64,000 bases of DNA from Pyrenula massariospora (taxonomy: Eukaryota > Ascomycota > Eurotiomycetes > Pyrenulales > Pyrenulaceae): the NCBI GenBank assembly GCA_021030905.1, contig JAGFMI010000014.1, positions 558,001 to 622,000 of the forward strand, read 5' to 3'. Under the pieces are notes generated by a model. The model saw nothing but the letters and a program-made list of their open reading frames with translations, had not been told where the DNA came from and did no database searches. The translations under genes were made by a program, and so were the position numbers. Shown here piece after piece: positions 1-64,000 of the stretch (the stretch's first letter is position 1; the number at the start of each line of letters is the position of its first letter).

Positions 1-521
1 CCCCGAACTCCCCAGCAACCGTCCAACTTAACCCCTCCTTCGCCTCCCAAAACACCCTCTTCCACTACACATCCCAAAACACCGCCCTCCCCCGATCAAC
101 CATCGCCACCTTCTGCCTCGACCAATGCGTCGCCTCCCACCCCTCTCCCAGCGCAAACCCAATCACCAACCCCCCTAACCCCCGCCCGCCATCCTACATC
201 ACAAACAAGACAGGCCCGTGTCTGAGCATCGACGTCAACATGGGCAAGCTGTATCCGCCGAACCCGAACGACACGGTGCCACGGTGGTTCTGCTCCGCTT
301 TCGACGCGTGTCTTGCGCCGGATGGGAGCGATTTTGTGCCGGCTGAGGCCCCGGGGAGCTTTATGTACACATTGGGCGTGAACCGAGGGTGTGGGGGGCG
401 GGGGTGTATAGACCTTATTGACGGGGAGGACAGCGAAGATTTGGGTGGCGGGGCGGATATGTGGGAAAGGGGGGCTCAGAGCTATTGGAACAGGAACAGG
501 TCGATTTCGTGTATGGTGTGA
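1..521 (+). CDS. Cys-rich secreted-type protein, 3' end only
   Basis: The frame is open from base 3 without interruption to the TGA at 519-521, so this is the C-terminal ~172 residues of a gene that begins left of the window. An internal ATG at 240 is not taken as the start because the same frame is open upstream and continues the same style of sequence. Visible cysteines include FCLDQC, GPCLS, WFCSAFDACL and RGCGGRGC, with N-x-S/T sites, which fits an extracellular or cell-surface protein. Conserved-looking blocks are GPCLSIDVNMG and DTVPRWF. No catalytic motif or known domain was recognised, so no function is assigned. The 3' end runs against the converging GNAT pseudogene, whose readthrough frame overlaps it in antisense. 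Confidence 0.6.
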   Translation, partial: PNSPATVQLNPSFASQNTLFHYTSQNTALPRSTIATFCLDQCVASHPSPSANPITNPPNPRPPSYITNKTGPCLSIDVNMGKLYPPNPNDTVPRWFCSAFDACLAPDGSDFVPAEAPGSFMYTLGVNRGCGGRGCIDLIDGEDSEDLGGGADMWERGAQSYWNRNRSISCMV

Positions 522-524
522 AAG

Positions 525-1310
525 CAGCCCCGTTTTTCTCTTCCCTACATCGCGCCCAAGAGGCATGCGAAGCATCCCCCAAAAGCGGTACGGCAACAGC
601 AATCCTTCCATCTCCCGCCAAGTCAGACTAGGATCGTCTCTCGGCGTGCTGAAGTGATGCTCCCCCACCACTTTGAACGCGTACCCATCGTAAAACGGTC
701 TCCCCTCCTCCTCGGCATCGACGTACGTCTCCAACCCCAGCTCATCGGCCCGTCTCAACCCCCAGCCCATGAGCATACGGCCAACCCCACGACGGCGATA
801 AGCGGGATGCGTGTAGTAGATATTCAGGTCTAGCGTGGGGGTCTCAGGCTCTCTCTCTCTCTCCCCGCCAGGGAGGCTTCTTCTAGGGTCGATTTACATA
901 CATGCCCCCTCTGCATCCCCCTAAAACGCGGTCCTCGGAACTAACCCATAAGCACATCGGCAAACTCGCGCCTCTCCCCCTCGGGGCCACCAGAACGCAT
1001 CGACCGCGTGCGGCGGCCGCCCCGGATTGCCTGTGGAGACGATCCACCGCGCGGCTCCAACGACAACGAGATCCGCGTCTGTATCCGCGACTTTGAGCCA
1101 GCGGCTGTCCGGCCGGGCCGGCGCGGTGCAGCGCGATCGTGCGGGCGACGACGTCGGCGAGGGCGGTGGCGCGTTTTTCGGGGTCGTGGGCGTGCTCAGG
1201 GTACAATAAGGGCCAGAGCTTGCTGTGTGGTTGTTCGAAGGCGGTACGCTGGGGTTCATGATGGCGGGGAATTCGCTGTCGGAGTGGGCTTCGGTTAGTT
1301 TGAAGGGCAT
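525..1310 (-). pseudogene. GNAT-family N-acetyltransferase pseudogene
   Basis: GNAT proteins transfer acetyl from acetyl-CoA to amines. Reading starts at the ATG at 1310 (MPFKLTEA...) and the family pattern can be followed only by changing frame. It shifts near 1255 (into AFEQPHSKLWPLLYPEH), again near 1118 (back to DSRWLKV) and near 986 (into FADVLMG). An in-frame TAG then falls where family members usually have Gln. The acetyl-CoA loop RRRGVG, the helix MLMGWGLRRADELG and the C-terminal block TWREMEGLLLPY survive intact below 815. A possible intron (GTATGT...CTAG, about 900-830) may lie before the LDLNIYYTHP segment, but splicing cannot mend the other breaks. The last frame also runs far past the normal family end, antisense to the upstream gene. 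The extent of the 3' end is approximate. Assembly error is the alternative, though several independent lesions make it less likely. Confidence 0.75.
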
Positions 1311-2104
1311 TGTAGGGCCGCGGGGGTTTGGGATCGGATGGGAAGAGAGGTAGGTTAAGGAAGTTAGTAGATATATATAGAAGATACTGTGCGGTCACGC
1401 ATCACTGTTGAACGACGATGGCCCGTCGTACCTCGCCAGCCGGTAGGAGCGTGTTGGCTATCGACTAGAGACGTCCTCTGGAGAATTTTTGTTCTTGAGA
1501 CAATGGCCCATAGAGGTAATAGTTAAAGAGATGCCAGAGAATGTCTCGTATGTTCCAGTAATCGTGAGAAATAGAGGCGATTAATTGCGTCATTGGGGGT
1601 TGGCGGAAACAAGTGGGTAGGACAGGTAGGGGGGTATCTAAGATATAAAAATCGGGTTCATGTTCACTTTGATTGAACTCTTCTCTTGGGGTTATTTAGG
1701 TAGTAGAAAGCGAGAAATGGTTTACCTCGAACAATAGAAGTTGATCAGAGTATGGTTTTCTGTTCTGAAGTTTTAAGTGTTGTCATTTTAGATTTTTCGT
1801 AATATTCCATACTCGTGGCTGGGAAAAGATTTACTTTATGTTCATGCTGTGTCCATAATGGGGTGGTATTCCACGTATCGTAGACAAGAGGTTGACCGAT
1901 ATCTGCTGACATGGTCTTTTCGTTCTATCAGCGACACGCGGGGTAGTATGCTACTCTGTTCTGTGTTCCATGACATTCTTTGTTATCAGTCATAGCAAAA
2001 TCATCTCTTGATACTATCGTAGTCGCTGCTAGAAAGAAATGAGATCGCTTGTCTAAAGGTCATCGCTGCCTACAACTGACAACACGATTCGTTGTTCTCT
2101 GCGA
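1311..2104. other. Intergenic, no gene seen
   Basis: About 0.8 kb between the GNAT pseudogene and the stop codon of the large minus-strand gene. No convincing ORF, tRNA or repeat is visible. It should hold the 3' flank of the large gene. Confidence 0.5.
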
Positions 2105-5100
2105 CTAGAAAGTGAGAGCCTTGTCCGCAGCTCTGCGGAAGAAATCTTTCAGTGTCTCAGTCGGCGACCACTCGATATGCAGGAATTGACTTGACCCCCC
2201 GATCACCGCCTCGATCTCAAATTGTAATCCTTTACCCTCACTCATCTGCTTTGCATTCGCTCTCACGGCGACCTTATTGATCCGGAAAAGATGGTTCCTG
2301 ACATCGTTCAACACGGTACGGAAGGCCTTGGCCCCAGTCTGCAGGGTCTCCTGGATGATGGTTTCACTCGTGCCCTCCACAATTACGACTTTAACGTGAT
2401 AGTTGGCCTTTTTTTCTTGCAAGGCTTGCAGTGTGCTGGTCTCAATGGCGAGACTCTCATCTTCACGGGCGCGGGCTATTTCGTCATCGGCCCGGAGGGC
2501 GGCGGCGAATGCGTCTCGATCGTTCTGCTCGAGGGCTTGTGTTGCAGATCGCGCTGCGCCCATCACCTTCTCGACTTGTTGTATGGCCATTTCGAGTTGT
2601 TTCTGCTTCACGAGCTCTTTGTGGGGATCGCGGTTGAAGCCATGTGGTCCTTGCGCGACGAGGGTTGCGAGGGCGGCCGCGGCGTCTTCGACATGCCCCT
2701 GCTTTGTCTTGATAATGTCCCATACATTGTCTGACTTCCGAGTATTCAGGGGATTTTGGACGATATCGAGCCTGTCCTGAATTATTTGACGATCGAATTC
2801 AAGATCGCGGCTCTTAACCTTAAGTGATTTGAGCGTCCTTGCCTAAGGGATGTCTATCAGTGATTGTGTTTCTAGTAGCTCGAGCAACGGAACCTACCAA
2901 GACGGTCTTTTCCACTTCGTTTGCCCTCTCATAAGTCCCTTCCAATTCTCTGAGCTGAATGTTTATTTTCTCAAATTCTCCTGTTGTGATCATTAGTACC
3001 AATCCCTCTTTTACGAGCCTGTTATGTATGATTTACTTACCATCCATATGTTGAAGATCTTGCCGGAACTTGTTTTTTTGTTCCTCCAGAGCATTTAGTG
3101 AGCCTTGCGCCAACCTCACTCTAACCTCGAGTTCGTAATGCTGACGACTTAGATCCAGGAAGCGTCTCCGAGCTTCCGCGAGCTCTTCGTTGAAATGAGA
3201 TGCCTGGCGTTGTTGGTCTATGGCTATCTCTTCCTTCAGGTTCTGTACTATCTTGCGATGTTTTTCCACTTCGTCGCGCTTTTCCTTTTCCTCCTCCTCA
3301 AGCTCAGTTTTCAGCTTGTTGAATTTCTGTATCGTGATCTCGCGATTCTTAATCCGTAGTTCAATCCCTTGCTGGCGCTCAGCTCGTTTTATACTCATGT
3401 CTTTTTGCATGGATTCGATCTGCTGCGTTACGGAATCTATACTTTTCTGGATCTCTTGAAGTTCACCGCTCAGAGCCACGTGAACCATATTATATCCATT
3501 GGACTCTAGCTTAGCTACGCCGTCCAAGATGCCGTTTATGCCATCGAATACTTTGTCAATAAGATCAACTGAAAACTCCGCGTAGAAATCCAGATCTGCA
3601 CTCGCTAGATTCTTTGGATCCGATATACCTGTAGCCTTTGCGATCAATGTGAGCGAGATCAAATCTCCAAATCTGACCTCGAGGTTGACGTTGAAGACGA
3701 GAGTGGGTGAGAACGCAATGTGAATGTACACTTTGAGCGAGAGCATGTAGAGCGTTACCATACCATCAACAACGACGTGCTGGTCGTTCTTGAGCATAGT
3801 CAGATCGATTTCGGCGCTATCGCCGCCGCTCGCTGACTTGACCTCCAGCGGCCCGATCTTGAATGCGGTAACACTGCCTTGAAAGGTGATGCCGTCTGGG
3901 CCGACACTGGCTTCGAACTTGGCTGTCTTGCCGAACACCTGGATCCCGCCTCTCACACTGATCCCCGCAGGGTACAGCTTCCCGTCTATCGTTGCTCCAG
4001 TGGAAAAATACATCTTTGCGTCAAGGAAGACGAGGAAGTCTCCACCAGAAAAATCCTTCAGCGTCTGATTGTCTATTAGCTTCCCGACGAACTTTATGAT
4101 GTCGGATACGTGGATTCTCGACACCTCGATGTCGAGGAGCTGTTCATTGGGCTTCTGGCTGTATGCCAATATCGCTGTCGCATTGACATTACCGACTTGC
4201 ACCTCCCCTCTCACGATAATTTTCCTGGTCCAATTAGCTCAACCCTGCAAGAAAATGTGCCCAGCTTACGATGGTCCGGTGGCAAAGACTGTGAGATATC
4301 TAAAGCCTATCTCGACGTACAGTTTATTGATATCGACTTTCTTCACGCCAAATGGTTCTTTCCAAGGGGTCAACAGGTTTCTATCGAGAGATTAGTCATC
4401 TTCGTAAGAGATCGGTATACATGCATTAACAATGCGAGCAAGACATACGCTGAGCCTCCAGCTTCCTCCAAACCGGCATAGATCGAGAGCCGAACGATTA
4501 AGTCATTCGTGCCCTTGGTCTTGAAGTACAAATCGCCGGTCACGATCAGTCTCGCATTTTTGGAGAGCTCGAGCGCAATGGCTATGTTCTTCATCGACAC
4601 CGAGTCGCTGAAGTCGACCTATGCAAATCAGCATCACAACCTTCTCATCGCCATCGGTATCACGTACATCTAAGGATGAGGGCAGTTTGACGGCTACTTG
4701 CAACTGGCTCGACGAGTACGACGCCATAATTACGAGCGCATCGACATTCTTATTCTTGTTAAGCTTGTTGATCGTGTCCAAGGAACCGATCTTCGCACAG
4801 AGTTGAATACCTGATGAAGGCAAGAATTAGTGCCGTCGTCTGGCGCTTGAGGAATGAACGAGCATACCTTTGGATACAGGGTAATTGAATGTGTTGAGCA
4901 TTGTCGTTCCTGCCGTGGATGTCCTATTCGAGTCGCTCATGTTCGATGCGATGATGGCAGCATCTATGAGGTCAATATCCAAGCCAGTTCCTTGCAACAC
5001 TGGACAGACTTGACCCATCTTGCAATTTTTCAAAGCGCCAAACAACATCCACTGCGCGCCGGGAGATGCAGCATCCTTGCCGATGTAGAATTCTGCTGCG

Positions 5101-8100
5101 ACTTCAAGTCCTTCAAATTTGACAATTCCAGTAACCCCAAATTTATTGCTCCTGACCTTGGAGGCAGTGGTGGAGTTGGTCGCGCTACCACTTGGTCCTA
5201 TGTAAATGTCTAGTGCAGCCTGCTTCATCACGATACCCGTGTCTGCAACGGTGTAGTCTCCGATCCGGCCATGAATGGCAATCCCCTCTTTACTAAATGA
5301 GAGCGTGGCGCTTGCAGTGCTTGTGCCATTAAACGACACACTGCCGGAGAGAGTGATACCCAGCGGACTATCCGGCCGGGACGAGAACTGGATGTACATG
5401 TCCTCGAATTTGAGATCATTGCTTTGTGTGTCAGAGACAAGCTGGTCTCCAACCAGTTCGTGATAGAGATCACAGAGCTCTGCATAGGTGAGAGTGCCGA
5501 GCTGAGCTTCCAGAAAGCTCTCAGCTAGACCTTGTCAATGAAATCCTAGCAGTGAATGTTTGAACACATACCTTTTGAATATTGTCCTGATAAGTAGATA
5601 CTTGTCTTGTTCAAAGTCGTGAATGCAGATATTTGGATGCGGAAGGAATCCTTGAAGTTCTTGGCGTCGAACGTAGTCTCAAGTACTACACCGCGGATCT
5701 GTCGATGATATGGGTTCTTAGCAGCCGAATTAGTCGTTGCTCACTTCGAAAAAGACTTACTGTCAGGTTCCTGATCCCAAAAACATTAGTCCAGTCTTCA
5801 CTCGACAAGAACATACTGATCTGGTAAGACTTCTTCATCTTGTACAGACAATAGCGGACCTGAAGAGGTACGGTCGTACCAGGAATGCCGCCGATCTCAA
5901 GCATACCGAAGAAGCTGTACCCGAAAGCCCATCGTTTGTCATTGCCCGGCGCCGAAACTCGAGATGTAGCTATCTCAACACCGATCGTTGTGATGTGAAG
6001 GATGTCTCCGAGAGAGACCTTAATATCACTGATTGAACCTTGTAGAGAAAGACCGGTGACCACAGGCGGTTCGCTCCAGTCTCTCTCGCGTGACACATAG
6101 GCAGCGACATCTAAGCCGTCTGACAAGAGATTTCCATCCCCGAACACTTCTCTTAAGGCATCGCCGACAGGTTGGAGTGTGCGTTCAAACTTGATTTTTG
6201 CCTCGATTCTGAGGCCGGGATGGTGGACATTTTCATCCTCGTCCTCAGAATATACGAATGCGAGATCACTGATTGGTACCTGGCCCATGACAGAGTCTTG
6301 AACGTACGGGAACAGGAGGCTTATCGGACCTTGACTGAAGGATGAGAAATTAGGAACTGCCTTCTCGTGGACCGGTACATCGTCACTATCGCTCTGTATT
6401 CGAGAGATCTGAGCCGAAAGCTGAGGAATGCCGAAGAGTGCGCTCGTCGTGCCGGCCACTATAAATTGTGGAAGGGTCATGGTGCCAGCCTTTCCCGACT
6501 TCTCACCAATGGCCTCCTTGAGCTGTGGAATATTCGTCAACGGCTCGCCACTCACTATTACGTCAGCTCCTTGCTCAGAAGAAAGCAGCAGGAGCGGTTT
6601 CCCTGTCGTGGTAGTGGCATCTGCAGAAAGTGGCGCAACGAGCATGCCTTGTGACATTTCGGGCATATTTACAGTGCGGATGTCGACGGGCAACTCGGCC
6701 ATTACATCCTTTGTTGTCATCACTATAATCCGAGGATCTTCTAGAGTGACCCCACCTAGAAACATGCAATTTGGCTGCATTGGGGAAGATTCCGTCATGG
6801 TTGCGCGAGAGAATCGCGCCTGGTTAGAAATGTTGTCCGCAAGCCTCATGCTTCGAAGCTCACTGTGCTGTTCAGAAGCTGCCGGAATTTCCAAGTTTTG
6901 AGAGATGCTTTCAGCGACTTCAGTATCACTGTTTGTTGAGATATTTGACGCCAAGTCTTCTACCTGAACTTGTTTTGGGATGTCGACATCATGGGACACG
7001 TTCCAGAAATCTTGAAATGGCTCCAATTTATTGAGATCCATGATCTGAGCCAGCGATCCAACCCTTTCAAACTGCGGATTGCTGATCAGATGGCCTTCTA
7101 AAGCAGCCATATCATCAAGCATGGGATTGTTTGCCAGTCGAATCTTATCGCCTATGTCAATGAATGAAGAGTCTTCAATTTTCGTGTCCGTAAAAAAATC
7201 ATCTGCTGTTTTGGAGCCATCCACAGACATAGAGCTCGCCAGCAAGGCATCCATAGCGACGGAAGCACTTGACTGAAGTCCATCATCTGACACAACTTGT
7301 GTCAGCCGCATCAAATTAGTAGCTTCATCATCTAGCCGCACCTCGGCCGGTTGCAATGGGTTAGCAGTGAGGCTTAACTCAAGACCTTCTTTTGCAACGA
7401 TAGTCTCCAACTCATACTCACTGTCAGCATTCTGTTGAACGACTCGACTGTGTAGAGAATGATTGTTCAGATGACTAAAGTCAAACGCATCGTTTGAATT
7501 GGGCTCAATCGTCATCTTGCCCGAGTCGGTAGGGGTAACGGTGAGGGCTGACTTCTGGTTGTCGTAGGCCTCTTGAATCAAATAGCTATCAACAAGACTC
7601 TCACCTTGCGTGAAGAATAGCCGTGTGAAGGGGTAGAATTCTGTAACGAGCTGCATTTTAGCTCCATTGAAGACTTGAGATGGCTTATCCATGTCGATAT
7701 TGTACTCTATTGCGAAGCAGATCCAGGGGCAGATCTCCCAAGCTGCCACCCACCAAGTTTGATTATTGAACAGAGTCTTCTCGTCTACCCACGTTCCTGT
7801 TCCAACCTTTTTGAACTGAAGAACTTCGAGATCTTTGTTGACCCTAATAGCGAGCTTTCCGGTCGGATTTTCTTTGGGGTTTGATTTTAGCCTCAAAGTC
7901 ATCCCGGCAGTTGAGACCTTGGATTTGAAAGCTCTTAACTCGAACTCTTTGGTATATAGCTCTTGCCACGCCTTCTCATATCTGTAGCCGTCATTAGTCA
8001 TGCAGGATGAAGCTTCACGCTACCCTTTTTGGAACGATGAAGGTGGACTAACCGTAGCATCACAGTATTCGTCTCTGACGTCCCCAACACCATATTGACT

Positions 8101-9526
8101 TTATTCTGACTTGTATAGAACGCTTCGTTCTCTTCGATAAGCCCACCAAACGCAAACCCTGCTAAATGAAGCCACTTTCAAAAGCAGGTCGGTCAATAAG
8201 TAATCCGCAACCCGGAAAACAAAAAAGCTTACTTCTGCAATATGTGCAGCTTTAGAACGGTCATTGGGATCCCATTTAAAGTCGTCTGTAGCCAGCTATT
8301 GGCAATCTTAGCAAAGACGGCTCTTGACTCACACAACGTTGAAGTAGCTAAGGTTACCTTTGGAGCCGAAATCTCCATAACTTGCCCTTGTGATGGCATT
8401 CCCTTGGACTTCCGTTTCCCAATAGCAGCCATGATGCGCGTGGCTGATAGAGTGACAAGAAGATCCTCTTGAGCGTCCTGCACGTGGGCACCATGGGCAT
8501 TGAGGTGCTCTACGCTTTGGTCATTCGCTGGCGTTGGCCACATGAGTCTCTGGAGCTTTCGCAGTTGCTTTCTCATTGTCGAAGTGTCCGGCGGGAAAGG
8601 CCGGTCCTTATGAGTGTCAAGGTATTTTCCAAGATCAACGCGAGAAATATATGTTGAGTAATGTTTGAAAGGATTGTCTGAAAGCTGTGTTGAGTGGTGA
8701 GTAAACAAACGCAGCACTAGCCTAGATGAGCAAGACATGCCTTGAAATAGTCATTTACATTGGTGGGGAATTCAAACATGTAATTCGTTTCGACCTTGTT
8801 CAATGCTTTGACGGCCGCGAAGGCAGCTTTCACCTGACCAAAACTTACGCCATTTACCTTCTTACCATCCTCAAGATTTGCGTTATCAAAGGGTCGGATA
8901 ATCAAAGTCATTTCGTTGTGTTTCGGGTTAAGAGCACGCATCGCCACAAAATCAATTCCACAAGCATGAACTGAGCTCGACTTCTTGAAGATGTCTGTCC
9001 AGACTTTTGTATCCATGAAAGCCATGTTTTGCTTCCTGATCTCTAAGAAGTGGTAGTGACCGCTAGATCTTCGAGCTGGGAAGAGATAACCACCTCGCAA
9101 TGCCTCTCTGTCCCGTTTCCAATTCCTATCACTTTTGCCCGGCGTGCTTGAAATTCTCTCCCAGGCTTCTAAGAACTCTTCCCAGCTCAACTCCTTGCTG
9201 CATTTGCCAGAGTACGATGCAAGAGGTTTTTGTGCGGCGTCATCGAGGCGGCTCTTGTTCCAGGGGTAGCCCTTTGGTTGTTGAGCTGCCTCGATGAACT
9301 TCTTGGGAACATAAATATCATCCAAAAAAGTGAAGAAAGACCGGAATTTGTCACTGAATTTGACATACGAATCTTTCTCTTCCCGATATTCATTCCAGAT
9401 CTTTAACAGCTCAACCGAGGTCATATTGGCACTGGGAAGGGCGTCATGGCCGTCCACAAGTTCATACATCACTCGGTTAGTGCCTTTATCGTCAATTATT
9501 TTGCTTTTCCAGGCAACCTTGGCCAT
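2105..9526 (-). CDS. Giant multi-exon protein (~2255 aa) of unknown function
   Basis: Thirteen exons join in frame: 9526-8737, 8677-8333, 8285-8233, 8174-8053, 7981-5761, 5716-5572, 5530-4868, 4810-4668, 4618-4449, 4380-4270, 4224-3041, 2980-2898, 2842-2105. All 12 introns are 41-71 nt with GT-AG ends, and the phases give an unbroken 6768-nt CDS ending in TAG. The N-terminal ~480 residues are soluble and Trp/Lys-rich. A long Ser/Thr/Asp-rich middle follows (exon 5, ~740 aa). Then come ~800 residues of alternating hydrophobic strands with Gly-rich turns (for example GITLSGSVSF, GGIQVFGKTAKFEASVG), which suggest stacked beta-sandwich or lipid-binding-like modules. The last ~430 residues carry long Lys/Glu heptad stretches (around 3050-3480 and 2400-2900) typical of coiled coils. 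There is no signal peptide or clear membrane helix. I do not recognise the family. The beta blocks recall large fungal and bacterial proteins annotated DUF6603, but this is only an impression. Confidence 0.8.
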
Positions 9527-11933
9527 AGTGAAACAGGGAAGAGATTATGTAGAGCAAAATAGTCGCGTTTGCAGTTGGAAGTGAAGATGCTAGTTTTTGA
9601 GGTATCCGGCTTCTGCCATGCTGGAGCAAGTTGCCTTCAATTGTCTTACCAACTACCTCTGTTCGAGCTTTAAGAGCTCGGACTGTTCTTTTTTGGGTAC
9701 AAAGCAAAGCGCAACTTGCCTCGATATTTAAGGTTGCTGTCTTACAGCGGCCACAGTAATGCTGCAGTCACTTATTTCGAGAGTTCCGTGGGCTTAAGGG
9801 TGCATGAACATATGTGATGCGCGAAGAAACTTTGCATGCAATAACCAGATTAGGCCAAACGCGTTCTCTGATCTGCAATTTGGGCGGCGGGCTGAAGCAT
9901 GCCAAGCTTTGGTAAGCAACGTGGCTGCAGAAATCTGCAGCAAGACACCTCTTGCACGGCCCAGGGCTGCCCAAATATGGGTCTAGACTTTAAATATCAT
10001 GATTAAGAAGCGAGGAAGCGAAAGCGGGGCTATTTTCAAGAAAATTAAAGTTAACGCATTGGTCCTGCCATGATTTCAAATAAGTCTTGTGTACTCGCAG
10101 GATGGGGTATTTCTTTCAAACGTTTTTTAGGGATCAACGGATAGCACGGTCTCTGAAGACTTCATCGAAAAGCTACTCCCTCGCTGTGGTCAGCAGTCCA
10201 ATCCTAGATCAGTTCTTATGATGGATAATCTACGCTGCGCTATAGCCCAAATCCAATGGCGATGTATTTTTAGCTTGAGTTAAAGCGTCCTATCTGCCAT
10301 TCCGTTCGCTGGACCTTGTTTGTATTGATTAAGTTCACAAAAGCGCAAACATTTTTAAAAACGATGCTAAAATGTTCACGAGAGCAGTGCTAGGAAGAAG
10401 TTAATTTCTTTCGAAAAGATGTGTAAACATTGTTGACGCACGAGTAGAGAGTGCAAAAGAACATTTCACGCACGCAAGTACACTGTCTCATTTGCTTGGA
10501 CAAAGGCCTTGACGAACTGAGATATGAGAGGGATGTGCAAGCGAACGAATGTTAGGGCATGCAGACAGTAGTAGTAGACTGATGAGCTGCAGCGGAATTA
10601 TAAGCGACGACCCAGTATTTCCAGTGGACGCTAGGGCGTAAAAGCACCCTGTTCCACAAGGAGCAGCTAGGCATCTTCCAACTAGTTTCTTTGATACAGA
10701 AATGACAAGTCATGTTGAGCAAAGGGATTCACCCACTTACATGAGGTATGCATATGGCCGCACAGTCCGATTTCGTAAGTTGCATTCAATCAAATGTCAA
10801 ATTACTAAATTGTGCATCGAATCAGCCGGACAACCGGTGACAGCAAAAGGCGTAAGCTTAGTGCGATAACAAACTGCCCGAGCAGGGAAATGGCTTCTGG
10901 CAGCTGTGGCTAGTTTTGACAAGGCAGATTTCTTGACTGAGATCAGATAGTCTCAATCATCGTGTTTTTCGGGCGATATAGCTCCTAAGCAGAAGAATTG
11001 CATCTTTCCTGTACTTATCCTAGTTCGAGCTTCACCTAATCGGACAGCCCGAGCTTTATACACTTGACATTTTGACAATATTGTTGGAGACATGTCGCAT
11101 GTACGAAAGGATCAAAGAGTGTCGGTGGGTTTTTTGTGGCGAAATAGGCTCCCGGCTAGATAGTGTCAACCTGAAAGACGTGAGAGATCCAGTGGATGTG
11201 TAAACTCAATCTTCAGAGAGTGTGCATCCCAAGTTCTCTAACAAGGAAAAGCGCTTCCTGTTTCAGCCAGCCACCGATCAATTCTGAGAGCGCATAGAAA
11301 AAAGAAATCCTTTTTGCGTTGTTCTTAAGTCCCAATAGAGTTAGGCTGCGCAGCCGCGCAGGGATCCATCCGCCGTGCCGTCCTTAGGATAATCCAGTGA
11401 CGGTGGGCATTCTCTATTGCCGAGATGCTAAGCTAAAAGTCAAGGCTGGATGGCAGCAGTCGTGGCGCCCGAAGCGGGATGTCAGAAACTGCACCTCCAT
11501 TCCGAATATTAGCCGGCAGGAGGGTACCACAACTTCTGTTGCTTCGTCTTTTCGGCTATCAAATCTTGCATCCCCTTAAGCCACTTTAGCTCATTGAACC
11601 TATACTTATCATCTTCCGACATTCGAATTTCGAAGATCGAGACCGTACGGGTTCTTACGGTAGCGAAAGTTTACCAGACTTAGCGACTGCGACAAGCTTG
11701 ACTCATATTAGCCTATTGTTGCTTGAATCAAGCTCCTTCCTGCTGAAAAGGTTTCTGCACCTACACTAGGCGGCTATCTGATTCCGACCTCGACATGTAA
11801 AGAGTAAGAGAACGCTCTGGCATTTAAATCTTCTGTCGAGATCCATTGGAGAATGTTTGCCGTATTCAGTCTTCTTATCAATGGCGAGTAAATCGGTAAT
11901 TCTTCTCACAATGGAATTGAAATTCGATGTCCC
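9527..11933. other. Gene-poor intergenic region
   Basis: About 2.4 kb upstream of the giant gene. Only short ORFs (at most about 70 codons) occur, none with a recognisable motif. The first few hundred bases should contain the promoter of the giant gene. No transposon ends, tandem repeats or tRNA were found by eye. Confidence 0.4.
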
Positions 11934-12684
11934 TTAAGGCGGGAATCTGGTGACCCTTGGCTGCATGCATTTATGGTTCGTGTTAGCTTGTACGGGGCGC
12001 TGAAAACATTCTAAAGCTGCATCTTTGTCACCAAGCATTTCTAAAAGCTTCCTGTAGAGAAGATCATGCCTTGTAAACTCCGGGGGATGTTGCAAAAGAA
12101 AATCTTTGCAAGCGTGGTGAGGCGTCGAAATAGCCAGACGAGGCTGCATGATCGCCAGATAAGGCCGCTCTGCGCAAAATTTCACCTAAAGATAAGCGTA
12201 TTGAAGGACCAGATCGACTTATACTCTTGTCGTCGATGTAGCTTTTCTACGGAGAACAGAGATAAGCCAGAGCTCGAGTTGTCGACCAGCCGAGGATTTT
12301 GAGGCTTCAATGGGGTAAGCTGTAAAACTATGCCGTCTTGCATCGTGTGAATTTTGGCGCATCTTTCTATTGTTGAGAAAGAAAGGATCGGATTTTTGCC
12401 CTTAGACTAGGACCCTTGAAAGCTGGCAATAGCTTGCCAGAATGCCGTTTCTTTTAGCACATTTCGCAATTGGAGCTTGAGCTGCCTGCGGACCGTTACT
12501 GTTTTACCGAAGATGAGCTCTGCGCTTGTGCATGTTGCCACCACAAGCTCATGTGGATTCTCAACTCCACGTACATACCGGATGCCTGATAACATTCGCT
12601 CCTGAATACTCTGGTTGTGAGGATTGGCAGTCCGCTTGAGAACAAAAATCGTCGGGGGAGTATCAGGATGTCAGCATGAGGCAA
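11934..12684 (-). pseudogene. Possible remnant or unrecognised multi-exon gene
   Basis: Three minus-strand segments read like real protein. The first is about 12655-12410 (contains NPHNQSIQERMLSGIRYVRG and then VVATCTSAELIFGKTV). The second is about 12330-12186 (contains KPQNPRLVDNSS). The third is about 12185-11934 (contains ERPYLAIMQPRLAI, then HDLLYRKLLEMLGDKDAALE). The last part has a TPR-like helical character. Segments two and three can be joined by a CTTTAG acceptor, but the donor after the first segment (GTCCTA) is weak and no start codon context is obvious. It may be an uncharacterised small gene or a decaying piece of a conserved fungal gene. The family is not recognised. Confidence 0.3.
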
Positions 12685-13063
12685 ATAGCCAGGCCAAAGT
12701 TATGCCTGTGTATATGTTACACAAAACATTGAGCATGTCGCACGATCTCTGCTGCTTGGTTTGAACAGCGATATGAGACCCTGTACTTCTTAGAAGGAAT
12801 CGTTCATTTTAGGGTTAATTGACATAACAGAGGTGTTTGACATTGAGCACTTGGCACCAGATAGCCTTACGAGGGTTAGTTTTTCCGTGCGGAGATCCTC
12901 CCCTACTGGGGAATTTTTTTGGTATCGCACACCAAAACATTGCGGGGCGGGTTTTGCGATCAGCCGCCTACTTTCTACAGCATTCCCAAAAGCCCCCATT
13001 GTCTCGGATGTTTTACCATTGAGTCAGATGACGTCTTGGCTATAACTACGAGACGAGGCAAAA

Positions 13064-14735
13064 ATGTCAATGATCACCACCACGACGTGGGTGCGCCGCG
13101 GCGTCGCCGCGCCATTTCCCAAAAAATACGACATCACCGAGGCGGAGATCGACCGAATTTCAAAACTCGCCAAGTTGCAACTCGAAGACGCAAGGGAAGC
13201 TCTAGAAGCCGCAAGAAACGAGCCTGCTGACAGCTCGGACTCCAATGAAGAGCAAGCGACGTCAAAGGCTCAGCCTAATGGCGCATCGACTGAAGGTGCA
13301 CAGGAGTAAGTGCTGCGTCTGAGTGCCAGTGTTGAAGCTGATAGCAGACAGTGACGACGATCTCAAGGAGTACAATCTCGACGACTACGACAACGATCAA
13401 GTCGATGAGGAGGGAGAATCGATGACACGATTTGGAAATGTACAATCGTTGGCGTACCATGCGCCAGATGAGGAAGACCCATATCTGACGCTGCCAGAGG
13501 GAGAAGTATCAGATGAGGAAGAGCGAGGGGAGCTTCAAATTTTGGCTACGGATAATTTATTGTTGGCAGGAAAGGTAGAAGATGAAGTTGCTCATCTCGA
13601 AGTCTATGTCTATGAGGACGAAGCCGACAATCTTTATGTCCACCACGATATAATGCTACCGGCGATACCCTTATGTACAGAGTGGATTGACGTCGCGGTG
13701 GGAAAGGATTCCAATGGCAAAGAAAAGGGTAACCTTGTGGTGATTGGCACAATGGAGCCCGAGATTGAGCTGTGGGATCTTGATGTCGTGGATAGCATGT
13801 TTCCCACTGCGATACTCGGTCAAGCTACTCAACCTCAGGAGAATGGCGTTGAAGCCAAGAAAGCAAAGAAAAAGAAGAGAGGCAAGATTAGAAAGAAAGT
13901 GAACGACAATTTCCATGTAGATGCTGTCTTGGCATTGGCCGCCAATCGACAACACCGGACTTTACTTGCATCTGGATCGGCCGACGAGACTGTGAAGCTG
14001 TGGGATCTGACTACCGGAAAATGCGCGAAGTCGTATTCTATGCACCAAGGCAAAGTTTGTGCTCTGGACTGGCATCTTACTGAATCGACTGTCCTTCTGA
14101 GCGGCAGCTATGATCGTACCGTCATCGCTACGGATATGCGAGCTCCAAAGGCAAAAGCACCGCGGTGGCCAGTTGGAAGCGACGTCGAGACTATCCGCTG
14201 GAATCCCCATGATCCGAACTGCTTTTTTGTAACAACAGACGCAGGGTTGGTTTTATATCATGATGCACGTGCAGCCGTGTCCTCTAGTTCGGTTTCGAAG
14301 CCTTTATGGACTCTGCAGGCACATGATGCGGCTGTATCATCATTTGATGTTAATTCAACGATTCCTGGCTTCCTCGTCACCGGTTCGGATGACAAAACAG
14401 TCAAGCTATGGAATGTGGAGGGTGATCGCCCGAGCATGGTCGTCTCCAGAAATCTTGAAGTAGGCAGGGTTTTCTCTGCACGGTTTGCTCCCGATGCAGA
14501 AGTCAGCTTTCGCCTCGCAGTAGCTGGAAGCAAAGGTTCCATACAAGTTTGGGACACATCGACCAATGGTGCGATCAGAAGAGCATTCGCCGAGAAGACC
14601 GGAATGCCAGATCGAGAAGTGAAAGAGAAAGTCATCCGAGCCCAGCAAGACAGCAGCGATTCTGAATCCGACGAGGACGGACACCATGGAGCTCCAATGC
14701 CGCAGGATGGTTGGGAGTCAATGGACGAAGAATGA
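13064..14735 (+). CDS. PWP1: Periodic tryptophan protein 1 homologue, WD40 ribosome-biogenesis factor
   Basis: Two exons, 13064-13305 and 13352-14735, are joined across a 46-nt intron (GTAAGT...ACAG) to give 541 aa. The N-terminus (TTTTWVRRGVAAPFPKKYDI, then EAEIDRISKLAKLQL) matches the characteristic start of Pwp1. The start may be this ATG or the one two codons later, which aligns better with the yeast protein. An acidic linker (residues ~60-150) is followed by WD40 repeats from ~150 on, such as GSADETVKLWDLTTGKC, GSYDRTV and GSDDKTVKLWNVEGD. A basic stretch KKAKKKKRGKIRKKV lies before the second repeat and probably acts in nuclear or nucleolar targeting. The C-terminus is acidic. Known role: nucleolar assembly factor for the large ribosomal subunit. 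Length fits the family. Confidence 0.93.
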
Positions 14736-15589
14736 ATTTTTTTACGAATATCTGCATCTGCATTGGACAAGCTCAGTGATAGTGCAGGGAGTTTCCAGAC
14801 TTCTGTGGAACGAGCACAGCGTCAAGTTGCGGCATGGTTCCGATCTTGACTACTTGTGTTCCTGCAGATGGGAAGTGTCAAGTGTGAAAACTGTCACAGC
14901 GTCACACTGAGGTGAATCTTCCTTTCAAGATCGCCACGTTAGAGAGACGTCTGTTCACGTTGGGTTTGTCTTTGGGACGATCCTGTTAGCGGAGGTCGAG
15001 AAAAAGTGCTTGTGTGACAGAAGCAATCGACGTGCATCGATCTTCGTTAATTGGTGCAACGTCAACCCTCGTCTACGCCAAACAGTACTGTGGAGAGCGG
15101 GCCTCAAGTAAAGTTTTGCCGATCAACGGTGGCAGCGACGCACGTTCCAATTGTACTCAAGGCCAAACATGGAATCCTTGAGATCGCTGAAACTGCAGCA
15201 TGATGGACAACGCTTTGCATGATCCGAGCATCGCAAATTGCTGCAGCAGGCCGGTACATGGAGAAGGACAGCGCGAATTGGGGCCAGGAGTCGCGTTTCA
15301 TGTTTGATCATCTTTTATTGCACAGGAGCCGGGTGATTGGGCGCTGTGTATGGAAACATCCCGCGGGGCCCTGTTGGTTGTTTTTCCGTCCCACCAATTG
15401 CAGCAGCGAGGGCCGGGGGGAAAAGGGGTCGACCGGGCAGATTGGTGTCGAGGCGCACAGGGATCAGGACGAGCGTAGTCGCGCTTTAGGCCAAAAACAG
15501 ACGCAGTACCTGCCAAGAACCAGCTCCAGCCCGTAAGAGAGCGTCGAGCCCTGGTCGTTGAGTCCGTTAGTAGGCGCTTAGTCTGCCCA
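14736..15589. other. Intergenic, no gene seen
   Basis: 3' flank of PWP1 and upstream region of the next gene. Short ORFs on both strands have no recognisable content. Confidence 0.5.
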
Positions 15590-15870
15590 CTTGTCCCGTC
15601 TTAGGCGGCCACCTGTGCTGCACCCCACCGAACCCAACATTCGGCCGCGAACTCGCCAAAAATCAGATTCTGCACCTCTCTGCCCCGATCCGTCTCTCGT
15701 CCCTCGCTGCCACCTCACCACCATCCCATCCCGCCGACATCCTGTCGCCATCCTCTCTTTCTCCCCCAAACTTTCCTTGTCACCTCCTTAAGCGCCTATC
15801 TTTTCGTAGTCTCTTTATCACATCATTCGCTCTCTCGCCTGCGTCCTGGTTGTTCGCTCTTTCACAACAG
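15590..15870 (+). promoter_or_regulatory. Pyrimidine-rich promoter/leader region
   Basis: A ~280-base stretch on the plus strand is strongly biased to C and T (for example tctctgccccgatccgtctc and tttctcccccaaactttcc) and lies 300-600 bases before the ATG at 16179. CT-rich tracts just before transcription starts are common in filamentous fungi. The distance implies a long 5' leader. The exact start site cannot be read from sequence. Confidence 0.4.
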
Positions 15871-16178
15871 CCCGGCCGCTAATATCGTCTAGTTCTTCGC
15901 TCGCCCGCTCATTCACGACCTTCAGGATTGAGTCCGAAGGTTCAAACGCGTCTCGGCCCAGAGAAACATCAGTCTCTACCAGCTCACTTCATCATCAGAT
16001 CGACACTCCGGTCAAAGGGAAATTGGGGTCCTCACGGCCATCATCCGTCTGATCATCTGCACGGCTTTCGGCGACTTTGCCGAGTTGCGTCACACGGAGA
16101 ATTCACCTGACTTCAAAATATTCCGGCAACATAATTCAACGGCGAACGCGTCCAAACAGACCATCTGAACAACACACA

Positions 16179-16955
16179 ATGTCTCTCGCCAGGGCTTTTA
16201 CGAAGAAGGTCAGGCGGCCAGAGGTGGCTCCCCTGCCAGACCGCGCTGGCAGTGTGCGATATGCACCTGGCACAATCAAACGCGACGAGATCTCTCTCCC
16301 AACCGAGCTTCTGTCAACAACCAACGTTCTTGCCTTGACAGCGCCAGATATCAAGCCACTTAATTCCGCGTCGTCGACATCCTCGCTCCGATCTGGCGAC
16401 TCGTCTGAATTTTCATTCATGGGCAAGACCTTCTTGACTTCAGCGCAAACAACGCCAGATACTTCATTGGAGAACTCACCGGTTACGCCAGAACACTCGA
16501 CGTACTTCGACTCGATGCCAAAGCGTTCCGCAACGACAGCAACAGCTAGCACAAGCCGGTCATCTAGCTCGAGCTCACAACCCGAGATCCCATCCATTCC
16601 GACACGTGCAAAGACTCATTCGAAGAAGGCTCACCAAGATTTGGCACGTAAGCGGTCCATCTCTCGCCTATCACCACCTCCGACAGCCATTACCAGCACC
16701 AACGTTGTCCGCAATAGCGCCGACATCTTCAATTCCGCTGTTGATCACAGCCACCCATTCGGCCAAGAACTCGCGCAAGTCAGCGAAGTTGCGGAGGAGT
16801 TTGGTGCATCAGCTGTCCTGGATCAGGAAGAGAGGGAAATGATGGATAAGGGCTTGCAGAAATTCGGCGTGGAGGACTACATGACCGAGATCGAGGCGAT
16901 GTACGGCTCAGTATTCCAAGACAGGTATCATATGACGGCAAGCGCGTGGATTTGA
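16179..16955 (+). CDS. Serine-rich conserved-type fungal protein, unknown function
   Basis: A single exon of 258 aa. The ATG at 16179 is chosen (context CACACAATG). The frame is open further upstream, but that part begins without an ATG and reads like leader. The N-terminus MSLARAFTKKVRRPEVAPLP is basic. Residues ~60-170 are low-complexity Ser/Thr/Pro and probably disordered and phosphorylated. The C-terminal ~60 residues are more ordered and acidic (QEEREMMDKGLQKFGVEDYM), and are the part most likely to carry the function. There is no signal peptide or membrane segment. I cannot name the family. Confidence 0.7.
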   Translation: MSLARAFTKKVRRPEVAPLPDRAGSVRYAPGTIKRDEISLPTELLSTTNVLALTAPDIKPLNSASSTSSLRSGDSSEFSFMGKTFLTSAQTTPDTSLENSPVTPEHSTYFDSMPKRSATTATASTSRSSSSSSQPEIPSIPTRAKTHSKKAHQDLARKRSISRLSPPPTAITSTNVVRNSADIFNSAVDHSHPFGQELAQVSEVAEEFGASAVLDQEEREMMDKGLQKFGVEDYMTEIEAMYGSVFQDRYHMTASAWI

Positions 16956-18901
16956 AGAGTTCGACATGGCTTTCACACAGGTCAAGATCGATTGAGGTCG
17001 TTTCGAACCACACTTCCGGCGCATATTGTCTGCATTCTGTCTTTCTTGCCAATATTTTCTTTTACGAGCCGCTACTGAACCGGTCTCCTTTTGTGCGCGT
17101 GGTGGGGGCGGAACCTTGTCATTATATTCCAACGGTGTTGATGGGTTCTATCACTAGAGGTATCATTTCCCTCACGGATCGATGATGATAAAACTGGACG
17201 GGGTTGAAAGGGGCAATTGTGCCTCTTGGGTCGCTGCTTAGCGACCGTACATTCCTTCACTGACGCCCTTGCGTCAACTTTCACTACCACAGATCAATAT
17301 TTCTCTACGGCTACGAATTTCTCGATCTCTTTGTTGTCCGATTGCTGGCGCGAGATGGGCGGGATATCTCCTGGGAGATGGTGAAGCTATGTTGAAGATC
17401 TGGATGGAGAGGCAGCTGGAAGACAGATGAGTGCTTGCTACCGAAATTACATGTGACTTTGAATGGTGTGGCTTGCACGGATAGATTTTTAGTGGTTACT
17501 TGTCTCTAATTCAAACAAGTTCCTCTTACTTACCTACCATCTTGCTCGTGTTCGTCTCCCTTTGCTCGAAGCTAAGGTTCAGTCCGTCGTTCTTGAGATC
17601 CAAGCTTCGACGTTGAACTCGGACCATACGGGATCAACGTCGGCCGCTCTGATCACAAGGTCCGTGATGTCCGTGTGCAACGTCCCTTATGCCGCTGCCA
17701 CTGTCATCGTCGCAAAAGAGTCCGTAAAAACGCTCGGCCTTCCTTCGCCCAAAACCCAACGCACGATCCTCATCATAGCTTCTCCCTCTCCCTTGCTGAA
17801 TGTACAATCGAATGTCCAAAAAAATTGTCATGTGCGGCCCCTGCCAACTGCAGATGGAAGGGGTCCAACTTTTTCCGCCCGATCGGGATCATGGGCCCAG
17901 GCTGCGACGGATCGAGTGGGGGATCTGTTACACATGGGGGAGGCTATTTTTGAATTTCTCTCCGTTTGGAGATGGGACCCTAGTAGATCGATTGCTGACA
18001 ATGCCATTCTTTACCTTGTAAATAATTTTATGAAGCATTATGCTTGTTGTCACCTGTCTAGGTTCGCAGGGTTTCAGAGGCGGCATGAATGTGACTTGGC
18101 ATTCGTGACCGCCCAGCCTTGATTCGTCGTGCATACGGATTCGACATTTCATCGATCTTGGAGCCTTTCAAGAATCCCAACAGCGGATGCTGACTGAATA
18201 CCTCGACGTGGCCAAATGCTGACGATCCTTTGCTCAAATTCGCCGTTCACAGCAAGTTAAAAGCGCCGCGTCACGCGTCGTTCCTTGGCTAGCGCCACGC
18301 TTACACAGTCTCTTCAACAAGATCATTGAAGTGTGCATCCCACATCCTCTTCTTGCTTTCATCTGGCTAGGGCCACCCAGCAGGGTTGCAAAGTCCATCC
18401 GCGGAAAGAATGTGCATCTGTCGAATCCCAAACCGGGTCATCGATGAATGTCATGATGAGATATTGATTCGCTACCAATTGGCCCACAACCTCGTCCTGC
18501 GTCCTTGCTTGGTCCCAGATATTTCTTAGGTAGGAGTAGGATCATCAACGAGGCTTACAGAGTTCTCATCAACTCGTTGATAATATCACTAGCTTCTATC
18601 AGATTCTAAATGAAGTAAGCCCTATCCAAACTACCCATATTGGACGATCCAATTCTTTGGTAAGCTTAACTTTAGGTTGAATGATGCGCGAAAACGAGAG
18701 TCCCTTTTCGGGTCCCACTTAGCACTAATTTCGTTTGTGTATCTTCCTTTATTACTCTTGATTTCCCCATCCCCCCAATTCATCTCGTGGTTTCTGTTCA
18801 CGTCGTGTGCTAAACGTCCTGCCTTCCGGTTGAATCGCTCGCCCAGGCAGCTTCAGGTTAACGAGTCCCTCCTATTGGGCGTCTTGACGGAGGTCTGCGT
18901 C
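16956..18901. other. Intergenic with one long but unconvincing ORF
   Basis: Nearly 2 kb. A plus-strand open frame at 17562-18122 has no recognisable domain, lacks an ATG-led context and overlaps open frames on the other strand, so it is not called. Pyrimidine-rich leader-like sequence occurs at 17500-17580. The last few hundred bases should hold the P450 promoter. Confidence 0.4.
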
Positions 18902-20655
18902 ATGGGCATGATTGAACTTCTTGCCCAATTGGGCCCTATTTCTACGACGCAAAAGATCGTCTTTGGCCTTGGTGTTTTGGTCTCCTATGTGCGTTCAAGG
19001 CCATGCTAAGCCATAGAGACGCCAAAACTCTGACAGCAGGATAGTTACTCGCCGTGATCATATACCGCTTGACTTTCCACCCCCTCGCCAAATTCCCAGG
19101 GCCTTTCTTGCGGAGAATCTCCGGCTGGCCGGACTTCAATGTGACCTGCACCGGCTTCAGGCAGCTTAGCATCGATGCTTTGCATACCAAATATGGACCC
19201 GCTGTTCGAGTAGCGCCGAACTGTGTATCGATAATCGATCCTTCCATTGTGCCAGCTGTGTATGGGCCCAAATGTCGTACGAAGAAGGGCCCTTCATATC
19301 TTACTTTTTCTGCCGATGGCGCTAATAGCATCTTGAACCTCCAACATAAGGAAGATCATGGTCCACGTAGGCGGATCTGGCAGCATGGCTTCTCTGATAA
19401 AGCTCTGCGCTCGTCGGAAGTCTTCGTGGTAGAAAATGTGCGGAAGTGGATAGGTCTCCTGGACAGAAAAGCCGGTGACGGTTGGAGCGAGGAGCTTAAC
19501 ATGACAGACTGGTGCACATGGCTTACGTTCGATATCATGGGCGATTTATCTTTTGGAGAGGGCTGGAATCTGGTCGGTGACGAAACCTACCGTTGGATCC
19601 CTCCTACGATTACGGCAGCAATGCAAATGATTCACACTGTACGGTCCCTCAAACCCCTTACTCAATAACCTCCGCAATCACCACGTACTAATCCTACCAT
19701 CGTACAGATGTCACATTCTCCCTTCCGCCGCATCTTCAACATCTTCTTCCCTCTTCTCGAGTACTTCGGCGGCAAAGAGGCCAAGCAATATCTCCGCTTC
19801 AAAACCCTCTACACCGCCGCCACCAAGCGCCGCGTCGACCAGGAAGCCGAACTCGCCAAAGACCCCAACCGCCGCCTCGACCAAATGCACTGGCTGATCA
19901 CCGGCGCCGACCCCGAATCCGGCCGCAAGATCCCGCCGCTCGACCTCGAGGGCGAGTCCGGCGTCCTCATCATCGCCGGCGCCGACACCTCCGCCACCGC
20001 CATGGCCGCGCTGATCTTCTACCTCGTCCGCAACCCCGCCGTCCAGGCCCGCGCCGCCGCCGAGCTCCGCCGGGCGTTCGAGGATATCGACGAGATCAGA
20101 TCGGGCGCGAAGATGCAGAGCTGCAGGTTCTTCCTCGCCTGCGTCGACGAGGCGCTGCGCATGACGCCGAACGCGGGCGGCATGGTCCCCCGCGAAGTCC
20201 TGCCCGGCGGCCTCGACCTCACCATCGCCGGCACCCCGACGCACATCCCCGCCGGCACGGAGCTCGGGCTCACCCTGTACTCCTTCCACCACTCCCCGCT
20301 CAACCATCCGCACCCGGACGCGTTCCTGCCGGACCGCTGGATCCCCGGCAACCGCTTGTTTGGGAATGTTGACGGCCCGACGGTGAGCGCGGAGGACGTG
20401 GCGCGGTTTAGGGGCGCGTATCAGCCGTTCAGCACGGGGAGTCGGGGGTGCATTGGGAAGGCGCTCGCGCTGACGGAGTTGTGGGTTGCGGTGGGGAGGT
20501 TGGTGTATGGGTTTGAGGTGCAGGAGGTGCAGGGGTGGAGGGGGAGGGAGGGGAGGGAGTGGATGGGGAGGTTTGGGGAGGAGGAGTATCCGGTGATGGA
20601 TTGGTTTATTGCGGCGAGGGAGGGGCCGGGGGTGAGGGTGAGGAGGAGGGTGTGA
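18902..20655 (+). CDS. Cytochrome P450 monooxygenase (microsomal type)
   Basis: Three exons, 18902-18988, 19045-19638 and 19708-20655, are joined across 56- and 69-nt introns, both in phase 0, giving 542 aa, the normal length. The N-terminus has a hydrophobic anchor (~residues 15-37) followed by FHPLAKFPGP, the hinge typical of ER-bound fungal P450s. The I-helix motif AGADTSA is at ~317-323, the K-helix ExxR (EALR) at 375-378, the PERF-like DRW at ~436 and the heme loop FSTGSRGCIG at 468-477, with ligand Cys475. All key residues are present, so the enzyme should be functional. It would use NADPH-P450 reductase and O2; the substrate is unknown. From about 19790 onward base composition becomes much more GC-rich than in the first two exons. 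Confidence 0.92.
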
Positions 20656-21749
20656 TGGTGGGGAGGTGGATAGCCTAGTGTACTTTGGTTGGATGTTTTG
20701 ACATGATGTGAATTTGATGTTCTAATCCTGCTAAATTTAAAACCCTTTTCGGTGTGATACTCGTCTTTTCTCCAACACGGACCCTTTACCATCCAAAGCC
20801 TCCACCTCCTATCCCTTGCTATCCTTCCCACCTCCTTCTCCATCCTCTCCCCACGCAATCTTCCTTCTCCCAACCAATCCGCCTTTCAACCCCATCAAAT
20901 CAGCTGCGGCTTTCGACCTTCTACGTTCTACTCTGTATATTTGGATATGAGTTTTGGGAGATTGTGTTGGGGTTGAGGGGCTTGAAGTGAGCTGGGCTGG
21001 GAGTAGGGAGAAAGGAGGTTGGGTGGGTTGAGGGGGGGAAATTCGGGGAGAGGAGAAGAAAATCGTAGCGTAGCGGGTGACTCACTTGGAGGATGTGGCA
21101 GTTTGAATGGTAAAATGTTCAGGGGGTGGTGAAGCGATCAGGTTAGGGATGTGAAAGGTAGAAGCTGGGCGGCGGGGATGGAGGGGTAGAGGGATTTAGG
21201 CACAGGTTAGATGAAAGTTGTTGATTATTCAGATTGAAATAGTAGTGCATAAGAACAGGATTTTACGGTTCAGTGTTCGCATCCGTAGGTTAGAGTGAAG
21301 ATTCGTCTATCTACAGGTCTTGGGTTTTAGCTATGTATTTTTCTTGGAGCTATTGGTGTGATGACCGGAGTGGAGAAGGGAGGGAGGAAGGATAGAGGAA
21401 AGAAGCTTCCAAGGAAATGAAGATATGTCGGCATCCTGTGTCCTGAGATTCCCCGATGTCATTACTTCAGAGTCTTGATGTTGTACTGTTGGAATGACAG
21501 TAAGGCCAGCGACCTTGTATCCATGTCATAAGCACAGCGAGATGCTATTGCTTCATGCGGCGAGGGTATGAGCACTGCTTCCAATGGAAGTGAATGTTGG
21601 TGATGGTAGATATCGCTAAACTCTATATTAGTCAGAAGCGAGTAGATCCTTTTTACTACCCCATTTGGACGACACTTTTGAGCCGACTTCGAGAAATGAG
21701 CTTCGCTTAGACAGGCGCAGGCGGGCTATGGACGTAGACTGAGCGCGGA
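20656..21749. other. Convergent intergenic region
   Basis: About 1.1 kb between the P450 and the minus-strand S9C peptidase. The plus strand shows G-rich runs around 21000-21400. No ORF was accepted. Confidence 0.5.
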
Positions 21750-23981
21750 CTAGAATCCAGAATCCGGTTCTATTTTCTCCCAAGCTTCGTCATCCTCGAT
21801 GACGGCTGTATGCTTGTTGACCCAGTCGATCACCGCCTCGTGCCATCTCAATATGCTGCTCGGCTTTGACAGGAAATGGTTCTCATCGAGAAAGACGAGG
21901 AGGCGGCTTTCAACTTTGCGCATCTGCAGCACCGAGAATGCTCCAAGACCCTGTGTGAATGGCACTCGACGGTCTTTTTCTCCGACAGTAATCAGCATCG
22001 GTTTGGACCAATTCCCGGAATGCTGTGCTGGATCACACTTGTTCAGAGACATTATTAAATCTTGAGGACTGGAGTCCAAGCCACCAAAATAGAGACGAAA
22101 GGAGTCCGGCACGTCGCACCCAGCCAATCCCGGAGCGTTGAAGATTCCCGCATGGCTGACAAACGCTCTGAACCGCTTTGCCAATGGTTGCCCGGCGATC
22201 CAGTAAGCCATGTATCCTCCAAAGCTGCCTCCAAGAGCGATTGCGCGCTCGGTGTCGACGTAGTTCAAATTCTCGTCCACGTATTGCATACATGCCTCGA
22301 GGTCCTGGTATGGAACACTCGCAAAACGTCCGGACACCTTTCTCTTAAAGCGTTCGCTAACGCCGGTAGACCCTAAAAGGGTTAGAATTAGGTGTAAGAA
22401 CAGTCCAACAACGCTTACCAGAGAAATTTGGTAATATGACAACATATCCTTGTTCTGCAAAAAGTAAGGGATTCCACTGGATCGGCCAACTATCCGTCCA
22501 GGCTGCTGGTGGGCCGCCGTGAATGAACAGGCATAGGGGATATTTCTCCCCGGCTTGGAAAGACGAGGGCTTTAATACCCATGTTTGAACATCATCACCG
22601 TCGGCTCCTTTGCAGCAAAACTCGGATACTTGATCGTGAGTGAATCCATATTGCGCAAGATCGACTTCGCTCAAATTGAGCTTTTTTGATGTGCGTATAT
22701 CGTAGATGATAAACTTGCTTGGGCATATAAAACTTGAGGAGGTGAATAGAAGTCGATTGTTGGGGAGTCTGTACAAGTTGGACATGCTTATATCTCGAAT
22801 GAGAGTACGCAGCGTCGTAGGCCTACTTTCATCAACGCTGACGCTCACCAGAGTACTCCGTCCATAATATGTGGAGCAAATAAGCAGACTGTTCCCGTCA
22901 TGGGACCAAACCATTGATTCGACCTCGAGATATGCTGGTTCTCCGGTGCTTTCGTCGATGATTTCGATTTCACGGGCGCAGCGATCGTTAGTATTCATAA
23001 CATAGATCACTTTCCGGCCGTATACGTTCACTTCATCTTCGACCCTTGTGAACGCAATTCTATCGCCGCTCGTAGAAAAGGTTGGATCAAGACATTGGCC
23101 AGTGTGGGCTGGTGTTTCGATAGCTTTGGAGGGGGTTGGCTCCGCATCATCAAGGGAGGATATCGGAACGTAATACAGAGTAGATGATCGATCTCCAGGT
23201 TTATAGGGTCCAGATGGAGTGGCGGGATAGACAATGGCGGTAGATGACATAGCAAAACTCATTGGGCCGAATGGCTTTGCCTCCATCCACGGATCAAAGT
23301 CAAGGTCGGTGCCTTGGAGGATGTTGACGAGTTTGGTTGAAGAGAGGGTAAACGAGTCATGGGCTGCACTCGATCGCTGCAATTTCGCGTAGCATAGGGT
23401 AGACTTAGGATTCTCAACATATCCGTCGAATTCCTGGACAGGGAGCGATACAAACTCCTTGACTCTAGATTGCTGTGAGATCATTTGTTCTTTCGACTTT
23501 CCAATGAGGAGGAGGTTCAAAGTGTCTTCGCTCCCGCGACATACATCAAGCAGCGTATAGGATCCAGAGAGATCAACCGCTTTGTAGACGCTAAATCAAT
23601 TAGCAATGCCAATGCCGATGCCATTGTCATACCCTTTCAATCCGTCTCCCACGTCTCCAATCCAGATTTCGGTGTTTCCGTCTACGAACTTGGTCCAAGC
23701 CACCTGTGTTCCTTGGTTCGTCCATTTAAGAGTCTTGAAGGTTGGGTTTTGAGAAAGGAGCCTGGGCTGCACAGCTGCTAAGTCGATTAAGTAGAGACTA
23801 GTGGCGGTCTCGTCGGTCTTGCTTGTGTACACTGATTCAAAGAAGAATGCATGTGTACCCGCAGTATTAGGCACTAGATCAGACCTTTGTGGGAGCGAGA
23901 TGAATTGACTATGGAAACGTGTTAGCGCCAATTGCCGTCGGCGGAGGCGACGAACTTCGCAGTGAGCGTGGGGCCCGCCAT
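21750..23981 (-). CDS. Prolyl-oligopeptidase-family serine peptidase (S9C, dipeptidyl-peptidase 5-like)
   Basis: Four exons, 23981-23956, 23908-23633, 23590-22419 and 22372-21750, are joined across introns of 47, 42 and 46 nt to give 698 aa. The first exon is only 26 nt, and its intron has a CTAAC branch point. The N-terminal ~430 residues form the beta-propeller-like region (NPTFKTLKWTNQG, DPTFSTSGDRIAF). The C-terminal alpha/beta hydrolase carries the nucleophile in GGSFGG (Ser~541), Asp~625 in GEKDRRVPF and His~657 in ENHFL. Unlike secreted fungal DPP5 there is no signal peptide, so a cytosolic enzyme is likely. The family removes dipeptides or acylated residues from peptide N-termini. It lies 1.1 kb from a P450 and 4.5 kb from a UstYa-like gene. 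Confidence 0.88.
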
Positions 23982-24888
23982 AACGCTATGATAGTCCGAT
24001 GAAGTCGAACTGTTCTTTACCACAATCTCCCATCATAAGACTGTTCAAAACATTTGGGGCCAGGCTCATTATGAATTGTGTGCCGTCCTTAGCTTGCCTG
24101 AATGTATCATTGGCCGACCGATTTTCATCACATCGCTGTTTATGCCTGTAGTGAACGATTTAGCCGCCGGAGCCTTGTTGACTCCCGGTCTAGCTGAAGA
24201 TCGCCTTGCCATAGGAACGATATCCTGGCTGCTTTCCGATTGATCTTTCTCTATGACCAGTGACGCAAGCTACAGTGTCTAATGTGTCCATAATCCCAGC
24301 AAACCTTCTGCTACGCCGCCAACTTGCATTAGGTTCCCAACTTTCACCGCGCCGCAAGCTTGCATTGTGTCTTTGTCAGCGTCTGTCGGATAGGTCTGTC
24401 TGGGTACCCCGGGACAACGGCTAGCCCTTTATCTACCTTACTACGATAGAATACATAGATTCTCTGGCTCAGGAGAATATTTCCGTCCCAAATTCAGCAA
24501 GACGCAAACGATCTTCGGCGGCACAGTTCAGCTGATGAATAGCACCAGGCAGCAATTGCCAAAATAGAGACGATAAGCAATCTGCGTGTCGACTTTCTTG
24601 CTGGTCTTTGGAGACTAGCAGCGGGACAATCTTCCTAGCTAGCGGTGCAGAACGCGCCTTGCTGTGCCACATCGATTGCTACAGGTTGTCCGAGTCTGAA
24701 TTGCAGCCCGGACAGCAAATGCCGATCCTGCCCCTCCATCAGCCCTCCAAGGTTGTAATAGAGTTGTTTCCCCGGACTGGCGAGGATACTCTGTTCCACA
24801 ACATATATCATACTCTAGTGCTGGGACATGTTTATTGTCCTACGCTACTACTGTGCGCTGAAAGATTCACCTCAACTCAACTCACATC
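23982..24888. other. Divergent intergenic region
   Basis: About 0.9 kb between the S9C peptidase start (minus) and the PTH11-like gene start (plus); it probably contains both promoters. No ORF is accepted. Confidence 0.5.
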
Positions 24889-26015
24889 ATGGCACTATCA
24901 CTCAATTCAGTTCTCGTACGACCTTTTGCTCTATAATAGTCTGAAGCTAATCAATTAACTAGGCTGTCAGCTGGACGATGAATGCGTTAGCTATTCTCTT
25001 CAGCATTGGGCGATACGTCATCCGGCTAAAAATGCTTGATGGATTCCACTGGGACGACCTCTCGCATTTTCTTGCATTGCTGCTGATGACGATTTCAACG
25101 GCAGTGATTACAGGTCTAGCTGACCTTATTCGCTCGGTGGAGCTATTTTTGCACCACAAATCTACGACCAAACCAGATTTGCATAAATACCTGCAAGCAA
25201 ATGTTTATGTAACAATTTTCGGGTTTAGTTGTCTTTGGGCCGTCAAAGTCACCTTTCTTATCCTTTATCGTATGTTGTTTGGGATCTCAAAACGCTTTCG
25301 AAAAGCTTGGTGGGCGGTCGCTTTATTTGTTTTTCTAAGCTATTGGGCTATCATCGGTGTTTTATTGACACAATGTGGCGGATCCGCTTCACACCTCCTT
25401 GACATAGGTTGGTTCTAAACGATTCTTCTAGTATTACTGTGGGCTAAAGAAGCCTTAGAGGTCTGCAGCACCCCAGCTTCGATCAGATTCCAGCGGAAGC
25501 AGTTTATCATTACCAGCGCTCTGAATATCGCCACAGACTTTGCAAGTACGTTTCGATCTCTCTAATATAGCTCCTTGTGACTCAAGATTCTAGTTCTCGG
25601 ACTACCCCTTCCTATGCTACGCAGTTTACAGGTAAAGAGAAAAGAAAAAATCGGCCTTGGAATTATTTTCAGCCTTGCTCTTGCTGTGGTTGGTTTCGAT
25701 GCTTTGCGTTTAGGCGAGTCATTGAAGGGAACTGGACACGATGATAACACACTGTGGGGTCAACTGGAGAGTAGCATCGCAATCATCGTCTCGGCCTTGC
25801 CAACTTACAACGTTTTACTGCACCGTGCCAAGAAGGCGAACGAATATCCCGGAGACTCTAAAAGTCGTCTCGCGTTTTCAGAGCATTCGAAAGCTACTGG
25901 TAGCAGCAAAAACAGTGTCAGCAAAGATAGTGTCAGCAAAGACAGTGTGACCGTCCACAGCTATCGGGAAGATATACCACTAAGAACTGTTCACGACAAT
26001 CAACACGACGTCTAG
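24889..26015 (+). CDS. PTH11-like / rhodopsin-domain integral membrane protein
   Basis: Four exons, 24889-24915, 24963-25407, 25459-25545 and 25594-26015, join in frame (introns 47, 51 and 48 nt) to give 326 aa. The second intron removes an in-frame TAA and has a GGGCTAAAG branch point. Several hydrophobic helices are visible: NALAILFSIGRYVI, LLLMTISTAVITGLADL, VYVTIFGFSCLWAV, WAVALFVFLSYWAIIG, QFIITSALNIATDFA, GLGIIFSLALAVVG and SSIAIIVSALPTY. This fits a seven-helix protein. The family pattern of helix 5-6 (SIRFQRKQFIITSALNIATD) and the proline-rich ILGLPLPML match the fungal rhodopsin/PTH11-like superfamily. The hydrophilic tail contains two tandem SVSKD repeats. The family is implicated in sensing surfaces or ligands; the ligand is unknown. 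Confidence 0.82.
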
Positions 26016-26643
26016 GGCAGAGTTAGAGAGCCTATTTCTCAGAGCAGAACAAGCATTTACGTGACAAATCAGTTGGGACTGCTTAAGTGACTGGGATGCA
26101 AGATGTTTATACAAGTTGTCCAAAGGCAAAGTGCGCCTCAACCTGGTCACTATTAGAGAGCTGACAGACTCGGATACATAATCGTCTTTCTTTCCCCTGG
26201 ATGGAGGAGGATAGAAATTGGGGCGATTCACCTCTATGTCAAAAGCTAGCATTGATGTTCATTCACGGCAGTAATTATGACTTTTAACACTCGCATACGC
26301 CGTGAAATTATAACGCTCGTGTCTTAAGACAGACTATCCCCAAGTGATAGCTGACACAATATATCCAAAAAGCTCCACTTTTCCACAGATGTCTTCTTCT
26401 CAGCCAAAAGTTAGCCTCTTATTGTCTTGTTTGCGCTGAAAATGAACATGGACAATTATTACTTTCACAAATACAGAGAGAATCAAGCACTTATAGATCA
26501 ACAATGATTCTTTTGAATGAGTGAGTGACTACTTGGTATTATCTCTAAATTCTGGTACAAATTTCGGTGAATGCGGCCGAACACTGAAACATTCAAAATC
26601 CCCATTCCCTGAGGCAAAGGTCCACCTACTCCTCCTCAGTTTC
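26016..26643. other. Intergenic, no gene seen
   Basis: Convergent ~0.6 kb between the PTH11-like gene and the short secreted peptide gene. AT-rich; no ORF accepted. Confidence 0.5.
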
Positions 26644-26891
26644 TTAATCCGTATCGTCGAGCTCATAGCTAGCCCAAGCGATCTCTTTTCCTAATTAGCT
26701 AGACCCAGACAAAGGACTCATCAGGTATGATATACCATTTGGGGTAGGACTATTTGCGTCGGTCACGTCTACTTCTGTTAGCTTTTATTCGTCGAATGGA
26801 TGGGTAAGTGGTCACCTTGAGGAATTGCTAGAGCGGTAGTCTGGACGAGAAGGAGGGAGGCGAAGACGAGAAAGATCTTGATGTATTGCAT
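26644..26891 (-). CDS. Short secreted peptide (~53 aa) with signal peptide; possible precursor peptide
   Basis: This gene is too short for usual ORF finding. Exons 26891-26816, 26774-26736 and 26690-26644 join in frame to 53 aa. Intron 1 (41 nt, GTGACC...GCTAACAG) and intron 2 (45 nt, GTATAT...GCTAATTAG) both have near-ideal branch points. If intron 2 is retained the frame stops after 51 aa. The first ~22 residues (MQYIKIFLVFASLLLVQTTA) are a clear signal peptide ending at a LALA-type site. The mature part of ~30 residues is acidic, has no cysteine and ends in a segment with Trp and Tyr (KEIAWASYELDD). A TATA-like CTATAAG lies at 26953-26947, about 55 nt upstream of the ATG. It is divergent from the UstYa-like gene 1.6 kb away. 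It could be a small effector, a signalling peptide or a natural-product precursor; function unknown. Confidence 0.5.
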
Positions 26892-26946
26892 GATGAACGT
26901 GATGATGATGCTAATGGCAAGACTGCTTTGTGGTACCAGAAGGATG

Positions 26947-26953
26947 CTTATAG
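26947..26953 (-). promoter_or_regulatory. TATA-like box of the short secreted peptide gene
   Basis: CTATAAG on the minus strand about 55 nt before the ATG at 26891, a typical spacing for a short fungal leader. Confidence 0.4.
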
Positions 26954-28520
26954 ACTGCTAGTAGAGTTAGGCTTCTGCAGGTGATCAGGCTGTTCGATCT
27001 TTCACCATTTTATAAGGCACAATGGTAAGCTACGTAGACAGGATGGGGGCCTTGCTTTTCAACTTGAATTCTCAAAGTCTTCGTCAAGGCAGCTTCTTGC
27101 TCAGTGGGCTAAAAGCTCAGTAAGCCTTCGACACCTAGCGTGAAGCTAAATTCCAATCGGAAGCTGACGTCAAGATTGTTTCAGATGTATTGCGAATGGA
27201 TGTTGCAGGTGACAGGAATCGCCCTGGAGTCGCCATCGGACTAAGGAGTTCGTGCCACTGATCGTGGGGCAGCCGTTCCTTTAGAAATGTTTTAACAACC
27301 AATCGAAAGCTGATAAAGGATCTACATAGGGAAAAGCATAATCACCCATGCGAGTAAGTATGTGCCAAAGGCGGACATCTTTCTAAGCTTTAGGAAGGAG
27401 GTCGTAGGGGTTACGCGGACCAGCTCTCCAATAGATCGAGGAGACTAATCTCACGTATTGAGCGATAGACTCGCGGTCTCGAGCGTCCTGAAGTCACATC
27501 ACACAGTATTGGTAAGTCTAGTCAAAGAATTGCCTATCATTGGGTGACTTTAAAGCGGCGCAGATGTAAATGTCGTAAAAGAGGAAGCTATACTTTAGAT
27601 TCTTAGCGGCTCTTGCCGCTGTGAAAAGGGATGATGACGCTTCCGATCCTTAGTTGACGACGGAGTATGGTGAGGCTCTAACTACCGGACCGTTACCCTC
27701 TTAGCGCCAGGTGCCGCAACAGATATGAACTCACAACCAGGTGGATAATTCAAGCTTTAATGGCTTCACGGGTGGCTGCTGAAGTTTCCCAGTTCAACGT
27801 TGGCGAATCAATGCATGAGATACTATCGTAGGTGCGAAAGATTCTTAAGTTTTTCTTGACATCGGCCCCCAAACATGTTAGGAGCTTTCGCTAGCATGAC
27901 AAGGCGGAATTCTTCACCCTAATTCTCCAACGACAGCAGCTGTGCCACAGCGGCGCATCCCCTTCAGCTGCGGCACAACCCTGTGTAGCTTGAGGAATCG
28001 TTCGGTCTGGCCATCCACTGCTTGGTAACTCGTCCGCCGCAAATCAGGCTATGTCGTGATTGCGTCAACCTTCCATGAACATCAATCGTCATTCCTACCA
28101 AGCTTTCCGCTCCAACCGGCTCATGCCTATTGGTGTTTCCCGTTGGTGGCAACCCATGTTCACTAGGTGTCAACTGACGTAGTGATTCCCATTGAGCTTC
28201 AAAGTGAGTTAGTTGGTTCATTGCTCATATTCGGCAAGGGGCCTTATTTGAAGTACGGATCACAAACGGTCAGGCTTTGAGTTCCTACAAGGATGGGGCG
28301 AAGGCGGCATCTGTTGCTATGAAGGCGCCTAATATGAGCTATGGTACCTTGGCCTTTACATAACTTGTGTTGAGGTTTAAGGACCTTCAGGACAATACTC
28401 TGCCTCGGACCATGGATTTTATACCTACCGATTCGGACTCGATCAAACCATGAACACCTCCAAGGCTCTTGCTTCAAAAACAGGGCACAGCCTTCGGAAC
28501 AACATCAGGTATAGTACGTC
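26954..28520. other. Divergent intergenic region
   Basis: About 1.6 kb between the short peptide gene (minus) and the UstYa-like gene (plus). An 85-codon minus frame at 27964-28221 has no domain or signal peptide and is not accepted. No repeat structure was recognised. Confidence 0.4.
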
Positions 28521-29324
28521 ATGTCAAGAATTCTAGAATTGGAAGCCCAAAAGCCTCTGCTGGAGTCCTATCCCGCATCACTTGCGTCGGCCACGGACTC
28601 GGACTCACCACAGTCTAGACAAGCCTCGAATCAAGGACGACGCTGGTGGCTAGCCCACGCTGTGCTTGTCCTCACAGCTGTCGGTCTAAGTATATACAAT
28701 CTATATGTCATGTTCACGGCACCTTTGGGCAATGCGCCACTACAAGCGACATTTTCGCCTGCTCTCGCCGAACTAGGAGAATACTCTCGCACCGTACGCT
28801 TCAACGGTTCAGTCTTCTCCGATTCACCATTCAAGGGCGACCCCCTCGAGCCAGAAGTGCATAATGCATGGGCCTCCGTGATTCACTACGGCATATTTAG
28901 CATCTCAGAAGATACCATACAGAAGATTGGAGCCTCAAAAGACTCCGTCCAACTCCCACTAGACGACGGAGGTGGCTACATGGCAGTAATGGAAGTCTTC
29001 CACCAACTCCACTGCCTTCGATCTCTACTGGAAGCTACATACCCGACGCAAAACGATCTCGCAAGAACAAACCTGACTTATCGCCAACACCTTGACCACT
29101 GCGCCGATATTCTACGCCAGAAATTGATGTGCGACGGCGACCTGGGGATGGTGTCCTACAACTGGGTCAAGCATCTGAGCCATCCCACGCCGAACTTTAA
29201 TACAGTGCACCAGTGTCGCGACTTTGACGCCATTTATCGGTGGGCCGCAGAGCATGCGGTCCGGGGTCCGGGAGAGCGGTTCGAGAAACCGGTGGATGCT
29301 GTGCAGCTTGACGATTTCCCGTAG
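28521..29324 (+). CDS. UstYa-like (DUF3328) oxidase
   Basis: An intronless CDS of 267 aa, the usual length. There is a cytosolic N-terminus of ~42 residues, one membrane helix (~43-66, LAHAVLVLTAVGLSIYNLYV) and a luminal domain. The two family HxxHC motifs are present as HQLHC (161-165) and HLDHC (190-194), and the C-terminal QCRDF block is at 231-235. UstYa proteins are known from the ustiloxin, asperipin, phomopsin and cyclochlorotine pathways, where they catalyse oxidative cyclisation, hydroxylation or chlorination of peptides in the secretory pathway; the HxxHC motifs are thought to bind the metal. The helix orientation here would place the catalytic part in the ER/Golgi lumen. A short secreted peptide gene lies divergently upstream and a second convergently 350 bp downstream. 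Confidence 0.9.
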   Translation: MSRILELEAQKPLLESYPASLASATDSDSPQSRQASNQGRRWWLAHAVLVLTAVGLSIYNLYVMFTAPLGNAPLQATFSPALAELGEYSRTVRFNGSVFSDSPFKGDPLEPEVHNAWASVIHYGIFSISEDTIQKIGASKDSVQLPLDDGGGYMAVMEVFHQLHCLRSLLEATYPTQNDLARTNLTYRQHLDHCADILRQKLMCDGDLGMVSYNWVKHLSHPTPNFNTVHQCRDFDAIYRWAAEHAVRGPGERFEKPVDAVQLDDFP

Positions 29325-29674
29325 TGGTTTGGTGGGCACGTGTATGTGTTTGTATCTCTTGGAACAAGAGTGCTTTCGAGCTCATGCAGATGTGATAGGC
29401 ATTTCACACTACTCCATATAAGCAAGAATATTTCCAACTCATATGCCCTGGTCCGTTGGAGCAGCAATGTATGGACTCTGACAGCAGATGTAGGAGTGTG
29501 GGATAGCTTTGTGCGAAAGGACCTTCTTACCCCGAAGAAACTTTCAATCCAACATTTTGTCGACAACCCATCGATCTCAACATTCCGTTAACCCCCTCTC
29601 CTCCCCTCTCTTTCCCCGTCCCCTCACCCACCTCCCATCTTCCCCTTCCCTCCCCCCCCAATCCCCCAAACCCC

Positions 29675-29936
29675 TCAAGAATCACACCCGCAAGTCTTCC
29701 GCATCCCAGTGCACCCCTCACAGTCCTTCTACAATCACCACCTATCGTCAGCAAGCCTGCCACGCCACAAACCTAACGGGGAAAAAGGGTCGACTTACGC
29801 CGCACTCGATGCACCAATCGTAACCACCAACACTCTGGCGCTCCTCCAGCACGGCCGCCTTTTTGGGGACCGGGTCCGCGAGGACGGTGGTGAAGAGGAG
29901 GGTGAAAAGGGTTAGGGCTAGGGAGGTGGAACGCAT
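29675..29936 (-). CDS. Small cysteine-rich secreted protein (~63 aa)
   Basis: Two exons, 29936-29799 and 29728-29675, are joined by a 70-nt intron with a consensus GTAAGT donor and TGTAG acceptor (phase 0). Without splicing the frame runs into an unrelated tail. The ATG at 29936 is chosen because a signal peptide follows at once (MRSTSLALTLFTLLFTTVLA, cleavage after ADP or LA). A charged pro-segment (PVPKKAAVLEERQ) leads to a ~30-residue tail with six cysteines in the pattern C-x2-C-x3-C-x2-C-x6-C-x-C (positions ~42, 45, 49, 52, 59, 61). Six cysteines in a tiny secreted protein is typical of fungal effectors or antimicrobial-type peptides, but the pattern matches no family I can name. It converges on the UstYa-like gene. 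Confidence 0.6.
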
Positions 29937-30874
29937 TCCGAAATTCGAGGTTTGGGTGGTTTTGGATTGGGATGTGTTTTCCCTGGTATACAAATAATCT
30001 CTCGTATCCTGTTGGGGATTGCGAGAAGTAATTAAATGATGATTAAATGTCGAGCCCGGGTGGCAGGGGTGGAACTTATATCCTCAAGCGACAGACGGTG
30101 AAATTTGTGAGGATGGTTTATGAGTTCGACCAACATCTCTCTCCCGTCCTCTGTCTCCATCTAACACGTCCCGAGAACTTCTTCAGATCCTCAAAAAGGT
30201 TCCACACACCCAGAACGCCTATGTGTTTCGCGACATCAAGCTTTGGAGTTGGAAATCTGAGCATTTGCTTTTTCGGGACAACGCATCTCCTATCTCCACC
30301 ACAATAGATGGCCGATCGAACGCGGGGCGGTTGTGTTACAAGATCGTTCCGTCCTGTCTGTGTTGGAGGCGTGTTCCCGATTTGGGTGGTCGGTCTAATT
30401 CGCTGTTATGGTTGGGGGCTGGACAATGAGGTTCTGTTTTCGCGGTCCGAGTCACGTGACCTTATTCTGGGGGCGGGAGAGGGTTGTGATCGGTCAAGGT
30501 CGAGTGGAAGATTGAGAGCTGGTTGATGGGATGTTGGTAGTCAATTTGGGGATACGTAAAGAGTCGTTGGTTGCGGAATCGAGTGTCGTTAGTAAGGGTA
30601 TATGTCAAACATTTTTGTCTAGAATAGAAGTTGAATCCTTTCACTAGCTTGATGTCGAAGCTCAATGACCTGATCGGAGATCCAAATATCTTGAAGAAGT
30701 CGGTATAGACATCGGAGAGCCAAAGGAAATTGTTAGAATGGGAAACAACTGTGGCGCTTTCCTGCGGGAGGCCGAGCATCATTCCTACCGTCGATATCTT
30801 CAACCACTCTCTGGTAAGCCCTCGGCGACGGCCTCTGAATGCATTTTCATGTCTTGTTCCTCATTGCTGATCGT
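29937..30874. other. Intergenic, no gene seen
   Basis: About 0.9 kb between the Cys-rich peptide gene and the 3' end of the EEP-fold gene. A GTCACGTGAC palindrome (a bHLH-type CACGTG box) occurs at about 30451-30460. Confidence 0.5.
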
Positions 30875-31966
30875 TTATTCTTTACCCTTTCTCTCCTTTT
30901 CCTCACGTTCTCCCTCCGCCTCGCAAACGACAAGCTCCGCCTTCAGTCCTTCATGATCAGTAACCCATGCTTCTTCACTTCCACGTTCCAAACGATACCC
31001 CGAAGCCTCCTCTCCCTCAAAGACAACACCCATCCCGAACTTCTCAAGACTTTTCACCTCCATCGCCCCACACAAAAGGACCTTGTCCATCCGTGACGGC
31101 CCAAACCTCTCCCTCTCCGCCCTCCCAACCATATAACCCCACGTATACCCCTCTTCCCTATCCTCCTCCCCACCCAGCTCAAGATACGCATCCTTCAACC
31201 CATTCTCCTCGTGCAACGTCCGATCAAATTCCTGAATGGCATTCAAATCCCCCGCAACAATTCCAGCATCCACCCCATCCTCATGCAGATAACGCGCAGC
31301 AGTCGCCATCTGCCGATCTCGAAACGGTACCTCCCTCGCCAAACTCTCCAGATGCGTATTACACACCCTCACCATCCCTCCCTGTTTGGTCGGCATGTCG
31401 ACAAACAGCCCATCCCTCCCCATATCGCTAGGCTTGTACCGCACGCGGAACACCTCTGAGACCGGGAGGCGGCGGTCGATGAGCGAGACGGTGCCGTACC
31501 AGGAATCATCGGCGTCCCAGTGCGAGTCGTCGATGTCTGTGAGGTAGAAGCGGGACTGGATCCAGGGCGTGGATTTGATGAGGTCAAGGTCTGAGGGGAG
31601 ATTCTCTTGGAGGAGGATGATGCAGGGGTGGTGATTTGATGGGAGGAGGGTGTGGAGGTGAGCGAGGGCGGCGGACATGCGGGGGTTGGGGAGTGGGGCG
31701 AGCATGTCGATGTTCCAGGTGTAGAGAGTGAGGGGGGAGGAGTGTTGGAGAGGAGGGTAAGGGGTGGGGAGGACGATGGGGGTCCAGGTTGTAGTGGAGG
31801 CGGAGAAGGTGTAAAGGGGTTGGGGGATAGGCTCGTTTTGGGGGACGGAGATTGAAGTGGCGGAGATGATGGAGGAGGCTATGGAGAAGGCTTTTCTTCG
31901 AGCCATTGCTGGGCGACGAAGGAATGCACGACAGCTTGTGATTTTCCTGTGAAGCATACACAGCAT
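30875..31966 (-). CDS. Endonuclease/exonuclease/phosphatase-fold protein (TDP2-like)
   Basis: A single exon of 363 aa from the ATG at 31966, or 343 aa if the ATG at 31906 (MARRKAFS) is used; the first 20 residues carry no family feature. Motifs of the EEP fold appear in order: TWNIDML (Asn85), LLQEN (Glu121), NTHLESL (His205), GDLNAI (Asp240, Asn242), RMDKVLL (Asp294) and TDHEGL (Asp337-His338). All catalytic and metal ligands of the Mg/Mn-dependent phosphodiesterase fold are therefore present. The TWNIDML...QEN arrangement is closest to tyrosyl-DNA phosphodiesterase 2-like proteins, which remove topoisomerase II adducts, but assignment within the superfamily is not secure. The C-terminus is a run of Glu/Lys/Arg. 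Confidence 0.82.
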   Translation of the reverse strand: MLCMLHRKITSCRAFLRRPAMARRKAFSIASSIISATSISVPQNEPIPQPLYTFSASTTTWTPIVLPTPYPPLQHSSPLTLYTWNIDMLAPLPNPRMSAALAHLHTLLPSNHHPCIILLQENLPSDLDLIKSTPWIQSRFYLTDIDDSHWDADDSWYGTVSLIDRRLPVSEVFRVRYKPSDMGRDGLFVDMPTKQGGMVRVCNTHLESLAREVPFRDRQMATAARYLHEDGVDAGIVAGDLNAIQEFDRTLHEENGLKDAYLELGGEEDREEGYTWGYMVGRAERERFGPSRMDKVLLCGAMEVKSLEKFGMGVVFEGEEASGYRLERGSEEAWVTDHEGLKAELVVCEAEGEREEKERKGKE

Positions 31967-33466
31967 TTGACAGCTCTTATCTCGCCTATATATTTCTTCA
32001 GCCAGGCTAGCTGTTCAATTATTTTTAGTTTATGATTAGGGGAGAACATGCGTGGGGGTGTCGATGCACGACAGCAAGGCCCCCGCGGAAGTCGCGTAGA
32101 AGAGAACTCGCTAAACTTGCCCTTTTTCAAGCTGCGGCATTTGAGATAAATCTTTGAGAAATAGTAATTTAGCATCAAGAAACGGCCAACTGACAAGAAG
32201 ATTCGACGATGCCAATGGAGAAGGTAGCTACAACTATAGCGTTGGAATGTTGCATGGAAGAGATTGTTGACCCTCTGGGCAGAATCTTGGGATATCAGGC
32301 CGAAATGCTAACTCAATGGCGAAAACGTCTACCTCAATCTAAGGCTCTAGATTTTCATCAGGAAAGCACCATTGGGCAAGTGCATTCATTAAGGTGATCT
32401 GCCAACTGCTTTTTCCTCGATACTCTGCTTTCGGATACTTTGCTTTAGTCCCTTCGCGACTTATAGTAGGACAGTCTTGCTAGGTCCAAGCAGTTCGGCC
32501 AAGCTTGACTAGTGCAAGATCGAGTTCATACTCATACCAAGTGTTGCTCTGAGGGAGACTACTCTGAGGGACGATGCCGAGGATGCTAAAAGTCTGCCGC
32601 TCAAAGATGTGAGCAATCTCCAAGATCGCTTTTTCCAAAGACCCAGCAAGAGCCTGACCATAAGTATGATTCAATTGATCGTGTTAGAAGAGGATGTCGG
32701 TGAAGTGGTTCTTGCATTTATAATACTGCTTCCCACGACGATAGAGCGAGGTGTGACTTCCTTTCCCATCAACCATAAAATACTGAGTTCGGCCTAATTC
32801 CTCTAAAATGGACAACAAACCCCTTGTAAGAAACAGTTTTGGTGAACTCTATGTCGCTAAGTACTAAGTTCAGTAGGTTTGTTGTGGACAATGGGAGGGC
32901 GATGGATATGGGAAATACAATTGTATTATAGACTCTTTTTGACTGTCTGATGCGATGAAGCACTCGTAAAGAGCTGTAGTAGTGTCACACATCTGTTAAA
33001 ATACCTTTGAACATCTTCGTCTACCGCTCGCTATTAAACATTCCCCAAACCTCAAATCTTTTGAAAGCAATTGCATTAGTATAAGACTATATGCCGCACG
33101 ACTGTTTAGGTGCAGCGGTGGCAAGCGAAACAGAAACTATCTAGGCCACCAACCTTCTGACCACACAACGTTGACGAGCCCCCTAGCATCCGGATAAACA
33201 TATTCTCCATGACGATAAAAGAGAATTAAACGATGAGGTAATCGATGGCCTGTGTAGAATATCCAGTGCTCATTCCGACATAAAGTGCAATTCTCCCGTT
33301 GCTTACGCAACTTCTAAAGAAGATGCTTGTGCAAGGGTGCTTGAGCTCCAGTTGATCGTCCGAGATAGACTCTCGAGACGTTCACAATTAGGCGTTGATG
33401 GAGGCTTGTGCCGGTAAGCTCACTAGTGAGGCAGGTAGGGTCGAAATCATTGACTTCGTGGCCGTC
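31967..33466. other. Intergenic, no gene seen
   Basis: About 1.5 kb. Only ORFs of about 60 codons with no recognisable content. An extra 3' exon of the following minus-strand gene may extend to about 33310: a GTAAGT donor lies just before its stop, and an open segment follows a CACAAG acceptor. Confidence 0.4.
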
Positions 33467-35638
33467 TCAGTCGATACTGGCACTTACGTCGGTTTTCAGG
33501 GAGCCAATGAGATCGACAATAGTGGGCGATAGCGGAATTCGACCAGGTCTTGATATCCCCGGCGCACGTGCTGCTTGGAGCTGATCTGCTAAGATCATTT
33601 CGTGGGAATTAAGTTCCTCCAGTAGGGTAGAAGAGCGGCCAGAGGTTGTGAAGAAGATCTTGAACACTCGAGGCGGTGAGGTCGAGCTGCATTTTTCGCC
33701 ATATTGTCGAAAAACTCTGAGAAGCTGGGTTAGGTAGGGATTGTGCTCGGATGGGCTCTCGAGAGCCTGAAAATTGTCGATGATACAGAATAGAGGTGAA
33801 GGTGAGGCTCTAAGAAGGAATTGAAGTATATTCAAAGCTAATACAAGGGACTCATCAGTTCCACTCAGGTCGGTAATAGGAAACTTCTCTACAGATTCAA
33901 AATTTCCAGGTAAGTGATCTATCAGCTGAGTTATTAGCGCGTAGACAAGATTGACTAGTGCTGCTAGCTCTGATCCAGTATCTTTTTCAGTTTCATCTTC
34001 AGTTTCATCAGTGGATAGAGTGCATGAGGCGTGGATTAGAGACGTGTTAGCTGAAGTGACAAGATGGCAGATGGCAGCGGCAAGATGTGAAGCCGAGTTC
34101 GGAATCGTCGTTTGCCTTGGTCTAGTAATGCATAGTGAATGTGAGCCTTTGTCAGGGAGCCAGCCCTCCAACGATGCAGCCACTACAGCCTCAACAAATT
34201 GTGTGCCAAGGTTCTCGGCAGATACGAGAGAACCACATCGTTTCCGATTAGTGCGGATGTGTTGACCCAGATTCGTTAAAGAAAACTTCGTAATGACATT
34301 TCGATTACCTGAGGTTGTCAGCCGGACTCTCGACATGCTACAGGCAAATACCATGAGGATCTGTTAAATTGATGCTTTGAGGCGTATCCTGCCGTAGCGC
34401 CGAATTACTCTCCGGCGTTTGAACTCGATCTGTGAGCAAAGTGTTAGGTTGAATATTGGCGTCACTTAGATATGACGAACTATCGTTTGAATCCATGAGC
34501 CGGGGAGATTTGGGAGCATCACCGGGAGCGCACGGTCCAAACATTTTCAGCTGCCCTTTCATATAGCCTCGGATCTCCTGGACTATAAGATTTGTTGTTC
34601 GACTTTCCACATACATGCTTTGTTGTGCTCGTCGCCTAATGTTATCAGAAAATCTTCGGATTTCAATAATGTCAGACTCAAATTCCTCGTAAGAGTCCTC
34701 TTTAAAAGCGTGAAGAAACCTCTTCGCTCTCGATTTAGTGTACCAAGACATAGCTCTCTCAAGGAATCTGAAGATTTGACAATATAATACGGCCACCATC
34801 TCTCTAAGATCTGTGCCTGAGAAGAGTTTGGTTTCCAATAAGCAATGCAAGACAATCTCATTTATTTCAATGATAGCTCGAGAGAGCCCTTCCGCAACCT
34901 TGCGGTATGTAGCGGAAGCCTAAATTTTTTCAGCCTTTAAGTAACGGTTTCGATAAGACCAGAATGCGTACTTTGATCAACACTTGTAAAGATCCGCAGA
35001 GAATAGAAGCGTAATTATTGCTTTGTGGGAGTACTGTCAAGAATTCCTTGTGGACATGTACTGTCTCCAATAGGCGTCTCAACTTTGCTATCGCATTCTC
35101 ATATACGCCTTCTTTCCTGGCCAGCCACGATGCCTGCACTTTCTCAACAACGCTCTTAATGCCATCCCAGTTCAAGTCACGATTGTTGAGCTGATTTTGG
35201 TCTTCGATGGACAGATTTTGCTGGAAAGCTTTCCAGGCTTTGAAGAGCTTGGTTGCTTTATCATCGAGAGGCCAAAGCTCGTAAGATCTACCATGGGATA
35301 AGATAGAGAACCAGTAAGTCTCATTAAGCCGATAGGACTTAATATCAAGAACTGTGAAAGGGACAGACTTACCCTGGTGTCTTTTCCGATGTCAAACGAT
35401 CAAGCCAATATTCCAATTCCTGCGAATGAACGTGGTGATCGTCTTTGTAAAAGGTAGCAGTCTCAGCAGAACCCTCGTGATACCCGCATCCCCTCCTCTC
35501 TCCAGTGATCCTGGATAAACTTTCTCTTGGTTGAATTCGCTGTCTAGGGATTTCCGTGCCATCCTCAGGCAAAGCAATCGACTGGGCAGCCATAGGCTGG
35601 TGCAGAATTTCCGCGTGGGGAGGTCGCTGTGCTTGCAT
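33467..35638 (-). CDS. DUF7708-like fungal protein, possible STAND/NLR-related
   Basis: Four exons, 35638-35398, 35351-34972, 34919-34352 and 34308-33467, give 676 aa in frame. Intron 1 uses a weak GTTTGA donor (46 nt). A nearby consensus GTAAGT would leave a 21-nt intron and break the frame, so it is not used. The N-terminal half (AWKAFQQNL..., SVVEKVQASWLARKEG, YREVAEGLSRAI-type helices) resembles the DUF7708 domain found at the N-terminus of fungal NACHT/ankyrin proteins. The C-terminal half contains a Walker-B-like PLFCIIDNF and a helical pattern as in P-loop ATPases, but no Walker A (GxxxxGKT) is visible. It is either degenerate or a partial NLR-like protein. It is divergent from an AAA ATPase 0.5 kb away, which suggests co-expression. 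Domain naming is by impression. Confidence 0.55.
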
Positions 35639-36152
35639 TTACCAGAATTTGAATAAAAGAAAATATAAACTCGATTATGGTTTCAAGTTGAGAATGTGAG
35701 GTGTAGCGGACATGGTTTGCTACCTGCGTGGCAGTGCCCTTCGATGGCGGTTTTCAAGATTGCATCATAGAGCCTTGTGTAGCTGCATGTAGCTCATTTT
35801 GAGCAATCAACGTGCAGCATCCAACCCTGCATCAAAATGTAGGGTCTGTCTACGGAGGCTGTGCAGATATACAGCCAGTAATCGATTGAACAGCTCACTT
35901 GCACTCGCTTCCCACTAGCTCCTCAATAGCCTTGTCGCAATACCTTTTATAAATATCGTTATCAACCCTTCCACCTTCAGAGCTAGAATCTTCCACACTC
36001 TGTACGACTCTATACACGATTCGGACACCGCTGAACGTAGATAGAGTTTGAGGCTTTTGTGCGTCTCACGTCCCTCGAAACTAAGCAGCTCATGGTAGTC
36101 TTGATTTTTAGTCATCATCTGTGGCCATTCATTTTGTCCCCGTTTCTTCGGC
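35639..36152. promoter_or_regulatory. Likely bidirectional promoter
   Basis: A 514-base spacer between the divergent DUF7708-like and AAA ATPase genes. It must hold both promoters. A 79-codon minus frame inside it is not accepted. Confidence 0.4.
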
Positions 36153-38850
36153 ATGGCAAAATTTGTCGAGGGTACACTGTCTGATGGGGCTGCAGCCTGC
36201 GAAATTTCCAGTGAGGCTGACCGGTCGGAACTTCATAACGCCGCCGATCAAAGTACGAATGTGAGTTTCAACGCCATTCCAGTCATACAGCCGCTTATAG
36301 AATCAATTTGGAGCAGTCGGTAACTACCGTTCTCGATAATGCTCCACCTGTCACTGGATCTAACAACACTTCTGGGCGGTCCCAAAACTCTCCACATGGT
36401 GACAGACAAGAATTTTGCAGCTCCGACTTACCCGATGTTGACAAAGGTTTTTCTAATGGAATAACCGACAATAGCGAGCCTCTACCCAGCGCTAATGGCA
36501 TAGATACACCAATCGGAGAGTCTGGGTCGTCCACGAGGTGTGAGCCCACGAGGGAAGGAGGACAACCATCGGCTTTCTCACCTATCAAATACACGCTATC
36601 TTACATGCTGAATGGACAACGGCTCAAAGAACAGAACGTCGACGCTGTTGAAGCACTTGAGCCGACTTTTCACTTTAATCAAACACAGGAGCAGTGCGTC
36701 TTTGAGGTAGTTAGAGTCGCCAACGTCGAGCCACAGTTTCTAGACTGGCTCAAATCTCTTGAAACGCAAGATATAAAAATTGGAACATATGGGCCGTGCC
36801 AATTACGAATCAACTCTGTCGCGATCATTCATGCACTATCCTCCGTTGTTAAGTACTGGCCGGGCCTCGATTTCTATAGCCCTTCGCTCAAAGTAGATGA
36901 GCCGTTTGCAATTCTTCACCAGCATAGAGAAGCCCTGCAACAATACGCGAACATTACAGCATCCAAACTTAAATCTAACGAGGAAACATGCTATCGCGAA
37001 AAACATACTAGTGCTCACCTGAAGCTGCTGTTTGACTTCCTTGATATTCGGCCCGAGACTGGAAAAGTCTGCCTCGAGCGCGAAAGACATAATCGGTCTC
37101 GGCCAGTTGTTACATTTGAGATGCTATGGATGCTTTTCCCTCCTGGCACTGACGTTTTTCGAGGTTCATCATCGGCAAGCTCTTCCAAAACTCGTCTCTT
37201 CCAGGGGTACGTGGTGAAGCAGACTTATGGCGGCGGTTTATCCGTTAGTTCTACCAAACCTTTCACCGTAGTTGTGTGGCAACTTGATTTCGATGGCTAC
37301 GCTATCGGACGACGTGAGTACTCGGAAACGATTCAACCGTTTCTGGGAGAGAAGGAGGTCAGCACTTTGAATATCATTCCTTGCGATTTTTATGGACGAA
37401 ACGTTGCTGGACGGATCTCAGAAAAGTCAAGCCTACTTCGCGAAAGGCTCGTCAGCTACGGAACCACTTTTCTCAAACTCATTGACCGTCAGTGTATGCA
37501 CTATTCCGGGGAGACCTTTACTGTACCTCGTAGAATGGTACTTAAACCGCTTTACCCTCAAGACTGCATAGATTGCTGACTATAGAATAGTATAAAGGCC
37601 GAGTCGTTGTCGACATGGAAGGCTTTTATTATGAGCACTCTAGTACAACAACTACGTTGACGGCCTTGAAAGGCGATGAAATTGTTGCAATGCCAAAATG
37701 CTTTTGCGACTATTGTAATAAAAATGGCCTGAATAAGGATGTGTCATCGCGGAAATCTCAATTCAGTCACTATGATGATCTTCGCCCAAGGGCTAGCAAT
37801 TTTTCTGGTCTTACTGCACATCAGAGGTTTCTCTGTACCCGCCGAGTCTTCGGCTACGCTTTGAACCTTCGAAACTGGTTAGAGCTTGACATTGCTAATG
37901 TTAAGGACTGCCAGTGGAACACTTCTATGATCGATAGACAGCTTTCTATGGATAACGGAGACCGTGACATGATCAAGGGCCTAACTCAGCGCTATGTTCG
38001 AATAGCTTCTTCCAATTCCGCAGGCGAAGAACAATGGAAAGCCGATTTTATAGTGGAGAAAGGGGACAGCCAGATATTTCTACTTCATGGTAAAGAAAGC
38101 CCTGAAATAAGCGTCAATCTTACTAACTTAGTGTAAAAAGGTAAACCAGGGGTAGGGAAGACCTTTACAGCAGAATGCGTTGCAGAGGCTCTTCAGCGAC
38201 CACTTCTTGCTTTGAACTGCACTGATATCGGCGTACTGTCAGAATACGTCGAGAGCCAGCTGGTGAGGTTCTTCAAAAAGGCCAAGCTATGGGGTGCGGT
38301 GCTGCTTCTCGATGAGGCGGATGTCTATCTTGAGCAGCGAACTCTGCAGGACCTGGACCGCAATTGCCTTGTAGCTGCCTTCCTGCGTGCCCTAGAGTAC
38401 TACCAAGGAGTCTTGTTCCTAACAACGAACCGCGTTGGCGCTTTTGATGATGCCATATTCTCGCGTATTAGTCTTGTCTTGCACTACAAATTTGACGAAT
38501 CCAAACGCCAAGCGGTCTGGGACATCTTCTTCCGCAAGCTGGAGGACGAGCGTGGGAATGATATCAAGGCACCGTACTCGACTCGCGAGTATACCCGGCA
38601 TGACAAGGACCTTCGTGACCTGGAATGGAACGGACGCGAGATCCGCAATGCCTTCCAGACAGCGGTTGCGCTGGCGGAACATAAAGCTGAGCGGGACCCA
38701 CATGATGGCTTGATTGTTCTGAGAGATGAGCATTTCCGACAGGTTGTCAGGATGTCGGCGAATTTCAGCAAGTATCGGAAGAGTATCCATGGTGTTGAGG
38801 CGGAAAAGCTGGCAGCTAGTCGAAAGGATCGCAATGAGTATTCCAAATAG
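36153..38850 (+). CDS. AAA+ ATPase with N-terminal DUF7025-type region
   Basis: Four exons, 36153-36260, 36317-37537, 37591-38089 and 38141-38850, join in frame to 845 aa (introns 56, 53 and 51 nt; the last has a TACTAAC branch point). The first exon is the least certain. The N-terminal ~120 residues are Ser/Asn-rich and disordered. Residues ~130-560 form the substrate-recognition-like region seen in fungal DUF7025 proteins (VVKYWPGLDFYSPSL, then TFEMLWMLFPPGTDV, then YKGRVVVDMEGFYYEH). The AAA module carries Walker A GKPGVGKT (610-617), Walker B LLLDEAD (664-670) and a second region of homology FLTTNRVGAFDDAIFSR. The Walker A motif is created by splicing of exons 3 and 4. The family is cytosolic or nuclear, with mostly unknown substrates, and is expanded in filamentous ascomycetes. 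Confidence 0.88.
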
Positions 38851-39441
38851 GTGGTGTCGATAAGATGATCTCGATTCGTCTGCACCAACTGCTTTGATTC
38901 TGCGAATCTTCTGATCATGATTTAAGGCGCTCATTACGGTTGCTGGGATCGTTGGTACTGACGGTGTGACGATGTGGCGAACTTGTTAGAAGACAACCTG
39001 TGTTGCTTAAGGCCTAATGCTAGCCTCGTGGTAGCTGATTCACATAGTAGTCTTGTTTAAAAACTTAATAGTTCTTGTCATATAAATTATGTGTGCTAAT
39101 ATTCAATAACTCGATTCGTGTGGACAGGTTGGAGCGGGTAGTCCGTTCCGAGCCGGTGCCTACGAGTGAAAACCTTTACAAAAAACATCCCTTCACAATG
39201 CCGCCAATTGGCACATTGCTCTGAGGTTCTGAAATTCCGTTGTCCACATATATCTCTTAGAAGCTAAGCCCGTTCCGTATGTTCACGCATCTTTTAAATA
39301 AAAGTGCCTTGACCTCTTTATGTTTCTGAATTGCCTGGCCAAGAGCTCGATGGTTACCTCACCACTCTCGACAATGGAGAACCACTCCGTTTTATCTCGT
39401 TCCTCTACATGTGTTTAATCATCGAGGTAGGATCTCTCTGA
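38851..39441. other. Intergenic, no gene seen
   Basis: About 0.6 kb, AT-rich near 39050-39110. No ORF accepted. Confidence 0.5.
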
Positions 39442-40563
39442 ATGACTCAATCCGCGATAAACATTGTTGGAGCTGGGATTGGTGGGGTTACGCTGGGGCG
39501 ATGTCTCCTGAAACGGGGAATTCGTCCCGTGACATATGAACGCATGAGGTCCGCACCAAGACACAGCTATAGCGTTACTCTCCATCCATCGGCGTATCGA
39601 CCACTGCTCAAAGTCTTAAACATGGACGAATGGAGCTTTAGAAGACGAATAGCAGTGGACAGCGCTGTTGGTGGAACCGGTGCGATTGATCCAACTTTCC
39701 TAGTCCAACCGGGAGAGACTTCTTCGTCCTCCTTCCGTGCACATCGGGAAAAGTTCGAAAAGCTCTTCAGAGAGGGACTTGATATTCGATGGGAGAATAC
39801 GCTTGAGAGACTTCAACAAGATGCTTCTAATACAACACTCTATTTGCAAGGTGGTCAAATTTTGCAGCAAGAATGCGTCATCGGCGTGGACGGCCCGCAC
39901 GCGAACACCAGAAAGTCCCTATCACCTACTACTGAGTTGGAGATTCTCCCGTACGTTGCCTTCAACGGCAAAAGGCGAGTAAAGCGAGATGTGTTCAAAG
40001 CCGTCTATGCCCCCGCAATGCAGAAGTCAACCATTCTTGAATCGAAACACAACGGTGTTGTCCTGCATGTCTCGGTGATTGAAGACACCGGAAACATGGT
40101 CAGTATCAGTTGGATCTACTCACGAGCCGCGCATGGCCCAGGTGATCCGCTGTACAACCCGAATCGGTCCGTAGCAGGGGCTACAGATATACCAGAAGAA
40201 TTCTATCAGGAGATCGCCGCTCTGCCGGCAGATCTCAGCCAACCCTTCAAAGAGGTCTTCGACGAGAAGAAGCTGAGAACGGAGAGAGTCTTATCATGGC
40301 TAATGCGATCGATAGACATGAAGCTTCCAGAGTTGCAAAGGCTAGCAACTAAGGGGGCTTTTTTCATGTGATGCGATCCACGCTCAGCCGATACTTGGAG
40401 GTGAAGGCGCTAATATGGCTATCACTGACGCGGTTGGGCTTGCGGATCAATAGCAGACCATGGAATTAAATCGATTCCGGAATGGTACAACGCGCAGTAC
40501 AGCCGCTGGACGGAAAGTCAAGCCAGGAGTAGAAAGGTGATAGAGGAGATGCATAGGCATTGA
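39442..40563 (+). pseudogene. FAD-dependent monooxygenase, broken at the C-terminus
   Basis: The ATG at 39442 opens a 309-codon frame with the FAD-binding motif VGAGIGG at residues 9-15 and the second family motif GVDGPHANTRKS at ~150-161, as in class A flavoprotein monooxygenases. The frame ends at 40371 exactly where the third FAD motif should begin: after GAFFM the expected Gly-Asp-Ala is disrupted by an apparent 2-base loss. Family sequence continues in another frame at 40371-40450 (DAIHAQPILGGEGANMAITD, then AVGLAD), hits TAG at 40451, and continues in a third frame to 40563 (HGIKSIPEWYNAQYSRW). No intron explains this, so the last third is inactivated. The GD motif contacts FAD, so a truncated product should not work. 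Sequence error is possible but would need two separate faults. Confidence 0.8.
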
Positions 40564-40863
40564 CAATCATCTCTATAGACACGATGAAGTGCCCCTTGGA
40601 AGCAATCTACAGGAATAGGCCTAAGTGCTATGTCACCAAGATCATGCATTTGAAGTCTCGGTGCTTCTTAAAACCCTCTAACGCGTCGCGGATTGGACCT
40701 AGGAGAGCTAAGACGCCCTGATGGACCCCGAATTCTTCGCTCATCAATAGATACATACACCAAAAATGTTGCCAACCGAACCCGAGTAAAGCAGACCAAT
40801 TTCAGCAACGGGGCTCTGACAGCCTACTAGAGTGAATTGGTTCTAACTGGGCCTCTATGCAAC
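40564..40863. other. Convergent spacer
   Basis: 300 bases between the FAD monooxygenase pseudogene and the dehydratase stop codon; nothing recognised. Confidence 0.5.
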
Positions 40864-42862
40864 TCACTCGCTCTTAGGATCAGCGACCAGGAAATCGAAA
40901 TCGCACCCTTCATCGGCCTGATTGACATGCTTCTCGTACAGCGCCTGATAACCCCGCTTGGCCCTTGTCTTCTTTCTGACCCCCTTTCCCGCCCTCAACT
41001 CCTCCACCCTCCTCCGCATCTCCGCCTCATTAACTTCCAAATCCAGCCTCCTCCCCTCAATATCCAAACTCACCCAATCCCCATCTCTCACCACATTCAA
41101 ACCACCCACCTCCCCCTCTCCAACCACCCCATCCCCCTCGGGACAAACATGCACAACCACACATCCTCCCGCCGTCCCGCTAATTCTTCCATCACTAATC
41201 CTAACCATATCCTTCACCCCCTCCCTCGCCAACTTCCTCGGAATCGGAATCAAACCCGCCTCCGGCATTCCGGGATTCCCCCTCGGCCCAATCCCCCTCA
41301 AAATCAACACACTACTCTCCGTAACTTCCAACACATCCGCATCAATCCTCCGCGCCAAATCCTCCGTCCCCTCAAACACACACGCCCGCCCCCTATGCGC
41401 CCTAATCCCCCTCGAAGCCGACGCCTTGATCACCGCTCCCCTCGGCGCTAACGACCCCCACAGCACCACCAGGCTCGAACACGGATACAGCGGGTCCTCC
41501 AACGTCCTTACAATCCTCTGCTTCTCGTGAAACTTCGGCGGCGGATGCCGATCCAACTCCTCCCCCAACGTTCTCCCAGACACCGTCTTCGCCCCGAGCT
41601 TCAGCAGCGGCCTTAGGCGATGCAACAGCAACGGCATCCCCCCCGCGGCATGGAAATCAGCCATGTAGTTCTCGCCCGAGGGCTTCAGATCCACGAGCAG
41701 CGGCACCCCCCGCCCAATCTCATCAATATCCCGCAACGTAATCCGTTTCCGCAGCCGCGGATGCCTCCCCGCAATAGCCAGCAGATGAATAACCGCATTC
41801 GTACTCCCCCCAATCGCCTGCAACACCACAACCGCATTATAAAACGACTCGTCCGTCACCACCTCCACCGGCCTCCCCCCCTCCCCTTTGCCTTCAGCAA
41901 CCTTCCTCGCCAACCCCGCCGCCAACCCCCCCGCCGCCTCCGCCCCCCGCACCCTCGCACTACTAACCGCCGCCGCCGTCGCCCCGCCCTCCCCTAAGTT
42001 CATCACCCCGAGCGCCACGCACAGACACGCCATCGTGCTCGCCGTGCCCATGACCCCGCACGTGCCCACGGAAGGGGCAAGCTCGTCGTTCAGCGCCGCG
42101 ATATCTTCGATGTCGAGGGTCCCCGCGCGGTAGGCGGCCCAGGCGGAGCGGCAGTCGGTGCAGGCGCCGACGCGGGCGCCGGTGGATGGGTGGGTGCCGG
42201 GGAGCATGGGGCCGGTGGCGAGAGCAGTAAAAGGCTTGTTGGCGGAGAGGGCGGCGAGGAGGAGGGCGGGGAGGGTTTTGTCGCAGCCTGGTTTGAAACG
42301 TCATGTTAATATGAAGGGGGTGACGAAGGAGGAGATGGACTATAGCTGTGCAGTGAACCGAAAAGAGAGAAAAAAATATATATATGAACCTACCTCCCAC
42401 CCCAACGACGGCATCAACCGGCAACCCCCCCACCATCTCCTCAGCATCCACCCCCATCAAATTCCTCCACAACATACTCGTCCCCCGCGCAAACCCCTCA
42501 TGCAAACTCACAACCGGAAACTCCACGCCCAAGCACCCATTCAGCATAACCCCACGCTTCACCGCCTCCACCAACCCCGCCACATTCCCGTGACAGGGAT
42601 TGAAGCCGGAGCGCGTGTCGATGATGCCGACGATGGGGAGGGAAAGTGACGAAGAGGAGAAGCCGGCGGCTTTGAGAAAGGCTTTGCGCAGGAAGAGGGA
42701 GAAGGGGGGGTCGCCGTAGGTGGTTAGGCTGGCGCGGAGGCCGGTGGGGTTAGGGGGGTGAGGGTTGGTGAGGGAGTAGTCTGCGTGGTCGGGGGGGAGG
42801 GGTGGATGGGCGGGTTGAGGTTGGTCGGGTTTGGAGCTGTGGTTGGGGTCGTCTGCCATGGT
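40864..42862 (-). CDS. IlvD/Edd-family dehydratase (dihydroxy-acid or sugar-acid dehydratase)
   Basis: Two exons, 42862-42394 and 42287-40864, are joined across a 106-nt AT-rich intron (phase 1) to give 630 aa. The ATG at 42862 (ACCATGGCA) is used; the upstream open frame lacks an ATG. The family elucidates 2-keto acids from 2,3-dihydroxy acids or aldonates with an Fe-S cluster. The three cluster ligands are visible: Cys89 (GFNPCHGN), Cys158 (GGCDKTLPA, formed at the splice junction) and Cys233 (GTCGVMGTA). GPMLPGTHPSTG, DGRISGTAGG and the C-terminal NQADEGCDFDFL are also family marks. There is no evident mitochondrial presequence and the start is Pro/His-rich, so this is more likely an accessory sugar-acid dehydratase than the mitochondrial ILV3 enzyme. 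Third codon positions are extremely GC-rich. Confidence 0.87.
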
Positions 42863-45702
42863 GCGGTGTGTGTTGTGTAGAGATGTGGTACTTGTGTAAT
42901 GGGAAAATTTAGGATTCAAGTTGTCACGGAAGAAAAAGCTATGCTAGGAAAGCGGGGGAACAGAGAAGGAGAGGAGATTTGGGGAGTCGGCATTCGCTAT
43001 TGGAATGTAAAGTCAACGATGGGCCGGACGAAGATCACCTTGTGTGCGTGGACTGGCGGTGATACGTTAAAACACGCTCTTTGTTGGCTAGACATTGTTT
43101 TTCTAAAAGTGTTCCTAAACTTTTCGACGAGCCTGTGCAGTCGATAAACATGGTGGATCGATTGCTCATCACGAGATTGGGGTAACAGAGAATGCCCCAC
43201 CTTAATGACGTCGTTCTCAACCTTTGGATTTCATCTCAAGCGGAGAGATTCAGAAAGGCGAATGAAAGCGAAGTAAATAAAGCGAAACTCGCGCGGAGAG
43301 AGAGCAACTAAGGTATAACGGCCTGTGCGATGGGCACGGATCAACCGCTCATCTAGGTCCAGAGTGTGGATCATTTTCTACCATATTTTTAGTATGGTAA
43401 GATGTGGCAATGGGACGTGCGCGGGGCAAATTGATATCAAGCATTGTAAACATCAGAAGAACAAGCAAGCCCATATCGTTGGGAGCTGAGGAAAAGTTTC
43501 TGACATTGATGAGTAGCCAGCCGCTTTTTGGGAGGCGCAAAGCGCAGTTCGACGAAACCTAGTAAAGTAATCTTAGCTGCCTCGAAGCGATCGTTTTCCC
43601 GCTTTATACGAGTTGAAGCTGTCTTCGTGCCATCCCGACTGGCTACAGTTGAAGCTCCTAAAGCTAGTCTAGGCAACTCGTCAGTTATATGTGAGATGAT
43701 CTGTTATCCCTGGGATGTAAGATCGGAAGAGGAGAGAGATGCAGGATTCAGATATGCATTCATCTCTAGCTGCACCTGCAAGGCGGATGAAAAAGGCGCC
43801 GGAAGGTTCATAAGCGTGGAGAAGCTGAAGAAAGCTGAAAAACATGACGCGTTAGGGGGAACACGTTGAAGGAAGAAGCCATGGGAGATATCCAATGCGA
43901 ACATCAACGGGCATGACGAGAATGAATCGTACCTATGAGATATTGCAAGCTTGGAGACATAGTCGAAAATAGCTGCTAAGTCGTGGATTTATTGTGCAAA
44001 TGCCACGACTGTGTACTACCTCCCGGTCAATACATACTCTTTGGGGTCCTTCCGCCATGGAGGGCCTGCCAAGACCGGAAAAGTCTCGGAAGATATTTAC
44101 TTCGCACATCAGATATTTCTACAGCCCTAAAGCGGCGCTCGCCTCTCGTGAGGCTGAAGACCCTGACGGGCGGGCGGGCTGAAAGAAGACCTAAAATGCG
44201 ATTCATCCGAGGCTTGAGTTGAGATTTGTAAAATCGCAGGGGGAGTCAAGACCGAAATAGTCGCCGCTCGGAAACTCCGGTCCGCACATTTCTGCCGGCA
44301 TCGGTACCTAGCTTTCATTGAACGGGCTTGCAGCAACAGCCTGGCACGGCTTTTCAGGAAAGGTCGTGCTCTTATCGTGCCCAATGTGTCAACACCCGGA
44401 ACTCCACTACAAAAGTGGATTTACAATCTGGAGATCTAATTAGTCATCTCTTGCACTTAATGCAGATGCCCGCGAGACGGCGTTCTTTAACTATGAGTTG
44501 GCAAGTAGACGGCGAGTCATGCCCAAAAACGGCCCTTGTCATTCTACGATCTAAATAAACTCTTCAGAGCAAAAGCCGATCTTAGGCAAATGCTCACAGC
44601 GTTGTACCAGCCAAGTCATTGGACGATTCGAACAGGTGGCAATATACTTCTCTGTGATCTGGCATAGAGACTTCACCAAAGTATACTACAACTGTAGGCG
44701 ATCGGCCCGTTCCGTCATCCTACGTGGCAAATTAAATTAGGGGTAATTCTCTTTGTCGGCCAAGTCGATGCACGGTGGATTCCCGGTAAAGCGCCAAATT
44801 TGTGGCAAAAGCCACTTGACGTGATTTTCCGGATGTAGTAGAGAGAAACTGCATCTCCATTGGCCAGACCAAAAGCAGCCGTTGGCGATCACGCAGGGTG
44901 CGGTGTCCAATGAAACAGTGCATGGCTAACATTTGTAGAAACCGGCTGCGGAAACGGTAGTCGTTGGACAAGATAACTGTCACTGTGAAGTTTCCGAAAG
45001 GAATATCATCTCCACTTCTCCTGACAAATGTCAATATGTCCATGATAATCGACCGCCAACGGCGCTTCCTTCCTGCTGACGACATGCGAGGTTGAATGGA
45101 AGCTGGTGATAGGTACAGCAACGGAGACGAGCGGAGGCGACACTCCTCCGGCTTAACGCCGCAGCTCCGGCGGGCTAGTGAAAACAAATCTCTTAAGAAA
45201 CAATCTTAATTACATAGGAGACAATCAAGGATATCTAGAATAGGACGCAGGTGTTATTATCCAGAGCATTCGGGTGCAGCCAGAGCGCTCATGTACAGTA
45301 GGGCACATCGACCAGATTATCCATGATAAGACCGTTGCTAGGGAATGAAGGGCATTTCGTGAAGAACGCCATCAGTTTTGAAGCAGGATTGCCGAGCGAT
45401 GAAGCAGAAAGGGAGGAATATGCACAAAATGAAGCGGATGCGCCCCCCCAAGAGAGATCCTCCAACCGAGAACCAAAACAGGGGCCCTGCAACCCGCTCA
45501 TTTTTGGAGGGGCCTCACCAGGTCGCTGGGACGCGCCAACGACTAGGCTATCATAGACTTGGTCAGTGCGCCAAATCCATGCATAGATCAATGTTTTGCA
45601 CCGCCCGCCTCGTCGTCCTTAAGGCGTAAGGTATGCGAACATGAAACGTCATGATCGCTCCCATTTTAGATGCACGTTGAGACTTACGGGGAAAGCGATT
45701 CC
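42863..45702. other. Gene-poor region with ORF debris
   Basis: About 2.8 kb with many short frames and no coherent gene. The longest is a minus frame at 44732-45187 (~150 codons) with no recognised motif. A minus frame at 43437-43676 has protein-like composition but cannot be extended by splicing. The first ~300 bases are the dehydratase promoter. Confidence 0.4.
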
Positions 45703-45960
45703 TTACCTCACGACACGCGGTAAGAAGAAAGTGCTTGGAAGTCCATTGAGAATATTTTTAGATCCTTGTGGCAAAGAATCCTCGAAGGCAATGTTCAAAG
45801 CAGCAAAGTCCTGCAGGTCACCTTGAATGAGGGCGTCCAATAAGCCTTGCTGAAGTCCGGATTCACGGTTCAGGAAGTTGGGGTCGCTTGGGAAGCCGCG
45901 GGAGACATGTTCCAATCCAAGGAAACAGGTAATATTGAAGACAATGAAAATTTTCCGCAT
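45703..45960 (-). pseudogene. Possible secreted-protein gene fragment
   Basis: The ATG at 45960 starts an 85-codon frame with a short hydrophobic N-terminus (MRKIFIVFNITCFLGLEHVS) that could be a weak signal peptide. A soluble segment follows (GLLDALIQGDLQDFAALNIA, then FEDSLPQGSKNIL). A GTAAGG donor lies near the end (about 45706), but no convincing downstream exon was found. It may be a small secreted protein or the surviving 5' end of a larger one. Not recognised. Confidence 0.3.
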
Positions 45961-46075
45961 TAAGCGAGCGCGGCCTAGACAGCGGCTTTCGATCTCTCTT
46001 CGCGTGTTTGAATACCTTCTAGGTCGCTCCCAATGTTTTAATTGAATCTAGGGAAGAAAAATCACCATGAGCCGA

Positions 46076-46588
46076 CTATTGATGAGCCGTACGGCGGCAT
46101 CCTGGATTCTGTAACGCAAATCCCAGGATCATGAGATACTCGTTGATCGAGGAGAATTTCAGAAGGCTGCTTGAAGGTCTCATTGGGCCGAAACATGCAT
46201 CAGCGGGGGTTGGCAACTGGACGATGCATGAAGCTTTGTTCAGGTGAGAAGCCGAACACGAGGATTTAAGAGTGTACACCTACCATATGTGCAAGGGATG
46301 GAGGAGCCGGTTGCCTTAATCAGCGCCGAGATCCGCGAGGAATTATTGGTCACAGGTGCCTGATTTTGCATAGCGGTTGCCTGGTTCCATAATTGCCCCA
46401 ATTGGCTGCGGAAAAAGCTCCCATCCTGAACAATTTTGCGGAGCATCGAAAAGGCTAACCATCACATCTGTCATGTCTTCCGCAACCGCGTGTGGTTTCA
46501 ACGTCGTCGATCTGCCGATTAGTTTCTGGATAGCTCGGAGAAGACACGTGGGCACGTCCAAGCTTTCCGCGTGAAGGAAACGATCCAT
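46076..46588 (-). CDS. Possible small three-exon protein, unrecognised
   Basis: From the ATG at 46588 (MDRFLHAESLDVPTCLL) three segments can be joined. The first runs to about 46461. The second follows a 38-nt GTTAGC...TTCAG intron (DGSFFRSQLGQLWNQ...). The third follows a GTAGGT...CAAAG intron and ends at TAG 46076 (PADACFGPMRPSSSLLKF). The product is about 140 aa. Splice signals are reasonable, but the first intron is very short and no domain is recognised. It could equally be debris of a larger gene such as a transcription factor. Confidence 0.3.
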
Positions 46589-47629
46589 CTTACCTAGAAA
46601 GTATTCAACCCCTAAATTAGCCCAAGGGACAAACCCTTTTCTGGTTTTGAGTAATCATCTGAACGGAGCTAGAAGTTTTCTAGACTTCTGTAGTCTTGCA
46701 TGGACAGAGTGCTAGAAACGCCACTTTAGGGTTATCGGAAGACCACTTTCGCAGCCGTCACCCAAGCTATCAGGAGGTGGCTGGTGTGGTACGTAGTACA
46801 TCGATGGCTGGAAGTTGACAGGACTTTGAATCTAGAGATTTCAGCTCTGGGAATGGTTAGGTCTCAGTGCCACAACGCCGTTGCGCGTATCGTTAGCTCA
46901 TTTAGCGTGGTTATATCGGCCAGCATTAGCTGTAGAGGATCGGCTACACTGGAATCTGATTCGGTAGCTTAGGTTACTGTAGAATCCCGTGGCCGCCTAT
47001 GAAGAATAAGTCTGAACGAGGGGATCAGTTCTGATAGCCTTCATCATGGACCCATTTCGCTGAGAAGTTTGGTTCTGTCAGTGGATGGCATTCCCCTGGT
47101 TTGATTTGATAATCCTCATGGCTACTCGGGTCTGGGCAGCAGCAGTATGAGATATTTTGAAGATAAGGTGGCTTGTACGCCGCACAAAAGGACTCGAAAG
47201 CAGATGGCAGGCATGTCGCGCGCTCGGCCGGATGCTCTCAACGAATACCGAGACTTGGTCCCCCGTCTCATTATCAACCAGAAGGGATATCGAAGAAAAT
47301 TGACGCTCTTCTCATCAGCAGCTGGATTTGATGACCCCCTTTCGAAGCTCGGTTGTCTCGCTTGTCTTCCTACCATCCGAATAGCTTGGCTGATTCGACA
47401 GATTTGGGTTTGGTTTACCCGCATTTAGCTCCTTTGTAACACGGGATGACCTCCTCCATCAACATGTATGTTATACCCCTGAGAGCACAGTACCACATAA
47501 AAGGGGGAAGACGTCGTTGCGCACGTCGTCGTCGCAATTGACCTTCTTGACAAGAAAATCTAGTTTTCTAGTCGGGCACAAGTACACTCGCGGCTCTAAT
47601 AGACTATCTTTACAGTCGGATCCTTCAAT
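46589..47629. other. Intergenic, no gene seen
   Basis: About 1 kb. Overlapping ~95-codon frames on both strands at 47122-47428 have no recognisable content and are treated as chance. Confidence 0.4.
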
Positions 47630-48344
47630 ATGTCGTTGAGCAGCCTTTCGACAGACTCAAGTGAGAACGAAAATATCGGGGGGCTCGACGAATTTGTGGA
47701 GAACATTTCGACGATGACGCTGTCGCCGAGCGGTCACGAATATACCAGTACTGTCGCATCATCGTTAGCAGACGACCACACGTGGGAATCATACTGGATT
47801 CCATTGCTCGCGCAGCGCAACATCACAGTAGTCTCCGGTAGTGGTACGTGTGCACGACTGGGGCAATCCTGTGCTTTAGCTAACTTGTGGTTGCACTTTC
47901 AAAGTGGATGATAGAGTCGCCGGCCGCATATATGCCACAGCAGCTGTTGGAGAAGCATGGAATGCAGTTAGCTCACAGCCCACGGCTCACATCGGTGTGA
48001 CAAGCGGTCATGTTGAAGGTCTCATTGCGTATCTCCGGACCGGATGGATTGGAAGACAAGCATTTCAGGCAATACTGCAGGTCGAAGCATTCCTTAGACT
48101 CCGCATGTCGGCAAGTGGCTTCGAGACGCTCTCGGTGTCGAGCACACCTGGATATCGCTTCAGTCCGTGGTACGACGATGAACCAGAAGATTTCACAATC
48201 TGGTATCATGGAATAAGAGACAGGCTCCAGGATATTTTGGATATTTTACTCCATGTGCCAGAACAAGAAGACAGTGTATCAATTGTCTCCATCATGGACA
48301 TTGATGAGGATCGCAGCGCTGAGGATGAAGGTGCAGAGACCTAA
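47630..48344 (+). CDS. Small acidic protein (~217 aa), unknown function
   Basis: Two exons, 47630-47843 and 47905-48344, are joined across a 61-nt intron (GTACGT donor, TAGCTAACT branch, CAAAG acceptor) in frame. The product begins MSLSSLSTDSSENEN, with a Ser/Glu-rich first 60 residues. A more ordered middle follows (GRIYATAAVGEAWNAV, GHVEGLIAYLRTGWIGRQ) with predicted helices, and the C-terminus is acidic (MDIDEDRSAEDEG). There is no signal peptide or membrane helix. Family not recognised. The middle part containing Trp/Gly-rich helices is the likely folded domain. Confidence 0.6.
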
Positions 48345-48856
48345 GGCTGATTTCCTCAAACATTGAAGTGCATGTCCCAGGAGTGGCGAGGTCGTGAATG
48401 GTCAAAGGGCTTGTGTACCATAGCGATCTCAATTGTATTGCTTGCGGTACACTTGATGAGTTTAAAGTGGTGGCGTTCCCAACGTATCCATGCTTCCTTT
48501 CGAAGGAACTGATCAAAAGTCCTAGTTTTCATATCAAAAGATCAGCAGAGAGCGTCTTCGCCGAATCTCATCGGACAGAAGTTTCATATTCGCTTTGCAC
48601 TCAGAGAGAAGATTAAAGTCGACACCGACAGTTGGTCTGGCACAATCACAGTAGCACCTGTTCGTGCAGCCGGGCTGCGCCATGCTGTCTCAGCCTAAGG
48701 ATGACTCGAAAGAGTTTCATCATTTAAAACACGGGCGAACCAGAAATAGAACATTGCTCACCTGCGGACTTTCGACAGTGTGTATCTCGAGATTTCCATC
48801 CCACCAGCCATCTTGGTCACCAACGCTGAATCGCCTAAAAAACAAGTCCTGCCATT
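48345..48856. other. Intergenic, no gene seen
   Basis: Convergent ~0.5 kb spacer; short plus frames without recognisable content. Confidence 0.5.
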
Positions 48857-49420
48857 TCAGAGTCCTGCGTCGTTTCGCTGTATATCTTTTTCGACATGAT
48901 CCCGTCTTTTTGTCATCAATTCCTCCACTTCCTCACCATTGTCACTTCCGCTGTGTTTCCTCTTTGTACCTTGCGGTACGCTTTGTACTCCAGTTGCCTC
49001 CAGTTTAGCTTCTATTGATTTCTTTCTTTCGGCTTCATGTCCTAGAATTGCAGGGTTGTCTTCTCTCGTTTCGCTCGCGGCTTCTTCGTTCTCGGCCTGA
49101 ACCTGCCTCTCCCTCAATAGCCTTTGCACCTCTGAGTGCCGAAACATAGCAACCTGATCATCCGTAAGCGTCCTCTTGACCCCGTCTTCATAGTAGCCTA
49201 AGAGATCTTCTTCTGCGTCTTCGTAAAAGTGTTCGGCTTCATGTGTGCTGTGACCTTGAGCACTGCTAAACGCAGTCGTGAGCTTTTCTCGGTCAGCTTG
49301 GCGCTGAAAATGATGGGTGTGAAAATTTAGGAGGTCATCCTGGAGAAGTGTAAGCAAAGCAGAAGAGAGGGGGCAGAGACTGACAATAGTGACAGTAGGG
49401 AGGGACGCCCGCAAAGCCAT
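48857..49420 (-). CDS. DUF3807-type conserved fungal protein
   Basis: 187 codons from the ATG at 49420. A 45-nt segment after residue 12 (GTCAGT...CTTAC...CCAG, about 49384-49340) looks like an intron whose length is a multiple of three. The spliced protein would be 172 aa (PTVTI joined to DDLLNFHTHHF), which matches the family N-terminus better. The core MFRHSEVQRLLRERQVQAEN and the basic tail GTKRKHSGS / TKRRD are characteristic of this small, charged, probably nuclear family. Function unknown. The surrounding helices are Glu/Arg-rich. Confidence 0.65.
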   Translation of the reverse strand: MALRASLPTVTIVSLCPLSSALLTLLQDDLLNFHTHHFQRQADREKLTTAFSSAQGHSTHEAEHFYEDAEEDLLGYYEDGVKRTLTDDQVAMFRHSEVQRLLRERQVQAENEEAASETREDNPAILGHEAERKKSIEAKLEATGVQSVPQGTKRKHSGSDNGEEVEELMTKRRDHVEKDIQRNDAGL

Positions 49421-49985
49421 GGGTTACTCAAGTTCGAAGGGGGGGGGCTCATGAGGAAGCTGAATGGGTTACTTGGCAAGGAGACTGTGAGAGGACTGGG
49501 TCGGCGAAGTGCAATACACTTTAAAAGTATGTAATAAAGACATAAATACTATTGCGACCCCTAGGAACAATGAGCCTATCAGTGGATTTTATTATTGTGG
49601 TACTGCTAGGTCGAAGTGCGACGCGGTTCTTAGTCCGGAGCCCGTGACTGAAGGTTTGTAGGTAAGTTGCCGAGGTTATTCCGATCTTGAAGATCCGGGG
49701 GAGGTTGAGCCTTGCTGTATCTATACTTTTTCTTTTACTGACATTGGTTTTCAAAATTTACTGCACACCTATGTACAGCTTGAAAGACGCACTTTATATG
49801 TACGTATATCTTGTCTAAATTTATTCTAGATATCTATGTGCAGTCCGAGCAAAGTCTATATACTAATGTGCTGCTTTAAGGACTAAGAAAATCATCGACA
49901 TGTTCCTCGCTCCGTTCTTTCGTAGCCAGCTCTTAAGATTCCTTATACATTCGCACATCAGTTATGCTGTCTCCAACAGCTTTTT
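49421..49985. other. Intergenic, no gene seen
   Basis: About 0.6 kb, AT-rich at 49730-49880. Contains a run of G near 49440. No ORF accepted. Confidence 0.5.
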
Positions 49986-51190
49986 TTATGTCTCAATATC
50001 CCCACAACCTCTCTGGATCCACCATCCACTGCCTGGCGCCCCAACATTCTCATCCTCTGTATTCCCACCGACCCCAAGAACCCCCATCCCACATCTGAGG
50101 CTCGTAAACTCCAGCCTGCATTCTCCTGTTTTTGGATTACTCGCCATCGCTGCACATCCGTCCGTGTCTATGCATAGTTGACAGCATGAACTTGCATCCG
50201 CCGTGTTGGTGACCGCAACCGCGCCGGGCCCGTTAGGTGAGTCGTCTACTTCAATGATGGAACGGTCTCCGCCGGCGGCCGCAGATGTCATCGCTGAAGG
50301 CGCGCAGGAAGGATTGAGAGTTACAGTTGAGGCGGGTAAGGAAGAGTTGGTGGCAGTTGCGGCGCCACATGTGGCCTCAAATGTCGAAACTGCAGTCGCA
50401 ACACCAAGAGCGGTATTAGAGTGTGTAACGGTAATAGTTGTAGTTGAAGCGGCACGTTGCGTGATGAAGATGGTTCGAGTGGTATATACGGCAGTATTAG
50501 GAGTTGAGAGGGTTGATGTAGTCGTGATCGTCGAAGAAGGATCGGTTACGGTGGAAGTGGTGACAAGGTGAGTAGTTGTTGCGGCTGTACAAGCAAGGGC
50601 AACTGGGAGAAGGGTCCCTTGAGAGTCTTGTCGAAGCTGGATGGCTGCGGCTCGGAGAGAGGGGAAAGGGTTTGGGTGACGTTTTACTTGAGAGGATGGG
50701 GAGGCGTATACTGTTGTTGTAGATGGAACTATTCTATAGAGTGGTCGTTAGCAAGAGCGAGTCGGAAACAGCAGAGCTGGGTGAGCCCATACAGAGTCGT
50801 GTTTGTTCTTGCGGCGCAGTTGGTAACGGTTGAGGTTATGGTGACAAGATTGGAGCTTCCCACGGTTGTTTGGGCGTTGTTGTTGACTGTGACTGTGCCC
50901 GAAAAGGATGTCGCAGTTGCGGAATATATGATAATCGTATTCGAGATAGTCTTGGTAGCTGGCGTTACCGTCGAAGTCTCGGTGTGGCCAGCAACTGTTT
51001 CTTCAAGCGTGTCATAGCTGGTCAACTGTGTGGATGTTGTTGAAGTTGGCAAGGGATTTGGGGCGGATGTCGTGCTCGACATCTGCGTCATGCATGCTTC
51101 CGAGGTCACGACATTTGTGGAGTAGGATTGGGCTGCCACGAGCTCTAGCAGGCCAACTGGAAGAGAGAGTAATGCAAGCAAAGAACGCAT
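49986..51190 (-). CDS. Secreted Ser/Thr-rich protein with C-terminal PAN/apple-like domain
   Basis: Two exons, 51190-50793 and 50733-49986, are joined across a 59-nt intron (GTATGG donor, GCTAACG branch, CTATAG acceptor) in frame, giving 381 aa. The first 20 residues (MRSLLALLSLPVGLLELVAA) form a signal peptide. About 260 residues dominated by Thr, Ser, Ala and Val follow, with N-x-S/T sites; this is a heavily O-glycosylated stalk typical of fungal cell-wall proteins. The C-terminal ~90 residues contain Cys-rich SCCQLCIDTDGCAAMA and GECRLEF, the spacing of PAN/apple-type carbohydrate- or protein-binding modules. No GPI signal is apparent. Likely a secreted wall or adhesive protein. Confidence 0.78.
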
Positions 51191-52330
51191 CGTGATGAGG
51201 ATGTTTTAAAAGATTAGGAAAACTTTGGACAGAAAGAACGAGGACCTAAGGAAATGCAGGAAGCGCGTCGCTATTTACCTTTGCCAAAATTAATGAAGTA
51301 GTATTAACCATGTCCACGCCCCAACCCATTCCCATAGCGTATACCACGCCACAACGTTCTCGCAGCCGCACTAGCTAGCGCCTATTATGAAATTAAAACC
51401 CTCGGAATTTTGCACATCCACAGTCACCGTTGATCCATTAATGTAAGCAAGAGCCAAATTTCCAAAAGAAGCTTTTATCACCCGCCGACGCGGGAGCCAC
51501 GCGAGGCAATCTGTTGAGCAGCGTTGGGCAAAAAATCCCCGAACAAGTAAGCCTCAGGGCAACATCGGGCCTAGCAGGTGAAATGACCCGCAGTAGGGGT
51601 AAGAAAAGGTTGAAAATAAGCGGGTCGATCATGTCGCCATCCGTGCGGCCCAAGGACACATTACGATTGGAGGGGGGGAGCTGGGTGGTGTTTCTTTGAT
51701 TGAAACATGAACGTAATTTCAAAGTGACGAGGGCATATTGCGATTGACGAGTTGGTTTCATGACAGCAAAACATTTCGTTTCCGACTGCGCTGTGTGAGG
51801 TTGCACGGCAGTCTGCAACTCAACGGAAGCGGGGGAAGACTTTTCGTTGGAAGAAAAGCTTCACGGACCCGACTCGGCCTCTCAGAGTCGCCAAGAAGTG
51901 GTGCGGGCGTTGAATGGCCCAGCTCGCGAAAAAGGGGGAACATGTCTGTCTCACAGTGGCCTGACCACCAGTTGGGGAAAGGGTGGCATTGCATGATACG
52001 CTTCTGTAGCTCAACTTTGCGGTCTTGAAGCATTTGAAAGAAGCTGAATCTAGGGACATGATACACACACACAATCTGATTGCACGATGCGACTTGATTG
52101 GATGCAGTCAATCTGAGGGGTTTTGAGTTTGGGGTACTATCTTAATGCCTCTTCACATGCTGAGACCAGGTTGCTGCTAGAGCTAGATCTAGAGGTATGG
52201 ATCAAATCTTTTCCCGCACGCACCTCTCCTTCCACTCAAGGTAACTGTCTCTTCAGTGTAACCGCACTACGTCGCGTGGATTTCCTTCAGCTGCTTTCTC
52301 CACTCTCCACGGGTTTCGAGAAATTTCCCT
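51191..52330. other. Intergenic, no gene seen
   Basis: About 1.1 kb between two minus-strand genes. Short frames on both strands; none accepted. Includes the promoter of the Ser/Thr-rich gene and the RPS13 3' flank. Confidence 0.5.
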
Positions 52331-53093
52331 TCATGCAACAAGTGTACTAGCAGTGTTGCTCTCGTATCTCCATGTTGGTGGCAGAACACCAACGGTCTTG
52401 TAGTATCGACTAAGGCGATGGATACGGGACTCAATGAGAATGAGGCGAAATTTGGAATCCTTGTCTTTTCGGTTGCGTTCAAGGTGCTTACGGACAGCCA
52501 CGGCCTGAAGTTGGATGAGTAGCTGTTTCTCTGACGCAACGAAGCAGTGTGTCGTGATTAAGGATTGTGACCAAAGATTGATCGACGTACCTTCTTGATC
52601 AACATGTACAGGTCTTCTGGAATCTCGGGTGCAAGCCCTGTTTCAGATCACTCTGTCAGCCATCGTAGACCAAAACAGAGGCATATCCAAGTAGGTAGGT
52701 CCTTGAAATCAATTGCCAGCAGCAAATGATTTCATTTAATTCTAACCGTCCATCTCTTACAAAGCACTCAAGCTAATAAACGTTTTCACAGGAATTCGTA
52801 CCGTTGCTCTTGAGTATTCTGAGGATTTTGTTTCCTGAACTACTAGTCAGCCATGACATATGAATCAGCCAACTTCCACTTGCGATCGTACCAGTAACAA
52901 CCTTCACCTGCGCAACTCCATGACTATCCCGCAACTGGACACCAATTTGCGATGGTGTGGCGCCTTTCTTTGCCATCCGACATATTTGCTCGACAACCTG
53001 ATCTGGTGTAGATTTGAACCATGACGGAACGCTGCGGGAGTAAGGAATCGCAGAGGCGCTGATGCCTTTGCCTTTACTATGGAGACGGCCCAT
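52331..53093 (-). CDS. RPS13: 40S ribosomal protein S13 (uS15)
   Basis: Four exons, 53093-52892, 52834-52802, 52637-52591 and 52504-52331, give exactly 151 aa, the family length. The start [18 protein letters not shown] is diagnostic; an in-frame ATG five codons upstream is ignored for that reason. Later blocks also match uS15: [18 protein letters not shown] joined to [26 protein letters not shown], and [17 protein letters not shown] with [10 protein letters not shown]. The protein is a component of the small ribosomal subunit platform. The introns are 57, 164 and 86 nt; the 164-nt second intron is unusually long for this window. Confidence 0.97.
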
Positions 53094-54416
53094 GTTATAT
53101 GACTGCAAAAGGCGAACGGCGTGAGAGCAAGAGCTGGTGTAGTTGGTGGTCGCAGTTTTGATTTTGACTTTTGAGGATGTACAAAAGCTGGGATATGTGG
53201 ATCACGTGAAGCGCTAGGCTATATTAAGTCAAAGCTCGATTATAGCGCCATTTTGCGTGGCACACGAATTTTTTTAACGCCGTAACATAACACCACCTAT
53301 GCACACAACAATACCGATGCTGAGGTTAAGACCAAATTCCACCGCATACAGAACGTAGAAAACTTGACTCTTTGATCTATGAACCATGTATGTGAGCCCG
53401 GAACCTCCCTTTTATCATACTTCTTACATGCCTATCTTGATGAACAACACCAAATCAAAAAATTATTTCTGGTACCTCTTATGTCAGAAGCACTCAACCC
53501 GCTTCGATGATCTTAATGGACTTCTGATAATTCTCATGATTGTTCTGATGCATGCTGTCCCGTCATGCAAGTTTGCTGATAATGTCACTTAATAGGGAAA
53601 TCAAACTTTACCATTAGGACATAGCAATTTCCCTTAATACGATGGACCTTCAAGACAGGGGAGACGTATTTCTAAGCTATTCAATTCATCCACCACATTG
53701 GTCTATCGTAAAACGAGACATTCAGGCCATGCGTGAGGGGGAGATTATATTAGGCAACGATATTTCTGGTATGAATGATCAAATGTATTAGGTTTCTATC
53801 TAAGCAAACGATACAGAAGAAAATGTGTCATATAATCTTTTACAGCATGATGTAAAGCCGTGGATATTCCATACATGATCTGCATCGTGAAGAAGGGAAA
53901 AGCCGTTCATTAACTCGCCCATTAGTATAAGACCCCTGAAAAGGTTTTATGAAGGAAAAGCAATCTTCATGCCCAACCAACTCGTGCATATCAAAGCGTA
54001 ACATAGCCTGTAAATGCGAGATGAGTATATGGGTCGGTTTTCCGCGAGCTGAATGTGTGTGCCTGTCCTTAGTTCCAGCAGCTCGTACGTTCTCCAGCAA
54101 TTGATATGTAAACACAGGCATAGTAGAAGGAGTAGCAACAAATCATACTTGCAAAATCTCAGAACCAATCAATCACAAAGGGAAATTCGCTAAATGCACG
54201 TGTGCCTCCTAGAACAGTCCTCCATTTTGGATGCAGGTACCATGCCATTTTGGTCGTGCGTAAGATCTACGATAACGCATCAAATCGTATGCATGACATC
54301 CATAAGACCCTGAAATCAAATCGCAAATAAACCACCCATGAAATTATGAAACACTTATTGCTCATTAGAGCTGATTTATCTCTTGATCGTCTTCATTTCG
54401 TTCTTCGTCATACAAC
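53094..54416. other. Intergenic, no gene seen
   Basis: About 1.3 kb: promoter of RPS13 and 3' flank of the AT-hook gene. A CACGTGA element lies about 110 bases upstream of the RPS13 ATG (53203-53209). No ORF accepted. Confidence 0.5.
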
Positions 54417-55680
54417 TCATGGCCCCGATTGGATGGTAGGAAACTGAGGGCCTGGCGACGTCATCGCTTTTCTCGAGCTTTCACGGCTCGGGATTACTGG
54501 ACCAGCTGTCCCAGGTGCCGTAGCGCTAACAGGGGACGCATATGGAAGGTTTGAGGACGGGGCATTTGCAGCAATCCAGGATGGTCTTGTTGTCTGCGCT
54601 GGGGAAGGCTGCGCGGGCGGATAAGGTGATGTAACTTGCGTTACTGTCGTAGGTTGGGGAGGTTGAGGATTTTGGCTTGGAGTAGGGTTCGAGGTTTGAG
54701 GTGCGACTAGTTCACGTGGACTCTGTGCAAGGAACGTTCCTCTTCGGTCTCCAGGGCTCGGCGGAGCTGGAGCGCTTAGGTCGCCAGGAAAACTCGAAGG
54801 CCCCGGTGTGCCCGTAGATGGTGTCATGACACGATCAATCTGCATGGAGGAACCTGGAGAGACAGGGGGTTTTTTGGGCGGTCTTTTCTTCGGGGGTTCA
54901 TATTTTTCTCCTCTTGCCTCAGCAAGCGCGATAGCTGCCTCTCGGTCTGCCCTGCTTGGCCGGCCGCGCTTTTTCTTCGGCTCGCTTCCCGCATCACTCG
55001 GAGATTGCTGAGCTGGTGAAGAAAGTGTGATTGGCCCTGCAGATTGAAAAGTTGGATCAGTATTAGGTGGACGAGGCTGGATGGCACGCCCTCCTGCTGT
55101 TGGAAGATCCTGATCGGTCTGAGATCGCTTGCGAGGGACTATTGGTGGCGGCAAAATTGGCGGTGGGACTTGTGGACGTTGATAGTAGCCCTGAGGCTGG
55201 TAATAGGGCATTCCGCCTCGGTAAAGGTCATCGTAGACTTCCTTACAGGCTCGCAGCGGCCGATCTAGAGGTTGTGTCAGATTCTTAGTATCCAGATCTC
55301 CTCTGTTTCGCGTCAAGCGCTTAATAGTCGAGCCAACCTGCTCCCGTACCGTACGCTTGCGGTCTATTCAACGATGCAACCTTGGGCAAGAACTAGATTC
55401 GCGTACCTGGCGGTAGAGGGGTGTTGTCCCAATCCGGCACAATCCTGTTATCCACGATCAATCTCGACAGCCCGCCTGCAAGCCCTACAGGATGTTGGGG
55501 CGCGTATTTGATGATGGAGGTCAAGAGGTTAATCTATGTGTTCATGCATGCCAGGGTTAGTCGAGCGCTTCACAGATTTGGCGAGATTTGAGTAGGCGCG
55601 GGGACCTGGGACTCGTGCTGTTTGAGCCACACACGAACCTTTTCTTCCTCCGACCACGGTTTACCCCCTGCACTCGACAT
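54417..55680 (-). CDS. SANT-like / AT-hook nuclear protein
   Basis: Three exons, 55680-55639, 55533-55407 and 55363-54417, join in frame to 371 aa (introns 105 and 43 nt). The N-terminus KPWSEEEK joined to INLLTSIIKYA resembles the first helix of a Myb/SANT-like domain as found in many fungal proteins. Around residue 170 the segment KKKRGRPSRADREA is an AT-hook (core GRP flanked by basic residues), which binds the minor groove of AT-rich DNA. A KKRPPKKPP segment follows. The remainder is Pro/Ser/Gln-rich and disordered. The protein probably acts in chromatin or transcription; the target is unknown. Confidence 0.75.
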
Positions 55681-58600
55681 CCTCGAAAAGTTCTTGTGTC
55701 ATGGGTCAGAATTTGTCGCGTTCCATGCTATTTGAGGGAGTGGAAGAGAAGATTTCGAGCACAAGAGGCGAGGCTCCGATGGTGAAGTTGTGCTCTAGCG
55801 AAGTGCAAGAATACCCATGATCGGAGGGGGCGCAGTGGGTACTTTCTGGGCTGTCGATGTTGACCAGGGTGGCCAAGAGGTACAAACAAAGGAAAAAGAG
55901 AAGGAATGGTAGGCAGCAGTAACGAGCGACGAGGCGTTTGTAGGAGGCAAAATGATATGCGGTCAAAAAGAGGGCCGTTTTGGAGTCAGCTCTGTACCAG
56001 GCATGTACCTAAAGTACCTGGACCTGGGTGAGCTAGCTAGCGGGATGTACCAACGGCCAGGAGATCCCCTATTCCGCTACCAGACTGGGCTGGGACGAGG
56101 TCAGCGAGAAATTAGGCCAATACTGTGCCTCCTGCAGCTGGCAGTCTCTGGAGCCCTTCGCCGGGCGTCGCGGAGGGCTTGTATTGGAAGAAAAGGCGAT
56201 GCACCAATTCACGCGGAAACATGGGGCGATTCTTGCCGGCCGCGCAGCCTGGGCCTCGGAGGGGGGGGGGCAAAGAACAGAAGTGCGTCGCGATGCACGC
56301 AAGGGCACCATTGTTGCGTGCATTCGTGCTAGACTGGAAGGATGTCTGGTTCGAGGCAGCGCAGACTCTAGGGCGACCCGAAGCGGCCTGGCAATCCTGG
56401 GACGCGCGAGGGATCGCAGGCAGGAAAGCCTCCGAAAGGGCCTGGGGGGCCCGCACCAGAGATTGCCCGCAGGTGTAGCGTTTCGCAGGTACCTTTTCGC
56501 GCGCTGCACGCCTCGCCGGTACTTGCGCATCCTCCGGCCCCCCACCACCCAACCCCCTTCCCTCACGCACTCCCCTTTTCCTGTCGTTTCGAGCGACAGT
56601 TGGGCATCTTGAAACCGATCGTACCGCGATTCTCCTGGCCGGGGGCCTTGCGCAACATCAGGTTTGGTGGAGACGCGGCGGCCAATCCAGGGAGATCCCG
56701 TCGCTTCCTTGCGCGGGAGGCGTCTTTGGGGGTTGGCCTCGCCCGGCACAGCCAACCACCGCCGGGGAGCCCGCCAAGTCCAGAGGGTGTTCGTTGCGGA
56801 TCCTGAAAATCTGTCGCGGTTGCCTCCCAATCACCGCCAGCCCTTCAACCTCCTGTCATCCTCTTTCGATCGTCTTCCAGTTTCGACCGGGTTGCTGGCC
56901 AGCTGAGAACCTCCTTTTGAAGCCATCCTCTGCCAACTTTGGGCGCGATTACGACCCTTTCCGGCAGGCGAAGGGGTACGAACGCTCCAAGAACGGCCCA
57001 GTAGTCCGATCAGGTACGAGCTCAGCAGAAAGAGATGGCGCCAGACGCTCTTGCTCGGATCGCATTTCAAATCACGTCTGGCTGAAAGTCGGGCACAGTT
57101 GACGATCAAGAATCCCTCCTTGCTCGCCTCTCCTGAGACTGCTCTCTTTATACCTCGTCCTCTCACCGCTGATCCCCCGCTACTGCAGCGACACCTCATC
57201 GGAAAATTGATGATACCCAACGGTGCCAGGAGATGCCACGTTGCCCACCATGATAAGTCTGGCCTGAATCTCGTCTCTCCTGGTCCGGGGGGGAGGGCTG
57301 AACCTCTGACTTTAGGCTTGATGACTTGTCACTGGCCCGCTATGCGGCGTTTGCATTTTGCATGAGACACCTGGTCTATCGGCTGAGACCCTGGTCAGCC
57401 TCACGAGCGTTTAGATAGCCTATCTCATATTTTATTCTGACATCAATTTTGCGCCATTGATCTGTACCCATGCCATTCAACTGCTGTCTTTACTTCAAAT
57501 CCAGGATATAGACCGGCTTATCTATGTAAATGATATTCTACCTGTCATAAGGTCCACCGATCGACGAGTGCTCCACTCTACTGAAGCCGAGGGTCGGTTA
57601 ACATCCGATTGACATGCAGGAGTTCGGTGTATATACGGTAATCGTCTAGTCCATTCACGAACTCACCTTCTCCATCGTGTCTACCGATCAAAATTTATCA
57701 GTCCCGAAGCTTCAGCGTACCGACGCATACAGGTAAAACAGGTAAAACAGATGGCATACTGGGGCGACAATTCGAGCGCATCTTTTGACACATACGCATT
57801 TTTGATTGTTGAACAATCGCACCGATGATTCTCGCTTGGTAAGAAAAAATTCCGGCTGAGAAAGATGTTGCCGTGCTATCAAGGTACGGTATGCGTGACC
57901 GAGATCTCACCAATCACGTGACCGCACATCCATGCTCCGCGGCTGGAAACCACATGCTGACGATATGAGAGCACAAACACCTGATTGTCTCGTGAATGAA
58001 GCCTCTTGTGATCATAGTTTACCTATGTTTGAAATGACAGGGTCTCGTAGCTGAAATTGCTAGGTTTTGGCATTGCAGATTTGTCTGTTCAAGCCTTTTA
58101 AACCTTTATACTATGGAATAAATTCAGTCTACAATGCTCTAAGATCGAAACGTCACTAGTTCTACAAATTCTTGATTTGACTTCATGTCTAATTCCGCTA
58201 ATTGTCCTAGGTTTATTGGTTAAACTTCAGCTGTGCAATAGCAGCTTTCAGTATCTTCTTCACCTAGTAGAACTTTTGGTGCCTGGCAATGTATTTTGAA
58301 TGAGCGGAACCTCAAGCGGCTATACGAGGTACTCTTCGCAAAGAGAGCATCGACTTTTTTGGAAGTCTACAAGCTCGCTATATCTTTGGTTCTGGGTTAA
58401 CGCACGCCTCTCGGGCTTGAATTCTCGTTGCACGTCCTGCTTCAAACGGCTGACACGGTACACCGAAAACAGCCCATGCAGAGTCTGACCCACTGCAAAA
58501 ACTGAGGCTGTTGAGGCTGTGACAGCTCTGGACATTCATACTCTGTCATTGTAGGGTAGCCATCAACGTCTCACGCTACTTTCATGTCTGTTTTCTTCTC

Positions 58601-58789
58601 GGACCGATGTCTCTGGCGAACAGATGGATAGCTTCCTCATGGCATCTGCGCAGAATTAAGGAGCGCCACTCGGCGTATTCTGCACTGTTAGTAAAAAGCA
58701 CAATATAATCATAGATACGGTAGGTGTTGACATTTTCTGCCCACAGATGTGCCTTGCGGTTCGACTTAAGATATGTCACTGACGCGGGC
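55681..58789. other. Long noncoding region including a GC-rich block
   Basis: About 3.1 kb without an accepted gene. From ~56040 to ~57160 both strands are open for long stretches in several frames because of high GC content, including a run of at least nine G near 56262. The predicted peptides are Arg/Pro/Gly-rich with no domain, as expected for noncoding GC-rich DNA. The rest (57400-58560) is AT-richer and featureless. Confidence 0.45.
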
Positions 58790-59413
58790 AGCGGGTGGGA
58801 TAGACCAAAATTCCAGTGGTCTCTCAAGCTCGTTAATACAAACGTCGAAACCTAGAGCAACTCGAGCCTTCATTCACTCGACGAACCGATTGCTTTTCTT
58901 CTCCACCTCCACAGACGAGATCTCCAGCCACGCGGCCCACTTGGCATCTCCGCTTCCTGACATCATGCTCTTTCAGGCTTAGCGGTAGCCGAGCAATTGG
59001 TCCGCTCTGCATCTTCTCCAGAAAAGCCACACAACAGCTTCCAGGATCCAGCACATCCTATCGGCCCTTCTCACCGCTCGCCTCAATCGCCTCGTTTTCT
59101 CGCTTTCGACGCACCCTGAGGATGGCGGCTTGGTCGAAAACGGATTCCAGAGCTCTGGGTCTGCGGGGAAGGTCCTGTCTAGCTCTTCTAGTGCTTGAAG
59201 AGTACTGCTGTCGGGACTTCTCGCCCGGGTACCTTGCGTCATGGATGCTCGATGACGCTCAATTGAACGTAAAGCAGTGAGCTGAGGATGGTGTTCTTCT
59301 GCTACATATTCCGGGTGTCTCCCGAAGGTATAGGCAACGCTTCGTGGTAAAGCTCTACTTTCTTCTTTGTTGGTCGATATGAAATGCCTTATCCATCTCC
59401 TGTTTGCGGCCAT
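58790..59413 (-). pseudogene. Possible decayed ORF antisense to invertase start
   Basis: A 144-codon minus frame from 59413 overlaps the start of the GH32 gene and ends at 58979. Below it, another frame reads SGSGDAKWAAWLEISSVEVE and then, after one TGA, MKARVALGFDVCINELERP. The protein-like text interrupted by stops suggests a decayed gene, but no family is recognised and part of it may be chance antisense coding. Confidence 0.2.
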
Positions 59414-61145
59414 TTTGGCTGGCAGTGTCTACTCACAAACTTCCACCCCTGTCTATGTTGAACTAAATGTACCTACAGGAGCACCGTTCCCGGGAAACTA
59501 TACAGGCTCATATCGTCCCCAAATTCACTACTCACCACCTCAGCATTTCATGAACGACCCCAACGGCATGTTCGTGGATGCAGATGGAGTGTGGCATCTT
59601 TATTATCAATGCAAGTCTTGCCCCTTTTCTCCTCTACCGTGTGCAGCAAAGCTTACGATTTTAGTCAATCCTACTGCAAATATTGCTGGCAATGTCCACT
59701 GGGGCCATGCAACTTCGACGGACTTGTACCATTGGGAGAATCAGCCCATCGCTATATATCGCCCCGATAGCTCTGCTCAAGTCTTCTCAGGCAGTGCTGC
59801 TATAGATGTGAACAACACTTCAGGCTTCTTCCCCGATCAAACGAACGGTGTAGTCGCCTTTTGGACGCATGCTGTTTACTTTCCAGATGGCACTCCAGGT
59901 CCACAAACCCAATGGCTCTCCTACAGTACAGACGGTGGTTACACTTTTCACAATTATGAAGGCAATCCAGTCATCGACAGCACTTCCTCCCAATTTCGAG
60001 ATCCCAAGGTTCTCTGGTACGCACCAGGCAATCACTGGGTGTTGATCGTCTCTTACGCCCAAGAGTTCGCCATTGGGATCTTCACTTCTTCGGACCTCAA
60101 ACAATGGACGCATGCCTCGAACTTCACACACTATGGCCTCATTGGCCTTCAATACGAATGTCCAAATTTGGTCGAGATTCCTGTCGCTGGTCAATCGGAA
60201 ACCATGTATCTGCTCTGGATCAGCATCAATCCTGGCGCGCCGCTTGGTGGCAGTGTTTCTCAATATTTCCCAGGGCATTTCAACGGAACGCATTTCACTG
60301 CTGTAGACAGTGTAGCCCGTATATCTGACTTTTCCAAGGACAACTACGCTGGGCAATTTTTTTCTGGCATTCCTGGCAATCAACACCAAGTCTCTATCGC
60401 GTGGGCTTCCAATTGGCAGTACTGCCAAGACGTCCCTACTGGTCCGCTAGAAGGCTGGCGCTCTTCCATGTCCCTGCCTCGCTCCAATTACCTTGCAAAC
60501 GTCACGCGACTTGGCTATGATTTGATATCTCAACCTTATGACCTATCTCCCGTCCTTGGCTCCACTCTTGCTTCAAACGATTCTCTCGGCAACGGCACTG
60601 TCTTTGTTGATTTCAGCACTGTCCCTAGCGGCGCCATCTACTTCGAGGTCAATGTCACCAATATTCCATCAGTGAACGTCACCGGCCAGGTAAACTTCAC
60701 TTTTCTATCTACCACAACTGGCGAGTCCCTCTACGGCGGCCAGTTCCTTGGTGGCGATACCCCGTTCTTCCTTAACCGCGACCAAATCCGCGGCTATACA
60801 AATCCATTTTTCACCGGTCAATTCTCCTCGAATAAACTCATCGACCCAAATACAAACGCGTACTATCTATCCGGCGTAATGGACCGCAGCATCATTGAAG
60901 TCTTCTTCGGAAGCGCCCAGGTAGGGGAGAACAGTGGGACGGCAACATTCTTCGCAGAGCAGCCACTAGACGTGATGATTCTGAAGGCTGGCGCATTAAA
61001 TGCGGGAGTTGGTGTAAGTGCAAAGGTAGTGGCAATCGAGAGTGCATGGGCAAAGTATGAGAATAAGAGTGGGACCGTGGTCGGCAATTCGACACAGATG
61101 ATGAGACGGAATCGATTAGGCACAGCGGAGGGCCTGTGGGATTGA
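59379..61145 (+). CDS. Secreted invertase / GH32 beta-fructofuranosidase
   Basis: The ATG at 59379 starts a signal peptide (MKCLIHLLFAAILAGSVYS). The enzyme hydrolyses terminal beta-fructosides such as sucrose. The three GH32 signatures are present: MNDPNG with nucleophile Asp60, RDP at 189-191, and the acid/base in YECPN (Glu242). Many N-x-S/T sites fit secretion. The genomic frame is open throughout, but a 54-nt GC-AG intron (59611-59664, donor GCAAGT, acceptor TTTTAG, branch GCTTACG) is inferred. Removing it turns an odd Cys-rich insert into the family sequence YYQ-F-NPTANIAGNVHWGH and gives 570 aa. The C-terminal beta-sandwich ends with SIIEVFFGS and LDVMILKAG. Fungal invertases are usually repressed by glucose; no such site was located. 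Confidence 0.93.
   Translation: MKCLIHLLFAAILAGSVYSQTSTPVYVELNVPTGAPFPGNYTGSYRPQIHYSPPQHFMNDPNGMFVDADGVWHLYYQCKSCPFSPLPCAAKLTILVNPTANIAGNVHWGHATSTDLYHWENQPIAIYRPDSSAQVFSGSAAIDVNNTSGFFPDQTNGVVAFWTHAVYFPDGTPGPQTQWLSYSTDGGYTFHNYEGNPVIDSTSSQFRDPKVLWYAPGNHWVLIVSYAQEFAIGIFTSSDLKQWTHASNFTHYGLIGLQYECPNLVEIPVAGQSETMYLLWISINPGAPLGGSVSQYFPGHFNGTHFTAVDSVARISDFSKDNYAGQFFSGIPGNQHQVSIAWASNWQYCQDVPTGPLEGWRSSMSLPRSNYLANVTRLGYDLISQPYDLSPVLGSTLASNDSLGNGTVFVDFSTVPSGAIYFEVNVTNIPSVNVTGQVNFTFLSTTTGESLYGGQFLGGDTPFFLNRDQIRGYTNPFFTGQFSSNKLIDPNTNAYYLSGVMDRSIIEVFFGSAQVGENSGTATFFAEQPLDVMILKAGALNAGVGVSAKVVAIESAWAKYENKSGTVVGNSTQMMRRNRLGTAEGLWD
59611..59664 (+). other. GC-AG intron, 54 nt, frame-preserving
   Basis: GCAAGT donor and TTTTAG acceptor inside the GH32 gene. 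Its length is divisible by three and it holds no stop codon, so unspliced RNA would encode an 18-residue insert with three cysteines immediately before the conserved N-P-x-x-x-x-x-G-N-x-H-W-G segment. Confidence 0.75.
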
Positions 61146-61858
61146 TATTTAAGTGACATTAGGATAAAGAAGGAAAAGAGGTGGCTGAAGCTTGTTTCGG
61201 CAAGGTAGCACACTGTGTGACTATAGGTGAGTACCTAAAGGAAGTCTTACATGCTCAGATGAATCGATGCCTTCTAGAGAACATCTGTTAATTAGCGACA
61301 TGAGAAGAGAAAGCAAATACAATACCGTCATGGCTCTTTACACAAAAGCAAACCTAATCCATCAAGTGGAGTGAACAGGTACACGATATTACCCTCCAGG
61401 TTAGCTGAGTTGGGAAGAAACGCGTACAGGGCTTGCCTGGAAGAGAGGATCACGTGACCGCACAGCGACTATATCCCCAACTCTTTCTTCGACCCCTCTC
61501 TGATCCTTTCCATCTGCAGTGCATAAGCGGTTTGCATTTACAGCATCCTTCAATTTGTAATGCAAGCCAAGATTGAATCCCGGAAATTGGCAAAGTGCAG
61601 CATAGTCATCACAGTCTGCTGGACACGGCCACGTCCACCGCTTCATTCCTGCGGGTCCGACACGGATTGCGTGCCCACCTGCATTGATGGTGAGCCATAA
61701 TTCGCCTTTCCTGTTACTTGTCACGCCATGCGTAACTCCCGCACATTTCCTATGCAAAACAGACATCCTATACCTCAAACTTTCATATTTCTTTTTCCAG
61801 CGTGTTTCTACTGCCCTTGAAAAAGTTTCTTGACTTCCCAGGTACCTCTCACTACACT
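61146..61858. other. Intergenic, no gene seen
   Basis: About 0.7 kb; a 125-codon minus frame (61401-61778) has no recognisable motif and is not accepted. Confidence 0.45.
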
Positions 61859-62782
61859 ATGGCTGCGGCGGCAGTCCTATCCCAACCACTGGAGCCAGTG
61901 TCGGAAACAGCAGAAGCCCCAGCCCCAGAACTGACATATCTTCCGCCCCTCCTCTCCCGTCTACCACCCGCTCTCATTTCCACTCCATCCACGCCCCTTG
62001 ACTCCACCTCTAACGCCGCCATCGTGGGCTACACGACCTCACACCTCCCCTCCATCGACTTTGCCAGCCTCGCCCTCCACCATGCCCTCTTCCGCTTCCG
62101 AGCTATCAGCCTAGACTACTCAACCCTTCCATACGAGGAGGCCTTCAACTGGTCCGAAATCGAGCTCCCTCCCGACGTCGAACGCGAATGGTCTGTCCCT
62201 ATCATGCTCCCCATTCCTCCCTACAAAGGCTTCGGCCCCCCTTGCATAAACTCCCCAGCTCCTAACCCATAATCCGTGGACCAGGTACATCGTCGCCTTC
62301 CGCTCCCTCCGCTCGCCCGCTGCAAACACCCACTCCCTCTACGCCGCCGACCGCGCCGCCCACGAAGAAGCCGTCACTGCCGGCGGCCTGCTCCTCTATT
62401 GGTTCGTCTCTTCCCTTCCCCCTTCTTACTCCCGCGCAACGTCCCCCCTCACTCACCTACGCCACCAACACAGGTACGGCGCCCCAACCCCCCGCGGCGA
62501 AAACCTGGCAACCTGCATCTGGCAGTCGCGCCGACACGCCCTCGCAGCCATGCGCGGGCCCCGACACGTCCTGGCGGCGAAGATGGCGGGTGTAAGTCTC
62601 CCAATCGAGTTCCCTAAAGATATTTTTTCTTGTGTATGAGGATTTGGTACTAATGCGGTGTGTGGGGGGTTGTTTAGGAGACTTATGAGAAATACACGCT
62701 GGAGCGGTATGTGCTGGGGACGGTGAAGGGGGAGAGGGGGGTGAGTGTAAGGCGGTGGGAGGGAGGGGATGTTGGGTTTTGA
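61859..62782 (+). CDS. UPF0643-family protein
   Basis: Four exons, 61859-62190, 62285-62401, 62474-62591 and 62678-62782, join in frame to 223 aa (introns 94, 72 and 86 nt). The product shows the family pattern in order: EW-YIVAFRSLRSPA, LYAADRAAHEEAVTAGGLL, YWYG, then ENLATCIWQSRRHALAA, YEKYTLERYVL and KGERGVSVRRWEGGDVGF. The tryptophan of EWY, that of LLYWYG and the A-G/E-T-Y join all fall on splice junctions, which supports the exon model. UPF0643 proteins are conserved small fungal proteins of unknown function. The first 60 residues are Ala/Pro/Ser-rich and variable. The first exon reads 35 codons into its intron before a stop. Confidence 0.88.
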
Positions 62783-62984
62783 TTTTGGTTTTGTGGGTCG
62801 GAGATGGGGGTTGGCTGTTGAAAGATGGACGAATTGGAGGGGCGCGGGAACGCACGTTTGCGCTTTTAGACTGTTGCGTGTCGTCACCAAGCTTGATAGA
62901 CTGCTCTCTGCATAGCGATGCATGCATAGATTAGATCAGAGCGTCTGACCCTTTTAGGGGGACATCTACCAAAATCACATCATG

Positions 62985-64000
62985 TCATATCCCCCTGCCC
63001 CTCCTCCTTCCTCCCATCGGTTTCCGCACAACCTCCTCCTCGCCCTCACTCCCATCCGCCGCCCCAACAACCTTGGCCTTCCCGACCTTCCTGCCCCCAC
63101 CACCCACCGTCACAACCCCCCTCCCCTTCCTCCCCCTCTCCTCCCTCTCCCCCTCAGCCACCCTCCTCCTCTCCTCCTCCGCCTCCCACTCCTCCCGCAT
63201 CCCCCGCTCAATCTCCACCCTCCGATTAAACTCCGTCTCCACCACCCTCCTCTCCCTCCGATCATACCCCTTCTCCTTCACACTATAAAAAACCCCGCCC
63301 AGCTCCGCCAGCCAGTGTGCATCCACGCTCGTCACGCAACTCATATACTCCTTGCTCGTCAGTATCAGCTCATGATACACCACATACTCGGGCAGATACC
63401 CCAGCCCATACAGCGCGCTCGTCGGATGCAGCTGCACGCTCACGCCCGTGCGCAAGTTCTGATACTCCCCGACCCCCTTGACCCTTGCCGCCTGCGCAAA
63501 GTACCCGGAGCATATGCACCGGCGGATCGGGTCCCAGTCGGTGCCGCAGCTCAGCACGTCGAGGCGCTGCGCGGCCAGGATATCCGCGAGCTGGTCGCGG
63601 ATCTCGCGCGCGCGCCGCAGCGCCTTGGGGTGCAGGAAGTGGCGGCTCGCCCAGGCGTCGGAGCAGGCGTGCGCGGTCCACTGCGAGTAGACGTGCAGGA
63701 GGGTGAGGTGGTCGGACTCGGGGACGAAGAACTTCTCGCGGGCCGCGTCGGATTCGTCGAGGCGCTCTTTGGGCCGGTAGAAGACCGAGGGGACGCTGAG
63801 CATGCTCACGATGGTCAGGATTTCGGCGGAGCAGGCGTAGTCGGGGTCGCAGGCGGTGAGGAGGAGCTTGGCGAGGGAGGGGTCCATGGGGAAGGCGGTC
63901 ATGCGCTTGCCAAGCGGGGTGAGGTCGCCGAGGTTGGAGAGGGCGCCGAGGGCCCAGAGGTCGAAGAGGGAGGTGCTGATGGTGTCTTGCGGGGGAGGGT
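62985..64000 (-). CDS. PRP16: Pre-mRNA-splicing DEAH-box helicase PRP16, C-terminal part
   Basis: Minus-strand frame open from the right window edge to the stop at 62985, so the 5' part (helicase core) lies outside. The visible ~338 residues cover the end of the winged-helix/ratchet region ([37 protein letters not shown]) and the OB-fold domain ([54 protein letters not shown]). These match Prp16/DHX38 more closely than Prp2, Prp22 or Prp43. PRP16 uses ATP to drive the rearrangement after the first splicing step. The last ~80 residues are Glu/Arg/Gly-rich and end GGRRRGRG, a variable tail. No introns are seen in this part. GC content is high. Confidence 0.93.

Follow-up and report, generated by a model that had tools for sequence, protein, structure and literature searches.

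In dikaritin biosynthesis the precursor peptide enters the secretory pathway, UstYa proteins oxidise and often crosslink it, for example at tyrosine, and peptidases release the core. The pathways for ustiloxin, phomopsin and asperipin-2a combine a membrane-anchored UstYa (DUF3328) protein, which carries two HxxHC motifs, with an adjoining gene for a secreted ribosomal peptide. The same route through the secretory pathway, UstYa oxidation and core release is described for dikaritin-type precursors in the part of PMC7329392 drawn on here, in which the Kex2-processed repeat proteins (KEPs) that occur with DUF3328 genes are defined by their repeats and Kex2 sites. In the portion of a second study used here, lichen UstY clusters are described without a repeated precursor, and a single core peptide is named as a possibility (PMC12048977). 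The candidate pair that we describe below, a UstYa gene and a short peptide gene, resembles the dikaritin pathways in its membrane-anchored oxidase with two HxxHC motifs and in the adjoining gene for a secreted peptide, but differs from them in having one short mature stretch and neither repeated cores nor Kex2 sites, and in that a Pfam scan of 15 ORFs of the window revealed no tyrosinase or methyltransferase. With the KEPs, as defined in that part of PMC7329392, the peptide shares its signal peptide and its position near a DUF3328 gene, and its own genome contains KEP-type loci, whereas the peptide itself has no repeats and no Kex2 sites. The lichen clusters are alike in that their UstY genes have no repeat-type precursor nearby; compared with the portion of PMC12048977 used, it is only here that a short two-exon peptide architecture is named and its position tested.

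The window, that is the whole 64-kb stretch of DNA analysed, corresponds to C5:558001-622000 of a 37.8 Mb fungal genome; it also contains a GH32 enzyme (PF00251) at positions 59334-61142. An earlier note had pointed out six genes within 11 kb of it, namely a cytochrome P450, an S9-family peptidase, a PTH11-like receptor, a UstYa-like protein and two short peptides, and Pfam profiles and gene models confirmed all six as sequence features. The UstYa-family (DUF3328) oxidase gene (28521-29324, plus strand) is a single exon encoding 267 aa, and its product matches PF11807 with an E value of 4.7e-50 and 170.9 bits against a curated cut-off of 25, which places it in the family. It carries the motifs HQLHC and HLDHC, whose residues H161, H164, C165, H190, H193 and C194 are invariant across 40 sequences (the window protein and 39 of the 47 homologues found; the eight left out were mostly short). 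The aligned homologues are 29-46% identical to the window protein and single matches reach 52-54% over half its length, while within the examined part of its own genome the best match is 35%. The predicted model (mean pLDDT 82) contains a long N-terminal helix (36-66) that is hydrophobic by reading, and the protein is accordingly predicted to have one N-terminal membrane helix; no solved structure was similar to the model at a meaningful score. Its role as a peptide oxidase is putative.

Peptide 1, the proposed partner, is encoded on the minus strand (26891-26695). Its first exon (26816-26891, ATG at 26891) encodes a clear signal peptide, MQYIKIFLVFASLLLVQTTALA, followed by IPQ, and 12 of its 25 codons end in C; by our own heuristic, the only score applied, this signal peptide ranks top across 18-31 kb. 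In the best model a phase-1 intron of 47 nt (26815-26769), with a branch-point-like GCTAAC, leads to a second exon (26695-26768) that encodes DVTDANSPTPNGISYLMSPLSGSS, the proposed single core region, giving a peptide of 49 aa. The donor GTGACC is weak and the 3' end of the gene is ambiguous: a 41-nt intron would yield 51 aa, with exon 2 starting EVDVTDAN, and the unspliced frame 37 aa. Both short signal-peptide ORFs of the earlier note were thus recovered, but its length of about 53 aa for this one was not reproduced by any of the three models. Neither a homologue nor a paralogue in its own genome was found for peptide 1. Its 49- and 51-aa models contain no K or R, and hence no KR or RR site for Kex2, after the signal peptide, and by reading neither peptide 1 nor peptide 2 shows repeated core sequences, in agreement with what had been noted before. 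Two scans of the 64-kb window found no Kex2-repeat precursor. Peptide 2 (29936-29675, minus strand, 63 aa, six Cys) has a clean two-exon model, in which exon 1 (29799-29936) encodes a signal peptide, a pro-region ending in LEER and the start of the Cys-rich part, a consensus phase-0 intron of 70 nt (GTAAGT...TTGTAG) follows, and exon 2 (29675-29728) encodes KDCEGCTGMRKTCGCDS. It has no homologue, no paralogue in the genome and no Pfam match.

The remaining UstYa genes of the genome provided a positive control. We counted 82 exon matches, which were collapsed by hand to about 59 entries and 44 loci, and took ten other loci, each flanked by some 10 kb in both directions; together with the window and four loci linked to PTH11-like genes (L033-L036) these make up 15 well-covered regions. 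A formal scan detected ORFs of the repeat and Kex2 type in five of the 15, at 1.0-1.9 kb from the UstYa gene, and none elsewhere in the 15, which comprise the entire 64-kb window as well. Looser criteria added two loci, L019L020 with three ADDAN repeats and, by eye, L033 with WFKR/LWRKR repeats. This fungus therefore has classical dikaritin-type precursor genes, at a predictable place beside UstYa. A textbook Kex2-repeat precursor with KR-separated DSDAATLWDSDGVSE units lies 1.0 kb from a UstYa gene in L013L014 (joined 7829-8494; C32, ~495.3-496.0 kb), and repeat precursors with EKRPHIYAEYIREAEP and SPEDASWANTKAR units lie beside UstYa genes in L029L030 (joined 10174-10569; C32, ~1137.5-1137.9 kb) and L023L024 (joined 5922-6371; C28, ~1843 kb), respectively. 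L017L018 (joined 11979-13175; C15, ~286-287 kb) holds a large HHQGK-repeat ORF 1.4 kb from UstYa, with a signal-like ORF (11776) just upstream, and this may be an unusual multi-core precursor. A signal-peptide ORF with an EKR site, incomplete at the edge of the region (L043, 1-121 minus; C13, ~657 kb), may be a further precursor adjoining a UstYa gene.

A second, shorter kind of gene also recurs near UstYa. In the gaps between UstYa and PTH11-like genes that were viewed first (the window and L033-L036, the latter chosen for their PTH11 linkage before the short-peptide idea arose), exactly one above-threshold signal-peptide-like ORF was present in four of five; all four start with MQ, and the L033 gap has none. 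These short peptides, 46-58 aa overall in their two-exon gene models, follow a common plan of signal peptide, proline, phase-1 intron, short and mostly acidic stretch and C-terminal end. When 20 UstYa regions (310 kb) were scanned formally for this plan, eight matches fell no more than 3.5 kb from UstYa and not one lay beyond that distance, although both zones offered a comparable exposure outside large ORFs (85.5 kb near versus 83.6 kb far). L036 and L015L016 are among the eight because the branch-point rule had been loosened to let them in after their models were known, and the eight are not independent of them; the stricter rule gave six near and none far. One match, in L040, falls within a transporter region and appears spurious, leaving seven loci, the window among them. 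ORFs of this plan are rare in null sequence (none in three Markov resamplings of the 310 kb, one in the reversed sequence), and the other two intron phases gave two and two near matches against one and none far. The short peptides lie 0.36-1.6 kb from UstYa, which is the same slot as that of the repeat precursors, and the two types do not coincide: the short type occurs in six of the eight well-covered regions without a repeat precursor (window included) and in none of the seven with one, counting L019L020 and L033 among the seven. This post hoc contrast has a P value of 0.006, or 0.04 if only the five repeat loci of the formal scan are counted. In the 11 regions that were not picked for PTH11 linkage the near-to-far ratio is three to zero (P 0.07). 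Five one-sided gaps (L037-L041), taken after the idea had been formed, contained one convincing peptide (L039), the spurious one of L040 and three times none, and L043 and L044, taken later still, read by eye and kept outside the counts, showed no short-type peptide. We regard the recurrence of short peptides beside UstYa as suggestive, not decisive.

Part of this pattern belongs to one UstYa subfamily. For the L035 UstYa exon, the six best matches in the genome, its self-match counted (E below 1e-17), each have a PF20684 gene no more than 5 kb away; the loci are C32:382-386k, C7:848-853k, C33:607-611k, C1:1287-1290k, C29:2300-2305k and C18:136-140k. A short peptide is present at three of the six (L035, L036, L039) and a repeat-type precursor at one (L033); L038 and L040 showed no convincing candidate within the gap covered. 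The L035 and L039/L042 cassettes are duplicates, with two UstYa exons 63-65% identical, the third (N-terminal) one 35%, and PTH11 exons 60% and 69% identical. Their peptides have diverged, yet share LVPLVAIGH and LAPMLFVGH, respectively, near the C-terminus, and since UstYa, receptor-like gene and peptide core were duplicated together, the peptide travels with UstYa in this cassette, which is the strongest indication we have that a peptide of this kind goes with UstYa. It is possible that the PF20684-linked UstYa loci are peptide-plus-receptor cassettes. Viewed from the PF20684 side the link is looser: of the 16 best matches, seven have a UstYa entry no more than 10 kb away. The UstYa and PTH11-like genes of the window stand outside this co-duplicated subfamily: the window PTH11-like gene gave no match below 1e-6, and by tblastx none below 1e-4, to those of L033-L036 and L039, and its best paralogue is at C1:169791. 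For the window, the cassette argument is therefore one by analogy.

How much of the window's neighbourhood belongs together can be judged from the other three genes. The P450 (18902-20655, plus strand, ATG at 18902) has PF00067 matches in both large exons and contains FSTGSRGCIG, which we take to be the heme-loop sequence. The S9 prolyl-oligopeptidase-family peptidase (21750-23981, minus strand, PF00326 in the last exon) encodes 698 aa once three GT-AG introns are removed, and the PTH11-like (Fung_rhodopsin) membrane protein (~24889-26015, plus strand, partial splice model) matches PF20684 in two exons. The best paralogues of the last two lie side by side on C1, at 166513-168561 for the S9 protein (48%) and at 169791-170237 for the PTH11-like exon (54%), and C1:166513-170643 is a copy of the window's S9/PTH11-like pair in the same divergent order. 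Among the matches listed, no UstYa lies within 100 kb of that block, and a stretch of 2.3 kb examined downstream of the PTH11-like gene there yielded no convincing counterpart of the peptide 1 gene (top heuristic score 2.3). The S9 and PTH11-like genes are hence most readily understood as a duplicated pair of their own, apparently outside the UstYa/peptide unit. A single RiPP cluster of all six genes, with the P450 and S9 peptidase in tailoring and processing and the PTH11-like protein as receptor, would fit their packing within 11 kb, and PF20684 genes do lie near 13 of the 44 UstYa loci against 2.9 expected, among the matches listed. Yet the window's PTH11-like gene is not of the UstYa-linked subfamily, the S9/PTH11 pair recurs on C1 without UstYa, and the peptidase shows no signal peptide by eye, whereas the substrate would be expected inside the secretory pathway. 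Among the matches listed, an S9 gene lies within 10 kb of UstYa at one of the 44 loci, the window itself (0.26 expected), and P450 genes, with 92 of the 262 candidates scored, lie near at least four (2.2 expected) and are not clearly enriched. The six-gene grouping of the earlier note, and with it the place of the P450 and the S9 peptidase in the pathway, is thus not supported, and we consider a single cluster very improbable; the P450 and peptide 2 are left unassigned. Peptide 2 as the substrate, with cleavage of its pro-region behind EER and oxidation in YDWCIECG, is improbable too, if slightly less so. Its gene model is clean, with a consensus intron, and 350 bp separate its end from the 3' end of UstYa; the clustering of its six Cys in 20 residues nevertheless suggests a disulfide-bonded peptide, it has no homologue, and reading of the other UstYa loci examined, made without a Cys-pattern search, noticed no Cys-rich counterpart.

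The most serious competitor is a chance neighbourhood, in which the substrate of UstYa is made elsewhere, as a different peptide or by a non-ribosomal route, and the peptide 1 gene either encodes a small secreted peptide unrelated to UstYa or is an ORF that is not expressed. UstYa genes are numerous in this genome, peptide 1 has neither homologues nor paralogues and a weak intron, two of the ten other loci with both flanks (L021L022 and L027L028) show neither precursor type, and only one of the five gaps taken later held a convincing short peptide; we place this account not far short of an even chance. It sits poorly with how seldom such ORFs turn up in null sequence or at a distance from UstYa, and with the fact that short peptides occupy the slot of the repeat precursors. 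On the grounds of position and architecture we propose instead, tentatively and appreciably below an even chance, that the real unit is the UstYa gene (28521-29324) together with peptide 1 as a single-core, Kex2-free candidate substrate. A RiPP pair of UstYa and peptide 1, with the wider six-gene cluster unsupported, is plausible, and the suggestion that a short peptide might serve UstYa is upheld in this narrower form, as the architecture of a UstYa gene with a non-repeat peptide is seen again at some further UstYa loci of this genome.

In the proposed pair, peptide 1 would be made with its signal peptide and enter the secretory pathway, where the membrane-anchored UstYa would modify it oxidatively, probably at the sole tyrosine after the signal peptide, in NGISYLMSPLSGSS. 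If the 49- or 51-aa model holds, release by Kex2 is excluded because no K or R follows the signal peptide, and the peptide would be released without Kex2 cutting as a single product, either the mature peptide in full or a trimmed version, in contrast to the multi-core precursors known from ustiloxin-type pathways. The expression of peptide 1, its role as substrate and the residue changed are what we infer here. Generalised, the pattern would make short, non-repetitive, Kex2-free two-exon secreted precursors, in which a phase-1 intron follows the signal peptide and each gives one product, a second and so far overlooked class of UstYa substrates, carried in one lineage as a three-gene cassette with a PTH11-like receptor protein that could sense the peptide; we hold this to be unlikely as matters stand. 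The genome-wide pattern bears on the question of what UstYa proteins act on where no repeat precursor is nearby, and the proposed class, if true, could explain part of these genes. Repeat-seeking mining would then miss a class of fungal peptide products, and if short single-core peptides do fill part of the gap, orphan UstYa genes would become searchable and testable.
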